Assembly (NCBI RefSeq): GCF_016481275.1
Contig: NZ_JAEMNW010000003.1
Coordinates: forward strand, 558,001 to 622,000
Direction: 5' to 3'
DNA from: Antrihabitans auranticaus
GTDB lineage: Bacteria; Actinomycetota; Actinomycetes; Mycobacteriales; Mycobacteriaceae
DNA: 64,000 nt
Made by a program: the position numbers and the translations under genes
Shown here: in pieces, positions 1 to 64,000 of the stretch
How the letters are laid out: every line of letters begins with the position of its first letter
Position numbering within the stretch: the first letter of the stretch is position 1
The notes under the pieces: model-generated
Told to the model about the DNA's origin: nothing
Seen by the model: the letters and a program-made list of their open reading frames with translations, nothing else
Database searches by the model: none

Positions 1-390
1 CCGGCGCGCGCGAGCGTCACCTTCAACGAGGCTCTGCAGGACTATTCGCCATCGTTGAAAGTCGTTGGGCCTGATGGGAATCTGTGGTCCAAGGGCGACG
101 CGACAGTCAAGGGTGACACCGTCAGCGTTGAACTAGGCGAGTTGGGCCCGACCGGCGATTACACGATCGCCTACCGAGTGACGTCGGCTGACGGCCATAC
201 CGTGACCGGCACACGCACGTTCACGCTCACAAAGCAGGGGAACGGAACGCCGGGACCACCGGCAGATGCCGAATCGTCCTCCGACGGCGGCGACGGAGTG
301 CCGCCGTGGGTCTTCATAGTCGGCGCGGCAGTTCTGTTCGCGGCGGGTCTGGCGTTCGCGCTGCGTAATCCCAACTCGAAGAAGCGCTGA
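1..390 (+). CDS. CopC-domain copper resistance protein, 3' part
   Basis: The reading frame is open from base 1, so the N-terminus and signal peptide lie outside the window. About 129 residues are visible. They carry a CopC-type beta-sandwich pattern: PARASVTFNEAL near the left edge and YTIAYRVTSADGHTVTGT around residues 56-73, which matches the CopC signature of a Y-x-V/I-x-(W/Y)-R-V-x-SADGH strand. A hydrophilic linker follows, then one C-terminal membrane segment (about residues 101-122) and a short basic tail. CopC proteins bind copper on the outer face of the membrane. The next gene is copD, one base downstream, so the two probably act together in copper uptake or handling. The family call is strong; the direction of copper movement is not shown by sequence. 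Confidence 0.85.
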   Translation, partial: PARASVTFNEALQDYSPSLKVVGPDGNLWSKGDATVKGDTVSVELGELGPTGDYTIAYRVTSADGHTVTGTRTFTLTKQGNGTPGPPADAESSSDGGDGVPPWVFIVGAAVLFAAGLAFALRNPNSKKR

Positions 391-391
391 G

Positions 392-1345
392 TTGGCGAGT
401 ACGGCCGGTGGCACCGCGAGCAGGTGGGCCCTGCTGCTGGCCGTACTCACCGCAGCGCTTGGTGTAAGCCTCGCGTGGAATCTGTCCGATCCCGCGAATC
501 CAGACCTATCCGCACTCGTCCGCGTCATCGCCGACTGCATGGCTGCGCTGGTCCTCGGCCTCGCGGCTCTGCTACGGCTGCAAGGCCCGGGTAGCCGGCG
601 TTCGATCAAGGCGCTCGATCTGTGGCGACCCATCGCCGCCGCCGCAGGCGTGTGGGTGATCGCCGAGGTCGCGCTGCTTCTTTTCGAGGCTTCGAGCGCG
701 TCCGGCCGGACGGTCGCGAAGGTCGGAACAGATGCGCTGCGGACCTTCGTCCTGGAAACGAGCAACGGCCAGGTCGGCCTCGCGGCCGTGGCCTGTGCGC
801 TGGCAGTCGTCGGCTACGCGAGCGTCGCGTTCCGGCAACGAGCCGACTGGTCCACCGATCCGGTGCTCGCCGTTGCCGCACTCGCACTTGTGTTGCGGCC
901 GATCACGGGTCACATGTCACAGCAGACTTTGGGTCCGCTGCTCGGCGCCGTGCACGCGCTGGCGGCGGGACTGTGGTTCGGCTTGTTGGTCGCCATGGGA
1001 CTGATCGTCCAGTCGCGTGGCGGTTGGGCCGAACTGTTACCCCGGTTCTCGAACTGGGCGCTGTGGTGCGTCGTCATTCTCACCGGCAGCGGCATCGTGA
1101 ATGCCTTCGTCCGACTCCAAGGCATCACACCGTTTTTCGACTCCGGGTACGGACGAATCGTCGTTGCCAAGACGGTCGTTCTCGCCGGGCTCGTCGGCCT
1201 CGGTTGGTATTGGCGGCGGACCTGGGTACGAGAGGCGAGCGGTCATCGCATGACCGCTGCCGCCTCCCTGCAACGCGCGATAGTCGAAACAATGCTGATG
1301 GCAACAGCTTTCGGGCTCGCTGCCGCCCTCGCCGGTACAGCCTGA
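392..1345 (+). CDS. CopD family copper resistance/transport membrane protein
   Basis: This 317-residue protein is almost entirely hydrophobic, with about eight predicted membrane helices. The CopD signature GAVHALAAGLWFGLL lies at about residues 187-201; the His-xxx-Ala-xx-Leu-Trp pattern is the conserved part of the CopD domain. It starts at TTG one base after the stop of the CopC gene, so translation is probably coupled. CopC and CopD are commonly adjacent and are thought to pass copper across the cytoplasmic membrane. The start codon is inferred from this spacing; a strong Shine-Dalgarno sequence is not obvious. Confidence 0.85.
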   Translation: MASTAGGTASRWALLLAVLTAALGVSLAWNLSDPANPDLSALVRVIADCMAALVLGLAALLRLQGPGSRRSIKALDLWRPIAAAAGVWVIAEVALLLFEASSASGRTVAKVGTDALRTFVLETSNGQVGLAAVACALAVVGYASVAFRQRADWSTDPVLAVAALALVLRPITGHMSQQTLGPLLGAVHALAAGLWFGLLVAMGLIVQSRGGWAELLPRFSNWALWCVVILTGSGIVNAFVRLQGITPFFDSGYGRIVVAKTVVLAGLVGLGWYWRRTWVREASGHRMTAAASLQRAIVETMLMATAFGLAAALAGTA

Positions 1346-1346
1346 A

Positions 1347-1931
1347 TCAGAGCATCTGCGGTGCGCTGAGTTTGCTCACAAGCCAGCGGCCATCGACGTT
1401 GTCGAGGGTTACCTTCATCGTCAGTTGGCCGGCCTGCGGCTTACCTTCCGTTGCCACGCTCGAGATCGTCTCGCCGATCACGACGAGCGCCTGGGCGGTG
1501 TCCGAATCGCCGGATACGGTCGCGCACTGGACTTCTGTCACCTTCGACGTGACCTGACCCTGCGTGTACAGATTCCGCAGGTCGTTCTGCCTCGTTTCGA
1601 ACTGCGTCTTCCATTCACCGGTCGCACCTGCGAGAACGCCGGCGAAGTACGGATCCAGGGTGTTGAAGTCGAAGTTTGCGAGCTCCTGCGCGTAGTCGCA
1701 CGCCGCAGCGCTGGCCGCGGCCGAAGCGTCGACGATGTCGCGTTTCTCGTCGTACTGCAGATAGAAGTACACAGCGCTCGCGGTCGACGCGGCGAGGAGC
1801 AGCACTCCAACCGCGGGGAGGAGCCGAGCCCGCAGCTTCGATTTCGTGGCAGGCTCCGTCGAGTCAGAAGCCAAGTCGTCGACAGCTTCGCTATCTGGCG
1901 GATCCAATACGTCGTTGCTGTGCTTTGCCAT
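1347..1931 (-). CDS. Mce-associated membrane protein-like
   Basis: The 194-residue product has a cytoplasmic acidic N-terminus, one membrane segment (about residues 40-62, LLPAVGVLLLAASTASAVYF) and an extracytoplasmic domain of about 130 residues. The layout matches Mce-associated proteins: a short motif around AACDYAQELANFDF, a middle FETRQNDLRNLY-like helix and a beta-rich SnoaL/NTF2-like end finishing in VDGRWLVSKLS. These proteins accompany Mce lipid importers, but no mce operon is seen here, so this is an orphan member. ATG at 1931 is preferred over an upstream in-frame start at 1970 because homologous proteins begin with a short polar N-terminus. It lies downstream of the secreted protein gene and is separated from it by a strong hairpin. 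Confidence 0.7.
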   Translation of the reverse strand: MAKHSNDVLDPPDSEAVDDLASDSTEPATKSKLRARLLPAVGVLLLAASTASAVYFYLQYDEKRDIVDASAAASAAACDYAQELANFDFNTLDPYFAGVLAGATGEWKTQFETRQNDLRNLYTQGQVTSKVTEVQCATVSGDSDTAQALVVIGETISSVATEGKPQAGQLTMKVTLDNVDGRWLVSKLSAPQML

Positions 1932-1987
1932 CCGTGTTTCTCCGACTTCCCGGCACCTTCGCCGAATCACGATCGTTATTGCGCCGA

Positions 1988-2016
1988 AAGGGCCCGCCCA
2001 GGTAGGGCGGGCCCTT
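1988..2016 (-). terminator. Strong intrinsic terminator hairpin
   Basis: A perfect 12-bp stem (AAGGGCCCGCCC pairing with GGGCGGGCCCTT) encloses a 5-base loop. It sits 29 bases past the stop of the minus-strand secreted protein gene and 57 bases before the start of the next minus-strand gene. It most likely ends the transcript of the secreted protein. No long T tract follows, which is usual in high-GC actinobacteria. Confidence 0.8.
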
Positions 2017-2044
2017 CAGGTTCCCTAGCAGTACGGGAGGTTGA

Positions 2045-2815
2045 TCACTCGACGATCTGAACCTTCTGCGGCGAGGACTTCGGCGCGACGAACGGGGAGT
2101 TGATCGTGTTGAAGTAGCCGACACCCGAAGCGATTGCGACCGGGATGGTCACGACTGCACCGGTGACGAAGCCACCGAGGACCGCACCGACCGGAGCACC
2201 GACGAGGCAGCCGGCGAGGGCACCCGGGAGCAGGCCGAAGACGGGAAGCGCGATGGCGCCGCCACCAGCGCCGACAGCGCCGCCGACGAGGCAGCCGATG
2301 CCCGCGCCACCGACTGCGCCGAGCGAAGACGACACCGTTGCGGTCAGGGCAATCGTGTCCTGGGCGCGCTTGAACGCCCACTGCTCGCGCTCACCCTCGG
2401 TCTTCCAGCCGTAGTCGAGCACGGGGGTGACGGGAACCGGACGGGTCGCCGCGACCGGATCGGTAACCAGCGCGTCGGATGCCTGGTCGAGTATCTGGCT
2501 CTGACCCAAGGTCCGTGCGATGTCGGTGGCCGGTGCCAACGAGGCGCTTCCCAGAACTTCACCGGTCGGCGTGCTTGCCTGGATCTGGCCATCGACGACA
2601 GTCAGCGAGCCGAGGGGCGTGTTCACGGTCGCAGAGTTTTCGGACGGGCTGAGGATCTGCGCGGCAACGAAGTTGACGAACGCGGACGGATCGCCGGCCG
2701 GGGCCACGACTGGTGACGGGTCGGCAACTGCGGGCTCGGCGTAGGCGGTGCCGCCGGCGACACCCAGTGCGCCGATGGTCAGAGCCGACACAGCGGCAAG
2801 TTTCCTGATCTTCAT
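2045..2815 (-). CDS. Secreted glycine/alanine-rich hypothetical protein
   Basis: The 256-residue protein begins with a clear Sec signal peptide (MKIRKLAAVSALTIGALGVA, cleavage after about AYA at residue 26). The mature part has an N-terminal segment of about 110 residues ending in a tract beginning LDYGWKTEGEREQWAFKRAQ. After that come two or three hydrophobic glycine-zipper stretches (AVGGAGIGCLVGGAVGAGGG and LPGALAGCLVGAPVGAVLGG) of the kind that insert in or cross a membrane. Similar proteins are common in Rhodococcus and Nocardia but have no known function to my knowledge. Possible roles are a cell-wall or outer mycomembrane protein; this is inference from the signal peptide and glycine zippers only. 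Confidence 0.75.
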   Translation of the reverse strand: MKIRKLAAVSALTIGALGVAGGTAYAEPAVADPSPVVAPAGDPSAFVNFVAAQILSPSENSATVNTPLGSLTVVDGQIQASTPTGEVLGSASLAPATDIARTLGQSQILDQASDALVTDPVAATRPVPVTPVLDYGWKTEGEREQWAFKRAQDTIALTATVSSSLGAVGGAGIGCLVGGAVGAGGGAIALPVFGLLPGALAGCLVGAPVGAVLGGFVTGAVVTIPVAIASGVGYFNTINSPFVAPKSSPQKVQIVE

Positions 2816-3268
2816 GGTGCGGATTTCCTTTACGTTGTGTGACCTAAGGCCCGTTCGCTAGACGGATTCGAATGGCATGCGACAGCCCGTAAGGGGTTGC
2901 CGCCTTCGACGTGATGATCTAACGATTGAAACGAGTCGTGATAGCAACGAGAAGGTATCAGGTTGATTTACATTCACTAACATCGTCAGCAGACGAACTG
3001 TGAGTTCTTTTTTTCATCGTGATTTAAACCCACCCTGAGCTGGCCTTTCGTGGCGCAAGCTGGTCGAGTTGACACCCATCCGGTGAGCACCGTCACATCT
3101 CGGACGTGCAACGAATAAATCGGACATCCATTTTCTAAGTGAACGCCGCGTGAACGAAAATTAACGGCGAATGTACGACTCCCCACCGCCAAAGAAACGC
3201 GAATAGGAAAGCATCGGAATACGCCGTTAACAATTCTTCCAATTGTCGTGAAGAGAACTATGGACAAC
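2816..3268. other. AT-richer intergenic region, no gene seen
   Basis: This gap lies between the start of the secreted protein gene and the stop of the DUF5655 gene. Bases 2930-3250 are noticeably AT-richer than the flanks and contain short T and A runs. It presumably holds the promoter of the secreted protein gene near its left end. A 93-codon minus-strand frame here lacks the codon pattern of the real genes and was not called. No tRNA, riboswitch fold or repeat was recognised. Confidence 0.5.
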
Positions 3269-3679
3269 TCACCCGAGGTATGCCTCGGTGAGCCAGCCGC
3301 GGACCTCTTCGTCGAAGTCGGCCGCAGAACGCAAATTGACGACGTGGTAGTAGAGCCCCGAGTATGCGATCGGCTTGCGGCTGATCTGTCGGTGATCGAC
3401 CGTGCGGCGCAGAGCGAACGACAGCGCGACCCAACGCTGCATCGGACGCAACTCCGCGAACTTCGCTCCGTCCTCGTGCTTGAGAAAGATGCCGACCGAC
3501 AGCGGCTCCACGTGCACGGGTCCGAGGGATTCGACGTGAGCGTGGACGGCGTCGAAAATCGGTCGTTCCCGTTCGGGACCGACCGAGAAGTACTCCGCCA
3601 ATGTCATCGCCGGCGCACACTCGTGCCCCTGCGCGCGGCGGGCGAAGCGGCGGCCGCATTCCGGGCATTCCCAGACCAC
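3269..3679 (-). CDS. DUF5655 domain protein with N-terminal zinc finger-like motif
   Basis: The 136-residue product starts with CPECGRRF and a following HEC (Cys4, Cys7, His19, Cys21), which looks like a small zinc-binding knuckle. The remainder is a DUF5655-type domain with SVGPERERPIFDAV, GIFLKHEDGAKFAELRP and a C-terminal acidic helix (FDEEVRGWLTEAY). The domain is widespread in actinobacteria and its biochemical role is unknown. It starts at GTG and is divergent from rraA, with only 38 bases between the two start codons, so their promoters overlap. Confidence 0.8.
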   Translation of the reverse strand: MVWECPECGRRFARRAQGHECAPAMTLAEYFSVGPERERPIFDAVHAHVESLGPVHVEPLSVGIFLKHEDGAKFAELRPMQRWVALSFALRRTVDHRQISRKPIAYSGLYYHVVNLRSAADFDEEVRGWLTEAYLG

Positions 3680-3717
3680 GCCTCTATTCTGCAGCGCGTG
3701 GCTGATTTACTGGGCGC

Positions 3718-4188
3718 ATGAGTGAGCCGATTGCAACCGCCGACCTCGCCGACGAGATCGGTCCAGACATCCGTAGCTGCGACACCCAGTTCACCCAGTA
3801 CGGCGGACGTGCAGTGTTCTCGGGCACCATCACGACGATCAAGTGCCACCAAGACAACTTGCTCGTCAAGCAGACCCTCAGCGAGCCCGGAAACGGCGGC
3901 GTCCTAGTCGTCGACGGCGGCGCCAGCGTGCACACCGCACTCGTGGGCGACATCATTGCAGGTCGGGGCGTCGACAACGGTTGGGCCGGTGTAATTGTCA
4001 ATGGTGCGGTTCGCGATTCGGCGATCCTGCGCACGCTCGAAATCGGCATCAAAGCACTCGGCACCAACCCGCGCAAGAGCACGCAAACCGGGTCGGGCGA
4101 AAAGAATGTGCCCGTCGAATTCGGTGGCGTGACGTTCAACCCCGGCGAGACCGTCTACTCCGACGACGACGGCGTCGTGGTGCGCTGA
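3718..4188 (+). CDS. rraA: RraA family protein (ribonuclease E activity regulator-like)
   Basis: The 156-residue protein matches the RraA/MenG family along its whole length. Diagnostic stretches are the N-terminal TADLADEIG, the mid-region [13 protein letters not shown] followed by ALVGDIIAG, the motif [13 protein letters not shown], and the C-terminal [15 protein letters not shown]. In E. coli RraA binds RNase E and dampens its activity. Many family members instead have 4-hydroxy-4-methyl-2-oxoglutarate aldolase activity, so the role here is not settled. The last 34 bases overlap the convergent S4-domain gene. Confidence 0.9.
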
Positions 4189-4415
4189 CTGGCCACACGG
4201 ACCTTTACACCGCCGACCTCAACGAGGTCGCCGGCGCGTAGTTGCCGACCGCGGCGCAGTTCGACTTCGCCGTTTACCGCGACAAGACCGTCCGCGATGA
4301 CACCTTTCGCTTCGGCGCCACTCTCGATCAAGTTCGCAAGTTTGAGGAACTGACCGAGTCGAATTACCTCGTCTCGTATGGGTACTTCGTCGACCTTTTC
4401 GTTTCGGCGCGGCAT
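4155..4415 (-). CDS. S4 RNA-binding domain protein
   Basis: This 86-residue protein is almost only an S4 domain: [20 protein letters not shown], then the beta-turn [20 protein letters not shown] and a final VGGVKVRV strand. The family (YbcJ/RqcP-like small S4 proteins) binds structured RNA and is linked to the ribosome or tRNA. Its 3' end runs 34 bases into the end of rraA on the other strand, so the two transcripts are antisense at their ends. It is divergent from lysX, with 67 bases between their starts. Confidence 0.85.
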
Positions 4416-4482
4416 GGCACTGATTTTGCAGGCACATGGGGACTACCGTCTAACCATCATTGCCTGAGGGAGGGTCGACATC

Positions 4483-7400
4483 GTGACCAGCAGCGTGGCG
4501 GATGCCATCGAAGTTGCCGAGCCGCACCGCGAACAGCCGCGTAAACGCAAGCGCACCAAGCTGTCCGAGGTTCCCCATATTGCGGGACTGATCGTCGGCA
4601 TCTTCACCCTGCTCTGCCTGGCCTGGAGCATCTCGCCGGTGATCCGGAGCGTCACGCAGAAGCCACGCGAATATATCGACACCTATTACTTCGACGCGCC
4701 GGACACCAGCTTCGCGTGGGCACTCGTCCTCGGTCTGCTCGCGGCTGCCCTCGCCAGCCGGAAACGGATCGCGTGGTGGCTCTTCACCGCCTATCTGACC
4801 GTGTACGGCGTCGTAAACGTCGCAGAGATCATCGATACCAAGAGCGTCCACGCAATGATCGCTCTCGCTGTGCACGTCGCTGTGGTCGCCATCTTGATCG
4901 CCGCCCGGCCCGAGTTCTACACACGGGTCCGCAGCGGGGCCGGCTGGAAGGCGCTCGGCGTCCTCATCGCCGGGCTTGCCGCTGGGACCCTGCTCGGTTG
5001 GGGTCTGGTCGAGCTGTTCCCCGGCACCCTCGAACAGTCCCAACGTGGCCTGTGGGCGTTGAACCGGGTCACTGCCCTCGTCGTCGTCGACAACGAGCAG
5101 TTCGATGGACGCCCACACGGTTTCGTCAACACCCTGCTCGGCCTGTTCGGGGCGTTGGCCCTGCTCGGAGCGGTCATCACGCTGTTCCGTTCACAGCGTT
5201 CGACGAACGCCCTGACCGGTAACGACGAGTCCGCGCTGCGCGGTTTGCTCGAGCGCTCGGACGTCGAAGACTCACTCGGCTACTTCGCGACGCGCCGCGA
5301 CAAGGCCGTCGTGTTCGCGCCGAGCGGTAAGGCCGCGGTCACATACCGCGTCGAAGTCGGTGTGTGCCTAGCCAGCGGCGACCCCATTGGTATGAAGGAA
5401 GCGTGGCCCCACGCCATCGATGCCTGGCTGGAACTGGCCGAGCATTACGGCTGGTCTCCTGCCGTGATGGGCGCGAGCGAACTGGGTGCGACGGCCTACA
5501 ACCGCGCGGGGCTGTCGGTCCTGCAACTCGGCGACGAGGCGATCCTCTACCCGCGCAAGTTCAACCTCAACGGCAGCGATATGAAACCGGTCCGCCAGGC
5601 GGTCAACCGGTTGCGGAAGTTGAACTACACCACCCGAATCCGGCGCCACCGTGACATCCCCGCGGACGAGATGAAGCAGGTCATCCGGCGGGCCGAAGAC
5701 TGGCGCGGAACCGAGACCGAACGCGGGTTCTCGATGGCGTTGGACCGGCTCGGTGACAGTCTCGACGGCGAATGCCTTCTCGTCGAATGCCTCGACTCCG
5801 AAGAAAACGTCCTTGCGATGTTGTCCCTGGTGCCATGGGGGCGGTCCGGTGCGTCGCTCGACCTCATGCGGCGGGACCCGAAGGGCCCCAACGGTGTCAT
5901 GGAGTTCATGGTCTCCGAACTTGCCCTGCAGTCCGACCAGTTCGGCATCACCAAGATCTCGCTGAACTTCGCGGTCTTCCGCTCGGTATTCGAGGAAGGC
6001 GAGCGCATCGGCGCGGGCCCGGTGCTGCGGACGTGGCGCGCTGTGCTGCTGTTCTTTTCGCGCTTCTGGCAACTCGAGGCGCTGTACCGTTCCAACGTGA
6101 AGTACCAACCCGACTGGGTGCCGCGCTTCATGTGTTTCGAAGACAGTCGCACCCTCCCGAAGGCCGGTATCGCGTCGGCGCTCGCCGAGGGGTTCCTGCC
6201 GCGACTCGGTCGAGAAACCAAGAAGCACACGGGAACTCACGAATCCGTACCCGACCACTTCGCCTCCAGCGGACTCCTCCACTCCGACGGCAGCGCCCCG
6301 GACCTCCCGCCAGTGCCAGTCGCAGTGGGTCCGCGCCGTCCCGATCAGGTCCGGGTGCGGCTTGCCAAGCTCGATCGGCTCACGGAGGCGGGGATCGACG
6401 CCTACCCGGTCGCTTATCCCCCGACCCACACCGTTGCCGAAGCACGGGAGTGCCCCGTAGGGACCAAAGTTCGCCTCGCTGGTCGCATCTTGCGAATCCG
6501 CGACTATGGCGGCGTGACGTTCGCGGTTCTGCGTGACTGGACGGACGACATCCAGCTCCTGATCGATCGCGAACACGCCGGAGCGGAGAAGCTCGACCAG
6601 TTCGCGTCTTTCTTCGATCTCGGCGACCTCATCGAAGTCAGTGGAACCATCGGACGCAGCCGCAAAGGCGAGCTGTCGCTGCTTGCCGCCGATTGGCGCA
6701 TGACCGGAAAGTGCCTGCACCCGCTGCCCGACAAGTGGAAGGGCCTCTCCGACCCGGAAGCTCGCGTTCGCCAGCGCTATGTCGACATGGCGATCAACAA
6801 GGACGCCCGGCGACTGCTCGTTCAACGCAGCGCCGTCGTGAAGTCGTTGCGCGATTCGCTTGGAGCGCAGGGTTTCTTGGAGGTCGAGACGCCGATCCTG
6901 CAGCAAGTCCACGGCGGTGCCAACGCCGCGCCGTTCGTGACTCACATCAATGCCTACAACCTCGACCTCTACCTGCGGATCGCGCCGGAGTTGTACTTGA
7001 AGCGGCTGTGCGTTGCAGGCATGGAGAAAGTGTTCGAGATCGGTCGCGTGTTCCGCAACGAAGGCGTCGACTTCAAACACAATCCCGAGTTCACGATCCT
7101 CGAGGCGTACGAGGCCCACAGTGACTACGAACGCATGATGGTCCTGTGCCGCAAATTGATTCAGGCTGCGGCGGTAGCGGCGCACGGTCGGGAGATCATC
7201 CACCGGCCTGGTCCGGACGGCACCATGGTCGAGATCGATATCTCCGGCGAGTGGCCGGTGAAGACCATGCACGGCGCTGTCGCCGAGAAACTCGGCGTCG
7301 ATGTCACTCCGGAAACGTCGCTCGACGAGCTGCGCCGCCTGTGCGACGAGAACGAGATTCCGTATCAGACAGCTTGGGACACGGGCGCTATCGCGCAGGA

Positions 7401-7794
7401 AATGTACGAGCACCTCGTGGAGGACTACACGGAGTTTCCGACGTTCTACACCAACTTCCCCACCTCGATGTCGCCCCTGACCCGACCTCATCCGACGATC
7501 CCCGGCGTCGCGGCGAAGTGGGACCTCGTCGCATGGGGAATAGAGCTCGGGACGGCGTACAGCGAACTCACCGACCCAGTCGACCAGCGGCAACGCCTCA
7601 CCGAGCAGTCGCTGCTCGCGGCCGGTGGCGACGAGGAAGCCATGTCACTGGACGAGGACTTCCTCCAGGCACTCGAACATGCCATGCCACCCACCGGCGG
7701 ACTCGGCATGGGCGTAGACCGAGTCGTCATGCTCATCACGGGCGGCAGCATTCGAGAGACGCTCGCTTTCCCGCTTGCCAAGCCGAAGACCTAA
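4483..7794 (+). CDS. lysX: Bifunctional lysylphosphatidylglycerol synthase / lysyl-tRNA synthetase LysX
   Basis: The 1103-residue protein has the full mycobacterial LysX layout. Residues 1-240 hold about six membrane helices. Residues 240-580 form the MprF-like lysyltransferase domain (tandem GNAT folds, DUF2156). An OB-fold anticodon-binding domain begins near residue 650 ([15 protein letters not shown]), and the class II LysRS core occupies 760-1100. Class II motif 2 is visible as [17 protein letters not shown] (about 850) and motif 3 as [12 protein letters not shown] (about 1071). The synthetase part charges tRNA-Lys, and the membrane part moves lysine to phosphatidylglycerol, lowering surface charge and giving resistance to cationic peptides. 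The start is GTG, preceded by GAGGG. The 3' end overlaps the antisense HNH gene by 59 bases. Confidence 0.95.
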
Positions 7795-9076
7795 AGCACG
7801 GCAGTGGTCTCGGCAAAGGCGGTGCCGTCGACCGATGCACGTGTCCGGTCGGCGTGGTGAAGGTATAGCGGTGCCGCTGGCCTGGGGCTCGAGATTCCGG
7901 TTCCGCCGTCCAGTCGGCGCCTTGTTTGGCGTAGTTGCACGCTTCGCAGAGGCCGGCGCCGTTCTCGATCGTTGTCTTGCCGCCGCTTTCGTGTGACTTG
8001 ATGTGGTCGCGGTGCCGGATCGGGGCATCGCACCACGGCGTCCGACACGTCCTATCCCGCGCATCGATCAATCGCGCCAGAGTCTTTGGAAAGTAGCGCG
8101 ACTTCGACTCCATGGCAGTCAACGCCCCGGTCCCAGGTTTGGCGTAGATGCGACGCAGCTCGACCACCGCTTCCCGATCGGCGGCGTCGTGGATCCACTG
8201 CCGCGCCACACCCGCCGGCACAGGTCCGTAGCCGACCACCTCAGCGGGCTCCGCGCCGCCAGCGAGCAGCGCTTCGTCGGACAACACCACATTCACCGTT
8301 ACCGGAGCCTCCGTCGCGGTCGCCACACCGGTCACGCGTTGTACCAGCAGATCAGCCATGATCTGCGACTTCGTCCGCTCGTCCCCGACCGCCACAATCG
8401 CTGCCGCGTCCCGCAGCAACGTCGCATGTACGGTGACGGCGTCTTTCATCGGAAGCAACGCGCTCACGTACGCCATAGTGTCCGGTGCGGGCCGCGAGGT
8501 GACCCGACGATCAGCGACCGCCTTGCCCGCCCGACGGACCATCGCCTCCGGATCAAGCGAAGCCGCTTCCCTGCGCGCTGCTGCCGCGATCGCGCGGTCA
8601 CCGAACCCAGCCAACCTCTTCGGGTCCGCGCATAGGTTCCGATCGATCGCCTCCCGGTCTTCCCTTGTCAGACAAGCCGTCTCCCGCACCAGCACCGTCG
8701 CACGCCATTCGGTCAGCTGTCCTCGTTCCAGCAACGCCAGCGTGTGCGGCATCTCCTCGGTCAACGCTCGCGCGAATCCAAGATGCCGTCCACCCAGTTT
8801 CGGCGAATCTCGCCGCGCCAAACCGACTTCCGCGGCAATCCCGCGGCATTGTTGAGCGACCGGAACGCCCCGACTCGCGCGGTCTGCTTTGCGCGACCGA
8901 TCGAAATCCGCTGTCACCTTCGCTTGTGCCGCGGCGCAGGCAGATTTCAGATCCTCCAAGGCACCCAGCACGTCGATCCGCGCCGCATCAGACAGGTCTC
9001 GCGCGATCCCCGCCAACCCGATTACGACTGCACCGATGCGCTCTGCGACCTCAGCCGTTCCCCCCGACTCGAACAT
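7736..9076 (-). CDS. DUF222 / HNH endonuclease domain protein (13E12 family)
   Basis: The product of about 446 residues has an N-terminal DUF222 helical region and a C-terminal HNH nuclease motif near residues 343-385: [16 protein letters not shown], then the central Asn in [18 protein letters not shown]. This is the 13E12-repeat family common in mycobacteria and Rhodococcus, often in many copies per genome. The nuclease fold is clear but the biological target is unknown. ATG at 9076 is chosen because it opens the conserved MFESGG start; a longer frame reaches 9115. The last 20 codons run antisense inside the lysX 3' end, and the arginine/proline-rich tail there looks like an extension rather than part of the fold. 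Confidence 0.85.
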
Positions 9077-9150
9077 AGTTTCGACACTACGCCACCTTTT
9101 CCAGCCTGGCAACAAGTTCGTCGAAACGGTTAATAATTCACTGCCACAAG

Positions 9151-9870
9151 CTATTTGGCTAAAGTAGGTCCATCGCGCAAGCCTGTCTCGCGTTGGACGC
9201 GCAGGCCGCGTTCGAGTTCACCGACCAACGTGGCGTCGTCGATAGGTGTGATGTCGACGTTCTGGCCATTTCGGACCAGATAGCGACCGTCGTCGATGAC
9301 GTCGATCCAACTGAAGAACTTGGGTACCGCCGCGTGATCCCGCGTCAGGCCGTATTCGATCCCAACGTGGCCCGTTCGGCTTCGACTGGCGGCAAGTAAC
9401 TTTCGGACCGGTTCTACGACGGGACGATGCGAAGGGTCGCGCATGATTTCTGTCGGTCCGTCGCCACGGAGTTCCTCGACCGAGGCTGACATCGGCGGAC
9501 GCCGTCCCGGTCTCGTAACCGGCAGCGCTGCGACAATCGTCCGTGCCAATGCGTTCGGTTTGACCAGCGCGACGCTCACCGTCTGTGCTTGCGTAATGAT
9601 GACGCCAGCAGTACCGACCACGCAGCCGAGTGCCCGAATCGGGTCGGCGATCACCTTGACCCGCGACGATGGTTGCGCGGCTATCCGCAGTGCGACGGAC
9701 AGTTCGGGATTGGCGCGCAACGGCATTCGACGATCGAACTCGGCGCGGATCAGGGCAGCAGCGTCGGCCGTGGGTGCAGTTTCCACGATTCGGAGCGGCG
9801 CCGGATACCGATCGAGGCCGGTCTCACGCCAAACGTGCGCAAACTCGTCGGCGGTGAAGACCCACTTCAC
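9151..9870 (-). CDS. espG: EspG family ESX secretion-associated chaperone
   Basis: The product of about 239 residues begins with WVFTADEFAHVWRETGLDRY, which is the EspG N-terminal signature. It continues through the alternating beta/alpha EspG fold to a C-terminal SWIDVIDDGRYLVR strand pair. EspG proteins bind the helical tips of PE/PPE-type substrates in the cytosol and keep them soluble for type VII secretion. The gene follows the PPE-like gene with a GTGA overlap if the GTG at 9870 is used, which is why that start is preferred over the GTG at 9885. The pairing argues that the PPE-like protein is its client. No ESX core gene (eccB-E, mycP) is in the window. Confidence 0.85.
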   Translation of the reverse strand: MKWVFTADEFAHVWRETGLDRYPAPLRIVETAPTADAAALIRAEFDRRMPLRANPELSVALRIAAQPSSRVKVIADPIRALGCVVGTAGVIITQAQTVSVALVKPNALARTIVAALPVTRPGRRPPMSASVEELRGDGPTEIMRDPSHRPVVEPVRKLLAASRSRTGHVGIEYGLTRDHAAVPKFFSWIDVIDDGRYLVRNGQNVDITPIDDATLVGELERGLRVQRETGLRDGPTLAK

Positions 9871-11144
9871 CTGCGGTCGTCCCACACTCCGATGACGGGC
9901 GGCGCGGTCTTCGGGATAGCCCCGATCAGTTCATTGCCGTTCTCCTCGTTGATGAGATAGCTCGGCGTCTTGTGCTCGCTGTCGTCGTCACGACGTTGAC
10001 CAGCACCGGCTCCGGGGACCATTCCACCAACCGGCATTCCGCGCATTACTGGGCTTCCCCTGCCTGCGGCCGGCGTCGTGCCGACCGAAGCTGGTGTCGG
10101 GGCACCGCCCGACGCGAGACGACCACCAGGGGTGGGCATACTCGCGTAACCTCCGGATGCGGCGGGAAGCTGGGTCTTGCCCGGCTGTGCGGCGTCCCCG
10201 TACGACGGTCGGGCCCCATACGTGGTCGCATCAGCGTTCGGGACGTTGGGAAGTGCTGTGCTCGTGGGGATTACGCGACTCGGTTGGTCGGTTCCCGGAA
10301 GTCCCATACCTGCGGTTACGACGGGAGCGACTTCGCCGGGGAGGTCCGTCGGCTGGCTGACCAGCTCACCCGTCGTACCCCCGCCGCGAATCACGTCGGG
10401 GGAAGCTGAGCCGAATTCGACTGGGCGAGAATCGATTTGCGCGGAACCATTACGGGCTGCACCGCCTCCGCCGTTACCGGTCCGATCGTCGTCCAGACCG
10501 CCCGGAACGGGGTCATCAGGTGAGAAGAATGCCGGCACGCGTTCTCCTACACCAGAACCCGGCTGAAACGTCGGGACGTAGATCGAATTCATGGTGTCTA
10601 TCGCTTCACGCCACTCCGCCTCTGCATGCTCATCTTGCGCGAGCACGGTGGCGGGCGCGACAAGTCCAATCGGATTCTCGCGGCTGAGCCCGGTGAAAGG
10701 CGGACGGACTTCCCGTTGCAACAAGAATGCGACGCTGGCAATCTCCGATACGCGGGGCGATATGCCTGCCGTCAGCTCGCCGAAATCGCTGCCCGAGCCG
10801 GCGAAGGCAGAAGCCGCCGCCGCCGCGGCGTCCGCCGACTTCCCCTCCCAGCCGGCCATTGTCCGAGTGAGGTTCGACGTGAAATCGTTGAAAGCGGTCT
10901 GTACGCCGTCCCCGATTTCCTTCCATTTGTCTGCAAACTGCTGCAGCGCACGCGGCGCCATGTCCTGGACCTTGGCATAGATGTCGGCGTGAGACATCGC
11001 TGCGAAATACTCGATCGCATCCACATATGGCGGGTCGACGGCACCGTCGAACCGCGAAGACCCCCGCGAGGTCCGCAGGCGGGAGACAGAACTGTGCTCC
11101 CCGACCGCGACGGCCTCTTCACCCATATCCCCGAACGCGCCCAT
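9867..11144 (-). CDS. PPE/WXG100-like ESX substrate with long low-complexity region
   Basis: The 425-residue protein has an N-terminal helical domain of about 140 residues with VQDMAPRALQQFADKWKEIG and a WEG turn (GWEGKSADAAAAAA). That is the helix-turn-helix plan of PPE/WXG100 proteins; the PPE tripeptide itself is replaced by a VDPPYVDAIEYFA region. A disordered Gly/Pro/Ala/Thr-rich middle (about 210-390) follows, then a conserved-looking end, KTPSYLINEENGNELIGAIP. Its ATG overlaps the stop of the DUF3558 lipoprotein (TGATG), and it overlaps espG downstream, so it is translated within one operon. Secretion through an ESX system encoded elsewhere is inferred. Confidence 0.75.
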   Translation of the reverse strand: MGAFGDMGEEAVAVGEHSSVSRLRTSRGSSRFDGAVDPPYVDAIEYFAAMSHADIYAKVQDMAPRALQQFADKWKEIGDGVQTAFNDFTSNLTRTMAGWEGKSADAAAAAASAFAGSGSDFGELTAGISPRVSEIASVAFLLQREVRPPFTGLSRENPIGLVAPATVLAQDEHAEAEWREAIDTMNSIYVPTFQPGSGVGERVPAFFSPDDPVPGGLDDDRTGNGGGGAARNGSAQIDSRPVEFGSASPDVIRGGGTTGELVSQPTDLPGEVAPVVTAGMGLPGTDQPSRVIPTSTALPNVPNADATTYGARPSYGDAAQPGKTQLPAASGGYASMPTPGGRLASGGAPTPASVGTTPAAGRGSPVMRGMPVGGMVPGAGAGQRRDDDSEHKTPSYLINEENGNELIGAIPKTAPPVIGVWDDRR

Positions 11145-11737
11145 CAGTTCTCCGCACCGATCGTTGGTTCGATGATCTGTACCAATTCGCTCATCCCGTC
11201 ACACGGCGCCTGCGCATCGTGGAAGTCCTGCAGGCTGGAGGTCACAAAAACCGCGCCCACGGTAGTTCGCAGGATCGTGATGCACGTTCGCTCATCCTTC
11301 GGATCCACGACGAGAAAGGCATCTCGTCCGTTGACGGGAGGCAACGAGGACGCCGTGCCACGATCGTCGTATCTACGCCTTTGATCATCGAAGGCAACGT
11401 TTCCTGAATTCAGAAACAGTTCTCGAGTCGGCGATTTGAATGCACACCCAAAGAAGGTGTATTCGGCGACAAAGTCGCGACGCTCTCGTGAAGCCGGGTC
11501 GAACCCGGCTCGCACGATCGTTTCGTCGCTCACATACGTACAAGGATCAAATACAACATCCGAGTATTTTGACGCGTTCTCCTGCTCAGGCGGCTGCAAC
11601 TCCGAGACTGTCAAAGTAGAAGGCGCCGTCGACGAAGGCGATTCGGCAGGTGCTGGCGTTGCTTCCCTGTCGTTGCACCCCGCCGAGACAAAGCCCACGA
11701 CAATCGCGAAACTAGCTGTCATCCGCGCGGCGTTCAT
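11144..11737 (-). CDS. DUF3558 lipoprotein, copy 2
   Basis: This 197-residue protein has a lipoprotein signal peptide with lipobox VSAGC at residues 17-21. The DUF3558 domain shows its usual features: DPCTYV, then GFDPASRERRD, a central GCAFKS and a C-terminal APCDGMSELVQIIEPTIG, with paired cysteines likely to form disulfides. DUF3558 lipoproteins are frequent in mycolata near ESX or envelope genes and have no firm function. It overlaps the upstream WXG-like gene by ATGA and the downstream PPE gene by TGATG. It is a paralogue of the lipoprotein at 12284-12871; both end in the residues TIGAEN or SIGAEN. Confidence 0.8.
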   Translation of the reverse strand: MNAARMTASFAIVVGFVSAGCNDREATPAPAESPSSTAPSTLTVSELQPPEQENASKYSDVVFDPCTYVSDETIVRAGFDPASRERRDFVAEYTFFGCAFKSPTRELFLNSGNVAFDDQRRRYDDRGTASSLPPVNGRDAFLVVDPKDERTCITILRTTVGAVFVTSSLQDFHDAQAPCDGMSELVQIIEPTIGAEN

Positions 11738-12117
11738 CGACCCGCGCTCTCGCCGAGAATTGGTGCGGAATTGCTCAGCTGCACGGCGTTCTCCAGTTCT
11801 TGTCTCTCGACCGCCCCGCCGGCAATCAAGAAGGACTCCCGGAGGCGCTCCGCCGCAAGAACGAACTCGTCGAGAAATCTGCCAAGGTCATTCAACTTAC
11901 TTTCAAATCCGTTCTGCATTTGCTTCGCCGAATCAAACGCGCCAAAGGCAAGCTGGTCACGCTCGCGCGCCTTCGTCCGCTGCGCTTCCAACGCATCGAT
12001 CAACGTCTGCACGTCAGCCGCACACGCTTCCGCAACACCCGCTTCCATGCGGAAGGTCCCCGCCGCAGCCCCCCGATAGAACACTTCGATCTGATCCAGG
12101 CCCACGTCGCCGGCCAT
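11734..12117 (-). CDS. WXG100/EspC-like small helical protein, copy 2
   Basis: About 127 residues, mostly alpha-helical. The first 49 residues (MAGDVGLDQIEVFYRGAAAG onward to LIDALEAQR) are nearly identical to the copy at 12873-13259, with about five differences; the rest has diverged. The C-terminal half has a helical stretch LNDLGRFLDEFVLAAERLRE reminiscent of ESX-associated coiled proteins. No WXG tripeptide is seen, so assignment to the ESX-accessory group rests on length, helicity and neighbours. ATG at 12117 lies six bases after a GGGGGG tract, a plausible ribosome-binding site, and is preferred over the GTG two codons upstream. Confidence 0.65.
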   Translation of the reverse strand: MAGDVGLDQIEVFYRGAAAGTFRMEAGVAEACAADVQTLIDALEAQRTKARERDQLAFGAFDSAKQMQNGFESKLNDLGRFLDEFVLAAERLRESFLIAGGAVERQELENAVQLSNSAPILGESAGR

Positions 12118-12187
12118 CGCCACCCCCCACTAGCGCGATAAATGCTCTCGACATACTACGACGCAGCAGCCGACCGGTCGGTTCCAC
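11979..12187. repeat. Direct repeat copy B (209 bp, gene 5' end plus promoter)
   Basis: This stretch matches 13121-13327 at close to nine bases in ten, with a single 2-base gap near 12155. It covers the first 46 codons of the WXG-like gene, its ribosome-binding site and about 70 bases upstream, including ACTAGCGCGATAAATGCTCT. Similarity stops abruptly at GGTTCCAC on the upstream side. It marks a tandem duplication, or later gene conversion, of the promoter and gene start. Confidence 0.85.
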
Positions 12188-12283
12188 GATCCCGGCGATC
12201 AGAACCCACGTCGAGTGCATAGTTCTTCGGCCCGACACGCCGAGCGGCGGCCTGTAAAACCGTGCACTCGATGGACCACCGAC

Positions 12284-12871
12284 CTAGTTCTCGGCGCCGA
12301 TCGATGGCTCGATAATCTGCGCCACCCTCACAAGTCCATCGCAAGGATTCACATTGCTTCCGACGTCGACGGTCACTGCGACCAAGGCCGATCCCACTTT
12401 GGTACGCATGTCGAGAGAGCAGGTCCTGGGATCACCTGGCTCGCGGTATATGAACGCGTCTCGACCATTGACTAGCTCATTCGATACTCGCTTATCGGCG
12501 AACCGCTCTCGCTGGTCCTCGAATTTGACGTTGCCCGATATCAACAGCATGCCCCCATCGACGGAGTCGAAGTGGCATCCCAAGTTTGTCCATTCGGCTG
12601 CTCCGTCGATTCGGCGCCTGGTCGACGGGTCGAATCCCGCATTGATCACGGCCTGGTCTTCGACAAAAGTGCACGGGTCGTAGACGACGTCTTCGTAGCG
12701 CGGATCGTTGTCTTGCTTCGGCGGCTGCAACTCTTCGGCAGTCAAAGTCACTCGAACGCTGGTCGAATTCACCTGCGACGACGCGTCCTTCACGCTTGAT
12801 TCTGACTGGCCTGTACCGCACGCACAGAGGGCTGCACCTGCAAACGCAATGGTGATGAACTTGCGGTTCAC
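12284..12871 (-). CDS. DUF3558 lipoprotein, copy 1
   Basis: A 195-residue lipoprotein whose signal peptide ends in a lipobox-like ALCAC (Cys at about residue 18). The DUF3558 core includes LQPPKQDND, DPCTFVEDQAVINAGFDPS, a GCHFDS strand and NPCDGLVRVAQIIEPSIG. It starts at GTG one base after the stop of the WXG-like gene, with GGAGG eight bases upstream, so the pair is co-translated. Its paralogue lies one unit downstream at 11144-11737. Location is the outer face of the cell membrane; function is unknown. Confidence 0.8.
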   Translation of the reverse strand: MNRKFITIAFAGAALCACGTGQSESSVKDASSQVNSTSVRVTLTAEELQPPKQDNDPRYEDVVYDPCTFVEDQAVINAGFDPSTRRRIDGAAEWTNLGCHFDSVDGGMLLISGNVKFEDQRERFADKRVSNELVNGRDAFIYREPGDPRTCSLDMRTKVGSALVAVTVDVGSNVNPCDGLVRVAQIIEPSIGAEN

Positions 12872-12872
12872 G

Positions 12873-13259
12873 TTACGAACCTCCGTCGGAAATCAGTGAC
12901 TCGTTCTCGGTGGCAACAACGTTCGGGGTGTTCTCCACTTCTTGGGCGTCGACGAGCCTCCCCGCGATCAGGAAGGATTGCTTAAGTCTGTGGGCGGCGC
13001 CGACATACTCGTCGAGAAACGTCACGACCTGCGACATTTTCGAACCGAAACCCTTCTGCATCTGTTGTGCCGAATCGAACCCTCCGAAAGCACTGAAGAC
13101 ATCGAACTGGGCCCTGTAGCGCTGCGCCTCCAACGCATCGATCAACGTCTGCACGTCAGCGGCACACCCCTCCGCAACGCCCGGTTCCATGCGAAACTTC
13201 CCCGCCGCAGCGCCCCGATAGAACACGTCGATCTGATCAAGACCCACGTCGCCGACCAT
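12873..13259 (-). CDS. WXG100/EspC-like small helical protein, copy 1
   Basis: About 128 residues, helical, beginning MVGDVGLDQIDVFYRGAAAG. It is the first gene of the minus-strand ESX-accessory run and a paralogue of the gene at 11734-12117, with very similar first 49 residues and a diverged C-terminal half. A GGGGGG tract six bases before ATG 13259 is the likely ribosome-binding site. The gene is followed after one base by a DUF3558 lipoprotein, the same pairing as in the second copy. Role in type VII secretion is inferred from the downstream PPE and EspG genes. Confidence 0.65.
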   Translation of the reverse strand: MVGDVGLDQIDVFYRGAAAGKFRMEPGVAEGCAADVQTLIDALEAQRYRAQFDVFSAFGGFDSAQQMQKGFGSKMSQVVTFLDEYVGAAHRLKQSFLIAGRLVDAQEVENTPNVVATENESLISDGGS

Positions 13260-13327
13260 CGCCACCCCCCATTAGCGCGATAAATGCTCTCGATACTACG
13301 ACGCACCAGCCGACCGGCCGGTTCCAC
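13121..13327. repeat. Direct repeat copy A (207 bp, gene 5' end plus promoter)
   Basis: Partner of the repeat at 11979-12187. It covers the first 46 codons of the first WXG-like gene and about 68 bases upstream. The shared upstream block contains TTAGCGCGATAAATGCTCTC; ATAAAT or TAAATG there may be part of a promoter -10 element. This copy lies directly upstream of the divergent histidine phosphatase gene. Confidence 0.85.
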
Positions 13328-13371
13328 ACCGAGGTGCACCTCACCGTCGGTCATAGGGCAAAGTTGATCCC

Positions 13372-13986
13372 GTGCAACTATTGCTGATCCGCCACGCGCT
13401 GCCGTCCCGCATCGAGAATGCGGCCGAGGGCGCGGACCCCGGACTCGCACCGACCGGCGTCGAGCAAGCGGCACGCGTACCGGCTGCGATCGACCGGCAC
13501 CGGATCGTTCGGATCGTCAGCAGCCCGCAGTTGCGGGCTCAGGAAACCGCGAAGCCGACTGCCGAGAAGCTGGGCCTCGACGTCGGAATCCTCGACGGCC
13601 TCGCCGAGTACGACCACGGGAACAGCTTCTACATTCCTATCGAGCAGGCGAAGCACGACTTTCCGGAAATGTACGAGCGCATCAAGAACGGCCACCTCCC
13701 CGAAGTCGTCGACGGGCAAGCGTTCAAGCAACGTGTTCTCGACGCGGTACAGAGCATCGTCGAAACTACGGACCACGCCGACACGGTTGCCGCTTTCGCT
13801 CACGGTGGTGTGATCAACACCTATGTCGGCGACATTCTGGATATCGAGAAACGGTTGGCCTTCCCGATCGACTATTGCTCGGTCACCCGGATCCTGTTCT
13901 CGCGCAACGGGAAACGTACGGTCGCGAGCGTGAACGAAACGTCGCACGTGTGGGACCTGTTGCCCCGCAACATCGCTAGCTCCTAG
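13372..13986 (+). CDS. Histidine phosphatase family protein (phosphoglycerate mutase-like)
   Basis: The 204-residue protein shows the branch 1 histidine phosphatase pattern. The catalytic LIRHA (His at residue 8) is at the N-terminus, VSSPQLRAQETA carries the second arginine, and AFAHGGVI (about residue 143) carries the second catalytic histidine. Substrate cannot be told from sequence; likely phospho-sugars, nucleotides or small phosphoesters. It begins at GTG 13372 and its last four bases overlap the convergent DUF2252 gene. Confidence 0.85.
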   Translation: MQLLLIRHALPSRIENAAEGADPGLAPTGVEQAARVPAAIDRHRIVRIVSSPQLRAQETAKPTAEKLGLDVGILDGLAEYDHGNSFYIPIEQAKHDFPEMYERIKNGHLPEVVDGQAFKQRVLDAVQSIVETTDHADTVAAFAHGGVINTYVGDILDIEKRLAFPIDYCSVTRILFSRNGKRTVASVNETSHVWDLLPRNIASS

Positions 13987-15320
13987 AGGCCAGGAATTCG
14001 CCCGTTCCGGAACAGATCCATGAAGATCTGGTGGTCCTGCCGTGCACGGGTGCCGTATTCGTGGGCGAACTTCACCAGCATGTCGGTGAATCCGTCCTCG
14101 TCGGCAGATATCGCCGCATCGATCGCATGCTCGGTGGAGAACGGGACCAGGCTGTGACCGCTCGATGATTCATCGGCGGCCGCATGCATCGTCGCTGTTG
14201 CCTTTCCGAGGCAATCGATCACAGCGAGAATATCGTCGGGCTCGTTGAGGTCGGTCCAGTCGAGGTCGTTGGCGTAGGGCGACACCTCGGCAACCAACTG
14301 GCCCTGACCACGCAGTATCGCGTAGCCCAGCCACGGATCGCTGTGCGACTGAAGCGCCCGCTGCGAGATGACCGTGCGCTGACCTTCGTGCTCGAAGTAG
14401 TCGCGAATCGCTGGATCTCCAACGTGTTTCGATACTGCCGGCGTCTGGCCCTGCTTCATGTAAATGATGACGTCGTTCTCCAGAGCATCTGTATGCCCCT
14501 CGAGCAGCATGTTGTACGACGGCAATCCGGCACTGCCGATCCCGACTCCCCGACGCCCGACCACGTCTTTCACGCGCAGCGCCCCGGGCCGCGCCCGTGT
14601 GTCCGCGGGCAGTGTTTCGAGGTAGGAGTCGAAGGCCGCCAGCACTTCTGCCTTCGTACCGTCGTCGAGGGGAATCGTTCCCCCACTGCTTCGAAAGCGC
14701 CGGTCGTAGCCTTCGATGACGGTCTGGTCTTCGAGCATCGCGACCCGGGTCTGCATGCGCGCTTCGTGCAAGGTGTCGAGGATCGGACCCGAGGCGGTCT
14801 CGAGGGTGAATTCCGCCGGACTGCCATCGCCGGCAAGTTCGGCGATCTGATCCCGATACGCCTTTGCGAACGCGCAGACCAATTCGGTGATCGTGTCGTC
14901 GGACAACGCCTTCGCATAGCAAATGAGCGCGAGGCTCGCGGCGAGCCGTTGCACGTCCCAGGTGAACGCGCCGACATACGCCTCATCGAAGTCGTTGACG
15001 TTGAAGACAAGTCGGCCCTCGGCGTTGAGGTAGGTGCCGAAGTTCTCGGCGTGAAGGTCGCCGTGGATCCAGACCCTGCTGGTCTTGTCGTTGAGATACC
15101 CCGAGCCGTATGCGTTGTACGGCTCGGTGGTCAGGTCGGAGTAGAACAGTCCAGCGGTACCGCGATAGAACGCGAACGGTGACGCTGCCATCTTGCGGAA
15201 CTTGACGCGAAACGCGGCAGCATCGGCCGCGAGCAACTCGCCGAACGAGTAATCGAACACCCGCAGGATCGCCTCCGCCCGCTCGGGCTCACGATCTGCT
15301 GCAACCAGTTGACCAGGCAT
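13983..15320 (-). CDS. DUF2252 domain protein (kinase-like fold)
   Basis: The 445-residue protein matches DUF2252 over its full length. Visible blocks are SPFAFYRGTAGLFYSDL (about residues 50-66), WIHGDLHAENFGTY (about 88-101), VFNVNDFDEAYVGAFTWDVQ and GVGSAGLPSYNMLLEG-like RRGVGIGSAGLPSY. The HGDLHxxNFG and NDFD pairs resemble the catalytic loop and metal-binding Asp of aminoglycoside phosphotransferase-type kinases, so a small-molecule kinase role is possible. No substrate is known. It reads opposite the phosphatase gene. Confidence 0.85.
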   Translation of the reverse strand: MPGQLVAADREPERAEAILRVFDYSFGELLAADAAAFRVKFRKMAASPFAFYRGTAGLFYSDLTTEPYNAYGSGYLNDKTSRVWIHGDLHAENFGTYLNAEGRLVFNVNDFDEAYVGAFTWDVQRLAASLALICYAKALSDDTITELVCAFAKAYRDQIAELAGDGSPAEFTLETASGPILDTLHEARMQTRVAMLEDQTVIEGYDRRFRSSGGTIPLDDGTKAEVLAAFDSYLETLPADTRARPGALRVKDVVGRRGVGIGSAGLPSYNMLLEGHTDALENDVIIYMKQGQTPAVSKHVGDPAIRDYFEHEGQRTVISQRALQSHSDPWLGYAILRGQGQLVAEVSPYANDLDWTDLNEPDDILAVIDCLGKATATMHAAADESSSGHSLVPFSTEHAIDAAISADEDGFTDMLVKFAHEYGTRARQDHQIFMDLFRNGRIPGL

Positions 15321-15432
15321 ATCTCAGGACGCTACAACCAAATTCGAACGCATTCACAGCTTCTCCGATATCTGGCGTTTGTCCGGAAATCAATAAGTAG
15401 ACGGTGTCCACAATCTGTGGCATCGTGTCGGC

Positions 15433-16281
15433 ATGGGGAACACGAAGACGATCGAATCCAACGGCGTTCACTTGTGCGTCGAGACGTTCGGATCCGCGGA
15501 CGATCCCGCGATCCTGCTGCTGGCGGGCGCCGGCAGTTGCATGCTGTCGTGGGCCGAAGAGTTCTGCGAGAGACTCGCCGCCGGCGGGCGATTCGTGATC
15601 AGGTACGACGCACGCGAAACCGGCAAATCGACGACGTTCGAGGTCGGAAATCCGCCCTACGACGTCCACGACGTCGTCGCAGACGTGCTGGGACTGCTCG
15701 ACGCGCTGTCCATAGAAAAGGCGCACCTCGTCGGCGTATCCGGCGGAGGGTTCGTCACGCAGTTGCTCGCGTTGGACCACGCCGATCGCGTTCGGTCCAT
15801 CACGCTGGCATCGACGTCCCCCGGCGGGTCTGACCTACCGCCGATGTCCGAGGCACTGGCAGAGATGTTCAGTGCCGAACAACCCGAGTCGGACTGGACG
15901 GACCGCGACCGGACCGTCCGAGAACTCGTCGACTTCGAGCGCCTCTTCGCGGCACATTCGGTGCCCTTCGACGCGGACGCGGTGGCCGAATTCTGGGGCC
16001 GGGTCTACGACAGGTCGAACAACCTCGCGGCGCAGATGACGAACCCGTTCATGGTCGGCGGCGGCGACTCTCCGCGAGACCGACTCGGCGACATCACAGC
16101 ACCGGCGTTGGTCTTACACGGCACCGAAGATCCACTCTTCCCTTACGAGCACGGCCTCGCACTGGCGAACGCGATTCCCGGCGCAACGCTCCTCGCCATG
16201 GACCGGACCGGGCACGAGAATCCGCCCCCGCGAGTGTGGGATTCGGTAATTCCGGCCATTCTCACCCACACCGACCGCTAG
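15433..16281 (+). CDS. Alpha/beta hydrolase
   Basis: A 282-residue single-domain alpha/beta hydrolase. The oxyanion region is LLAGAGSCMLSW, the nucleophile elbow GVSGGGF has Ser at about residue 100, the acid is likely Asp in HGTEDPLFP and the histidine is in MDRTGHENPP. The sequence type resembles the DauP/RdmC-like esterases and other small-ester hydrolases. The substrate is unknown. The last four bases overlap the convergent protease gene. Confidence 0.85.
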   Translation: MGNTKTIESNGVHLCVETFGSADDPAILLLAGAGSCMLSWAEEFCERLAAGGRFVIRYDARETGKSTTFEVGNPPYDVHDVVADVLGLLDALSIEKAHLVGVSGGGFVTQLLALDHADRVRSITLASTSPGGSDLPPMSEALAEMFSAEQPESDWTDRDRTVRELVDFERLFAAHSVPFDADAVAEFWGRVYDRSNNLAAQMTNPFMVGGGDSPRDRLGDITAPALVLHGTEDPLFPYEHGLALANAIPGATLLAMDRTGHENPPPRVWDSVIPAILTHTDR

Positions 16282-17207
16282 ACGGTCAGCTCGATCGGCG
16301 TCGCGAATACGTCGACCATCGCGCCGTTGCGCAGCACAGTGACCGCAAGGTTGGTGCCGATCACCTCGGCGAAGAGCTGGCGCTGAATACCTTGTGCGTC
16401 TACAATGCGTTCCCCTGCAACGGTAAGCACGAGGTCCCGTTCCCGAAGGCCCGCACGGTGGGCCGGCCCGCCCCGGACGACCTCGACGACACGCAGGCCT
16501 GCTCGCTGACCCGTGCGCGCGGCGACATCGTCGGGCAACGGCGCGGGCACGCCGACGACGCCGAGATAGGCTCGCCGGACCCTGCCTTCGACCAGGAGGG
16601 TGTCGATGATTCGCCGGGTGGTCGGGTTTATCGGCACAGCGAGTCCAAGACCGAACCCGGCGACCGCGGTGTTGATGCCGACCACTCGCCCCACGGAATC
16701 GGCAAGCGCTCCACCGGAATTGCCGGGATTGAGCGCGGCGTCGGTTTGGATGACGTTCTCGATGACGCGCCCTACCCGGCCCTGACTCACCGGCAGTGAT
16801 CTGCCGAGTGCGCTCACAACGCCCGCCGTCACCGACCCGGTCAGACCCAGCGGACTACCGACCGCAACGACCAGTTGCCCGACGACGAGCGCGTCGGCAT
16901 TCCCGAATTCCGCGGGTTCGGGTGCGGCACTGCGCGTACTCAGAACGGCGAGGTCGGACAGCGGATCGGCGCCGACCACGTCGAACCGCGAGGTCGAGCC
17001 GTCCGCGAAGGTCGCGTTACCGCCGCGCGACGACGAAACCACGTGGGCGTTGGTGAGCATGTGTCCCTGCGGCGTGAAGATCACCGCCGACCCCCCGCCG
17101 TTGCGTAGGCGGACGCTCGCGACATGGGAGGTAACCGTCGCTGCGACGGTGCTGACAATGCGTGAATACGCGTCCATTGCAGACGTATCGACTGATTCAT
17201 CTGGCAT
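16278..17207 (-). CDS. HtrA/DegP-like trypsin-PDZ serine protease without visible export signal
   Basis: The product of about 309 residues has a trypsin-like domain with an intact triad: His in LTNAHVV, Asp in DPLSDLAVL and Ser in NPGNSGGAL. It is followed by one PDZ domain (about 205-300; YLGVVGVPAPLP, GPAHRAGLRERDLVLTV). Most actinobacterial HtrA proteins carry a membrane anchor or signal peptide; here the N-terminus (MPDESVDTSAMDAYSRIV) is polar and the protease core starts within 40 residues. The ATG at 17207 is preferred over GTG 17216 because GAGG lies at a suitable distance. The neighbouring gene is the ArfB-like small membrane protein. Confidence 0.85.
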   Translation of the reverse strand: MPDESVDTSAMDAYSRIVSTVAATVTSHVASVRLRNGGGSAVIFTPQGHMLTNAHVVSSSRGGNATFADGSTSRFDVVGADPLSDLAVLSTRSAAPEPAEFGNADALVVGQLVVAVGSPLGLTGSVTAGVVSALGRSLPVSQGRVGRVIENVIQTDAALNPGNSGGALADSVGRVVGINTAVAGFGLGLAVPINPTTRRIIDTLLVEGRVRRAYLGVVGVPAPLPDDVAARTGQRAGLRVVEVVRGGPAHRAGLRERDLVLTVAGERIVDAQGIQRQLFAEVIGTNLAVTVLRNGAMVDVFATPIELTV

Positions 17208-17299
17208 GACGACCACCGCCTCGGATGATTACACCGTTACAAATCCAGTGTGCGCCGTGCAGAGATCGTTGCCGAGCGGGTTCACCATCAGCAGAACGC

Positions 17300-17485
17300 C
17301 TACTCCGGCGCTTGATGCCTTCCGCTGCCGCCGCGGACAGGTTCGCGATCCAGCAGCCGGTCGATCATTTCGCCGTCGAGACGACGTTCAGGTTTTCTGC
17401 CACGCCCGATGAAGAATCCGATGAGCAGACCGAGTGCGAATGCGATGAGAATCCAGATCCACATTTGCCCGAACAGGTACAACAT
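17300..17485 (-). CDS. Small single-pass membrane protein next to ArfA-like gene (ArfB-like)
   Basis: A 61-residue protein with one N-terminal membrane helix (FGQMWIWILIAFALGLLIGF) and a basic, Arg-rich cytoplasmic tail. A strong ribosome-binding site, AGGAGGA, lies just before its ATG, and the gene starts 11 bases after the stop of the ArfA-like gene, so the two are one operon. In M. tuberculosis arfA (ompATb) is followed by the small membrane protein genes arfB and arfC; this gene holds the arfB position and shape. Sequence identity to ArfB cannot be judged at this length, so the symbol is withheld. Confidence 0.7.
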   Translation of the reverse strand: MLYLFGQMWIWILIAFALGLLIGFFIGRGRKPERRLDGEMIDRLLDREPVRGGSGRHQAPE

Positions 17486-17496
17486 GGCGGTTCCTC

Positions 17497-18495
17497 CTAA
17501 AGAACGATGATCTCGACTCGGCGGTTCGCTTCTTGGCCGGCGGACGTGTTGTTGGGAGCGATCGGACGAGTCGCGGCGAAACCGAACGCATCGATCCGGC
17601 CCGCATCGATGCCGAGCTCGACAAGCCGTTGCTTGACGGCGCCTGCGCGCTGGTCGCTCAGCGGTTGGGCATTCGGGTCGGGACCCGGTGTGTCCGCCAC
17701 ATGGCCGTCGACCTCGATTCGCGCTTGCGGCGCGGCACGCAACGCGTCCGCGATTCGCGCGATCGTTGCCGACCCCTGCGCGGTCAGGACGCTGGTGTCC
17801 GCGTTGAACGTGATCGGCGCTTCGGACAGCAGACCGGTCAACTGCTGTTGCAGGGCAGCTCTGTCGAATGCGGGTGGTGGGGGCGCGGGTGGCACCACGA
17901 GCTGGTTGTCCACCGTTACCTCGAGGAGCGCGCCGCGCAGCTGTTCGCCGATCGCAGCTTTCTCGTCGGCGGTCGCCGCCGGACCGCTGAGAGTCACCGT
18001 TGCGCCCGAGAGGTTGGCGTTCGGGTCGACAGTCAGATTGTCGACGACCGGCCGCCCCCGGGCGTTTGCGAATTCTACGAGGGACGCCTTCGCGGCCTCG
18101 TCCGGAACCGAGCCGGTCAGCGTCACACCGTCTTCGGCGATGGCGACCGCAAGCGGAACAGGAGCTTTCGGGACAGGCTTGACGTCGTCGACTTCGACAG
18201 TCCGCACCCCACGAATCGCCGTGACGATCACCGCGGCGAGTTTTGCCTGGTCGGCGTCGGCGTTCGAGATCGTCGCATCGCGACCGTCGAACTCGACATC
18301 CACGTTCGCGAGACCGGCTTTGGTGAGGGCCTCGTGACTACGCTCGGACAAGCCGCTTTCGATTCCGCCGCCACCGCTGAACGCGGCCAGCGCGGTCAGG
18401 ATCAGCGGGACGACGACGAGCGCAGCAAGCAGTAACAGCCAGGGAATCCGTCGGCTGCTACCGCCTGAGTTGCTGGGCACACCTGTGCTTAACAC
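17497..18495 (-). CDS. arfA: ArfA/OmpATb-like protein: TM anchor, BON domain, OmpA C-terminal domain
   Basis: The 332-residue protein has an N-terminal membrane segment (about 17-40, RIPWLLLLAALVVVPLILTA) and a BON-type region with two related halves (about 45-195). A proline hinge (VVPPAPPPPAF) leads to an OmpA-like peptidoglycan-binding domain (about 215-332) with ITFNADTSVLTAQG, IEVDGHVADTPGP and LSDQRAGAVKQRL. This order is that of M. tuberculosis ArfA/OmpATb, linked to acid adaptation and ammonia release and earlier described as a pore protein. The closing NRRVEIIVL is typical. The start is GTG; a second in-frame GTG five codons later is possible. Confidence 0.85.
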   Translation of the reverse strand: MLSTGVPSNSGGSSRRIPWLLLLAALVVVPLILTALAAFSGGGGIESGLSERSHEALTKAGLANVDVEFDGRDATISNADADQAKLAAVIVTAIRGVRTVEVDDVKPVPKAPVPLAVAIAEDGVTLTGSVPDEAAKASLVEFANARGRPVVDNLTVDPNANLSGATVTLSGPAATADEKAAIGEQLRGALLEVTVDNQLVVPPAPPPPAFDRAALQQQLTGLLSEAPITFNADTSVLTAQGSATIARIADALRAAPQARIEVDGHVADTPGPDPNAQPLSDQRAGAVKQRLVELGIDAGRIDAFGFAATRPIAPNNTSAGQEANRRVEIIVL

Positions 18496-18544
18496 CTGCC
18501 GGGGGCGGTCGCCACTCGAACGCGCGGAGGCCGCCCAACCGTTA

Positions 18545-19423
18545 TCACGCCAAATCGGAGAGCCAGTTGTGGACCCAGCTCGTGGCGTAACCGTAATCGA
18601 AGTGCGCGCCGCCGCCGTAGAACTCTTCGAGTTGCTCGCGGCGCTTCTCGTTCGCTTCGTCGTTCAGCTGGTCCTGGATCACGGGAAGTCCACCCGAACG
18701 CATCAGGTCGTTGAAGATCAAGAAGCCTTCTTGCTGGTAACGACCGAAGTTTGCCGGGTTCGGATCCGACGTCTGCGCGAGGTAACCCGCGAAGCGCGTC
18801 ACGAAGTCGTCCGAAGCTGTCGAGCAGTAGAGATCGCCGGGAGCGCAGAAGGTCTTGACGACGGGGCTCAGAAAGCCGAAGCCACCGATGCGCGGGCCGC
18901 CTGCGCCACCGCCACCGACGGGGGTGCCGACAAGTGCATCGGCCGGCGCACGTCGGGGATCGGAGATCAACGCAACCGCGACAACGCGATTCGGCGCAAT
19001 GGCACCGATGCCGGTGCCGATCTCGGCAGCGAGATCGCCCGCCGCGTCAGCACCCTGGCTGTAGCCGATGATCGCGACCCGCGTGGCCGGGCACTGGCCC
19101 GCCATCGCTGCGACCATCCCGCGCCCGCGGTCCACGGCTTCCTTCTTGGAACGGGCGTAGACCTCCGACTCCCACGGGAAGGCAGTTGCGGCATACGTCA
19201 CGTAATCGGTCCGCACGTTCGCAGGCAAGCCGCTTGTCGCAGGTCCGAGCATTCCGGCCTGCTGTCCGCCACTGGCGGACGGCTCCCATGTTCCCGGAAC
19301 GGCGAGGACATAGAGGCTCGGGCACCCGGCGGGATCCGCCTGCGCCGACCCGCCCCCGACCGCGACGATTGACAAAGCAGCAACGAGTGCGCCCAGCGCA
19401 GCGCCAATTCTCGTGTTACGCAT
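18545..19423 (-). CDS. Secreted cutinase-family esterase (Culp6-like)
   Basis: About 292 residues from ATG 19423, with a Sec signal peptide ending near GGGSAQA (about residue 30). The catalytic elbow GYSQGA and the acid loop CAPGDLYC fit the cutinase family. The catalytic His is probably in the late HFDYGYA. LYVLAVPGTWEPSASG near the mature N-terminus resembles the mycobacterial Culp6 (Rv3802c) group, which acts on lipids and thioesters at the cell envelope. A longer frame reaches 19549 but would put the signal peptide 42 residues in, so the shorter start is used. Confidence 0.85.
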   Translation of the reverse strand: MRNTRIGAALGALVAALSIVAVGGGSAQADPAGCPSLYVLAVPGTWEPSASGGQQAGMLGPATSGLPANVRTDYVTYAATAFPWESEVYARSKKEAVDRGRGMVAAMAGQCPATRVAIIGYSQGADAAGDLAAEIGTGIGAIAPNRVVAVALISDPRRAPADALVGTPVGGGGAGGPRIGGFGFLSPVVKTFCAPGDLYCSTASDDFVTRFAGYLAQTSDPNPANFGRYQQEGFLIFNDLMRSGGLPVIQDQLNDEANEKRREQLEEFYGGGAHFDYGYATSWVHNWLSDLA

Positions 19424-19559
19424 ACTGACTAGCTCCCCACAGTTTCTTCCCGCTACGACTTCTTCGACTGCCCGACTCTTGCACCGACTGATGTCGAAAC
19501 GATGCACGATCGGTAAACGCACGTTACCGGGCGCCTCAATGTGCGCCAACCCACAGACC

Positions 19560-20048
19560 CTAATCCATGAGGTTCTCTAAGTATTTCGTGATCTCGGCGG
19601 CTGTCCAACCATGAGTTTCGGCAATTCCTTCGGCCATGATCGACAGGTATTCGGGGGCGGGATGTGTGTTCTCGACGGCGGCTTTTCCGTAGCTACTCGT
19701 GAAGGTGAGCATTCGCGCGCCGTCGCGCACGCCGAGCTCCAACAGCCGGTCGTAAACGGGCGGTTCCTGCGCCCGGAGGTCGTCGAACTGCTCACTGCTC
19801 AGCAGATATCCGCGCGCGGGGGTCCGGCCTGCAGTGGTCGGGTCGTAGTACGCCCGACCACCACCCCACGTGCGGGATTCGCCCGCGAAAAACACGGTTC
19901 CGGGCAGCGTCAACGCCAAAGTTGCTGCGGGTGGACGCTTGTCGCGGGCACCGGCATGGTCGATGAGCCCACCTGGCGGGCGTCCGCCCGCCAGGTAACA
20001 GCTCAATCGTGCCGCGCACATGTTGGACCCGTACGCGACGTACCACAC
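19560..20048 (-). CDS. Gamma-glutamylcyclotransferase-fold (AIG2/BtrG-like) protein
   Basis: The product opens VWYVAYGSNMCAARLSCYLA; YGSN is the substrate-loop signature of the gamma-glutamylcyclotransferase fold. It continues with FFAGESRTWGGGRAYYDP and a conserved AEGIAETHGWT helix at the end. About 162 residues result from the GTG at 20048, 14 bases after gltD stops. An in-frame extension to 20171 would overlap gltD by 109 bases and reads as the shadow of gltD, so it was not used. Substrate unknown. It is probably co-transcribed with gltBD, which might point to glutamyl chemistry, but that is inference. Related actinobacterial proteins are sometimes labelled histone deacetylase without good reason. 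Confidence 0.7.
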   Translation of the reverse strand: MWYVAYGSNMCAARLSCYLAGGRPPGGLIDHAGARDKRPPAATLALTLPGTVFFAGESRTWGGGRAYYDPTTAGRTPARGYLLSSEQFDDLRAQEPPVYDRLLELGVRDGARMLTFTSSYGKAAVENTHPAPEYLSIMAEGIAETHGWTAAEITKYLENLMD

Positions 20049-20062
20049 CCGACCCGCGTCCG

Positions 20063-21529
20063 TCAGCGCTGCGGTGCCGCCGTCGGCACGATAGGTGACG
20101 GCAGTGCCGTCTCCCCGACGAGGTACTTGTCCACAGCCGCGGCAGCGGCACGACCCTCGGCAATCGCCCATACGATGAGCGATTGACCGCGACCCATGTC
20201 ACCTGCGACGAAGACGCCGTCGACGCTGGTCGCCCAGCCATCGTTACGTGCGACATTGCCGCGGTCGGAGTAGTCGACACCCAGTCCGTCGAGCAGGCCT
20301 GGCTTCTCCGGTCCGACGAAGCCCATGGCGAGCAGGACGAGGTCGGCGTCCAACGTGAAGTCCGAATCTTCGACCTTCTCGAAGCGGCCGTTGACCATCT
20401 TGACCTCATGCGCCTCGAGGCCTGTGACCTTGCCGTTCTCGCCGACGAAACGCTCGGTGTTCACGGAGAACACGCGCTCGCCACCCTCTTCGTGCGCCGA
20501 GGACACTCGGTACATGAGCGGGTAGGTCGGCCATGGGGTCTGGTCCGCGCGCTCTTCCGGTGGCCGCGGCATGATCTCGAACTGATGCACGCTTGCCGCG
20601 CCCTGGCGGTGCGAGGTGCCGAGGCAGTCCGCACCGGTGTCGCCGCCGCCGATGATGACGACCTTCTTGTCCTTCGCCGTGATGGGCGGCTGACCGTCGT
20701 CGCCGAGAACCTCGTCACCGAGCTGCACCCGGTTGGCCCACGGCAGGAACTCCATCGCCTGATGGATGCCATCGAGGTCGCGGCCCGGGATGGGCAGGTC
20801 GCGGGAAGCGCACGCGCCACCGGCGAGCACAACGGCGTCGAATTGCTTGCGCAGTTCGGCCGCCGTGATGTCCACGCCCACATTGACATTCGTCTTGAAG
20901 ACGGTGCCCTCGGCCTCCATCTGCGCCAGACGGCGGTCGATGTGGCGCTTCTCCATCTTGAACTCGGGGATGCCGTAGCGCAGCAGTCCGCCGATGCGGT
21001 CCGCACGCTCGAGGACGGTCACCGTGTGACCGGCACGCGTAAGTTGCTGTGCTGCAGCGAGTCCGGCAGGGCCGGAACCGACGACGGCAACCTTCTTGCC
21101 GGTGAGCCGCGTCGGATACACCGGGACGACCCAGCCGTTCTCGAAGGCGTGGTCGATGATCTCGACCTCGACCTGCTTGATCGTGACGGGGTCCTGGTTG
21201 ATGCCGAGAACGCAGGAGGCCTCACAGGGCGCCGGACAGAGGCGACCCGTGAACTCGGGGAAGTTGTTCGTCGCATGGAGGCGATCGATCGACTCGCGCC
21301 AGCGGTCCTTGAAGACCAGGTCGTTCCACTCGGGAATCAGGTTCCCCAGCGGGCAACCGTTGTGGCAGAAGGGAATACCGCAGTCCATGCACCGACTGGC
21401 CTGCTTGCGCAGGGTGTCGTCGGAGAAGTCCTCGTAAACCTCTTTCCAGTCCATCAGACGCAGCGGCACTGGCCGGCGAGTCGGAAGCTCACGTGCTGTG
21501 TGCTTCAGAAATCCGCTTGGGTCACCCAC
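20063..21529 (-). CDS. gltD: Glutamate synthase (NADPH) small subunit
   Basis: The 488-residue protein is the flavin/Fe-S beta subunit of NADPH-glutamate synthase. The N-terminal cysteine clusters for two [4Fe-4S] centres are [17 protein letters not shown] and [10 protein letters not shown]. The FAD-binding [13 protein letters not shown] lies near residue 152 and the NADPH-binding [18 protein letters not shown] near 290. It takes electrons from NADPH and passes them to GltB to make glutamate from glutamine and 2-oxoglutarate. It starts at GTG inside the last eight bases of gltB (GTGGGTGA), so the subunits are translationally coupled. Confidence 0.95.
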
Positions 21530-24500
21530 GTGCTGCCTCCATAATCGCCTCGTCGACGTCCTTGCCGTTCTTCTCGGCGTCGGAGATCGCGAGCAGGACC
21601 TTCTTGTAATCGCGCGGCATGACCTTCACGAAGTGGTTCACCTGTTGGCTCCAGTCGCTCAGGATGTGCTCTGCGACAGCCGAACCCGTCTCGTCCCGGT
21701 GGCGCGTGATGATTCCGCGAAGCCAGGAGAAGTCGTCGCCGTGCAGATCCTCGAGATCGACGAGTTCCGAGTTGAGGTTCGCTTCGAAGGTCGCGCTCGG
21801 GTTGTAGACGTAAGCGACACCGCCCGACATACCGGCGCCGAAGTTGCGGCCGGTCTCGCCGAGGATGACCACCTTGCCACCGGTCATGTATTCGCAGCCG
21901 TGGTCGCCCACACCTTCGACGACCGCGACGGCGCCGGAGTTACGGACGCAGAAGCGCTCGCCGGCAACACCGCGCAGGAACGCCTGACCACTCGTCGCAC
22001 CGAACAGGATCACGTTGCCCGCGATGATGTTCTCTTCTGCGACGAAGTCCGCCGGCGCATCGAGCGGCGGGCGCAGAACAAGGTGGCCACCCGAAAGTCC
22101 CTTGCCGACATAGTCGTTCGCGTCACCGAACACCCGGAGGGTGATACCGGCCGGCACGAACGCGCCGAAGCTGTTACCAGCCGAACCGGTGAAGGTGATG
22201 TCGATCGTGTCGTCGGGCAGACCCGTGCCGCCGTAGGCCTTGGTGAGCTCGTGACCGAGCATCGTGCCGACCGTGCGGTTGACGTTCGTGATCTTCGAGC
22301 TGAACTTGACCTTCTCGCCGCGATCGATCGCGTTGCGGCTCTGGATGATGAGCTGCTGATCGAGCGCCTTGTCGAGGCCGTGATCCTGGACGCCGGTGCA
22401 GTAGAGGTCCTGGTTCATGAACGCGGTTTCGACGTTCTCCAGGATCGGCGACAGATCGAGCTTGCTCGCCTTCCAGTGCTCCTTGGCCTTCGTCGTATCG
22501 AGCAGGTGCACCTGACCGATTGCCTCGTTCAGCGTGCGGAAGCCGAGTTCGGCCAGCAGCTCACGGACCTCTTCGGCGATGAACATGAAGAAGTTCTCGA
22601 CGAATTCCGGCTTGCCGGTGAAGCGCTTGCGCAGCACGGGGTTCTGCGTCGCGACACCGACCGGACACGTGTCGAGATGACACACGCGCATCATGATGCA
22701 GCCCGTGACGACGAGCGGTGCGGTTGCGAAACCGAACTCTTCGCCACCGAGCAGCGCGGCGACCATGACGTCGCGGCCGGTCTTGAGCTGGCCGTCGACC
22801 TGGACCACGATGCGGTCGCGCAGGCCGTTGAGCAGCAGGGTCTGCTGGGTCTCGGCAAGGCCGAGCTCCCAGGGTGCACCTGCGTGCTTCATCGACGTGA
22901 GCGGCGTTGCGCCGGTGCCACCGTCGTGACCGGAGATCAGCACGACGTCGGCATGCGCCTTGGAGACGCCCGCGGCGACGGTACCGACTCCGACCTCCGA
23001 CACCAGTTTCACGTGAATCCGGGCACCCGGGTTCGCGTTCTTCAGGTCGTGGATCAGCTGGGCAAGATCCTCGATCGAGTAGATGTCGTGGTGCGGCGGC
23101 GGCGAGATCAGGCCGACGCCGGGCGTCGAGTGCCGAACCTCGGCAACCCACGGGTACACCTTGTGCGCGGGCAGCTGACCGCCCTCGCCGGGCTTCGCAC
23201 CCTGCGCCATCTTGATCTGGATGTCGGAGCAGTTCGTCAGGTAGTGCGCAGTCACGCCGAAGCGGCCCGACGCGACCTGCTTGACCGCACTGCGGCGCCA
23301 GTCGCCGTTCTCGTCCGGCTCGAAGCGAGCGATGTTCTCGCCACCCTCACCCGAGTTGGAACGGCCACCCATGCGGTTCATCGCGATCGCGAGGGTCTCG
23401 TGGGCTTCGGCCGAGATCGAGCCGTAGCTCATCGCACCCGTCGAGAACCGCTTGACGATCTCCGACGCCGGCTCGACCTCGTCGATCGAGATCGACGGGC
23501 GGTCTTCGGTCTTGAAGCGGAACAGACCGCGCAGCGACGCGAGCCGCTCGGACTGGTCGTCGATCAGCTGCGTGTACTCCTTGAAGACCTTGTACTGACC
23601 GGTCCGCGTGGAGTGCTGGAGCTTGAACACCGTGTCCGGGTTGAACAGGTGGTACTCGCCTTCGCGCCGCCACTGGTACTCGCCGCCGACCTCGAGCTCG
23701 CGGTGCGCGCGCTCCTGCCGGTTCTCGAGGAACGCGGTTGCGTGGCGTGCCGCAACGTCCTTGGCGATCTCGTCGAGACCGATGCCACCGAGATGGGACC
23801 GGAGACCGACGAAGTACTCGTCGCACAGTTCCTGCGACAGACCGATCACCTGGAACAGCTGGGCTCCGGTGTAGGACGCGACCGTCGAGATGCCCATCTT
23901 GGACATGACCTTGAGGACGCCCTTGCCGGCGGCCTTGACGTAGTTCTTGACCGCGGTCTTGTAGTCGATGTCCTGCAGCGCGCCGCGCTCGATCATGTCC
24001 TCGATGGTTTCGAAGGCCATGTACGGGTTGATCGCCGCAGCGCCGAACCCGATGAGCGTCGCCATGTGGTGCACCTCGCGCGCGTCACCGGCCTCGACAA
24101 TCAGGCCGACCTTCGTGCGCGTCCGCTCGCGGACAAGGTGGTGATGCACCGCGGCAGTGAGCAGCAGCGACGGGATCGGCGCAAGCTTCTCGTTCGACTC
24201 GCGGTCGGACAGCACGATGATGCGAGCGCCGCCGTCGATCGCGGCCGAGACCTGCGCCCTGATCGCGTCGAGCGAGTTACGCAGTCCTTCGCCACCCTCG
24301 GCAACCGGGTAGAGGCCTCGCAGCACGACCGAACGCAGACCTTCCTGCGCGCCTTCGTCGTTGATGTGAACGAGCTTGGCGAGGTCGTCGTTGTCCAGGA
24401 TCGGCTGCGGCAGGACGATCTGCTTGCACGACTGCGGACCCGGATTGAGGAGGTCCGCCTCGGGACCGATCGTGCCACCGAGGCTCGTGACGACCTCTTC

Positions 24501-26117
24501 GCGGATCGCATCAAGGGGCGGGTTGGTCACCTGAGCGAACAGCTGCTGGAAGTAGTCGAACAACATCCGCGGGCGGGCCGACAAGACGGCGACCGGAGTA
24601 TCGGTACCCATGGAACCGATTGCTTCGGCACCGGTCTTCGCCATCGGCGCAAGCAGGATGCCCAGTTCTTCGGTCGTGTAACCGAAGATCTGCTGCCTGA
24701 TGAGGACGCGATCGTGCGACATGTGGACGTGCGGACGGTCGGGCAGGTCACCGAGCTCGGTGAGCCCCGCGTCGAGCCACTCCTGGTACGGCTGCTCGGA
24801 AGCGAGCTGAGCCTTGATCTCGTCGTCGGCAACGATCCGGCCCTGCTCGGTGTCCACGAGGAACATGCGGCCCGGCTGCAAGCGGATCTTGCGGATGACC
24901 TTCGACGGCTCTATGTCGAGAACGCCGACCTCCGAGGCCATGACGACCAGACCGTCTTCGGTGACCCATACGCGGCTCGGGCGCAGACCGTTGCGGTCGA
25001 GCACGGCGCCGACGACGGTGCCATCGGTGAACGTGACCGATGCCGGTCCATCCCACGGTTCCATCAGCGACGAGTGGTACTTGTAGAACGCCCGGCGAGC
25101 GGGGTCCATGCTTTCGTGCCGCTCCCACGCCTCGGGAATCATCATCAGCACGGCATGCGGCAGGCTGCGGCCCGCGAGGTGCAGCAATTCGAGCACCTCG
25201 TCGAAGCGCGCGGTGTCGCTGGCACCCGGCGTACAGACCGGGAAGATCTTCTTCAGCGACTCGGCACCGAACACGTCGGACTCGATGAGCGACTCGCGTG
25301 CCCGCATCCAGTTCTCGTTGCCGGTGACCGTATTGATCTCACCGTTGTGCGCGACGTGGCGGAACGGATGCGCCAGCGGCCACGACGGGAACGTGTTGGT
25401 CGAGAAGCGCGAGTGTACGAGACCGAGCGCGCTTTCGAGCCGGTCGTCCTGCAGATCGAGGTAGAACGCCTTCAACTGCGGCGTCGTCAGCATGCCCTTG
25501 TAGACGAAGGTGCGCCCGGAAAGGCTCGGGAAGTACACCGTCTCGCTACCGGTCGCACCGCGGCCCGCGCCGTCGGTACCGAGCTCGTGCTCGGCGCGCT
25601 TGCGGATCACATAGGCACGGCGCTCGAGGTCCATGCCGGTGATCGGAGCGCGCGAACCTGGCCGCGGTCCGATGAAGACCTGGCGGAACGTGGGCATCGC
25701 GTCGCGAGCGAGCGCACCGAGCGAAGACTCGTCGGTGGGGACGTCGCGCCAGCCGATGACGGCGAGGCCTTCTTCGGACACGATCTGCTCGACGCCGATC
25801 GCGGCCTTGGCGGCCTCTGCACGCGCCTGCGGCAAGAATGCGATGCCGGTGACGTAGGAACCCTCAGCCGGCAATTCGAAATCGACGACGGCTCGAAAGA
25901 ACTTGTCCGGAACCTGCAGCAGAATTCCCGCACCGTCGCCCGTGTTGGGTTCGGCACCGGCGGCGCCGCGGTGCTCGAGATTGACAAGGGCTGTGATCGC
26001 CTTGTCGACGATGTCCCGGCTGCGCCGGCCATGCATGTCGACCACAAATGCGACGCCACACGAATCGTGTTCGTTCGCCGGGTCGTAGAGGCCTTGCCGG
26101 CCTGGAGGTTGCTTCAT
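21522..26117 (-). CDS. gltB: Glutamate synthase large subunit
   Basis: About 1531 residues from ATG 26117. A short propeptide ([19 protein letters not shown]) precedes the catalytic Cys in [11 protein letters not shown]; cleavage there creates the N-terminal nucleophile of the class II glutamine amidotransferase domain (about 20-430). A central domain, the FMN-binding synthase domain (about 800-1230) and a C-terminal beta-helix GXGXG domain follow. The [3Fe-4S] cysteines are in [18 protein letters not shown] longer frame to 26162 would add residues ahead of the propeptide and is not favoured. The enzyme makes glutamate in the cytoplasm with GltD. Confidence 0.95.
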
Positions 26118-26598
26118 ACCTAGCCTTCGTATGCATCGACGACCAGCGGCGCTGATGGTCATCCCGGTGCAGTGATTCCTGCGCGTTGCCCAGGACTGTG
26201 CGGGAGTGCCGACACGCTTGCGCGTACGGCACCTCCGACCAGCTCTCCCCGACTACGCTGATACCGAGGTGCGGCTGTTCGGATGCCGGAGCATTCCTGT
26301 TCCGGCGTAAGAGGAAACGATAAGTCAGGACCGGGGGCCAGTACCAACTTAGGCAGCCCTTATTATGAGTTCTATCTGCGCTTATGCATTTTGCGTTTGG
26401 CGGGCCGACCCGCATCAAGTGTAGATCAATCGACGGGTCCGACTTCCCGCACCGATCGTGCTGTTACGAGTTCTCGCACACCTTGTGACCGGCGCCGATG
26501 CCGGACCCCGTCGACCGTGACGTCATGTCTCGGTCCGCGAGCACGACCACAGTGGCACGAATCCGGTCGCCGGACTATGTGATCTCGCCTACTTCCTC
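26118..26598. other. Intergenic region upstream of gltB
   Basis: This 481-base gap lies between the start of gltB and the 3' end of the tetR gene. It should contain the gltBD promoter. Bases 26344-26400 are AT-richer and include an iron-box-like element (listed separately). Short frames on both strands here have no recognisable product or suitable ribosome-binding site. No riboswitch or tRNA was recognised. Confidence 0.5.
26344..26362. promoter_or_regulatory. Possible IdeR/DtxR-type iron box upstream of gltB
   Basis: CCAACTTAGGCAGCCCTTA agrees with the iron-box consensus TTAGGTTAGGCTAACCTAA at 11 of 19 positions. The core TTAGGCA-CCCT is nearly the same as in the much better box between mbtA and mbtB. 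It lies about 230 bases before the gltB start codon. Glutamate synthase is an iron-sulfur enzyme, so iron control is possible, but the match is weak. Confidence 0.3.
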
Positions 26599-27147
26599 CT
26601 ATACGAACGACCGAACCAGCTTCGCGATCGCCGGTCTCGGGTCGAAGTCCGGGACCGGCAGACAAAGCTGGTGGAGCGTTGCGCCTTCGACATAGTCCAT
26701 CAAGATCGTCACGACACCCGCGGGGTCATCGATGATTCCGCTGAGGAGCCCTTCGGCCCACGCGACCAGCTCGCGCCGCGCTCGTAACAATGGCGGCTGC
26801 AACTCGACGGTCGTGGCCGATTCGAGGAACAGGGCGTAGCGGGCCGCCGTCCGCGTCCTGTCGGGTCCGAGCGAGTAGAGCAGCCATGCGGTGGCACCGT
26901 CGATCACGCCATCGACGGTGTCCGGGACCGGCAGTGCGTTCAGCATCTCCCAATCGGAGCGATCTCGCTCGACGAGACGGTCGACGATGCCTTCGAGCAG
27001 TGCGTTTCGCGTCCGAAAGTAGTTCGACGAGGTTCCGGTAGGCACCTGCGCGACCTCGTCGACCGCGCGGTGGGTCAAGCCCCGCGAGCCGCGCGTACCG
27101 AGAACTTCGATGGCCGCGTCCAGCACGACCTCTTTCTTTGTTGGCAC
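26599..27147 (-). CDS. TetR family transcriptional regulator
   Basis: The 182-residue protein has an N-terminal TetR helix-turn-helix: VLDAAIEVLGTRGSRGLTHR, then VPTGTSSNYFRTRNALLEGI, with the recognition helix around TSSNYFRTR. The C-terminal ligand-binding part (about 75-182) is helical without a recognisable ligand class. It starts at GTG and is divergent from an FAD monooxygenase. Three copies of one inverted repeat lie between them, one of them seven bases upstream of this start, so it most likely represses itself and the monooxygenase gene. Confidence 0.9.
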   Translation of the reverse strand: MPTKKEVVLDAAIEVLGTRGSRGLTHRAVDEVAQVPTGTSSNYFRTRNALLEGIVDRLVERDRSDWEMLNALPVPDTVDGVIDGATAWLLYSLGPDRTRTAARYALFLESATTVELQPPLLRARRELVAWAEGLLSGIIDDPAGVVTILMDYVEGATLHQLCLPVPDFDPRPAIAKLVRSFV

Positions 27148-27153
27148 ACAGTA

Positions 27154-27173
27154 GACACTACATGCGTAGTGTC
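27154..27173. promoter_or_regulatory. TetR operator candidate 1
   Basis: GACACTACATGCGTAGTGTC has perfect 8-base arms (GACACTAC and GTAGTGTC) around a 4-base centre. It ends the regulator's promoter region, six bases from its start codon, which fits autoregulation. Confidence 0.8.
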
Positions 27174-27190
27174 GCTCGCGCTCAGAAATC

Positions 27191-27208
27191 TCACTACATA
27201 CGTAGTGA
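27191..27208. promoter_or_regulatory. TetR operator candidate 2
   Basis: TCACTACATACGTAGTGA has perfect 7-base arms and the same CACTAC-AT-NN-GTAGTG core as the first copy. Its centre is 36 bases from that of copy 1. Confidence 0.8.
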
Positions 27209-27213
27209 AAACT

Positions 27214-27231
27214 GCACTACATCTGTAGTAC
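27214..27231. promoter_or_regulatory. TetR operator candidate 3
   Basis: GCACTACATCTGTAGTAC keeps CACTAC-ATCT-GTAGT, with one arm position changed. It lies nine bases before the monooxygenase ATG, and its centre is 23 bases from that of copy 2. Binding here would block transcription of the monooxygenase. Confidence 0.75.
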
Positions 27232-27240
27232 GGTCGGTCC

Positions 27241-28269
27241 ATGACCACATCAGCAGCAATCATCGGCGGCGGCATCGGCGGGCTCGCCACCGCGAACTAC
27301 CTCATTCAGCACGGTTGGACGGTCGACGTATTCGAACGCGCAGCCGCACTCCCCGACACAGGGACCGCCCTCGGGATGTGGCCCGAAGCTCTCGCCGCGC
27401 TGGACTCGATCGGCGCCGGCGACGCAGTTCGCGCGATCGGCAGTCAGCAGCGGCGTGGCGCAATTCGCCGCGTCGACGGATCGACGATCGCCAACATCAA
27501 CAGCCATCGCGGCACGGCTGTTCTGATCTCGCGTCCGCCGCTCCTGCGCACGCTGGCCGAAGGCCTACCTGACGGGGTCGTGAAATTCTCGTCGCCGATC
27601 GCCACGATCGACGACCTCGCCGGCTACGACGTGATCATCGGAGCAGACGGGGTGAACAGCCGCGTCCGGACCGTTGTCGCTGGGCAGCAGGTCGATCCGG
27701 AGTACCTGGGAGTCAGCGCACTGGTCGGCTGGGCACCGGGCGAAACGGACACCGTCGCAGAAACCTGGGGCGAACAGCGAATCTTCGGCATCAGCCCACG
27801 GGATGGCAACCGCACGAACTGGTTTGCCGCGTATCGCGAACCGGTCGACGCCGACATTCCGGCACACCCGGCGGCGTTCCTACGCAGCACTTTCGGACAC
27901 TGGCACGCGGACGTGCGCGACATTCTCGCGCGGTTCGACGAGGAGTCGATCATCCATTACCGCATCAAGCAGATGCCCAAGCTCGACAGCTACATCCGCG
28001 GCAACGTCGCACTGATAGGTGACGCTGCTCACGCCATGACCCCGAACCTGGGTCGCGGAGCGTGCGAGACGCTCGTCGATGCCGCCACCCTCGGCGCGGC
28101 CCTCGTCGAGCACGGCGTCGAGGGCGGCCTGCACAAATACGACAGAAAGCGTCGCAAACACACGCAACGGCTCGTGACCGGCGCGCGAATCATGAACCGA
28201 CTCGCTCTCAGTACGCGGTATACCGGACTGCGGGATGGACTTTTGCGAGCAGCCGTACAGATTGCATAG
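27241..28269 (+). CDS. FAD-dependent monooxygenase (PHBH/UbiH-type)
   Basis: The 342-residue flavoprotein has the dinucleotide-binding AAIIGGGIGGLATANYL at the N-terminus, the DG motif around VIIGADGVNSRVR (about 137-149) and the GD motif ALIGDAAHAMTPNLGRGA (about 259-276). These three define class A flavoprotein hydroxylases. It is related to zeaxanthin epoxidase-like and PHBH-like enzymes; the substrate is not evident. It diverges from a TetR gene with three operator copies between, so it is probably induced by its own substrate or a related toxic compound. Its 3' end is 64 bases before the salicylate synthase gene but it shares no obvious iron control. Confidence 0.85.
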   Translation: MTTSAAIIGGGIGGLATANYLIQHGWTVDVFERAAALPDTGTALGMWPEALAALDSIGAGDAVRAIGSQQRRGAIRRVDGSTIANINSHRGTAVLISRPPLLRTLAEGLPDGVVKFSSPIATIDDLAGYDVIIGADGVNSRVRTVVAGQQVDPEYLGVSALVGWAPGETDTVAETWGEQRIFGISPRDGNRTNWFAAYREPVDADIPAHPAAFLRSTFGHWHADVRDILARFDEESIIHYRIKQMPKLDSYIRGNVALIGDAAHAMTPNLGRGACETLVDAATLGAALVEHGVEGGLHKYDRKRRKHTQRLVTGARIMNRLALSTRYTGLRDGLLRAAVQIA

Positions 28270-28298
28270 ACGCCCGATTTCGGTGCTAATCTCTGGTC

Positions 28299-28317
28299 CT
28301 AAGTAAGGTTTGCCTTT
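28299..28317 (+). promoter_or_regulatory. Iron box (IdeR/DtxR-type) before salicylate synthase
   Basis: CTAAGTAAGGTTTGCCTTT agrees with TTAGGTTAGGCTAACCTAA at 11 of 19 positions and keeps an AAGG-CCTT inverted core. It ends 16 bases before the start codon of mbtI. It is the weakest of the seven boxes in the siderophore locus; position and gene context support it. Confidence 0.6.
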
Positions 28318-28333
28318 CCAAACTGGAGGACCG

Positions 28334-29650
28334 ATGCCGACGATGGAACAACAACTGCGTATCGACGCGCGAGTCGACCCGCTTGCTGCTGTCACCCGTC
28401 TCGCCGCATCTGGCCGGTTCGCCGAGTACGTGATCTACGAGCGGCCCGACGAGTGGATCTTTGCGGCCGATCCTGTCGGCTCGATCGAGCTGGACACCGC
28501 CGAGTTGCGTTCGGTCTGGAACGGCGAACCGCGCACGATCACCTGGACCGGCCGCCCCGCAACCGTTCTCGACGACGCACTGGCCGGGTTACCGCTGGGC
28601 AATCGCCACGCGTACGGGTGGGTCGGCTTCGAGTTCTGCGCCTACAGCTACGACGCCGCAGCGGCGCTCAGCCAGCCGACCAAGCTGGCGCATCTGATCA
28701 TCCCGCGCATCGAGGTCCGCGTGACCGAGACCGGTGCCACCATCTCCGGCGGCACTCCAGCCGAGCACGACGAGCTGCGCAAGCTGCTCATGGAACCGGG
28801 CACCGTGTCGCACGCCGCGGCCGCTCCGGTCGACATCCGGACCGACCCCTCCGGCTACTGCGACCGGGTTGCCGCTGCCGTCGCGGAAATCCGGGACACC
28901 CAGTACGAGAAGGTCATCCTGTCGCGCAGGGTCGACGTCGGGTTCGACGTCGACATGCCCGCCACCTACCGTCTGGCGCGTCGGCACAACACACCAGCAC
29001 GGTCGTTCCTCTTCAAGCTCGGCACTCTCGAAGCTGCGGGATTCAGCCCCGAACTGGTCGCTTCCGTGGACGAAGAGGGCGAGGTGACGACGGAACCGCT
29101 GGCCGGCACGAGGGCGTTCGGGCGCGGTGACGCCGAGGACCTCGCCGCACGCATCGACCTCGAGTCGGACCCGAAAGAAATCGTCGAGCACGCCGTGTCG
29201 GTGCGGACCTCGCTCGCCGAGATCGCGTCCGTCGCCGAGGCCGGCACAGCCGTCGTCTCGGACTTCATGACGGTCCGCGAGCGAGGGAGCGTGCAGCATC
29301 TCGCGTCGACGGTCCGTGGTCGGCTGTCGTGGCGGCGCACGCACTGGGAGGCCTTCGACGTCCTCTTCCCGTCGGTCACCGCATCGGGAATTCCCAAGCG
29401 CGAGAGCGTCGATGCGATCCTGCGTCTCGACGATGTGCCGCGCGGCCTCTACTCGGGCGCGGTCGTCGTCGTTTCGCCGGGACGGCATCTCGAGGCAGCC
29501 CTGGTCCTGCGTGCGATCTATCAGGAAGACGGCAACGCGTGGTTGCGCGCGGGTGCCGGCGTGATCGCCCAGTCCTCGCCGGAGCGTGAGTTCGAGGAAA
29601 CGTGCGAGAAGCTCTCGAGCGTCTCCCCCTACGTCGTGCCGGCCAGCTGA
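28334..29650 (+). CDS. mbtI: Salicylate synthase (MbtI/NbtS type)
   Basis: The 438-residue protein is a chorismate-utilising MST enzyme. Conserved blocks are TTEPLAGTRAFGRG, SDPKEIVEHAVSVRTSL, GSVQHLASTVRGRL, FPSVTASGIPKRES, GLYSGAVVVVSP and the final WLRAGAGVIAQSSPEREFEE, which carry the Mg and chorismate-binding acids. The full-length, single-domain form fits a salicylate synthase that converts chorismate through isochorismate to salicylate, the starter of mycobactin/nocobactin siderophores. ATG 28334 follows GGAGGA at ideal spacing. The gene next door, on the opposite strand, encodes the salicyl-AMP ligase; the two 3' ends overlap by 22 bases. Confidence 0.93.
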   Translation: MPTMEQQLRIDARVDPLAAVTRLAASGRFAEYVIYERPDEWIFAADPVGSIELDTAELRSVWNGEPRTITWTGRPATVLDDALAGLPLGNRHAYGWVGFEFCAYSYDAAAALSQPTKLAHLIIPRIEVRVTETGATISGGTPAEHDELRKLLMEPGTVSHAAAAPVDIRTDPSGYCDRVAAAVAEIRDTQYEKVILSRRVDVGFDVDMPATYRLARRHNTPARSFLFKLGTLEAAGFSPELVASVDEEGEVTTEPLAGTRAFGRGDAEDLAARIDLESDPKEIVEHAVSVRTSLAEIASVAEAGTAVVSDFMTVRERGSVQHLASTVRGRLSWRRTHWEAFDVLFPSVTASGIPKRESVDAILRLDDVPRGLYSGAVVVVSPGRHLEAALVLRAIYQEDGNAWLRAGAGVIAQSSPEREFEETCEKLSSVSPYVVPAS

Positions 29651-31242
29651 GCTGCCAGCGCGCGCTTGTCGATCTTCCCGACCGGCGTGACAGGCAGATC
29701 GTGTGCCTGCACCACCGAGTCGGGAAGCTTGAAGGCCGCAAGGCCCCGACCGGTCAGGAAGGTCTTGATCTCCGCCAGGGTCGGCATTTCGCTGTCGACA
29801 ACCAATGCGGCGCAGACCTTCTCACCCAGCATGGCGTCGGCGATGCCGACGGCGGCAGCAGCCCGGACAGCCGGGTGCGCGATCAGGTGCTCTTCCAACT
29901 CGTCACATGAGACGTTCTCGCCGCCCCGGTTGATGACGTCTTTGATCCGGCCCGTGACGGCCAAGTGCCCACTCTGGAGCTGACGCACGAGGTCGCCCGT
30001 GCGGTAGAAGCCGTCCGGGGTGAACGCACGCGCATTATGTTCGGGCGCACGGTAGTACCCGCGGATCGTGTACGGACCACGCGTGAGCAATTCGCCCTCC
30101 GCACCGGGCGCGACGTCGTTGCCCGCAAGGTCGACCACGCGGACCTCGTCGGCCGGCGAGAGCGGCCTGCCTTGGGTTTTCGCGACGAGTTCGAGATCGT
30201 CGTCGAGTCTCGTGTAGTTGAGCAGTCCCTCGGCCATGCCGAACACCTGCTGCAACTGGGCACCGAGAGCCGGCGTGATTTCGCGTGCCGGCTGCTCAGG
30301 GAGTCGTGCTCCACCGACCTGCAGCAGACGCAGCGTCGCCAGGTCGGCGTCTTCCCATTCGGTTGCGGCGGTCCACAATTGGGCCAGCGGGGGCACCAGG
30401 CCGGTGACGGTGACACCGTGCCGCTCGATCGTCGCGAACGCATTCTCCGGGCTGGGATCGGCCGTGAACGCGAGCGCTCCACCGGTCACGATCGTTCCCA
30501 GAATTCCCGGGCAGGCGAGCGGGAAGTTGTGCGCCGCAGGCAAAGCCACCAGGTAGGTGTCATCGGGCGTCAGCGCGCAGACCTCGGCGCTTGCGCGAGC
30601 GTTGTACGCGTAATCGTCGTGCGTGCGTGGAATCAGCTTCGGCAGGCCCGTCGTCCCACCCGAGATCAGCAGTACCGCGAGGTCGGAAGGATCCGGCTCC
30701 GGTAGCGGCCGCGGATCCCGGGGCACATCCAGCAACGATGTGAATTCGGCTGGATCCCCGAGGACCAGCACGTGTTCGAGCGTTGCAACGCGCGTCTGCA
30801 CGGTGCGGGCGAGTTCGCGGTAGTCGAACCCGGCGGCAGTCTCGGGGATCACATAGGCGACCGCACCGGAGAGCTCTGCCAGGTGACCGATCTCGGCAGC
30901 CCGGTGCGCGGGCAGACAGAGCACAGGGATCGCGCCCGCGCGTAGCAAACCGAACAGCACCACGACGAACTCCGGAGTGTTCGGCAGTTGCAGAACTACG
31001 CGGTCACCGGGCGAAATTCCCAGCTCGACGAGACCCGCCGCCATGCCGTCCGCTGCCACGTCGAGTTGCTCGTAGGTCAGCGGAACCGCGTCTTTCACGG
31101 CGATCTTCGATGGCCACTTCTGTGCGGCTGTGCGCAGTAGCGAGCCCAGCGTCACACCCTCCCAGAACCCTTCGGACTTGTACCCCGCGGCCAGCGCCGG
31201 ATCGAAGGGAACGAAGCCGTCGAGATGCGGGGTCGTGGTCAT
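29629..31242 (-). CDS. mbtA: Salicyl-AMP ligase (MbtA type)
   Basis: About 537 residues from ATG 31242, with AAAGGA before it. It is a stand-alone adenylation enzyme of the 2,3-DHB/salicylate-AMP ligase group. The nucleotide loop is LLISGGTTGLPKLIPRTHDD, the mid motif is QQVFGMAEGLLNYTRLDD, the late motif is FYRTGDLVR and the hinge/catalytic end is INRGGENVSCDELEEHL with the final lysine in TPVGKIDKR. It activates salicylate with ATP and loads it on the aryl carrier protein at the N-terminus of the divergent NRPS. One strong iron box sits between the two starts and can serve both. Confidence 0.92.
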   Translation of the reverse strand: MTTTPHLDGFVPFDPALAAGYKSEGFWEGVTLGSLLRTAAQKWPSKIAVKDAVPLTYEQLDVAADGMAAGLVELGISPGDRVVLQLPNTPEFVVVLFGLLRAGAIPVLCLPAHRAAEIGHLAELSGAVAYVIPETAAGFDYRELARTVQTRVATLEHVLVLGDPAEFTSLLDVPRDPRPLPEPDPSDLAVLLISGGTTGLPKLIPRTHDDYAYNARASAEVCALTPDDTYLVALPAAHNFPLACPGILGTIVTGGALAFTADPSPENAFATIERHGVTVTGLVPPLAQLWTAATEWEDADLATLRLLQVGGARLPEQPAREITPALGAQLQQVFGMAEGLLNYTRLDDDLELVAKTQGRPLSPADEVRVVDLAGNDVAPGAEGELLTRGPYTIRGYYRAPEHNARAFTPDGFYRTGDLVRQLQSGHLAVTGRIKDVINRGGENVSCDELEEHLIAHPAVRAAAAVGIADAMLGEKVCAALVVDSEMPTLAEIKTFLTGRGLAAFKLPDSVVQAHDLPVTPVGKIDKRALAAQLAGTT

Positions 31243-31262
31243 GAGAGTCCTTTCGGGCACAG

Positions 31263-31281
31263 CTAGGTTAGGCAACCCTAC
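31263..31281. promoter_or_regulatory. Iron box between mbtA and mbtB
   Basis: CTAGGTTAGGCAACCCTAC agrees with the iron-box consensus at 15 of 19 positions. It lies 20 bases before the mbtA start on one side and 24 before the mbtB start on the other, so one operator probably controls both promoters. Confidence 0.88.
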
Positions 31282-31305
31282 TTTAAGTCGGATAGGCTGT
31301 CCGGC

Positions 31306-34300
31306 GTGAACTCAGGGCTCAGTACGGACGACATTCGCGACACCATCGCGCGCGCACTCGACATTCCCGCGCAGGCAATTGCCGATGACGACGACCTGAT
31401 CGCGCTCGGCCTCGATTCCATCCGCATGATGAAACTCGCAGGTGGCTGGCGCAAGCAGGGCTTCGCCGTGAACTTCGCCGAGCTCGCTGCCGACCCGTCC
31501 GTCGAGGCCTGGTTCCAGAGGCTGACCGGCGCGGAACCCGCGCCCGTCGCCACACCCGAGCCGGTGTTCGTTGCGGACAGCAGCGAGCCCTTCCCGCTCG
31601 CCCAGATGCAGCACGCGTTCTGGATCGGACGCTCGGAGAGTCACGAACTCGGCGGTGTGGCTGCGCACCTCTACGTCGAATTCGACGGTGCAGACGTCGA
31701 TCCCAAGGCGCTGGAAAAGGCTGTCGCCGAGCTGGTGCACATCCACCCGCAGTTGCGCGCGCAGTTCCTTCCCGACGGCACCCAGCAGGTCCTACAGACG
31801 CCATTGCATCCGTCCTTCGCCGTGGTCGATCTGCGCGACAGCACCGACGTGCAAGCGCGTCTCGAGGAGCTGCGCGAGGAGAAGTCGCATCAGCGCCTAC
31901 GGGTAGAAGACGGTGAGGTCATCGACGTGACCCTGTCGCTGCTCCCCGCGGGACGCACCCGGCTGCACCTGGACCTCGACATGCTCGCCGCCGACGCCAT
32001 GAGCTACCGGCTTCTGATGACCGACCTCGCCGAGCTGTATCGCGGCGGAACGGTCGCGGCGAGCGAGTACACCTATCGCCAGTACCTCGCCTCTCGCACG
32101 AGCGTCACCCGAGACGCGGATCGCGAATGGTGGCAGAACCGGCTCGCGGACCTGCCCGCAGCGCCGACCCTCCCCCTGGTTCCCGAGTCGGAACGCACCG
32201 ATCCGAATCGCACTGTCCGCTATCACCACTGGCTCGAGCCCGAGGCCAAGGCACGACTGCTGTCGGGTGCCCATACCCGCGGCATCACCCCCGCCATGGC
32301 TTTGGCGTCGGTCTTCGCCGAGACGATCGGTCGCTGGTCCGCCGACCAGCGGTTCCTGCTGAATCTGCCGCTGTTCCAGCGCGAAGCTCTCCACCCCGAC
32401 GTCGATCGCATCGTTGGGGATTTCACGTCGTCGGTCATGCTCGACATCGACGTCAGCGAACCCGCAAACGTCGCCGATCGCGCCCGCGCCCTGCAGAAAA
32501 CGCTGCACACCAACGGCTCCCACAGCGGATATTCCGGCCTCGATGTGCTGCGTGACCTCGGCCGGCACCGCGGCGAGCAGGTCCTCGCACCGATCGTCTA
32601 CACGAGCGCGCTCAATCTCGGTGAGCTGTTTGCAGATTCGGTGTCGAAGGCATTCGGCGAGCCGGTGTGGATCGTGTCGCAAGGCCCGCAGGTTCTGCTG
32701 GATGCACAGGTCACCGAGGTTCGCGGCGGCTTGCTGCTCAACTGGGACGTCCGCGAATCAGCTTTCCCCGCAGGCGTTGTCGACGCGATGTTCGCCCAGT
32801 ACAAGGCCGCGATCGACCGGCTCGCACAAGGCGAAGCAGCGTGGACAGCAGAGGCGACACCGCGCCTTCCCATCGACCAACTCACCGTCCGGTCGAGCGT
32901 CAACGCAACGTCCGGACCGGTCACCGGCCGCGCGCTGCACGAAGGCTTCTTCGCACACGCCGAGGCAACACCGGACGCCGTCGCCCTGCTGTGGGGCTCC
33001 GACGGCCGGCTCACCTATGGCGAGTTGGCCGCGCGCGCACTGAACATCGCGGGCGCGCTGAGCGCCGCGGGTGTGACCGCCGGCGACGCTGTCGCAGTTC
33101 AGCTTCCGAAGGGCCCCGAGCAGATCGTCGCGATCCTCGGCGTGCTCGCGGCGGGCGGCGCGTACGTACCGATCGGCTACGACCAGCCGGTCGCGCGGCG
33201 AGCACAGATTCTCGAAACCGCGCAGGCGGCCGCGGCCCTGTGCGTAGACGCTGCCGAATACGAGCACACCGGAGTTCCCGCGGTGCCGTTCGCCGACGCC
33301 GCCCGGTACGCGGAACCCCTTGCTGCACCGGTGGTTCCCGACGTCGAATCGGTCGCGTACGTGATCTTCACGTCGGGCTCGACCGGCACACCGAAGGGCG
33401 TCGACGTCCCGCACCGCGCCGCGATGAACACGGTCGACGCCGTCAACGAACACTTCGACATGACCGGAGCGGATCGTGTGCTCGTCATCTCGGCACTCGA
33501 GTTCGACGCATCGGTCTACGACATCTTCGGACTGCTCTCCGTGGGCGGATCGCTCGTCGCGATGGATGCCGCGACACGCGAAAACCCCTTCCAGTGGGTC
33601 GAACTCATCAATCGGTACGAGGTCACGATCCTCAACTGCGTGCCGAGCATGCTCGACATGCTGCTGACCGCCGGCGGCGTCGGCGGAACGCTGCGCGCAG
33701 TCTTGCTCGGGGGCGACTGGGTCGGTGCGGACCTCCCGGGCCGCCTGGCCGAACAGGTTCCGACGTGCCGGTTCGCCGGTCTCGGCGGCGCCACCGAGAC
33801 CGCGATTCACTTCTCGATCTGCGAGGTCGTCGAAGCGCCCGCTCACTGGACCGCCGTGCCCTTCGGAAAGCCGTTCACAAACGTGCAGTGCCGCGTGGTT
33901 GCACCGTCGGGCCTGGACTGCCCCGACTGGGTTGCGGGTGAACTGTGGGTCGGCGGCGCAGGCGTCGCACTCGGGTATCGCAACGACCCGGACCGCACCG
34001 CCGAACGCTTCGTCCACTTCGAGGGGCAGAACTGGTACCGCACAGGCGACTTGGCGCGGTACTGGCCGGACGGCACTTTGGAGTTCCTCGGCCGTGCGGA
34101 CCATCAGGTCAAGATTCGCGGCTATCGCGTCGAACTCGGCGAGATCGAAGGTGCGCTGCGCTCGGTCGACGGTGTTCACCTCGCCGTCGCGGTTGTCGTC
34201 GGGAAGGTCGCGCCGAAGCTGGCAGCGGCAGTGACACTCGACGACGCGGTGAGTGCCGACGACATCCTCGCCGCGGTCGGCGAACTGCTGCCCCGCTACA

Positions 34301-34746
34301 TGGTCCCCAGCCGGTTGGAAATCCTCGCCGACTTCCCGCTGACGTCGAACGGAAAGCTCGACCGCGCTGCGGTGCAACGGCTGTTCGACGCCGACGACGA
34401 GGCCGGACAGTTCGTCGCACCTTCGACAAACCTCGAGAAGGCACTGGCAGCGATCGTGGGCGAGGTCATCGGTGCGACGAAGGTCGGCGCGACCGACGAC
34501 TTCTTCTCCCTCGGTGGCGATTCCGTCCTTGCGACGACCCTGATCGCACGGGTTCGCGAGTGGCTCGATGCACCACAGGCCGTCGTTGCCGATATCTTCG
34601 CCGGTCGAAACGTCGCCGGGCTCGCAGGTCGACTCGAATCGAAGGACGCCCAGCACGGACGGTTGGAGCAGGTCGCACAGATCTACTTGGAAGTCGCCGC
34701 GATGGACGAGCACGACCTCGCGGACGCCAGCGTGGTCCAGCGATAA
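31306..34746 (+). CDS. mbtB: NRPS ArCP-Cy-A-PCP (MbtB-like, phenyloxazoline-forming)
   Basis: The 1146-residue synthetase has four domains. An aryl carrier protein occupies 1-75 (ALGLDSIRMMK, phosphopantetheine Ser38). A heterocyclisation domain spans about 95-520, with the Cy motif D-x4-D-x2-S seen as DMLAADAMS (about 226-234). An adenylation domain covers about 545-1020 (YVIFTSGSTGTPKG, FDASVYDIFGLL, WYRTGDLARY, TSNGKLD). A carrier protein follows (DFFSLGGDSVL, Ser1073). It should accept salicylate from MbtA, couple it to Ser or Thr and close an oxazoline ring. M. tuberculosis MbtB ends in a thioesterase; here the protein stops after the carrier, and a separate thioesterase is encoded at 54369-55124. 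The start is GTG, 24 bases after an iron box. Confidence 0.92.
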   Translation: MNSGLSTDDIRDTIARALDIPAQAIADDDDLIALGLDSIRMMKLAGGWRKQGFAVNFAELAADPSVEAWFQRLTGAEPAPVATPEPVFVADSSEPFPLAQMQHAFWIGRSESHELGGVAAHLYVEFDGADVDPKALEKAVAELVHIHPQLRAQFLPDGTQQVLQTPLHPSFAVVDLRDSTDVQARLEELREEKSHQRLRVEDGEVIDVTLSLLPAGRTRLHLDLDMLAADAMSYRLLMTDLAELYRGGTVAASEYTYRQYLASRTSVTRDADREWWQNRLADLPAAPTLPLVPESERTDPNRTVRYHHWLEPEAKARLLSGAHTRGITPAMALASVFAETIGRWSADQRFLLNLPLFQREALHPDVDRIVGDFTSSVMLDIDVSEPANVADRARALQKTLHTNGSHSGYSGLDVLRDLGRHRGEQVLAPIVYTSALNLGELFADSVSKAFGEPVWIVSQGPQVLLDAQVTEVRGGLLLNWDVRESAFPAGVVDAMFAQYKAAIDRLAQGEAAWTAEATPRLPIDQLTVRSSVNATSGPVTGRALHEGFFAHAEATPDAVALLWGSDGRLTYGELAARALNIAGALSAAGVTAGDAVAVQLPKGPEQIVAILGVLAAGGAYVPIGYDQPVARRAQILETAQAAAALCVDAAEYEHTGVPAVPFADAARYAEPLAAPVVPDVESVAYVIFTSGSTGTPKGVDVPHRAAMNTVDAVNEHFDMTGADRVLVISALEFDASVYDIFGLLSVGGSLVAMDAATRENPFQWVELINRYEVTILNCVPSMLDMLLTAGGVGGTLRAVLLGGDWVGADLPGRLAEQVPTCRFAGLGGATETAIHFSICEVVEAPAHWTAVPFGKPFTNVQCRVVAPSGLDCPDWVAGELWVGGAGVALGYRNDPDRTAERFVHFEGQNWYRTGDLARYWPDGTLEFLGRADHQVKIRGYRVELGEIEGALRSVDGVHLAVAVVVGKVAPKLAAAVTLDDAVSADDILAAVGELLPRYMVPSRLEILADFPLTSNGKLDRAAVQRLFDADDEAGQFVAPSTNLEKALAAIVGEVIGATKVGATDDFFSLGGDSVLATTLIARVREWLDAPQAVVADIFAGRNVAGLAGRLESKDAQHGRLEQVAQIYLEVAAMDEHDLADASVVQR

Positions 34747-34761
34747 CTTAGGCTATCCTTC
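34743..34761 (+). promoter_or_regulatory. Iron box before siderophore-binding lipoprotein
   Basis: ATAACTTAGGCTATCCTTC agrees with the consensus at 13 of 19 positions, including the intact core TTAGGCTA-CCT. It overlaps the stop codon of mbtB and precedes the lipoprotein start by 47 bases, giving the transport/oxidase pair its own iron-responsive promoter. Confidence 0.82.
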
Positions 34762-34808
34762 CTAGCCGAAGCACCTATGTGTGCCCTCGCCAGCAAAAGG
34801 AGCTGAAC

Positions 34809-35777
34809 GTGAAACCTGTTACGGGCCGTTGGAAACGTACCGCGGTGGTTCTGGTGGCCGCCGGATTGGCGTTCGGCGTCGCAGCATGCGGTTCCAGTTC
34901 CGACGACGACGCCTCGACGGACACCATCGTCGTGACGGACTCCAAGGGCGAGCAGACGATCACGAAGAACCCGCAGCGGATCGTGTCCATGGACAACCAG
35001 TGGCTCGACAGCCTCCTGGCGCTCGACACGAAGCCGGTCGCCTACATCGACAATCTCTCCGTCGTCGCCGGCTCGGCTCCGCCGTGGGAAGAAGGCAAGC
35101 TCGACGGTATCGACAAGCTGAACCTGGGTGGCGACCTCGTCGAGAAAATCGGCGCGCTCGAGCCCGATCTGATCCTGGTGCCGAACTTCCTGATCGACGA
35201 GCCGACCTACCAGAAGCTCGAGGCACTGGCCCCCACGCTTACGGCGATCACCACGTCCGGTGTCGACCCGTGGGACGTGCGGGTCGAGACACTCGGCACC
35301 ATCCTCGGCAAGGAGGACAAGGCCGACGAGGTCATCGCCGGTGTGAACGCCAAGCTCGACGGGCTCGCAGCGAAGTACCCTGGGCTGCAGGGCAAGACGT
35401 TCGTAACGGCTTATCTCGTCGGGACCAACATCACGGTGCTGGCGGACCCCAACGACGGTTCGGCGAAGATCTTCGCGAAGCTCGGCATGTCGATTCCGCA
35501 GAACCTCATCGACATCGCAGGCCCGACCGGTCGGCCGGCAATATCGACCGAACGCATCGGTGAACTGAACTCGGACATGCTGATTGCCGCGTCGCAGTCT
35601 CCGAACGCGGACCAGTTCAAGGCTCTGCCGGGCTACGACTCGCTGCGCTCGGTGCAGAAGGACGCGGTCTACATCGCCGATTTGACGACGATCACCGCGC
35701 TCAATCAGCCGACAGTGCTTGCGCTGCCCTACGCGCTCGACAAAATCGAGCCCACGCTGGCGAACGCTGCGAAGTAG
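34809..35777 (+). CDS. Iron-siderophore ABC transporter substrate-binding lipoprotein
   Basis: About 322 residues from GTG 34809, with AAGGAGCT before it. A lipoprotein signal peptide ends in the lipobox VAAC (Cys about residue 20), followed by GSSSDDDAS. The mature part is a class III (FecB/FepB-like) binding protein: IVVTDSKGEQTITKNPQRIV, LLALDTKPVAYI, IGALEPDLILVPN and LGMSIPQNLIDI. It should capture the ferric siderophore outside the membrane and deliver it to FecCD-type permeases; the matching permeases and ATPase are at 56387-59282. Its stop overlaps the start of the next gene (TAGTG), so it is coupled to the SagB-type oxidase. Confidence 0.9.
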   Translation: MKPVTGRWKRTAVVLVAAGLAFGVAACGSSSDDDASTDTIVVTDSKGEQTITKNPQRIVSMDNQWLDSLLALDTKPVAYIDNLSVVAGSAPPWEEGKLDGIDKLNLGGDLVEKIGALEPDLILVPNFLIDEPTYQKLEALAPTLTAITTSGVDPWDVRVETLGTILGKEDKADEVIAGVNAKLDGLAAKYPGLQGKTFVTAYLVGTNITVLADPNDGSAKIFAKLGMSIPQNLIDIAGPTGRPAISTERIGELNSDMLIAASQSPNADQFKALPGYDSLRSVQKDAVYIADLTTITALNQPTVLALPYALDKIEPTLANAAK

Positions 35778-37126
35778 TGAGTCAACCGACCACAGTCCTG
35801 TACGCACTCCGCCCTGGAGCAACGTGCGTGACGGCCGGCGGCGCCGCGATCCTGCTGGCGCCGCCGCACAAGGAACGGTTGGGCAAACTGCCGCCCGCGC
35901 AGTTGCAGGCGTTGAAGAATCTCAACGCCGGCGAACAGATCGAACCCGGCCACGACCCCGGCGTTCGCGCTGTCCTCGAATCCCTTGCCGAGGGTGGGTG
36001 GTTGACGATTACGGTGCGCTCCGGCGACACCGATCTGTACACGATCCGGCCGTTCAAGGCGCCGCCGGCTCGGCCGTCGGCGGTAGAGCAGAACCGGACC
36101 CTGTCGAAGTTCGCGATCATGCGACAGCACAAGGGCCAGTTCGTGCTCGAGCATCCAATGTCATGGTGCGACATAGACATTTACGACTCTCGGATCGTCG
36201 GGCTGGTCTCGGGACTCGGAACCGAAGAGGGCGCCGTCGCCGACCGGTTGGCTGCCGACTTGAAATGGACCGGCCACACAGTTGCCGACCGCGCAGCCGA
36301 GGACCAGGAATTCAGTACCCGCTCGTGGGGTGCACACGAACTCTGGTTCCACCGGCTGAGCAACCTGAGCGAGCGGGTACTCACCTGGGAGGAATTCGGA
36401 CCGACACGGTGGGCGGACGGCGAGTTTCCACCGCTCCCGGCGCGCAAGGCCAGCTACCCCGGCGACCCGATCACGCTGTACGCACCGGATATCGAGACAC
36501 TGCGCGAGTCCGATCCGAGCATTACCGCCGTGCTCGAAGACCGGGTCTCCTGCCGGGACTTCGACGACTCGGCTCCCATCACGCTCGAGCAGGTCGGCGA
36601 ACTGCTCTTCCGTACCGCACGGACCAAGTTGCTGCGGACCGCGAAGGGTGTCGAATACCTCTCGCGGCCCTACCCGGCCGGTGGCGCGGTCTACGAACTG
36701 GAGATCTATCCGGTCGTGCGCAATGTGGCAGGGCTCGCGGCCGGCATGTATCACTACGACTCGTTCGACCACGTTCTGCGACCGGTTGCAGACGACAGCG
36801 TCGTCGAGCGAATGCTGAAGACGTCGTCGCTGACCCTGTCCGAAGGCCAACTGCCGCAGGTGCTTTTCGTCATCGCCGCCCGGTCGGGCCGCCTGATGTG
36901 GACCTACGAACAGGTGCCCTACGCGATCATCCTCAAGCACGTGGGCGTGGTCCTGCAGACCATCTACCTGGCGTCGACCGCGATGGGACTGGGCGCCGTG
37001 GCGCAAGGCTACGGTGACACCGCCGCGTTCAACGAGGCCGCGAAGGTCGACGAACTCGAAGAGTGCAACGTCGGCAGCATCGTCGTGGGCAGCCCTACTG
37101 CGGAAAGACCGTCTGCGTCCAGGTGA
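35777..37126 (+). CDS. SagB-type flavin dehydrogenase (azoline oxidase candidate)
   Basis: The 449-residue protein has an N-terminal region of about 240 residues without a clear family match. Its C-terminal nitroreductase-like SagB/ThcOx domain (about 250-440) shows VSCRDFDDSAPITLEQ, EYLSRPYPAGGAVYELEIYP, AAGMYHYDSFDHVLRP, LPQVLFVIAA and LASTAMGLGAVAQGYG. Family members use FMN to oxidise thiazoline or oxazoline to thiazole or oxazole in peptide and NRPS pathways. Beside a Cy-domain NRPS, the simplest role is oxidation of the salicyl-oxazoline to the aromatic oxazole of nocobactin-like siderophores. In the region aligned with the Lys-Tyr pair of McbC-type oxidases I read Thr376-Tyr377, so the Lys may be replaced. 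The gene starts at GTG overlapping the lipoprotein stop. Confidence 0.82.
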   Translation: MSQPTTVLYALRPGATCVTAGGAAILLAPPHKERLGKLPPAQLQALKNLNAGEQIEPGHDPGVRAVLESLAEGGWLTITVRSGDTDLYTIRPFKAPPARPSAVEQNRTLSKFAIMRQHKGQFVLEHPMSWCDIDIYDSRIVGLVSGLGTEEGAVADRLAADLKWTGHTVADRAAEDQEFSTRSWGAHELWFHRLSNLSERVLTWEEFGPTRWADGEFPPLPARKASYPGDPITLYAPDIETLRESDPSITAVLEDRVSCRDFDDSAPITLEQVGELLFRTARTKLLRTAKGVEYLSRPYPAGGAVYELEIYPVVRNVAGLAAGMYHYDSFDHVLRPVADDSVVERMLKTSSLTLSEGQLPQVLFVIAARSGRLMWTYEQVPYAIILKHVGVVLQTIYLASTAMGLGAVAQGYGDTAAFNEAAKVDELEECNVGSIVVGSPTAERPSASR

Positions 37127-37832
37127 ACGAATCGATCTGCTCGTCGACGTAAGCGTCGCATTCGCCGGACAGCGTCCGCGTCACCGCTGCGATGACCCGG
37201 TCGTCGGCCGGCTCCGGAACGTGTGCCAGGTTCGGGATCGGCGTCACCCGGCACTGCCCGCCGTCGAGTCGGCCGTCGGCCCACTCCTCGGCACTGCGGA
37301 TCGAGACGTACTTCGTGTCGCCGGGAGTGTCGTCGCCGGCGTTCAGGTTCGTCATGAACGGTGTGATCGGGCATCCGTCGAAGCCGGATCCGGGCAGTTG
37401 GAAGCAGCCGCCGGGCGTCCCGTACTGCGGTGAGCCGATGGCGATGTAGGTATCGACGACATCCGAACCGCCGAGCGATTTCAGGTAGTTGCGGCTGCTC
37501 AGTCCGCCGTAGCTGTGCGCTACGAGCGCGATCGATTCGACGTCGACGCCCGCGGTCGCTTGCTCGACGGCTCGTCCGATCACCGCGCTGTCCGCGGGGA
37601 GGTCGTGCCCGGCCACGCCGACCGTGCGCACGGTGTAGCCCTGCTCTGTGAGCTGCTGTTCCATCGCGGCGTACAGATCGCGTGACATGGTCTGCCCAGG
37701 CACGGGCTCCTGACCCGGCACCAGGACGACGACGCGCTCGCCGCCGGGGGCGGCTGTTGCCGGCGCGGGCGCACAGAGCGTCAGCGATCCGCCAACGACA
37801 ATGGAAGTTAGCACAGCCTTAGATAACTTCAT
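37095..37832 (-). CDS. Secreted alpha/beta-hydrolase lipase/esterase
   Basis: A 245-residue protein with a signal peptide ending near APATAAP (about residue 28). The mature enzyme begins VVVLVPGQEPVPGQTMSRDL and has the nucleophile elbow VAHSYGGLSSR (Ser about residue 108) and a late NLAHVPEP that may supply the histidine. The fold is that of small secreted triacylglycerol lipases. Its 3' end overlaps the SagB gene by 32 bases on the other strand, and it starts nine bases after the LysR stop, so it may be co-transcribed with lysR. A TTAGC-CTAA sequence across codons 3-9 resembles an iron box at 13 of 19 positions, probably by chance. Confidence 0.8.
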   Translation of the reverse strand: MKLSKAVLTSIVVGGSLTLCAPAPATAAPGGERVVVLVPGQEPVPGQTMSRDLYAAMEQQLTEQGYTVRTVGVAGHDLPADSAVIGRAVEQATAGVDVESIALVAHSYGGLSSRNYLKSLGGSDVVDTYIAIGSPQYGTPGGCFQLPGSGFDGCPITPFMTNLNAGDDTPGDTKYVSIRSAEEWADGRLDGGQCRVTPIPNLAHVPEPADDRVIAAVTRTLSGECDAYVDEQIDSFTWTQTVFPQ

Positions 37833-37841
37833 GGTCGGAGA

Positions 37842-38741
37842 CTACCGCACGGGAAGCGGAGGCACCGTCCTGGTTCGTGGGGTCAGCCGGTCCAGAACGA
37901 GCTTCAGCGGCGGCCATGTCGCGCGGCCCCGCCGAGTCACCGCGTACGCGGTCATCACGACCCCCGGATCGGTCAGCGGAACGACCTGCACACCCTCGCG
38001 AACCTGACGGTGAGCAGGCAGGAGGCCAACTCCGTAGCCTTCGACGATGAGGTCCTCGACGAGGTCGAGGCTGTCGATCTGATGGGCGATCTGGGGCACG
38101 AATCCCGCGAGCGAGGCCAAGGTGCGGACGGCATTTTCGTCAGCCGTGTTGCGGGAGTTGACGATCCACGGCATATCGGCATAGGCGGTCACCTCGCGCG
38201 GTCCACCCGCGGGAATTCCGAGCCCCCACGGCGTCGACCACAGCGGGACAGTTTCCAGGACAGCGCTCGGCGACGCCGGCGCGAGGTCGTAGTCGTAGGT
38301 CAGCGCGAGGTCGAGGTCGTCGTCGGCGAGCAACGCGAACGCTTCGACCGGCTCGTACTCATGGACGACGACATTCACCTTGGGATGCGTCTTTGCCAGC
38401 GCCGCGACGACCGGCAGCAGGGACGCGCGGATGCCGGTGGCGAAGCCCCCCACCCGGAGTGTGCCCGCGGGCTCGGCGTCCGGATCCAGATCGAGGCGCG
38501 CGGCATCGACCGCGGCCAGGATCGTCACGGCGTGGTCGGCAAGGCGCAGACCCGCCGGGGTCAGTCGCACCCGGCGGCCGTCGGGTTCGATGAGTTGCGC
38601 ACCGGTCTCTTTCGCGAGGGCGGCGATCTGTTGCGAGACGGTCGACGTCGTCAGTCGATGCACTTCCGCGACTTCACGCATGGATCCCAGGCGGGAGAGT
38701 TCGAGCAAGAGGTACAGGCGCCGTGTGTCCACACAGGTCAT
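37842..38741 (-). CDS. LysR family transcriptional regulator
   Basis: The 299-residue protein has the LysR helix-turn-helix at the N-terminus (LGSMREVAEVHRLTTSTVSQ, then IAALAKETGAQLIEPDGRRV) and a periplasmic-binding-type effector domain from about residue 90. It diverges from an EamA exporter gene 67 bases away, the usual arrangement of a LysR regulator and its target. Effector unknown. Confidence 0.9.
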   Translation of the reverse strand: MTCVDTRRLYLLLELSRLGSMREVAEVHRLTTSTVSQQIAALAKETGAQLIEPDGRRVRLTPAGLRLADHAVTILAAVDAARLDLDPDAEPAGTLRVGGFATGIRASLLPVVAALAKTHPKVNVVVHEYEPVEAFALLADDDLDLALTYDYDLAPASPSAVLETVPLWSTPWGLGIPAGGPREVTAYADMPWIVNSRNTADENAVRTLASLAGFVPQIAHQIDSLDLVEDLIVEGYGVGLLPAHRQVREGVQVVPLTDPGVVMTAYAVTRRGRATWPPLKLVLDRLTPRTRTVPPLPVR

Positions 38742-38764
38742 TGTTCGTCTTTCTTGAACGGTTT

Positions 38765-38785
38765 GTCCATGAAAGTCACGTGGAC
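38765..38785. promoter_or_regulatory. Possible LysR operator dyad
   Basis: In the lysR-EamA intergenic region the arms GTCCA and TGGAC flank an 11-base spacer at 38765-38785. LysR sites are often interrupted dyads with such a spacer. The evidence is only symmetry and position. Confidence 0.3.
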
Positions 38786-38808
38786 GCGAACGGTCGCGAT
38801 GTCGTTAC

Positions 38809-39681
38809 ATGGACGACATGACACGGAATCCCGCCTTGAACGGTGCGGGTCTGGCGCTCACGGCGATGGTGTGCGTCCAACTCGGCCTTGCAGTATCAGT
38901 CGGTCTCATCGACCGCGTCGGTGCCGACGGTGCCGCGTGGCTGCGACTGGCCTGGGCCGGAATCCTGCTCTTCGTCATCGTGCGCCCACGCCGGTCCGAG
39001 TTCACGCGGTCGACGTTCCTCGCAAGTGCCATGCTCGGTGTTGTCACCGCGGCCGTCACCATCCTGTTCATGGCCGCCGTCGACCGGATTCCGCTCGGCA
39101 CAGCCAGCGCGATCGAATTCCTCGGACCGCTCGGCGTGGCAATCGCACACGGCCGCGGCAAGCGGTTCCTCTGGCCCACACTGGCTTTCGTCGGTGTCCT
39201 GCTCCTGACCGAACCATGGGCCGGAACCGTCGACCCGATCGGTGTCGGATTCGCTCTCGCCGCGGCCGCGTGCTGGGCGCTGTACATCCTGCTCACTCAA
39301 CGGGTGGGCGACGAGGTCGCCGGCATAACCGGACTGGCCGTCTCGATGCCGGTCGCCGGCTTGGTCGCGACCGTCGTAGTCGGTCCGGCGGTCTTCGAGC
39401 GGATGACACCCGAACTCCTGCTGATCGGACTCGGACTGGCGATCCTCCTGCCCGTCGTCCCGTTCACGTTGGAACTGCTGGCATTACGCAAGCTCACCAC
39501 CGCTGCCTTCGGGACACTGATGAGCCTCGAGCCCGCCCTGGCCCTGCTGATCGGGCTACTGATCCTCCATCAGGTGCCGGGTCCGTTGGCCGTCGTCGGC
39601 ATCGGGTTCGTCGTCGCGGCAGGCATCGGTGCAGCCCGCTCCGGCGCGCGGGAAGCTCCGGTGCCCGTCGAGGTGAGGTGA
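38809..39681 (+). CDS. EamA/DMT family exporter (RhtA-like)
   Basis: The 290-residue membrane protein has about ten helices in two EamA repeats, each of about 130 residues, including [20 protein letters not shown] and [20 protein letters not shown]. This pattern is close to RhtA/YdcZ-type drug/metabolite exporters for amino acids and related compounds. It diverges from a LysR regulator. Two in-frame ATGs nine bases apart (38809 and 38818) are both possible. It lies inside the siderophore locus, so a role in siderophore export is conceivable, but it has no iron box of its own. Confidence 0.85.
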
Positions 39682-39784
39682 GGCGGCGGGGATTCAGCGG
39701 ACGGTAAGAGATCGGCAAGGGGTGCGGACGAGAGTCACCTTTACCCCGATCGAACACGATCGCTCACCGAAGGAGCTCCCCCTC

Positions 39785-40186
39785 ATGACCGCCATCCGCG
39801 CCAAACTTCGCCCGATCATCCTGGTCCTCGTCGCGTTCGCCGCAGCCCTCGCCTTTGCCTCGGCGGGAACGTCGGCCGCCAACGCCGGGACAGTCGCGGA
39901 CATCCAGTTCGCACCTGGCACGAGCGGCGCGTACGTCGACGGTTCGGTGGTTCGCGGCGACTACGACTCGTACTTCGTCGAGGCCTACGCCGGACAGGTC
40001 ATGTACACCGACATCGTCTCCTACGAGAGCAACGCCGCCTTCAGCGTCTACGGACCCGACAACACGCTGCTCTGCATCGAGGAAACCTCCTCTGCCATCG
40101 TGCTTCCGGAGTCCGGCTACTACCTCATCGAGGTCAGCGGCACCCGCGGAAACGCAACCTACGAGATGACAGTCGCCGTCGTCTGA
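39785..40186 (+). CDS. Small secreted protein with PPC-like beta domain
   Basis: About 133 residues from ATG 39785, preceded by GAAGGAG. A signal peptide occupies residues 1-36 (cleavage near ANA). The mature domain, about 97 residues, reads like a bacterial pre-peptidase C-terminal (PPC) beta-sandwich: VRGDYDSYFVEAYAGQVMYT, a central AAFSVYGPDNTLL and the closing LPESGYYLIEVSGTRGNATY. PPC domains are normally attached to secreted enzymes; here the domain stands alone. It is followed by a strong terminator shared with the convergent mbtF gene. Function unknown. Confidence 0.75.
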   Translation: MTAIRAKLRPIILVLVAFAAALAFASAGTSAANAGTVADIQFAPGTSGAYVDGSVVRGDYDSYFVEAYAGQVMYTDIVSYESNAAFSVYGPDNTLLCIEETSSAIVLPESGYYLIEVSGTRGNATYEMTVAVV

Positions 40187-40199
40187 TCAGGCCCCACCG

Positions 40200-40227
40200 A
40201 ACCCCAACCGCACCCGCGGTTGGGGTT
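40200..40227. terminator. Bidirectional terminator hairpin
   Basis: A perfect 12-bp stem (AACCCCAACCGC with GCGGTTGGGGTT) and a 4-base loop, followed by TTCC. It lies 14 bases after the secreted protein stop and immediately beyond the 3' end of the convergent NRPS gene, so it can end both transcripts. Confidence 0.88.
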
Positions 40228-40229
40228 TC

Positions 40230-43200
40230 CTATTGGACCAGACCTTCGAGGGCTCGCGACCAGATCTCCGCGAGCCGCTTTGCCCTGTCCGCCGAGAACA
40301 GCGCGTCGCTCCACCGCCACGTGGTCACCAGTTGCGGACCGTCTGCGGTCGGCTGGATCGCCGCCGCGACGTCGAGCGTGTAGCGCAACGGGAGGTCCGG
40401 CTCGGGGTCGAGCGGCAGCAGCTTGTTCAGCGCCAGATCGGTGATCGGCGCCCACGGCGCCTCGTTCGCCCCCGCCAGATCGAAGCGGCCCAGATAGTTG
40501 AATTCGATCTGCGGCGGTTGTGCGGCAACCAGTTCCGGGACCCGAAGCCCGTAGCGCAGCAGTCCGTAGTCGAGACCGTTGTTCGGTATCTGCGCAATCT
40601 GCGCCGTCACGGACTCGAGGTCTCCCCCGAGCCTGACCGGATACACGCTCGTGAACCAGCCGACCGTCTGCGCCGTGTCCGCACCAAGGAGTTCGTCCTC
40701 GCGACCATGGCCTTCCATCGCGATGAGCGTTCCGGCACCGGGGTCGTGCCCGCCCTCGACCCGCCACTGCGCGATCGTTTGCGACAGCGCGGTGAGCAGG
40801 TACTCCCGGACGCCGACCTCCTTGGTCACCCTGTCCAGCAGTAGACGCGTCGTCGCGATCGAAGTCGGCGCCGTAGTGACCTGCAGTGCCGCCCAGGTGT
40901 CGGTTGCCGGGTCGGGCAATCGGTCGCCGATGACTGGATCCGCTTCCTTTACCTGCGCTATCCAATAGTCCTGCTGCGCGCCAACTTCCGCCGATGCGGC
41001 GCGCTTTCCCAGCAGCTGCGCCCACGTCCGGTAACTGGTGAACTCCGGCAGCACCTTCGGACTTCCGGTCTGTGCCGCCGCATCGGCGAGGTCGGCGAAC
41101 AGGACGTGCCACGAGACCGCGTCGGTCGCGAGGTGGTGGATCGTCAGCAGCAGGACGTCGTCCGCGTCGGGACGCTCGAACCACACCGCTTGGACCATCC
41201 GGCCCGCCGCCGGGTCGATGCGATCGATCGCCGCCCGCGCGCCTTCGACCAACGCGTTCTCGAAGTCAGGTGCGGGAACCCTTGTCAGAATGTCTGCTGC
41301 CCGAACAGCTCCGGGTGCACGTGAGACCAACCTGTCGCCAAGCTGCGACCGCAGCATGTCGTGCGCGTCGAGTACCGCCTGCAGCACAGATTCGAGTCGC
41401 TCACTGTCGATATCCGACGGCAGCGTAGCGAGTGCTGTCTGCGTGAACCGGCGGAAGTTCCCGAACTCGTACATCCAGTCGATGATCGGCACCGCGCCGA
41501 TCTCGCCGTATTCGGCTACGTCGGCCGTTCTCGAAACTGACGCGTCGATCGCCGCTGCCAGATCCCGAATCGTCGGTGTTGCGAGCACCATTCGCGGCGT
41601 GATCGGCAACCCGTGTCGCCGCATCTTGTTGACCAGCGAGATGGCGACGATCGAATCCATGCCCAGGTCGAAGAAGTCTTCGTCCACACTCGGCGCCGCA
41701 TCGAGCAGTTCGGCGAATGCGCCGCAGAGTGCACGTTCGGTGTCGGTGTCCGGCTCGACCTTCGCCTCTGCGATCGAGCCGGCGATGCGCGTCAATTCGT
41801 GCGCGTCGAGCTTTCCGTTCGAGTTGACCGGCAGAGAATCGAGCGTGATCAGGCGCGACGGAATCATGTACGACGGCAAGCGGTCCGCGAGTGCAGACCG
41901 CATACGTGTCGTGTCGCCATCGCCGCCGACCAAGAAACCGACGAGGCTCGCGCCGCTCTGCCGTCGCACCACGATGACAGCCGCGTTATCGACCTGCGGC
42001 AGCCGAAGCAGCGCGGACTCGACCTCGGAGATCTCGATGCGATAGCCACGAACCTTGACCTGAGTATCGGTGCGACCCAGGAAGGACAGTCCGCCGCTCG
42101 GCAGTCGGCGGACCAGGTCGCCGGTGCGGTACATCCGCTGACCGGCATGGAACGGGTCCGCGACGAAGCGGTCGGCGGTGGTTGCCGGTCGGCCGACATA
42201 GCCGCGCGTCAGCTGCACGCCGGACAGATACAGCTCACCCGCAACGCCGTTCGGCACCAACCGAAGTCCGGAGTCCAGGACGTAGGCCGACATTCCGGCG
42301 GTCGGTCCCCCGACCGTCGGCACCGGCGAATCCTTGACGACGGCGACGACTGCCTCGACCGTCGTCTCGGTCGGTCCGTAGCAGTTGTAGACGTCCGTTT
42401 CGGGCAGCGATTGCAGGTGCGACCACAGCTGCGGCCCGATCGCCTCACCGCCGAGGGCGAGCACCGCGAGCTGAGTCTCCCCGAGGCCGACCGCGGCAAG
42501 TTGGTTGAACATGGATGGCGACGTGTCGATCATGTCGACGTCGTGCGCGCCGATTCCCGCGACCAACTGCTGCGCATCCCGCATGGCTTCGGCGTCGAAC
42601 AGGTGCAGCGCGTGGCCGTCCAGCAGACCGATCAACGGTTGCCACGACGCGTCGAAGCTGAGCGACCACGCGTGCGCGATCGTGAGCTTGCGGCCGAGTC
42701 GCGCGACCGCGGGCGCATACACGTGGTCGCGGTGATCGGCGAAGTAGCCGACCACTGCTTCGTGAGTTCCCATGACGCCCTTGGGTTCTCCCGTAGATCC
42801 CGATGTGAAGATCAGGTACGCGCACTGCGCCGGGTGCACGGCGGGCCGTACGAACTCGTCGACGCCGTAGGGCTCGTCGAGGTTCAGCACGGGCAGGTCG
42901 CCCGCGAGTCCGAGGGAGTCGGTATCCGAGATGGCCAGCACCGGATTCGACTGCCGCAGAATCGAGTCGATTCGAGTCGACGGCAACGAGATGTCGACCG
43001 GTACGTACGCGCCGCCTGCCTCGAGCACGGCCAGAATTGCGATGATCGACCGCGCCGAACGTGGCAGCAACAGAGCCACAACCGATTCCGCGCCGACGCC
43101 ACGGCTGACCAGTTCGCCTGCCACACGGTGCGCGGCCTCGCGCAGTTCCTCGTAGGTGAACCGCTCGTCGGTGGTCGTGAGAGCGAGTGCGTCCGGAGTC

Positions 43201-44591
43201 GCCGTCGCCTGTCGTTCGAACAGGTCTGTGATACTCCCCGTTTCCACGATGGAAGGTGCGTGGACGAGTGCAGCGCGTTCGGTCGCGGACAGGAGGTCGA
43301 GATCGTCGACTGTCGAGTCGGCAGAGTCGGGAAGTTGCCGTAGGACGCTGAGCAGCCGGGCGCCGATGTCGGCAGCCGAGTAGTGCGGGATCGCCTCGGG
43401 GATCGCTTCCATGATCACGACGAGCGAGCCGTCGAGCAGGTAGGACACCACTGTCAGCGGGTAGTGCGCCAGGCTCTCCATTGTCACGGGGAGGAACCGG
43501 GCGCCGTCGGCGGCGGTCACCGGTTCGGTCGCGGACCCGATCGGCGCGTTCTCGAAGACGAACAACGTGTCGAAGAGCGAACCGTGCCCCGCCGCACGCT
43601 GGACCGTCGACAAGCTCAAATACCCCTTGTCGCGCATTGCTGCCGACTCGCGTTGCAGCCGGGCGCACTGCTGCCCGACGGTCTGCGTGCGGTCCAATTC
43701 GACGAACGACGGGACCGTGTTGATGAACAGCCCGATCATCGTCTCGACGCCGGGCAACGCCTCGGGCCGTCCGGAAATCGTTGTGCCGAAGACGACATCA
43801 CGACGGTCCGTCAGGCGTCCGAGGACGATCGCCCACGCGTACTGCACGGCAGTGTTCAACGTGAAACCGTTCGACCGCGCCCACTGCGACAGCTTCGCGG
43901 TATCGGATGCGTCGAGGCTCAGCCGAGTCCGCTGTGGCACGGTCGCGCCGACGTCGGCGGACCCGTCCGCCAACATCAGCGGACCGCTCAGCCCGCGCAA
44001 ATAGTCGGCCCACTTGCCGGCGGCAGCGGTGGTGTCCTGAGCGTTGAGCCAGCCGATGTAATCGCGGTACGGCCGCGGTTCCGGCAGCGAGCCGGTGGCT
44101 CCGCCCGCGTTGTAGACAGCGATGAGCTCACCGAAGAACACCGCGACCGCCCACCCGTCCATCAGGATGTGATGCGCGGTCAGGATCATGCGACGGCGTT
44201 CGTTCGGCAGATTCACGAGGACGACCCGCAGCAGCGGGCCGCTCGCGAGGTCGAACTTCAGCTGCCGTTCGGACTCGGCGATCGAGTCGAACTCCTCGGG
44301 CAACGCCGACCGTTCGAACCACGGGAGCGCCACCCGCGACGGCACGATCTGTACGGGTTTGGGGAGGTCACGATCCCAGAACGACACTCGAAGGTTCGGG
44401 TGCCGCTGCAGAATTACCTCGACGCTGCGGCGCAGCAGCGCCACATCGAGCGGTCCGCCGATATCGACGACGAACTGCATCGTGTACAGGTCGATGCCCT
44501 CGTCGGCCAGCTGCGCCAGGGAGAACAAACCCTCCTGCAGGGGGCTGAGTGCGAGGACGTCTTCGATCTGTGGCGGGGACTCGGCCGTCAT
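40230..44591 (-). CDS. mbtF: NRPS C-A-PCP-E (MbtF-like, second lysine module)
   Basis: About 1453 residues. Domains in order are condensation (about 10-430, HHILMDGWAVAVF near 142), adenylation (about 450-930; YLIFTSGSTGEPKG near 592, NCYGPTETTVEAV, YRTGDLVRR, NSNGKLD) and carrier (FDLGMDSIVAISL, Ser about 978). A C-terminal domain with the epimerisation signature HHLATDAVSWHVL (about 1150) completes it. The size and order match M. tuberculosis MbtF, which adds the terminal N6-hydroxylysine that becomes the cyclic hydroxamate. The true ATG at 44591 overlaps the upstream NRPS stop by ATGA. It is the last gene of the minus-strand assembly operon and ends at a hairpin terminator. Confidence 0.92.
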   Translation of the reverse strand: MTAESPPQIEDVLALSPLQEGLFSLAQLADEGIDLYTMQFVVDIGGPLDVALLRRSVEVILQRHPNLRVSFWDRDLPKPVQIVPSRVALPWFERSALPEEFDSIAESERQLKFDLASGPLLRVVLVNLPNERRRMILTAHHILMDGWAVAVFFGELIAVYNAGGATGSLPEPRPYRDYIGWLNAQDTTAAAGKWADYLRGLSGPLMLADGSADVGATVPQRTRLSLDASDTAKLSQWARSNGFTLNTAVQYAWAIVLGRLTDRRDVVFGTTISGRPEALPGVETMIGLFINTVPSFVELDRTQTVGQQCARLQRESAAMRDKGYLSLSTVQRAAGHGSLFDTLFVFENAPIGSATEPVTAADGARFLPVTMESLAHYPLTVVSYLLDGSLVVIMEAIPEAIPHYSAADIGARLLSVLRQLPDSADSTVDDLDLLSATERAALVHAPSIVETGSITDLFERQATATPDALALTTTDERFTYEELREAAHRVAGELVSRGVGAESVVALLLPRSARSIIAILAVLEAGGAYVPVDISLPSTRIDSILRQSNPVLAISDTDSLGLAGDLPVLNLDEPYGVDEFVRPAVHPAQCAYLIFTSGSTGEPKGVMGTHEAVVGYFADHRDHVYAPAVARLGRKLTIAHAWSLSFDASWQPLIGLLDGHALHLFDAEAMRDAQQLVAGIGAHDVDMIDTSPSMFNQLAAVGLGETQLAVLALGGEAIGPQLWSHLQSLPETDVYNCYGPTETTVEAVVAVVKDSPVPTVGGPTAGMSAYVLDSGLRLVPNGVAGELYLSGVQLTRGYVGRPATTADRFVADPFHAGQRMYRTGDLVRRLPSGGLSFLGRTDTQVKVRGYRIEISEVESALLRLPQVDNAAVIVVRRQSGASLVGFLVGGDGDTTRMRSALADRLPSYMIPSRLITLDSLPVNSNGKLDAHELTRIAGSIAEAKVEPDTDTERALCGAFAELLDAAPSVDEDFFDLGMDSIVAISLVNKMRRHGLPITPRMVLATPTIRDLAAAIDASVSRTADVAEYGEIGAVPIIDWMYEFGNFRRFTQTALATLPSDIDSERLESVLQAVLDAHDMLRSQLGDRLVSRAPGAVRAADILTRVPAPDFENALVEGARAAIDRIDPAAGRMVQAVWFERPDADDVLLLTIHHLATDAVSWHVLFADLADAAAQTGSPKVLPEFTSYRTWAQLLGKRAASAEVGAQQDYWIAQVKEADPVIGDRLPDPATDTWAALQVTTAPTSIATTRLLLDRVTKEVGVREYLLTALSQTIAQWRVEGGHDPGAGTLIAMEGHGREDELLGADTAQTVGWFTSVYPVRLGGDLESVTAQIAQIPNNGLDYGLLRYGLRVPELVAAQPPQIEFNYLGRFDLAGANEAPWAPITDLALNKLLPLDPEPDLPLRYTLDVAAAIQPTADGPQLVTTWRWSDALFSADRAKRLAEIWSRALEGLVQ

Positions 44592-47500
44592 GAGCGGGCG
44601 TTCCACGACGCCGACAACGCCGCCAAGGCATCCGCACCCAGACCGGACGCGGTCATCGGCGCGTGCGTGTGCTGCTCAGCCGGTTCTTCCGCCACGGTCT
44701 CCGGCGCTGCCCTCGCCTCATCCACCGCGGCAGCCAGCTCTGAGATCGTGAAGAACTCGAAAACCATCTGGGGCGTCAAGGGCAGTCCGAGGTTGTTCGC
44801 CCGACCGGACCACTGGATCGAAATGACGCTGTCGCCGCCGAGCGCGAAGAACCCGTCCTCGGGTGTCACGTCATCGATTTCGAGCAGTTCCTCGAGAATC
44901 TCGATGAGCACCCGCTCGGTGTCCGACGCCGGACCTGTGACGGCATCGGTTCGCCGTGGAACCTCGACTTCGGTTGCCGCCGAATCGAACACGAGCGCAC
45001 CTGTCGAACTCCAGCGTGCGCGCTCTGCCGTCTTGACGCCGTCGACGAACACATCGCCGACCACGCCGTGCGGCAACACCCGCAGCTTCTCGTCGAGCAC
45101 CTGAACGCGCGATCCCTCGACGGGGCGACCGTCGCGCAGAATCGCGTCGCCGATGCGGTACTCGTAGGTGACTGTCGATTCCGGTGCCAGGGCAACGAGC
45201 AGCTCGTTCAACGACGCCGGACCGGCCGGCGCGTTCACAATCCACAGCCGCACCGACGGCATCATCGAGACGCCGGACAGAGCGAGGCTCGCGAGGACTT
45301 GCGCGTCTGCGCGCACAGTCTCTGCGTGCTGCTCGACGATCGAGCGCGCAAGCACGTCGGGGTCGTCAGCGGTGCACGCGTCGAGTGGAAGTGCCTGCTG
45401 GGTCCCCTTGCCCCACTCGAGGACCCGATCTCGCTCGGCCGCGGGGACAAGATCCAGCTCGTCGAGTGCCACGTCGGGCGTCTGCGCGAATGCGTCGAAA
45501 ACCTTCGCGAGGGTCTCGGCCATGAGCTCGGCCGTCGCCGGGTCGTAGAGGTCTTTGCTCACGACGATTCGGGTCGTGATCGCACCGTCCGCCTCGACCG
45601 CGAAGTTGACGTTGATGTCGAGGAACGAGATGTCGAAGTCGACAGGCAACATCGTCAGCGTCGTGTCACCGGTGAGGTCCAGCCTCTGCTCTCGATCGCG
45701 GAAATGCATCATTGCCTGGAACAACGGGTTACGCGACCGGGTCCGCTTCGGGTTGAGTGCCTCGACGAGCCGCTCGATCGGAAGCTCCTGATGGCCGTAT
45801 GCACCGAGCGCCGAATCGCGACCGCGAAGCAAGACGTCCCTGAGTGTGGGATTGCCGGACAGGTCGTTGCGCAGGATGACCATGTTGGCGAAAAGTCCGA
45901 CCAGATCCGTCGTCGCTTCGTCGACACGACCTGCGATCGGCGTGCCCAACGCGAGATCGTTGCCACCGCCGAGCGCGTGCAGCATCGTCACCACTGCGGC
46001 CTGGCATGTCATGAACTCGCTTGCGCCCGTTTCCTCGGCCAGTGCCTTGACCCGTGTGCGCACCGACGCGGGAACCGTGAACACTGCGAGTTCGCCGCTC
46101 TTACCGAGCACGGGCGGCCGCGGCCGATCGTGGGCGACAGTGATCTCGTCGGGCAGGCCGGCAAGCGCGCCGCGCCAGTATTCGAGTTCGCTCTCGCCGA
46201 AGCTGCTCTGCAGAATCTCACGCTGCCACAGCGCATAGTCCGCGTACTGGATCGGCAGTTCGTTCCACGTCGGCGCCTGACCGGTCGACCGCGCACCATA
46301 TGCAGCGGCAAGGTCGGCGAGGAAAACGCTGAACGAGCCGTGATCGGCAACCATGTGGTGCGCCAGCACCGACAGCACGTGCGTCCGCTCGTCGAGTGCG
46401 AAGATTCGCGCCCGGATCAGCAGCTCCGACTCGATGTCGAAGCAGTAGGTCGCGACATCGGCAAGCACGCTGTCGAGCTCACTCGACGCGATCTCGGTCA
46501 CTGGAATTTCGAACGATTCGACCGGCCGCACAACCTGGTACGGCAACCCGTCGCGCTCCACGAAATTGGTCCGCAGCGCCTCGTGGCGATTGACCACGTC
46601 GTTCACGGCGGAACTGAGCGACGCGAGATCCAGCGGACCGTCCAACCGGACCGCGAACGGGATGTTGCTCATCGCGCTCGGGCCTTCGAGCCGATGCTGG
46701 AACCACATCGCGAGCTGGGAGTACGACACCGGGACGTCGTCCGGCCGTTCGCGTTCGGTCAGTTCGGGCCGCGAGCTTTCGACGGTCGGTTCGAGGTCCT
46801 CGAATTCGTCGTCCAGATCGATGTCGAACTCGTCGCGGAAGGCTGCGACAAGATGCGCCGCGAGGCCGGCGACCGTCGGCGTATCGAAAGGCACGCGCAC
46901 GTCGATCTCGATGCCGAACTCGGACCGGATCTGGGTCACCAACCGAGCGGCGAGCAGAGAATGGCCACCGAGCTCGAAGAAAGAGTCGTCGGCACCGATT
47001 CGATCGCGACCGAAGATCCGCCCGAACAGTCCGGCTACACGCTTCTCCGTCGGCGTCGAAGGCTCCCGGTATTCGCGCGCAACCATGAGGATCGGTTCGG
47101 GCAACGCGCGACGATCGAGCTTGCCGTGCGCGGTGGTCGGCACCTCTTCGATGACGCCGAACGCTGCGGGCACCATGTGGTCGGGCAGGATCGCGGCCGC
47201 GTGGGCGCGCAGCTGCTCGATGACGATTTCCTCATCACGCTCGGGCACGACGTAGGCGGCGAGCATCGCGCCGAGAGCTTCGTTCTCGGTTGCGACAACC
47301 ACGCAGTGCGCAACGGTCGGATGGCTGCTGATCACGGCCTCGACCTCGCCGAGTTCGATGCGGAACCCGCGGATCTTCACCTGCTCGTCGGATCGCCCGA
47401 CGAACTCGATGTCGCCATCACCGTTGCGGCGCGCAAGGTCACCTGTGCGGTACAGCCGGCCACCGGGTTGGAACGGGTCGGCAACGAAGCGCTCGGCCGT

Positions 47501-50014
47501 GAGGCTCGACCGATCGTGATAGCCACGGGCCAGCTGATTGCCGCCGATGTAGATCTCGCCGACCACACCCATCGGGACCAGTTGCAATGCGTCGTCGAGG
47601 AGGTAGAGGTAGACGTTCTTGTTCGGCGTTCCGATAGGCACGATGCGGGTGCCCTGGGGTCCGTCGACGGGCATGCGGGTCGAGGCGACGACGGCCTCGG
47701 TCGGCCCGTAGTGATTGCGAAGCTCGGCATCGAAGACGTTGCCGAACCTGTCTGCAACCTCACCGGGAAGCGCCTCGCCGCCAACGGGCACGAACCGCAG
47801 GTTGCGCCATTCGCTGACCTCGGGGAGCAGCAGGAAGGTGCTCAGCATCGACGGCACCATGTGCAGAACGGTGACGCCCTTACGAGTGATCAATTCGGCG
47901 ACGTACGGGATGTCGCGGAAGGCGTTCGGCTTGGGTACGACCAACCGCGCGCCCACCGCGAACGTGACGAAAATGTCCATCATCGACGCGTCGAAGCTGA
48001 CCGACGACGACTGCAGCAGCCTGTCCTGCGAGGTCATGCCGAAGTCGCTTGCGAACAACGACACGTGTTCGGCGATCGCCGCGTGCGAAACGGGCACGCC
48101 CTTCGGTGTGCCCGTCGAACCGGACGTGTAGATCACGTACGCGAGGTTGTCCGGACGAAGCGGGGTGACGCGGTCGGTATCGGTCGGGTTCGCCTCTGGC
48201 AAAGACGTGCTCTGCGCTTCGGCCGCTGCCAGGGATTCGGGATCCAGCCGCAGTTTCGGCGCGGCGTCGTCGATGAGGTACTCGATCCGGTCGGCCGGGT
48301 ACGCCGGATCGATCGGCAGGTACGCGGCGCCGGACTTCAACACGGCCAGTGACGCGACCAGGAACTCGACAGACGTCGTGAACTCCAGCGCGACGACGTG
48401 TTCGGGTGCGACGCCCTGGCCGATCAGCCAGTGCGCCAACCGGTTCGCGCGGTTGTTCAGCTCGGCGTAGGTCAGGTCGATCTGATCCGACGTTACGGCG
48501 AGTGCGCCCGCCGACGCTCGCGCTTGTTCCTCGAACAGTCCAATCAGCGTTGCCGGCGCAGCGTCGACCAGCGGACCGTGCGAGACCTCGAGAATCGAGG
48601 CCTTGCCTGCGTCACCGAGCATGTCGATATCGCAGATCCGCTGCGCCGGATCACTGAGCACGCTGTCGAGGAGCTTGACGTAGTTCGTCAGAAGCTGCTC
48701 GACAACCGGGCGCTCGAGCGCGTCGACGAGGTACTCCGCTTCGATCCGCGCTGACTCACCTTGCGAAACGACCATCAACCCCAGCGACTCCTGGGTCACC
48801 GCGCTACCGATCCGGAGTTCGGTCGCGTCGATCCCCGCAAGGGCGAAGCCGTCCGCACTGCTGCGTGCGCTGAAGCTGAGTTGCACAAGTTGCGCGAGGA
48901 CGTCCTGGCCTGCGACGCGGTCCGGATTGACTTCGCGGATCACACGATCGAGGCCGACGCTCTGATGCGCGAACGCACCAGCGGCGGCGTCACGGGCGGT
49001 GGCGACGACATCGGTGAAGGTCGCCGCGCGATCGAAGGACGAGCGGATGAGGACCGTGTTTCCGAAGTACCCGATCAACGCGTCGGCATCGGGCCCGCGC
49101 CTGTTGGTCACCGGTGCCGCGACGACGAAATCTGCCGCCGCGGTGTACCGGAACACGACGGCGTCGAAGGCAGCGAGCAACACCATGTACGCGGTCGCAG
49201 ACTGCTCACGGGCGAAGTCGCCGACCCGTCGCATCAGGTCGGCCGGCACCTCGACCGAGAGGTGATCGGCATTCTTCGACACCGCGGTGTAGGACCGCTG
49301 ACCGGGCAGCTCCAGCGGCTCGGGCAACGGCGTCAGCGTGTTTCGCCAATAGTCGAGGTCTGCCGCTGCGGGCTCGGCACCGTCCAGAACTTCGACATCG
49401 ACGTACTGCGCGCGCAGCGTGGGCAGGTCACCGTTGTTGTAGGCCGAGTTGACCTCGGCGAAGAAGACGCGCCACGAGTCGTCGTCCCACGCGATGTGAT
49501 GAATCGTGAGGACGAGCGCGGTCTCTTCGGGTCCGGTCCGCACGGTCGTGACCCGCAGCGGAAGGTCGGTCGAGAGGTCGAATGCGCGCCCGAACTCGCG
49601 ACGGGTCAGGACCTCGAGGCGGCGTGGACGGCTCTGCTCGGGCAGATCGGTGATGTCGTGCCGCTGCCACGCGACCTCGGCGCCCGCGTGAGCAACCTGA
49701 TACGGCTCGCCGTCGTCGTCGACGCCGTAGGTGGTCCGCAGAACTTCGTGCCGTTCGAGCACAGTCGCGAACGCGGCCCTCAGCCGGTCCTCGTCGAGCG
49801 CGCCGACGAGCCGGTACGCAACGCAGATGTTCAGCGTCGTGTCCTGCGGATCGCGCGTCTGGACGAACCACATCCGGCGCTGACCTGCCGAAAGTGCCGA
49901 GCGCACACCAGGCTTGCGCACGACGCGAGCGGTCGATTCGGATGCTGCCAAGCCACTTTCCCGCAGCCTCTGGGCAAGCAGCAGCTTGCGCCGCGCGGCA
50001 ATATCGTCAGACAT
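44588..50014 (-). CDS. mbtE: NRPS C-A-PCP-C-(degenerate A)-PCP (MbtE-like)
   Basis: About 1808 residues. A condensation domain (about 37-450, HHIAWDDDSWRVF near 171) is followed by a complete adenylation domain (YVIYTSGSTGTPKGV near 625, NHYGPTEAVVA, YRTGDLARR, TAHGKLD) and a carrier (FELGGHSLLAARL, Ser about 1020). A second condensation domain (about 1085-1510, AHHMVADHGSF near 1218) is followed by about 150 residues resembling only the end of an adenylation domain (VQVLDEKLRVLPHGVVGDVF near 1640-1660) and a second carrier (FALGGDSVISIQW, Ser1729). It should add the first hydroxylysine; the extra C-PCP may make the ester to the hydroxy acid. ATG 50014 lies within an 8-base overlap with mbtD. 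Confidence 0.9.
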   Translation of the reverse strand: MSDDIAARRKLLLAQRLRESGLAASESTARVVRKPGVRSALSAGQRRMWFVQTRDPQDTTLNICVAYRLVGALDEDRLRAAFATVLERHEVLRTTYGVDDDGEPYQVAHAGAEVAWQRHDITDLPEQSRPRRLEVLTRREFGRAFDLSTDLPLRVTTVRTGPEETALVLTIHHIAWDDDSWRVFFAEVNSAYNNGDLPTLRAQYVDVEVLDGAEPAAADLDYWRNTLTPLPEPLELPGQRSYTAVSKNADHLSVEVPADLMRRVGDFAREQSATAYMVLLAAFDAVVFRYTAAADFVVAAPVTNRRGPDADALIGYFGNTVLIRSSFDRAATFTDVVATARDAAAGAFAHQSVGLDRVIREVNPDRVAGQDVLAQLVQLSFSARSSADGFALAGIDATELRIGSAVTQESLGLMVVSQGESARIEAEYLVDALERPVVEQLLTNYVKLLDSVLSDPAQRICDIDMLGDAGKASILEVSHGPLVDAAPATLIGLFEEQARASAGALAVTSDQIDLTYAELNNRANRLAHWLIGQGVAPEHVVALEFTTSVEFLVASLAVLKSGAAYLPIDPAYPADRIEYLIDDAAPKLRLDPESLAAAEAQSTSLPEANPTDTDRVTPLRPDNLAYVIYTSGSTGTPKGVPVSHAAIAEHVSLFASDFGMTSQDRLLQSSSVSFDASMMDIFVTFAVGARLVVPKPNAFRDIPYVAELITRKGVTVLHMVPSMLSTFLLLPEVSEWRNLRFVPVGGEALPGEVADRFGNVFDAELRNHYGPTEAVVASTRMPVDGPQGTRIVPIGTPNKNVYLYLLDDALQLVPMGVVGEIYIGGNQLARGYHDRSSLTAERFVADPFQPGGRLYRTGDLARRNGDGDIEFVGRSDEQVKIRGFRIELGEVEAVISSHPTVAHCVVVATENEALGAMLAAYVVPERDEEIVIEQLRAHAAAILPDHMVPAAFGVIEEVPTTAHGKLDRRALPEPILMVAREYREPSTPTEKRVAGLFGRIFGRDRIGADDSFFELGGHSLLAARLVTQIRSEFGIEIDVRVPFDTPTVAGLAAHLVAAFRDEFDIDLDDEFEDLEPTVESSRPELTERERPDDVPVSYSQLAMWFQHRLEGPSAMSNIPFAVRLDGPLDLASLSSAVNDVVNRHEALRTNFVERDGLPYQVVRPVESFEIPVTEIASSELDSVLADVATYCFDIESELLIRARIFALDERTHVLSVLAHHMVADHGSFSVFLADLAAAYGARSTGQAPTWNELPIQYADYALWQREILQSSFGESELEYWRGALAGLPDEITVAHDRPRPPVLGKSGELAVFTVPASVRTRVKALAEETGASEFMTCQAAVVTMLHALGGGNDLALGTPIAGRVDEATTDLVGLFANMVILRNDLSGNPTLRDVLLRGRDSALGAYGHQELPIERLVEALNPKRTRSRNPLFQAMMHFRDREQRLDLTGDTTLTMLPVDFDISFLDINVNFAVEADGAITTRIVVSKDLYDPATAELMAETLAKVFDAFAQTPDVALDELDLVPAAERDRVLEWGKGTQQALPLDACTADDPDVLARSIVEQHAETVRADAQVLASLALSGVSMMPSVRLWIVNAPAGPASLNELLVALAPESTVTYEYRIGDAILRDGRPVEGSRVQVLDEKLRVLPHGVVGDVFVDGVKTAERARWSSTGALVFDSAATEVEVPRRTDAVTGPASDTERVLIEILEELLEIDDVTPEDGFFALGGDSVISIQWSGRANNLGLPLTPQMVFEFFTISELAAAVDEARAAPETVAEEPAEQHTHAPMTASGLGADALAALSASWNARS

Positions 50015-53000
50015 GTACTGACCCCTCATTACTCATCAACGCCACGACCTCATCCAGCGAGGCGCCACCCAGAATGGCTGCCACCGGGAGGTCGCGGTTC
50101 AGCTGCGCTTTCACGCGCTTACGGAAATCCAACGCTTGCAACGAATCCAGACCGAGGGCAACCAGCGGGACCGAGCCGTCGATCGCGTCGGCGTCGTCGA
50201 CTCCCATCACAAGATTGAGTTCGTGCAGGATGCGCTCGGCCAACGTGCCGGTCGGTGCCGGTGCCTCCGCGACGAGTGCGGCAACGGGCTCGGGCTCGGC
50301 AGGCGCGACGACGTCTTCGGGCACCAGGGGCGACAACATCGGTCCGTAGCCGAAGACGCTGAGAATCGACGCCACTTCGGCCCAATCTGCGGAAATCACA
50401 ATGCCGTCGCGAGGGTCGGCCAGTCCGACGGCGATCGCGTCGCCAGGATTCATCGGGATAACACCGGCGCCTTCGACTTTCGCGACTCCCGCGTCGTCGA
50501 GCGGTCCCTGGACGCTCCACAGTCCCCACTGCACCGACACACAGTCGACGCCCTGCTCGCGCAGCTGCTGCGCCATGACATCGAGCATGCGGTTGGTGAC
50601 GGCATAGAGCAGCTGGCCACGGCCACCGAGGGTCGCGGCCACCGATGAGCACATGACGACCTTGCACGCCGGGGTCAGCGGGAACGCACGAAGCACGTTT
50701 CCGACGCCGAGCACCTTCGAGCGGCTTGCTTCTTCGACCGCCTCGGGAGTGACGTCCTCGAACGGGCTGTCCACATAGTTGACCGCAGCGTGGAGCACGA
50801 GGCTCGCAGGGCTGTCTTCGAACTCGGTCGCTTGCTGCAGCACCGCAGACTCGTCGCTCACATCGCATGCGGAAACGACGATCTCGGTCTTGCCGAGCGC
50901 ACGGAGGGATTCCAGTCGTGGCGCGAGGGCAGCCGACTCACCCGACCGGCTCAGCAGCGTGACGCGGTCCGCACCCAGGCGCGCGTAGTGCTCCGCGAAT
51001 TCGAGGCCGAGCTTGCCGGTGCCACCGATGATGACAACGTTGCTCAGGTCTTGCGGCTTGGCGATCGCAGCTGACTGGTCGAGAACCAGACGCTTGGCGT
51101 AGACCTTCCCGCCCCGGAGCGCGAGATCCGACTCGCCGGCGGTGTGCAGTGCTGCGACGATCGAGGCGGCTTTAGCCGGTCGGGCGAGGTCGCGCGCGAG
51201 GTCGAGGTGCCGGAAGGTGACCGCCGGATGTTCGGTCGCGATAGATCGGTAGCCGGCCGTGACGGCGCCGTGGAAAAGATTGGCCGCGCCGTCTTCGGGT
51301 GTGACCACCTCGCCGCCGACCGTTACGAGCCAGATGTCTCGAACCTCGTCCTCGAGCGGCGGCCACCAGCGCCGAAGGCCGAAGAACTCGGCAAACTGTG
51401 CGACAGCGGACGCGGCATCCAGATCGGGAAGGCTAGGCAGCAGAATCACGACGGTGTCGAAATCGCGGGTATCGGCGCGGTCGGGGTCGTAGAGCGCGGC
51501 GGTTGCGCCGTGCCCGTCGGCTGCGTCGATCAAAGCGGTGGCGAGGTCCGCGCACTCGCCGGTGTGGTCGACGAACTGAATCGTTCGCGGTGGCGTCAGC
51601 GAACGCCGGTCCAGGCGAACCCAGTTCTCGACAACTCGCTGCGGGTACGCCTCGTCGGGCACCTCGACGGCGGCCGCAACGGTGGGAATGTATTTGGCCC
51701 ACAGCTTCATCGTCTGCATCTGCACATTCGGGAAATCCCGCAGCGGCAGTGGCACCGGACCTGCCGTGTCGACGCGCAGCGCGTCCCACGAATAGCTGGT
51801 GTCGTTGACCGCGATGGTCCCGAGGTTGCGGGTGAATTCACGCAGGTCGGTCGCCGATCGGCGGGACGTACCGACGACGCGCATCGGCTGCCCCGGCGCC
51901 GAAACGCTCAGGTTCTCCTGGATCGCGAGCATCAGCGTCGGGTTCTCGGCAATCTCCACGTACAAGTCGATCTTCTCTTCGACCGCGCTTGCGATCGCGA
52001 AGTCGAAGCGCACGGCGTTGCGCAAATTCCAGAACCAGTACTCGTCGATGGGGAGGTCGGGGAAGATCGCGCCGCCCAGAGTCGCACCGATGCAGGGAAT
52101 CGATGGCTCGAGAAACGCGCCGTTGTCGAGCTGCCCGGTGATCACACCGCGGAACTGATCCTGAAAACGACTGACCACCGACGTGTGCGCGGGATATTCG
52201 ACACGGATCTCCCTGGCGAACTTGCCCTCCTCGGTGAGCTTGTCGATCATCTCGAGCAGAGCGGTCCGTTCGCCGGAGACACACAGAATGTGGGGTGAGT
52301 TGATCACCGAGAGCTCAGCCCAACCGGAATGCCGGGCGATCATCGCTTCACATTCGTCGCGGTCGATGGCGACGACTGCCATGGTGCAGTTGCGGGGCGC
52401 AACCTCGTGGACGACCCTGGCGCGGGTCGACACGACGCGGATCGCGTCCTTCATCGTCATCGCGCCCGACACATAAGCGGCCGCGATTTCGCCCTGGCTG
52501 TGCCCGATGACCGCGGCCGGCGCGACGCCTGCCGCGCGCCACATCGCGGCGAGGCCGACCATCTGCATGAACAGCGCGGGCTGAACTATGCGGATGTCGT
52601 TGTCGCCGGACGCATCGGCGTCGAGGATGTAGGACCGCGGCGATGTGCCGTAGACCTCGTGGAAGGCCGCATCGCAGGCATCGATCTCGGCGCGGAAGGC
52701 CGGTGAAGTGTCGTAGAAGAGCCTGCCCATTCCTGCGCGCTGGCTGCCCTGACCTGGAAAGACATAGCCGACCCTGCGCGCACCGGCAGCCGCGGTCGTT
52801 GCGACGACAGCGGGGTGCTCGGCGCCGTCGGCAACCGCCCGCAAGGCACGAAGCAAGCCCGCGCGGTCGGTGACCATTGCCAGCGCGCGGTGCCTGCGCG
52901 CGACGCGGGTGCGGAACAGCATCGACGCGATCTCGTCCGGCGTCACGTCTGCGTGGTCCTCGACATACGCGAGGAGCGCGACCGCTTCCTTCTTCAGGAG

Positions 53001-53063
53001 GTCCGCTGAATCGGAGGACAGCAGAACCGGAATGCTTCCATCGGGAAGCTGGTAACTAGGCAT
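50007..53063 (-). CDS. mbtD: Polyketide synthase AT-KR-ACP (MbtD-like)
   Basis: About 1018 residues from ATG 53063. An acyltransferase domain (about 95-400) opens with GYVFPGQGSQRAGMG and has the active-site GHSQGEIAAAYVSG (about 191). The ketoreductase domain (about 590-890) has VVIIGGTGKLGLEFAEHYAR and the WGLWSVQG region. An ACP is at the end (VALGLDSLQALDFRKR, Ser about 971). No ketosynthase is present; it is supplied by the preceding gene. Together they extend an acyl unit with malonate and reduce it to the beta-hydroxy acid of mycobactin-type siderophores. A 69-codon in-frame extension to 53270 is shadow sequence over the ketosynthase gene. It overlaps that gene by eight bases (ATGCCTAG). 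Confidence 0.92.
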   Translation of the reverse strand: MPSYQLPDGSIPVLLSSDSADLLKKEAVALLAYVEDHADVTPDEIASMLFRTRVARRHRALAMVTDRAGLLRALRAVADGAEHPAVVATTAAAGARRVGYVFPGQGSQRAGMGRLFYDTSPAFRAEIDACDAAFHEVYGTSPRSYILDADASGDNDIRIVQPALFMQMVGLAAMWRAAGVAPAAVIGHSQGEIAAAYVSGAMTMKDAIRVVSTRARVVHEVAPRNCTMAVVAIDRDECEAMIARHSGWAELSVINSPHILCVSGERTALLEMIDKLTEEGKFAREIRVEYPAHTSVVSRFQDQFRGVITGQLDNGAFLEPSIPCIGATLGGAIFPDLPIDEYWFWNLRNAVRFDFAIASAVEEKIDLYVEIAENPTLMLAIQENLSVSAPGQPMRVVGTSRRSATDLREFTRNLGTIAVNDTSYSWDALRVDTAGPVPLPLRDFPNVQMQTMKLWAKYIPTVAAAVEVPDEAYPQRVVENWVRLDRRSLTPPRTIQFVDHTGECADLATALIDAADGHGATAALYDPDRADTRDFDTVVILLPSLPDLDAASAVAQFAEFFGLRRWWPPLEDEVRDIWLVTVGGEVVTPEDGAANLFHGAVTAGYRSIATEHPAVTFRHLDLARDLARPAKAASIVAALHTAGESDLALRGGKVYAKRLVLDQSAAIAKPQDLSNVVIIGGTGKLGLEFAEHYARLGADRVTLLSRSGESAALAPRLESLRALGKTEIVVSACDVSDESAVLQQATEFEDSPASLVLHAAVNYVDSPFEDVTPEAVEEASRSKVLGVGNVLRAFPLTPACKVVMCSSVAATLGGRGQLLYAVTNRMLDVMAQQLREQGVDCVSVQWGLWSVQGPLDDAGVAKVEGAGVIPMNPGDAIAVGLADPRDGIVISADWAEVASILSVFGYGPMLSPLVPEDVVAPAEPEPVAALVAEAPAPTGTLAERILHELNLVMGVDDADAIDGSVPLVALGLDSLQALDFRKRVKAQLNRDLPVAAILGGASLDEVVALMSNEGSVHV

Positions 53064-54372
53064 GGCTGGCCTCCTGGCCGGCTGGCATCGCGATGATGGC
53101 GTGCGCGTTGGTTCCGGCAACACCGAACGACGACACCGCGCCGTAGCGGACGCCGTTTCGCGGCTCCCAATACTCGAGCTTTTGCGCGAGGCGCAGCTTG
53201 CCGCGCGTCCAGTCGACCTTCGTCGTCGGGTTGTCGGAGAAGAGGCTCGGTGCGATGTAGCCGTGCTCACCGCACAGCAGAACCTTGATCAAGCCGAGGA
53301 TTCCGGACGCTGCCTGGGCGTGCCCGAAATTGGACTTCAGCGAACCCAGGACAGCATCTGCCGATTCGGCGGCACCGTAGGTGTTTTGCAGCGCGTTGAG
53401 CTCGAGCGGGTCGCCGAGCGGCGTCCCCGTGCCGTGTCCCTCGATCATGCCGACATCGCCCGGATCGATACCGGCAGCGGCGATCGTCTTTTCGATCAGC
53501 CGCTCCTGCGCTTCGGTGCTCGGTACGACGATCGGCATTCCGGCGCCGTTGTGATTGATCCGGGTCGCGAGCACGTGGCCGTAGATGCGGTGACCCAGTT
53601 CGCGCGCCCGCGATTCGTGTTCGACGATCACGACACCGGCGCCTTCACCCCAGAGCGTTCCCGTGGTGTCGTCGGAATACGAGCGGCAGTGGCCGTCGGC
53701 GGCGAGACCGTTGTTCTTGGAGAACTCGAAGAACGCGGCCGGCGATCCCATCACGCAGACCGCGCCGGCGAGCGCCCAGTCGCACTCGCCGTTTCGGATT
53801 GCGCTCGCGGCCATGTGCAGCGCTGTCAGCGACGACGCGCACGCGGTATCCACGCTGACCGATGGTCCGACGAGACCGAGGCTGTGCGAAATGCGGCCGG
53901 CCACTGCACCCAGCGCGGTACCCGTCACCCTGTGGCCCGTGTATTCGTTGATCTCGCCTGCACGCGGTCCGTATTCGGAGATCGATACGCCCATGTAGCA
54001 ACCGACGTCTTCGCCGCCGAGCGTTCCGGGGTTGATGCCGGCGTTCTCGAGTGCCTTCCAGGCAACTCGCAGTCCGACGCGTTGCTGCGGGTCCATCGAC
54101 ACCGCTTCGCGTGGCGATATTCCGAAGAACAATGGATCGAATTCGATGGCACCGTCGAGAAAGCCGCCTGCGTCGGAAACCTTTCCCCAACCGTCTATGC
54201 GGGAAAGGGAAAGCAATTGTTCGACAGGCCAATCGCGATCCCGCGGAAATGGCTGAATCGATTCTTTCGCGTCGGCCAATGTCGACCAGAACGCAGCAAG
54301 CGTGTCGATCCCGCCTGGCGCCTCGACTGCCATTCCGGCAATGACGATGGGATCTTGCTCCGCCGTGGTCAT
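53056..54372 (-). CDS. mbtC: Beta-ketoacyl synthase (MbtC-like stand-alone KS)
   Basis: The 438-residue ketosynthase has all catalytic residues: Cys in VDTACASSLTALHM (about 178), His in IEGHGTGTPLGDPLE and His in SNFGHAQAASGI. It carries the modular type I flavour (DPQQRVGLRVAWKALENAGI) but stands alone, as MbtC does, and pairs with the AT-KR-ACP protein downstream. It overlaps the thioesterase stop by ATGA and mbtD by eight bases, so stoichiometric translation is likely. Confidence 0.93.
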   Translation of the reverse strand: MTTAEQDPIVIAGMAVEAPGGIDTLAAFWSTLADAKESIQPFPRDRDWPVEQLLSLSRIDGWGKVSDAGGFLDGAIEFDPLFFGISPREAVSMDPQQRVGLRVAWKALENAGINPGTLGGEDVGCYMGVSISEYGPRAGEINEYTGHRVTGTALGAVAGRISHSLGLVGPSVSVDTACASSLTALHMAASAIRNGECDWALAGAVCVMGSPAAFFEFSKNNGLAADGHCRSYSDDTTGTLWGEGAGVVIVEHESRARELGHRIYGHVLATRINHNGAGMPIVVPSTEAQERLIEKTIAAAGIDPGDVGMIEGHGTGTPLGDPLELNALQNTYGAAESADAVLGSLKSNFGHAQAASGILGLIKVLLCGEHGYIAPSLFSDNPTTKVDWTRGKLRLAQKLEYWEPRNGVRYGAVSSFGVAGTNAHAIIAMPAGQEASHA

Positions 54373-55124
54373 CGGCTAGCGATATTTGCCGGTGCCAGCA
54401 ATTCCGCAATTCCCTGCGCGTGCTCGTTCACGTAGAAATGTCCTCCGTCGAATACGGTGACCTGCACGTCTTTTGTGGAATGCCGCGACCAGCCGTACAG
54501 ATCCTTCGGCTTGATGAAGGGGTCTTCGATTCCGCCGATGGCATGAATCTCCGCGTTTACGACGGTGCCTTCTGCGCACGAGTACGCGTCGAAGGCGCGG
54601 TAATCCAGCTTCATCACCGGCAATGCGAGTTTCATGACCTCGCGGCTCGCCAGCACGTCGTCTCCGGTTCCCTCCAGGGAAACCAGGTGGTCGAGCAGCT
54701 GCTGGTCATCGGTGGGATGCGGTGGGAGGTCCGCGACACGGTCGGCCGCGACCGCTGCCGAAACGACGAGCAGCCGGACATCGATTCCCGCGGCTTCGGC
54801 AAGCCGCACGAACTCGAAGGCGACGATCGAGCCCATGCTGTGGCCGAAAACCGTCAACGGTCGACCGTCGTCGGAATACCACGTTTGGAACTCTGCGAAA
54901 GCTCCTTCGGCGAGTTCGTTCAGCGTCTCCGCGGCGGGTTCGCGGACTCTGTCCTGCCGGCCGGGATATTGAAAGACTATTGTGTTGAACGTCTCACTCT
55001 GCAATTTGGAGAACGCTCGATACGCGGAAGCCCCGCTACCCGCGTGCGGAAAAATCAAGAGCGGCGGACCCGCCGGCGAACCTGGTTTTTGAAACTGCCT
55101 GATCCAGCCGAGTGGGTTGGGCAT
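54369..55124 (-). CDS. Type II thioesterase
   Basis: About 251 residues from ATG 55124. The alpha/beta-hydrolase core has PPLLIFPHAGSGASAYRAFS, the nucleophile elbow VFGHSMGSIVAFEFVRLAE (Ser about residue 94), the acid in IGGIEDPFIKP and the His in VFDGGHFYVNEH. Such enzymes clear misprimed acyl groups from NRPS/PKS carriers. Because the MbtB-like NRPS here lacks the C-terminal thioesterase of M. tuberculosis MbtB, this free enzyme may cover that job too. It is first in the KS/PKS/NRPS operon and has an iron box upstream. Confidence 0.9.
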   Translation of the reverse strand: MPNPLGWIRQFQKPGSPAGPPLLIFPHAGSGASAYRAFSKLQSETFNTIVFQYPGRQDRVREPAAETLNELAEGAFAEFQTWYSDDGRPLTVFGHSMGSIVAFEFVRLAEAAGIDVRLLVVSAAVAADRVADLPPHPTDDQQLLDHLVSLEGTGDDVLASREVMKLALPVMKLDYRAFDAYSCAEGTVVNAEIHAIGGIEDPFIKPKDLYGWSRHSTKDVQVTVFDGGHFYVNEHAQGIAELLAPANIASR

Positions 55125-55180
55125 TGCGCTGCTCCGAGTTCTGCCGAAACCTCGGCAATAGTTCACGTACGGCACTGACT

Positions 55181-55199
55181 TTAGCGTAGGCTAGCCTAA
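55181..55199 (-). promoter_or_regulatory. Iron box before the thioesterase-NRPS operon
   Basis: TTAGCGTAGGCTAGCCTAA agrees with the consensus at 16 of 19 positions, the best match in the window. It lies 56 bases upstream of the thioesterase ATG and should control the whole five-gene operon. Confidence 0.9.
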
Positions 55200-55241
55200 C
55201 CGTCTATCGCCGGGTGCTGTAGGACGATGTCCGACCATAGC

Positions 55242-55260
55242 CGAGGCTAGGCTAGCCTTA
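55242..55260 (+). promoter_or_regulatory. Iron box before mbtK
   Basis: CGAGGCTAGGCTAGCCTTA agrees with the consensus at 14 of 19 positions and contains the perfect palindrome GGCTAGCC. It ends four bases before the mbtK ATG and leaves no room for a ribosome-binding site, which suggests a leaderless or near-leaderless transcript blocked at its start. Confidence 0.88.
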
Positions 55261-55264
55261 CAAA

Positions 55265-55915
55265 ATGGCTACAAAACGTCAGCTGACAGACGTGTCCGAA
55301 GCAGTCCGCGCTGTTCCGGCACCCGAGCTGCCCGAATTCGGCGCACCCTTCGGTCTGCGATTCGTCGATCCCGACAGCGACGATCCCGCCCTGATTGCCA
55401 CGTGGATGAAGCAACCGCATCTCGTCGAGACGTGGGAGCAACCCTGGTCGGTCGACGAGTGGCGTGCCGACAGCCTCGAACGCCTTGGCGATTCCTATTC
55501 CCGCCCGTGCATATTGAGCTACGAGTTCGAAGACGGTCGGCGCGACATCGGCTACGTCGAGTTGTACAGAGTCGCGCAGGACGAGAACGCGCTGCTTTAC
55601 GACGCGGACCCCTGGGATATGGGCTTTCACGTCGCGACCGCCGATCTCGAGCTGATCGGCCGGGGGGTGATGTCGCAATGGATGGCCTCTCTCGTTGCAG
55701 AGATCTGGCGGATGGAGCCCCAGTGCCGGCGCATCATCGTCGACCCCGATTACCGGAACGTGCGGATGCGCCGAGCAGTAGAGAAGAAGCGCTTCTGCAA
55801 TCTCGGCGAGTACGACGTGCGGCCGGACCGCCGGATCGCCCTGTACGCAATTCCGCGCACGCCCGCCGACCTGCCACACGTCCGACCGGACGCGGACTGG
55901 CACAAACGCACTTGA
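55265..55915 (+). CDS. mbtK: Lysine N-acyl/acetyltransferase (MbtK-like)
   Basis: The 216-residue GNAT-fold protein matches the MbtK/IucB siderophore acyltransferases. Visible blocks are FGLRFVDPDSDDPALIATWM, HLVETWEQPWSVDEWRADSL, YDADPWDMGFHVATAD, GRGVMSQWMASL, and CRRIIVDPDYRNVRMRRAVEK, which forms the CoA-site region. MbtK transfers an acyl group to the N6-hydroxyl-lysine nitrogen to make the hydroxamate. It is divergent from the assembly operon, and each side has its own iron box. Confidence 0.92.
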   Translation: MATKRQLTDVSEAVRAVPAPELPEFGAPFGLRFVDPDSDDPALIATWMKQPHLVETWEQPWSVDEWRADSLERLGDSYSRPCILSYEFEDGRRDIGYVELYRVAQDENALLYDADPWDMGFHVATADLELIGRGVMSQWMASLVAEIWRMEPQCRRIIVDPDYRNVRMRRAVEKKRFCNLGEYDVRPDRRIALYAIPRTPADLPHVRPDADWHKRT

Positions 55916-55931
55916 GGTAAGCCTTGCCTAA
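55913..55931 (+). promoter_or_regulatory. Iron box before BlaI-type regulator
   Basis: TGAGGTAAGCCTTGCCTAA agrees with the consensus at 14 of 19 positions. It begins at the stop codon of mbtK and ends 28 bases before the likely start of the next gene. It could also reflect an internal promoter that lets the regulator be made without mbtK. Confidence 0.75.
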
Positions 55932-55959
55932 CCACCGCTGAGTGGTTAGCGTCAACCCG

Positions 55960-56394
55960 GTGACGACTCTTGCAACCAAGCGCATCAGGCCTGCCGAGCT
56001 GAAACGGCCGAAGCGAACGCGCCTCGGTGCTCTCGAACGAGCGGTCATGGACTACCTCTGGTCCGCGAACCGGCCGACAACCGTGCGTGAAGTGCACGAA
56101 CTGCTTTCGGCAGACCGTGTGCTGGCCTACACGACCGTGATGACAGTGATGAACCGGCTCGCGCGCAAGAACCTGCTCGTCCAGCAGCGGGACACTCGCG
56201 CACACCGGTTCGTGCCGGTGCGGGGACGGGCGGAGTTGGTCGCCGAAATGATGGTCGACGCCTTGCACGAAGCGAGCGAAGCCGACGGCAGGCGTATCGC
56301 GCTGGTGCATTTCGTCGGCAAGGTCTCCGCTGACGAAGCGGCAGCCCTGCGGCGGTCGCTCGCCGCAATCGAAGCGGCGGAAGAAGCTAGCTGA
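55960..56394 (+). CDS. BlaI/MecI/CopY-type winged-helix regulator
   Basis: About 144 residues. The winged helix is evident: LGALERAVMDYLWSANRPTT, then VREVHELLSADRVLAYTTV, VMTVMNRLARKNLLVQQ and the wing DTRAHRFVPV. This is the order of BlaI/MecI/CopY repressors. The C-terminal dimerisation helices (HFVGKVSADEAAALRRSLAA) are also typical. BlaI is normally cut by a BlaR-type protease; no such gene is nearby. The start at GTG 55960 is assumed; GTG 55942 is also in frame, and neither has a clear ribosome-binding site. The 3' end overlaps the convergent ATPase gene by eight bases. Confidence 0.85.
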   Translation: MTTLATKRIRPAELKRPKRTRLGALERAVMDYLWSANRPTTVREVHELLSADRVLAYTTVMTVMNRLARKNLLVQQRDTRAHRFVPVRGRAELVAEMMVDALHEASEADGRRIALVHFVGKVSADEAAALRRSLAAIEAAEEAS

Positions 56395-57223
56395 GCGCCT
56401 TGGCGGGTCCGCCGACCGTGCCGAAGACATGCCGCGTGCCGATCGGAACGATCAACGGACGGTCCGATACCGGGTCGTCGATCACGGTCGCCTCCAGATT
56501 GAAGACCTCGCGTAGTAGGTCGGCCGAGATCACGTCCTGCGGTGGACCGGACGCCACTATCTTTCCGTCCGACATGACGACCAGGCGATCGCTGTAGCGA
56601 ACCGCGAGGTTCAGGTCGTGCAGGACCATCACGACGGTCCGGCCCATTTCGCTGTGCAAGCGGTCCACGAGGTCGAGCACCTCGACCGAATGCGCGAGGT
56701 CGAGGTAGGTCGTCGGCTCGTCGAGCAACAGCACGTCAGTGCCCTGGGCCAGTGCCATCGAGATCCACGCCCGCTGACGCTGCCCGCCAGACAGTTCGTC
56801 GAGGGGCCGGTCGGCGAGGTCGGCGATTCCGGTCAGCGCGAGCGCTTCGGCCACTTCCGACTCGTCGTCGGCCGACCACTGCCGCACCCACGATTGGTGC
56901 GGGTGCCGACCGCGTGCAACAAGATCGGCGACAGTCAAGCCTTCCGGCGCGATCGGTGCCTGCGGAAGCACGCCGAGAATCTTCGCGACGTCACGAGTTT
57001 TCATGCTCGAAATCGCCTTGCCGTCCAGCAGGACTCGACCCTGCTTCGGGGCGAGGAGCCGCCCGAGCGACCGCAGCAGCGTCGACTTTCCGCAACCGTT
57101 CGGGCCGATCACAGTGGTTATCACGCCACTGTCAAGCGCGAGGTCGAGTTTGTCGACGACCACGCGGCTGCCGTAGCCGAGCGTCACGCCTTCGGCGACA
57201 AGTCGCTTTCCGAGGTCCGTCAT
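56387..57223 (-). CDS. Iron-siderophore ABC transporter ATP-binding protein (FecE-like)
   Basis: About 278 residues from ATG 57223. Walker A is GPNGCGKSTLL, the Q-loop region is LGVLPQAPIAPEGLTV, the signature is ELSGGQRQRAWISMA, Walker B is DVLLLDEPTTYLD and the switch His is in VLHDLN. This is the FecE/FhuC class of iron-chelate ATPases. It overlaps the upstream permease by ATGA and is the last gene of the mbtG-permease operon. A longer in-frame start at 57400 lies inside the permease gene and was rejected. Confidence 0.93.
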   Translation of the reverse strand: MTDLGKRLVAEGVTLGYGSRVVVDKLDLALDSGVITTVIGPNGCGKSTLLRSLGRLLAPKQGRVLLDGKAISSMKTRDVAKILGVLPQAPIAPEGLTVADLVARGRHPHQSWVRQWSADDESEVAEALALTGIADLADRPLDELSGGQRQRAWISMALAQGTDVLLLDEPTTYLDLAHSVEVLDLVDRLHSEMGRTVVMVLHDLNLAVRYSDRLVVMSDGKIVASGPPQDVISADLLREVFNLEATVIDDPVSDRPLIVPIGTRHVFGTVGGPAKALS

Positions 57224-58284
57224 ACGGTCACTTTCCGGTTGGAGACGACAAGCAAGTACAGCAGGAATACGCCGCCCAGCGCTGAGGTCACGATGCCGAC
57301 AGGGAGGTCGACGGGCAGGATCGTCCGCGCAACGATGTCGCTGCAAATCACCAGGATCGCCCCGACCAGCGCGGACGCCAAGATCGGCTCGACAGGGCAC
57401 CGCTGGATGCGGCGCGCGATCTGCGGCGCGGCCAGCGCGACGAAACCGATCGGACCGGTCACCGCTGTGGCGAGCGACGCCAGAACGACCGCGGCGAGCA
57501 GCAACGTGGTCTGCCGTAACTGCAACCGGACACCCAGCGAGCGCGCTTTGTCGTCACCGAGCCGAAGTGTCGCCATCGTCGGCACCGAGATCAGCGCGAA
57601 CGCACCGGCGACAGCGAACCCGACAGCAAGCGGACCGACCTGCGACCAGTCGGTCGAGTTGATCGAGCCGTTGAGCCAGATCTGGGCGCGGATGACGTCG
57701 TCGAGCTTGCCGAAGACGAGCAGCCATCCGATCCCCGCGGTCATCATCGCGTTGATGCCGATCCCGATGAGCACGATCCGGAATCCATCGAACCCTTTCG
57801 ACCACGCCAATGCGTAGATCGCTACGGCAGTCGCGAGGCCACCGGCGAGTGCCGCGGCAGGAACGCCGAACTGGTGCAGCGCACCACCGGTGGTCGCGCC
57901 ACCGAGCACGATCACCGCAATCGCGGCCAGGCCTGCGCCCGCGGTGATGCCCAGGAGGTCCGGACCCGCCAGTGGGTTACGCAACGTCGATTGCGTGAGC
58001 GCCCCCGCGACGCCGAGCGCTGCACCCGCAAGGATCCCGATGAGCGCGCGCGGCAGCCGCAGGTCCATGACGATGACCCGCTGGGCGCGCTTTCCGCCGC
58101 CGCCGAGCACGTCGATGACCTGGCCGATCGAGAGCGGATACTCGCCACGGCCGACGTCGACGCAGAACAGGACGAACAGCACGGCCGCCAGCATGACCAC
58201 CACGACGACCGCGTACGGGCGTACGACCGCCGACGCCGGACCTACCCGCAGCGGCTTGCGCTCGACCTTCAACTTGGTACTCAT
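57220..58284 (-). CDS. FecCD-type siderophore permease
   Basis: The 354-residue permease has about nine or ten membrane helices and FecCD signatures: LPRALIGILAGAALGVAGAL, TQSTLRNPLAGPDLLGITAG and a late ATAVTGPIGFVALAAPQIAR. It overlaps the neighbouring permease and ATPase genes by ATGA on both sides. With the partner permease it should form the channel for the ferric siderophore. Confidence 0.92.
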   Translation of the reverse strand: MSTKLKVERKPLRVGPASAVVRPYAVVVVVMLAAVLFVLFCVDVGRGEYPLSIGQVIDVLGGGGKRAQRVIVMDLRLPRALIGILAGAALGVAGALTQSTLRNPLAGPDLLGITAGAGLAAIAVIVLGGATTGGALHQFGVPAAALAGGLATAVAIYALAWSKGFDGFRIVLIGIGINAMMTAGIGWLLVFGKLDDVIRAQIWLNGSINSTDWSQVGPLAVGFAVAGAFALISVPTMATLRLGDDKARSLGVRLQLRQTTLLLAAVVLASLATAVTGPIGFVALAAPQIARRIQRCPVEPILASALVGAILVICSDIVARTILPVDLPVGIVTSALGGVFLLYLLVVSNRKVTV

Positions 58285-59282
58285 ACGGCGACCAGCTTCC
58301 GCCGCCGCACGATGGCGATGAAGAACGGGGCCCCGACCAGCGCAAGCACGATGCCCACATGCAGTTCACCCGGTCGGACGACCACGCGGCCGACCACGTC
58401 GGCGAGCAGAACGAGCAGCGCACCGAGCAGGCCGGCATACGGGACGAGCCAGCGGTAGTCGGGTCCGGTGATCGCGCGGGCGATGTGCGGGACAACCAGG
58501 CCGACGAACGCGATCGGTCCGCAGGCCGCCGTCGCGGCTCCTGCAAGCAGGGTGACCGCGAGCAGTCCGACGGCGCGGTTGACCGCCACATTGCTGCCGA
58601 GTGCGCGGGCGACGTCGTCGCCGAGGTTGAGGACGTTGAGCGCAGGAGTGTTTGCCAGTGCGAGGGCCAGGCCCAGCAACAGGAACGGCGCCACCTGCCA
58701 GAAGACTTCGAGGTCGCGACCGGCGATGGACCCGACGATCCAGAAACGGTATCCGTCCAGGGTGGTGACGTCGAGCAGAAGGAACGCGTTCGTCAACGCC
58801 TGCAAGCAGAAGCTGACGGCTGCACCTGCCAACGCGAGGCTCAGCGGGCTGGTGCTGCCCGACCCGATCGACGCGATCCCGAACACCACGACTCCCGCGA
58901 CCAGCGAACCTGCCAGCGCGAACCAGATGTACTGATTCGGCATCGTGAAGCCGAATGCGTACATCGAGAGGACCACCAGGAACGCGGCACCGGCGTTGAG
59001 CCCGAGCAGTCCGGTGTCAGCGAGCGGGTTGCGCGTGTGGCCTTGAATCAGGGCGCCGGCCACACCGAGCGCGATCCCGACCGTCAGGCCGAGAATAGTT
59101 CGCGGGATTCGCAGGTCGCGGATGACCTGATCGGTCGGCAGACCGGTCGGCGAGAAGAGTGCATGCCGAATTTCGGACAGACTCATCGGCAAAGCGCCGA
59201 TGGCGATGCTGGCCATCGACGCGATGACGAGAAGCCCCAGTAGGACGGCAATGCCGAGGACCCGGCGTTCGCGAGTTGTCAC
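58281..59282 (-). CDS. FecCD-type siderophore permease
   Basis: The 333-residue permease has about nine or ten membrane helices, with IPRTILGLTVGIALGVAGAL, IQGHTRNPLADTGLLGLNAG and AACGPIAFVGLVVPHIAR. It is the paralogous partner of the next permease. It starts at GTG overlapping the mbtG stop (GTGA), an unusual direct coupling of a siderophore-making hydroxylase with import genes. Confidence 0.92.
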   Translation of the reverse strand: MTTRERRVLGIAVLLGLLVIASMASIAIGALPMSLSEIRHALFSPTGLPTDQVIRDLRIPRTILGLTVGIALGVAGALIQGHTRNPLADTGLLGLNAGAAFLVVLSMYAFGFTMPNQYIWFALAGSLVAGVVVFGIASIGSGSTSPLSLALAGAAVSFCLQALTNAFLLLDVTTLDGYRFWIVGSIAGRDLEVFWQVAPFLLLGLALALANTPALNVLNLGDDVARALGSNVAVNRAVGLLAVTLLAGAATAACGPIAFVGLVVPHIARAITGPDYRWLVPYAGLLGALLVLLADVVGRVVVRPGELHVGIVLALVGAPFFIAIVRRRKLVAV

Positions 59283-60568
59283 CGTCGATCGGCCGCGCGC
59301 GCCTCGACAGGAGGCGCATCACGGTTTCCCCGGCCTGCCGGGCGGAGCACTCGGTCCGACATAGCGCCAAGGCAACTGAGGTTCGGAAAACCTGGCCCCT
59401 GCGCCAGACCGGAGAGGTTCGGCAAGAACAGCTTGGGCGTCAGCCCGCGGACAGCGAGGTCGTACCCGATCGACGTCTCGACGCGCATCTGATTCAGCGG
59501 CCAGCCGACGGAGAGTTCGATCATGTCGACGGCGTCCGAATCGAAGAGTTCGAGGAACCAGAGCGGCTGACCGCCCGTTGCATCGACGACGAGGTCGAAT
59601 GTGTGGGTCTGCTCGGGCCGCATGTCGTTGTGCAACGTCAATGCGATCATCTCGCCCTGCTCCTGCGCGCGGATCACGCGGCCCTGCAGATGATGAATCC
59701 TGTTGTCGCCGAGCAGAGTTTCCTGGACGCGCACCGAGAAGACGCCGCGGTCCGTACGGCGGATGACGTCACGCCGTTCGTCGTTGCTCAGCGCACTCCA
59801 CTTCGACGGATCGCTGAACAGCGAGTTCTCGAAGTAGCTCTCACCACGGGTGTAGAGCGTGGCCATCGGCGAGATTACGGAGATGGTCATCGCGTCGTGG
59901 CGCGCCAGCTCGTCGAGCGCCGATCCTGCCGTTTCGCCACCACCGATCACCGCGGCCTTCGAAGAAACCGGGAGTTGGCGCCGCCCGGCGAGATCCCAGA
60001 AGTCAGCGATGCTCAGCACCTTCGTGTGGCTGTAGAGCGCCTTCGTGCTGACGCCGGGACCGGTGATCATCAGCCCGTCCGCGGAGATCCGAGTTTCGGT
60101 GCCGTCCGCCGCCTCGACGGCGACGTCCCAGTTCCCCCCTTGCGCGGAAATGGCGCGGACTCGCCCGATCACAAGGTCGAGGTCGGCCTTCTGCGCGACC
60201 CACTGCAAATACTTCGCCCACATGTGGTGCTGCGGGCTAGGCCTGCCGCGGTCGATCCATTCGGCGTAGGTGCCGTGATCTATGAGGAACGAAATCCAGC
60301 TGAAAGCCATCATCTTGTCGTTGATAGCGTGGTTCTGACCGCGTACCACGTTGGACCGGTACGGGAACCCGATGTCCTTCTCCGGACTCGTGCCGAGCCT
60401 GTGGTTTCCGTCCGTCCAGCCGCCGCTGGCCATCCAGTTCGCCCCGACCGCATGTGCCTCGACGACGACCACGCGCGGCGCCGGCAGCCCGAGTTCGCGC
60501 ATGACGGCGGCCTTGGCGGCAACAGCGAGAGCTTTCGGTCCGGCGCCCACAACCAGAAGTTTGTCCAC
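59279..60568 (-). CDS. mbtG: L-lysine N6-hydroxylase (MbtG-like)
   Basis: About 429 residues. The FAD-binding VDKLLVVGAGPKALAVAAKA is at the N-terminus, an NADPH-binding AAVIGGGETAGSALDELA near residue 205, and the substrate-loop end GYDLAVRGLTPKLFLPNL matches MbtG. The conserved early block (ANWMASGGWTDGNHRLGTSP) is also typical of the mycobactin hydroxylases. It hydroxylates the side-chain amine of lysine with NADPH and oxygen. GTG 60568 is preferred because GGAG sits six bases upstream; a TTG at 60580 is in frame but abuts AAGGAG. Confidence 0.92.
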   Translation of the reverse strand: MDKLLVVGAGPKALAVAAKAAVMRELGLPAPRVVVVEAHAVGANWMASGGWTDGNHRLGTSPEKDIGFPYRSNVVRGQNHAINDKMMAFSWISFLIDHGTYAEWIDRGRPSPQHHMWAKYLQWVAQKADLDLVIGRVRAISAQGGNWDVAVEAADGTETRISADGLMITGPGVSTKALYSHTKVLSIADFWDLAGRRQLPVSSKAAVIGGGETAGSALDELARHDAMTISVISPMATLYTRGESYFENSLFSDPSKWSALSNDERRDVIRRTDRGVFSVRVQETLLGDNRIHHLQGRVIRAQEQGEMIALTLHNDMRPEQTHTFDLVVDATGGQPLWFLELFDSDAVDMIELSVGWPLNQMRVETSIGYDLAVRGLTPKLFLPNLSGLAQGPGFPNLSCLGAMSDRVLRPAGRGNRDAPPVEARAADRR

Positions 60569-60620
60569 CGGGTACTCCAACTCCTTCGCGGGCGAAACCG
60601 AGCGATGCTCAACTACAGGG

Positions 60621-60639
60621 TCCGGTAAGCCTAGCCTAA
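60621..60639 (-). promoter_or_regulatory. Iron box before mbtG-permease operon
   Basis: Read on the minus strand, TTAGGCTAGGCTTACCGGA agrees with the consensus at 15 of 19 positions. It lies 52 bases before the mbtG start and should control mbtG and the three transport genes. Confidence 0.88.
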
Positions 60640-60904
60640 CTACGGTGTTCCGTTACTAAGGGCGCTTCGACCTCGTGTATCTCGATCTACCGCCAAATCG
60701 GCTACCGTGGTGTCACCGACTTCTCGAGATACGCCTTCAGCTAACTGCCGGCAATCAGCACAGGTGCTGCGCCGCAGGCCCCGACCAGCATCGCAAGCTG
60801 GGGCGGGCGATTGTGAAGCTTTTCACAACGGCGTGCGATGACTTCAACCTCACGCAAGTACCTGTCACCCTGAGTTCAACCCCTGAACTGATTTGGAGTC
60901 CTCC
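60640..60904. other. Intergenic region between the mbtG promoter and the DUF4407 gene
   Basis: With the mbtG leader and its iron box this forms a gap of 336 bases between two divergent genes. The right half should hold the promoter of the DUF4407 gene; its ribosome-binding site is GGAG at 60895-60898. No RNA gene, repeat or second iron box was recognised. Confidence 0.5.
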
Positions 60905-62800
60905 ATGAGCAGACACTTGGCCGAATCGGCCCCCGGCAGCGCGTTGGGCAACGGCCTGACGTGGCTCGGCGGTGGCTACGCAGCCAGTTCGCGAGACACT
61001 CACGACCGTTCGGCATACCAGGTCACAGGTTTGATCGTCCTGCTCGCAGGCCTCCTGGCCTGGCTCGTTGCGACCGTTGCCGTCGCCGGTTCGACGACGG
61101 TCTCCGTCGCGCTCATTGCTCCGTTCACCCTGGTCGTCGGCCTGCTCGTCGGTGCTATCGCCCGCACTCTCGCAGGCGGGCGCCCGACCCGCTGGTACGG
61201 ACTCCTCGGCCGCGGCCTCATCGCCCTGTTCATCGGTGTTGTTCTCGGCGAGTTGGCCGCGATCGGTATCTTCAGCGGCGCGGTCGACCGCGAACTGGAC
61301 CAGCAAGCCGTCGAACGCACCGCCGGCGCCCCTGCCGTCGTCCTCGCGACCGACAACCTCGACAACCTCCGCACTGCACGATCGGGCCTGGACAAGGCCG
61401 TCGACGACGCCCGCGTCCATATGAACGAAGCGTTCATCCGCGCCAACTGCGAATTCAACCCACAGCCGACCTGCCCGCCCGGCATCACGGGCGTACCAGG
61501 ATCGGGACCCCAGACTCGCTCGGCCAACGAGATCTACCTCGACGCCAAGGATGCCCTCGCACTCGCAGAGTCGAACCGCGACCAGCAGGTTGCCTCGCTC
61601 GACACCGAGATCGCGCAGGGCGCGACAGCGCTGGCCGCTGCGAAGGCCGCGGCTCCGTCCGATGTCGATCGCGGGTTGAGTGGCCGCTGGACCGCCATGC
61701 ACGACTACACCGTCGCCAACCTGGGCGCGATGATGCTGCGCCTGCTGACGATCACGTTCTTCGCGGTCCTCATGCTGCTGCCCCTGCTGCTCAAGCTGTG
61801 GCGCGGCGAGACCCTTCTCGACCGCAGCTCGGACGCCGAAGCTGTCCGCCAGCGCGCCGAGATCGAGGCAGACACCGAGATCGCGCTCAAGCGCGCAGCC
61901 GTTCGCGCAGAAGCCGAGAAGCTCTGGGCCGAGCAGAAGCTCACCTCGGCACGTTTCGCAGCCGAAGCGGAAACGGCTATCGAGCGCGAGCATCACCGGC
62001 GTCGCGTCGCGGCCGCCTTCGACGAGAACGCCTACGGTCAGACCCAGCAGCTTCCGCGAAGCCTCGACTTCGCACCGGTGGCCGCACTACCGGCCGGCAC
62101 CGGCGCCCAGGAGCGCACTCCGATCGCCGACGCGGTCGAGGCCGAGATCGCAGAGGCAGAACTTGCCGATGCGCCTTTGGACTACGCTCCCGGGCGCGAG
62201 ATTGCCCGTGTCGGGCACAACCTGCCCGCAACGCCGGACCGACTGCCCGCTGTCGCAGCGCCCAAGCAGAAGCAGCAGCCGAAGGCCGAGCCGGCGAAGC
62301 CGCCGTCGGTCGGGTTGCCGCGCCTGAACCCGCTGCCCGACCTCGCACGCACCGTCACCGGCATCGGCAAGTCGCTGGTGCCGGACGTCGTGAAGAATTT
62401 GAGCAACGCGAACCCGGTGAAGTCCGCACGCTCGGTCTTCGAGGAGTTCGAGGAGATCAAGTTCTCGTTCTCCCGCAAGCGCACGGTCACGATGGACGAG
62501 CAGAAGCCCGACGAGACCGCGGTGTACCGCCAGGCAGAGCAGTTGACGCAGGCACCGCAGGAACAGTCCGCGCCTGCTCTCTCGCGAATTCACTCGACGC
62601 GCGTCGTCGAGGGTCCGCGCCCGCAGAACCAGTACGGCCTCGATTACACCCCGTGGAACACCGAAGCCCTGGGCGTCGGCACACCCGAGGACCTCTCTCG
62701 TGGCCTCACCGGACGTGAGGGCGACCGCGAACTGGTCGAGCGCGAAGGTCCGGCTGCTCTCGACGAGCGTCAGGGCCCGCGGGCGCTGCCGTCGGCCTAG
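60905..62800 (+). CDS. DUF4407 domain membrane protein
   Basis: About 631 residues. The N-terminal DUF4407 region has two membrane helices at about 40-85, one near 105-125 and another near 275-300 (MMLRLLTITFFAVLMLLPLL). A helical extracytoplasmic stretch lies between them. A charged coiled-coil (about 310-375, rich in Ala, Glu and Arg) and a long disordered Pro/Ala/Glu-rich C-terminal tail follow. ATG 60905 has GGAG six bases upstream; an in-frame TTG at 60893 is less likely. Similar proteins occur near envelope and conjugation functions in actinobacteria, but no function is established. Confidence 0.8.
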   Translation: MSRHLAESAPGSALGNGLTWLGGGYAASSRDTHDRSAYQVTGLIVLLAGLLAWLVATVAVAGSTTVSVALIAPFTLVVGLLVGAIARTLAGGRPTRWYGLLGRGLIALFIGVVLGELAAIGIFSGAVDRELDQQAVERTAGAPAVVLATDNLDNLRTARSGLDKAVDDARVHMNEAFIRANCEFNPQPTCPPGITGVPGSGPQTRSANEIYLDAKDALALAESNRDQQVASLDTEIAQGATALAAAKAAAPSDVDRGLSGRWTAMHDYTVANLGAMMLRLLTITFFAVLMLLPLLLKLWRGETLLDRSSDAEAVRQRAEIEADTEIALKRAAVRAEAEKLWAEQKLTSARFAAEAETAIEREHHRRRVAAAFDENAYGQTQQLPRSLDFAPVAALPAGTGAQERTPIADAVEAEIAEAELADAPLDYAPGREIARVGHNLPATPDRLPAVAAPKQKQQPKAEPAKPPSVGLPRLNPLPDLARTVTGIGKSLVPDVVKNLSNANPVKSARSVFEEFEEIKFSFSRKRTVTMDEQKPDETAVYRQAEQLTQAPQEQSAPALSRIHSTRVVEGPRPQNQYGLDYTPWNTEALGVGTPEDLSRGLTGREGDRELVEREGPAALDERQGPRALPSA

Positions 62801-63664
62801 CTACTTCGACTGCGGCAACTTGACCGCTCCGCGTTTTGCTGCAGGTGCGGAGGGCGGCGGAACGACGGGCCCGATGTCGCCGTCCGGAGCTTCGTCGAGG
62901 TCGACGATCACGGGTGCGTGGTCGCTCGGCCCAGTTCCCTTGCGCGCGAGGCGGTCGACCCAGGCCGCTTCGACGCGGTCGGCGACGGCAGACGACGCGA
63001 GCACCAGGTCGATGCGCATGCCGAGATCCTTGTGGAACATGCCCGCGCGGTAATCCCAATAGGTGAAGATCCGCTTGTCCGGCCACCGGTCACGGACCAC
63101 GTCGTGGAGGCCGAGGTCCAGCAGATCGGTCAGCGCCTTGCGCTCCGGAGCGGTCACGTGGGTCTGGCCGACGTAAGCGTTCGGGTCGAAGACGTCGGCG
63201 TCGGCAGGCGCAATGTTCACGTCACCGCACACCATGGCGTCGGCAGGTCCGGTTCGGACCGACTCGCCCAGCGCGGCCAGCCATTCCAGCTTGTATCTGT
63301 AGTGGTCCGAGTCGGGTTCTCGACCGTTCGGCACGTACACCGAGTGCACCCGGACCCCACCGCAGGTCGCCGCGACCGCTCGCGCTTCGGGATGCGGAAA
63401 TCCGGGACCGCCCGGCAAGCCGACCTCTATGTCCGCGACGCCGACCCGAGACAGGATCGCCACACCGTTCCACTGCACTTCGCCGCTCACCGCGATTTCG
63501 TACCCGCGCTGCGCGAGTTCTTCGCCGAGCAGCGCCGTGAAGGCCTCGTCGGTGAGCTTGATTTCCTGCAGACAGACCACGTCAGGCTTGCGCTGGTCGA
63601 GCCACGGCACGAACCGCGGCACCCGCTGCTTGACGGAGTTCACATTCCAAGTCGCTACCCGCAC
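62801..63664 (-). CDS. xthA: Exodeoxyribonuclease III (AP endonuclease)
   Basis: About 287 residues of the EEP nuclease fold. Catalytic landmarks are VATWNVNSVKQRVP at the start, DVVCLQEIKLTDEAF (metal-binding Glu), VYVPNGREPDSDHYRYKL, MVCGDVNIAPADADV, RIDLVLASSAVAD and the closing GTGPSDHAPVIVDL with the catalytic Asp-His. It cuts DNA at abasic sites in base excision repair. GTG 63664 is chosen since the fold begins at once there; a frame to 63760 adds 32 residues with no homologous look. It abuts the stop of the DUF4407 gene. Confidence 0.93.
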   Translation of the reverse strand: MRVATWNVNSVKQRVPRFVPWLDQRKPDVVCLQEIKLTDEAFTALLGEELAQRGYEIAVSGEVQWNGVAILSRVGVADIEVGLPGGPGFPHPEARAVAATCGGVRVHSVYVPNGREPDSDHYRYKLEWLAALGESVRTGPADAMVCGDVNIAPADADVFDPNAYVGQTHVTAPERKALTDLLDLGLHDVVRDRWPDKRIFTYWDYRAGMFHKDLGMRIDLVLASSAVADRVEAAWVDRLARKGTGPSDHAPVIVDLDEAPDGDIGPVVPPPSAPAAKRGAVKLPQSK

Positions 63665-63783
63665 GATTCCCAGGCTAGCGAAGCCCGGCGCGGCTCCGGG
63701 CCCCTCCGCCAGTGTGCACTTATTTGCGGTGATACTCGGCCGATGCGACAGCAGGTGCACTCTCGGCGAGGTGGGGAGGCGGG

Positions 63784-64000
63784 CTAGCGAGGTCCTCGGC
63801 CGAATCCCTCTTCGGGAGGGGCGAGGTCGACGAGCAACGCCCGTCCGGCAATCGCGCAGAGGCGACTCGCGGGAAACGAGACGTCGGCATCGTCGGGATC
63901 GACGATCCGGACGTTCGACAACGGAAACGTCCGACCGCCCCGGACGACGTAGCCGCCGCCAGCGGAGATGTTGCGAATCCAGTCGGTCTTGTCGCCGTAG
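63784..64000 (-). CDS. Deazaflavin-dependent nitroreductase-like protein, C-terminal part
   Basis: The frame is open to the right edge; 71 codons before a TAG are visible. YGDKTDWIRNISAGGGYVV resembles the DDN/F420-dependent oxidoreductase family, where a W-(V/I)-RN-(I/L)-x-A-G-G block follows the cofactor region. The rest is a beta strand pair (RTFPLSNVRIVD) and a helix. The N-terminal cofactor-binding part is outside the window, so the family call is moderate. Confidence 0.6.
   Translation of the reverse strand, partial: YGDKTDWIRNISAGGGYVVRGGRTFPLSNVRIVDPDDADVSFPASRLCAIAGRALLVDLAPPEEGFGRGPR

Follow-up and report, generated by a model that had tools for sequence, protein, structure and literature searches.

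Among described systems, the nearest to the locus considered here are the nocobactin clusters of Nocardia, in which, across the strains treated by Mannle et al. (2020), a SagB-type gene is present where the product is an oxazole and absent where it is an oxazoline (PMC7413640). For BmdC of the bacillamide pathway (7ly4-7ly7), azoline oxidation in trans on an NRPS has been proven, and by the account in PMC8795117 the enzyme works on the assembly line while leaving free product untouched; the cyanobactin oxidases ThcOx/CyaGox (PMC5108345; 5lq4, 8pz5) act on ribosomal-peptide substrates, and McbC of microcin B17 (6gos, 6grh) belongs to a RiPP synthetase complex. In the window (the whole 64,000-nucleotide stretch of Antrihabitans DNA that was analysed), the gene at 35777-37126 very probably encodes the enzyme that dehydrogenates the oxazoline in the making of a nocobactin-type siderophore, a chemistry predicted from homology and gene context. 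It has the domain, cluster type, and proposed step of the Nocardia enzyme, but the genus differs and a single 32-kb stretch holds the two halves of the cluster. The relevant sections of Mannle et al. (2020) do not take up the missing lysine described below, where the enzyme came from, or its presence in mycobacteria (PMC7413640); to the published idea we add a likely descent from ribosomal-peptide machinery and a spread into mycobacteria.

The nocobactin-type cluster spans 28310-60580, carries iron boxes, and contains homologues of nbtS, T, F, A-E, G, and H (Pfam, NCBIfam; Table 1). The gene set is complete: NbtF (T-Cy-A-T), NbtD (C-A-T-C-T), NbtE (C-A-T-E), NbtB (KS), NbtC (AT-KR-T), NbtG, NbtH/TerH, NbtS, and NbtT. 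Pfam confirms the ArCP-Cy-A-PCP synthetase named in the initial annotation; its Cy domain groups among enzyme-linked Cy domains in a tree, its A-domain letters are DAYNLGLIH (GrsA positions), and the ring residue of its product would be serine or threonine. The NbtT and NbtG assignments rest on general family models, the best NCBIfam match of the nbtT-like protein being a 2,3-DHB-AMP ligase at 630 bits, below the cut-off of 723.55, and the NbtE-like E domain is recognized only as a second PF00668 stretch. Iron boxes were scored as matches out of 19 against an IdeR consensus, and besides those in Table 1 they lie at 28304 before the nbtS-like gene (14/19), at 55242 at the nbtH-like gene (14/19), and at 60621 at the nbtG-like gene (15/19). 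A further box at 34743 belongs to a unit of binding-protein and dehydrogenase genes, the start of the second overlapping the stop of the first, which bears out the earlier placing of the dehydrogenase in an iron-boxed unit next to the synthetase.

Table 1. Annotated features of the siderophore cluster (coordinates are those of the window)
Feature	Coordinates	Strand	Basis
nbtS-like salicylate synthase	28310..29650 (likely start ATG 28334)	+	TIGR03494, 518 bits (cut-off 325)
nbtT-like aryl-AMP ligase, predicted to load ArCP	29629..31275	-	AMP-binding (Pfam)
Iron box between nbtT and nbtF	31263..31281		15/19 to IdeR consensus
nbtF-like phenyloxazoline synthetase, ArCP-Cy-A-PCP	31306..34746	+	Pfam domains, DxxxxD, place in Cy tree
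Iron-siderophore binding lipoprotein	34779..35777 (likely start 34809)	+	Peripla_BP_2, 82.7 bits
SagB/ThcOx-type FMN azoline dehydrogenase (predicted)	35777..37126	+	TIGR03605 and PF22767 above cut-off; ThcOx structure match
Thr376-Tyr377, site of Lys-Tyr catalytic pair	36902..36907	+	Alignment with CyaGox, BmdC, and relatives
nbtE-like NRPS, C-A-T and second C/E-type domain	40230..44606	-	Pfam
nbtD-like NRPS, C-A-T-C-T	44588..50029	-	Pfam
nbtC-like PKS, AT-KR-T	50007..53270	-	Pfam
nbtB-like ketosynthase	53056..54372	-	Pfam
nbtA-like thioesterase	54369..55175	-	Pfam
Iron box before nbtA-E operon	55181..55199		16/19
nbtH-like N-acyltransferase	55265..55915	+	PF13523, 124.6 bits
Siderophore ABC importer, ATPase and two FecCD permeases	56387..59282	-	Pfam
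nbtG-like lysine N-hydroxylase	59279..60580	-	PF13434, 44.7 bits

The initial assignment of the gene to the SagB/ThcOx-type flavin dehydrogenases holds: the SagB domain TIGR03605 scores 136.5 bits against a curated cut-off of 78.4 (NCBIfam), PF22767 matches above its cut-off (Pfam), and the closest solved structure to the predicted model is ThcOx/CyaGox, with residues 6-442 aligning to 5lq4 at 32% identity over 410 residues. The protein combines a ThcOx-like N-terminal part with a nitroreductase domain (PF22767; alignment with 5lq4), an arrangement shared with ThcOx/CyaGox, where the N-terminal region is a peptide clamp. The first ~240 residues, once described as having no clear family and as a possible docking part, are therefore ThcOx-like, and a docking part of no known family was ruled out. 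McbC aligns with the model only from residue 221 onward. BmdC, as portrayed in PMC8795117, is likewise a stand-alone FMN azoline oxidase acting in trans on a Cy-bearing NRPS, with an RRE-like N-terminal domain, and its proposed base, Tyr260, aligns with Tyr377; it differs in its thiazoline substrate, single RRE-like domain, and retained lysine, and its sequence is remote (26-28 bits).

Within the same GTDB family the enzyme occurs in 37 of 351 genomes, and an ArCP-Cy module is found in 36 of these compared with 103 of the 314 genomes that lack the enzyme (Fisher p 3.7e-15, ignoring relatedness). Homologues of nbtS, T, F, or A-E lie in the stretch neighbouring the enzyme in 49 of 53 relatives; the trans arrangement, at first called less common, is neither rare in this family nor new. 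A phylum-wide sample gave matches at E<=1e-30 in 4 of 296 genomes, all in two families of the same order. We also built a tree of 61 Cy domains, taken from 31 of the 36 genomes with enzyme and Cy and from a hand-picked 28 of the 103 with Cy only. One 38-row set holds 29 of the 31 enzyme-genome rows together with nine rows from enzyme-less genomes (support 91/91, below the starred level), and for these hand-picked rows the tree has 9 state changes against a shuffled mean of 20.7. The two rows outside come from sister Nocardia genomes (G430 and G457) in which the matching Cy module is gone and the enzyme has decayed.

What we observe is gene content, homology, active-site conservation, and co-occurrence. 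Predicted oxidation of the salicyl-oxazoline in trans, as proposed in the initial annotation and already published for Nocardia, is strongly supported as the best reading because the nbt gene set, the single ArCP-Cy module, the absence of a YcaO match in the host genome, the co-occurrence, and the product correlation reported for Nocardia strains (PMC7413640) all point to it. Counted against it are the nine enzyme-less rows in the 38-row Cy set, one Gordonia genome (G074) where the enzyme is intact and ArCP-Cy is absent altogether, and Antrihabitans stalagmiti, where the enzyme is located apart from nbtS-T-F. NbtT would load salicylate onto the ArCP of NbtF, whose Cy domain would join it with serine or threonine into an oxazoline on the PCP. 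The separate FMN enzyme, probably a dimer, would then carry out a two-electron oxidation of the phenyloxazoline while it is still on the carrier, Tyr377 being the putative base and FMN N5 the hydride acceptor, and the phenyloxazole would form before NbtD extends the chain. The product may be an N-acetyl, oxazole-capped compound like nocobactin NA or nocardimicin.

The lysine before the catalytic tyrosine is known to be important from work on TOMM dehydrogenases. In our alignment, CyaGox has Lys-Tyr at the site where the protein studied here has Thr-Tyr, with Thr376 in place of the lysine, and an active site incomplete by the canonical standard counts against an oxazoline dehydrogenase; an enzyme that is weak or inactive, leaving the product an oxazoline, would fit this change. 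The lysine occurs in 0 of 40 siderophore-linked rows of a 56-row set versus 10 of 11 YcaO-linked rows, and the dehydrogenase model has its lowest confidence at the active-site loop, 372-380. The change marks a siderophore role only in part, since the YcaO-linked Micromonospora musae enzyme (L088/L053) also has threonine and L087 has asparagine. However, the tyrosine is kept in 55 of the 56 rows, with histidine only in the decayed L125, and 67 positions are invariant across 27 rows down to 45% identity, including Tyr377 and the FMN-phosphate site R-x-S-x-R (R256, S258, and R260, aligned with BmdC Arg145, Ser147, and Arg149). Alignment A1 had 28 rows, five candidates having been left out after a stop codon was met, and A2 had 27, L018 also being left out for an undetermined residue. 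True decay looks different, as in the two sister Nocardia genomes, and among the Nocardia producers described, those with the gene make oxazoles (PMC7413640). Inactivity is thus very unlikely; judged by its sequence, the protein shares its descent with the SagB/ThcOx azoline dehydrogenases, but its active site is a variant one and it does not count among the canonical members.

An active enzyme could instead oxidize the released, complete oxazoline siderophore, which would suit a gene whose overlap is with the binding-protein gene and not with nbtF, under its unit's own iron box, and an A. stalagmiti enzyme unlinked from nbtF. We think this rather unlikely: BmdC is reported to be inactive on free product and to need contact with its synthetase (PMC8795117), a precedent that favours a carrier-bound substrate by analogy. 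Service to a ribosomal peptide, as in the closest outgroup relatives, which adjoin YcaO- and LanB-type genes, has next to no probability, given the siderophore genes near most relatives, and was rejected on the absence of any YcaO match in the host genome, in a search whose control was positive in 5 of 14 genomes. The host genome is rich in NRPS genes (62 condensation-domain matches), and another of their products might be the substrate, but only one ArCP-Cy module was found among 65 candidates, all scored; the second search match is 25% identical and sits inside a 4573-aa frame. With no second ArCP-Cy in the host genome, this role too was rejected as highly improbable.

In the 56-row SagB tree, the host enzyme and the Nocardia enzymes from nbt clusters fall into one clade (100/100) of 44 rows, 40 siderophore-linked and four unassigned. 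Because this clade is nested among SagB enzymes adjoining YcaO-like genes, the tree suggests that the siderophore-linked enzymes were recruited from ribosomal-peptide biosynthesis. A first tree used 72 of 75 distinct sequences, without L100, L101, and L088 (M. musae, with the identical L053 merged in); the 56-row tree restored L088 and omitted L100, L101, the long branches L092, L094, and L099, and 14 near-copies. L021 is labelled siderophore-linked in both, and its neighbourhood shows only a binding protein. It seems, then, that a tailoring enzyme of ribosomal peptides, with its peptide-clamp domain, has taken up work on a substrate held by a carrier protein.

In mycobacteria, 8 of 27 enzyme-bearing genomes have no Cy synthetase beside the enzyme and only the mycobactin-locus MbtB elsewhere. 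Mycolicibacterium novocastrense is an environmental example of a second cluster that lacks nbtF. All 27 have one phenyloxazoline module per genome (counting modules at >=50% identity), which is no law: M. avium TH135 is described with both chromosomal and plasmid (pMAH135) MbtB-like proteins (PMC4324632). The tree places nbtF losses in three mycobacterial positions, but a single clade is not rejected (p-AU 0.109), and we do not claim several independent losses. As a tentative and doubtful scenario, a RiPP azoline dehydrogenase that had lost its lysine came to serve an NRPS line with a salicyl cap and reached mycobacteria as part of a Nocardia-type cluster. At least eight mycobacterial genomes have such a cluster without a phenyloxazoline synthetase of its own, and there the enzyme might tap the MbtB product, so that one starter module would supply two siderophores, a mycobactin with an oxazoline and a nocobactin-type compound with an oxazole, and the oxidase would be the branch switch. 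An oxazole siderophore is accordingly a prediction for a number of non-tuberculous mycobacteria, and the natural losses, with NbtF gone or the enzyme decayed or orphaned, make the partnership of NbtF and the enzyme testable. Antrihabitans, the genus that also includes A. stalagmiti, joins the predicted makers of oxazole-capped nocobactins. The Antrihabitans host is a soil bacterium.

Survey of 351 genomes from the same GTDB family ties the SagB-type enzyme closely to ArCP-Cy modules: with each searched at E<=1e-60 and the best four candidates per genome scored, the enzyme occurs in 37 genomes and ArCP-Cy in 139, with 36 having both, 1 the enzyme alone, 103 Cy alone, and 211 neither (Fisher p 3.7e-15, ignoring relatedness). 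On a Cy tree of hand-chosen rows, 29 of the 31 rows from enzyme-bearing genomes fall in one 38-row set (91/91), which also holds 9 rows whose genomes lack it, and the enzyme label changes 9 times on this tree, compared with a shuffled mean of 20.7 and none of 500 shuffles as low. In the window itself, Pfam and NCBIfam matches confirm that the ArCP-Cy-A-PCP gene and the SagB-type gene of the initial annotation exist at their assigned coordinates, and from their sequences both are parts of one nocobactin-type set in a source genome of 6.51 Mb and 24 contigs, of which the window covers C18:558001-622000. The annotation's prediction of trans oxidation to an oxazole is right in substance and, in the available text of Mannle et al. 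(PMC7413640), was already published for Nocardia. The end of the SagB-type gene is overlapped by an alpha/beta hydrolase gene, a neighbor kept in Antrihabitans stalagmiti. Elsewhere in the source genome, contigs C1 and C20 hold condensation-domain matches (62 genome-wide), many within a single open frame of 10,020 aa.

Features of the nocobactin-type cluster and its surroundings (window coordinates)
Feature	Position	Remark
FAD monooxygenase gene	27192-28269	cluster-flanking
nbt genes, first half	28310-37126	salicylate synthase, aryl-AMP ligase, ArCP-Cy-A-PCP synthetase, binding protein, SagB-like enzyme
ArCP-Cy-A-PCP synthetase gene	31306-34746	
SagB-type gene	35777-37126 (+)	
alpha/beta hydrolase gene	37095-37832 (-)	
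nbt genes, second half	40230-60580	NbtE, D, C, B, A, H, importer, NbtG
ORF of 150 aa	55942-56394 (+)	regulator-like
DUF4407 gene and next gene	60812-63664	cluster-flanking
iron-box-like places ahead of nbt genes (n=6)	28304, 31263, 34743, 55181, 55242, 60621	13 to 16 of 19 letters
seventh iron-box-like place	55913	15/19; ahead of the 150-aa ORF
other iron-box-like places	11919, 37808, 59377	>=13/19

 The two outliers on the Cy tree are the Nocardia genomes G430 and G457, in which the sole ArCP-Cy falls in a different clade and the enzyme still adjoins the binding protein; there, Trp-Thr-Tyr-Glu is replaced by Asp-Ser-Tyr-Gly or Asp-Ser-His-Gly and further invariant sites are altered, a decay that we count as one event because the two are sister rows on the SagB tree. 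In the Gordonia genome G074, ArCP-Cy is absent (40 of 40 candidates scored) and the enzyme is intact amid housekeeping and transposase genes; weighed against the link between enzyme and module, it is read as a recent relic. This orphan gene has an integrase and a Mutator transposase as neighbors. At the site corresponding to the window, A. stalagmiti retains the enzyme and an nbtH-like gene (matching 35810-37652 and 55274-55850), while nbtS-T-F-G are on a separate contig; nbtA-E are not among the genes located in this species. Since the A. stalagmiti enzyme is on a different contig from nbtF, it is encoded, and must act, in trans. The genes that flank the window's cluster are adjacent there (L002:2476-6686), and therefore about 32 kb was either inserted in the window or moved out in A. 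stalagmiti.

The neighbors of the enzyme point to its descent. For 49 of 53 relatives from GTDB genomes, the fetched stretch includes one or more homologues of nbtS, T, F, or A-E, the exceptions being the unlinked A. stalagmiti locus, L021 (binding protein only, in a stretch that stops just after the enzyme gene), and L052 and L053, where Pfam places the enzyme beside YcaO and LanB-type genes. In 12 further outgroup stretches (L104 to L115), phmmer alone places a YcaO-like frame no more than 20 kb away, with best scores of 71 to 184 bits, lowest in L111, L113, and L114; the L053 cluster recurs in L103, and in L102, a 5-kb contig, the enzyme is the only recognizable gene. Both trees unite the siderophore-linked rows with four unassigned rows in a single clade (100/100) nested within YcaO-associated outgroup rows; the order of the nearest outgroups is weakly supported, at 72/4 for one branch of the 56-row tree. 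We infer that the siderophore enzyme was recruited once, out of RiPP biosynthesis. The RiPP-like cluster of Micromonospora musae (L053/L103) combines LanB_N, two LanB_C, two YcaO, and a SagB enzyme with Thr replacing the catalytic Lys.

Across 27 aligned rows, 67 positions are invariant, including R256, S258, and R260 (FMN-phosphate) and Tyr377, which aligns with Tyr260, the base proposed for BmdC, the trans oxidase of the bacillamide pathway, in the available text of PMC8795117. The residue preceding this Tyr is Thr in the window, whereas it is Lys in BmdC and the cyanobactin oxidase CyaGox. All 54 loci from L001 (the window) to L054 retain the Tyr, the residue before it being Thr at 48 loci and Gly at 2, with Ser, Ala, Met, and Lys each at 1. 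On the 56-row tree, the preceding residue is Thr in 36 of the 40 siderophore-linked rows (Gly, Ser, Ala, and Met once each), Lys in 10 of the 11 YcaO-linked rows (Thr in the other), and Thr, Ser, or Asn (2, 2, and 1) in the 5 unassigned rows; a single change between Lys and non-Lys is placed before the siderophore clade. Outside that tree, two loci (L100 and L101, genomes G076 and G278) have Val-Leu in place of Lys-Tyr, and their enzymes, judged by these residues, are possibly inactive or catalyze a different reaction. By analogy with BmdC, oxidation would occur while the substrate is carrier-bound on NbtF, with Tyr377 as the likely base in an enzyme that is probably a dimer. BmdC oxidizes on the carrier, ignores free product, and contacts the A domain via its oxidase domain (PMC8795117, available text); because it binds in this way, the ThcOx-like N-terminal clamp part need not be the NbtF dock. 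The N-acyl group is predicted to be acetyl from the NbtH-type gene, following the rule linking acyltransferase gene type to N-acyl group in the accessible part of PMC7413640.

In mycobacteria, the enzyme accompanies two kinds of module. With all candidates scored in 27 enzyme-bearing genomes (L036 left out), the only close module in 19 is NbtF-type, at 60-64% identity, three of these (G281, G887, and G889) having in addition three remote modules (31-35%) in large frames. In the other 8, the sole module is 52-55% identical, lies on a different contig from the enzyme, and groups with MbtB, the mycobactin counterpart, of enzyme-lacking mycobacteria (100/100); all 8 have mbt-type neighbors (aryl-AMP ligase, thioesterase, KS, and AT-KR), and one, G881, has two enzyme copies (contigs C35 and C43). 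For three of these eight genomes, the cluster around the enzyme, examined over 40-58 kb, comprises NbtC, B, A, D, and E with the enzyme, and none of NbtF, S, T, and G matched anything in it; two of the three have a weak NbtH match (56 bits). The enzyme-linked mycobacterial Cy domains nest inside Nocardia ones on the Cy tree, which suggests, from this branching, horizontal entry into mycobacteria. A 53% identical enzyme, annotated as SagB-type, is found on five Mycobacterium plasmids: four of M. avium, including pMAH135, and one of M. intracellulare (NZ_AP012556 (pMAH135), NZ_CP059000, NZ_CP076859, NZ_CP076857, and NZ_CP023152). Available text terms the pMAH135 genes mycobactin homologues (PMC4324632) and names NbtC among them (PMC11877719), with no mention of the SagB gene in those portions of either account. 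A nocobactin-like mycobactin is described from M. abscessus in the accessible part of PMC9505556, where the legend to a figure labels both oxazoline and oxazole within a set of mycobactins and nocardial compounds. Among the open-licence papers that literature searches listed, no title or abstract opening gives a mycobacterium as the source of an oxazole siderophore. Nor, in the passages covered, did we meet the RiPP origin, the loss of Lys, enzyme decay where NbtF is gone, or mycobacterial clusters without NbtF.

Scored against the iron-box consensus, the window has 13 sites with at least 13 of 19 letters, or 10 places after merging overlaps, against chance expectations of 0.75 at 13/19 and of 0.05 at 14/19. 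The 150-aa ORF within the siderophore cluster resembles, judged by eye, a BlaI/MecI-type repressor.
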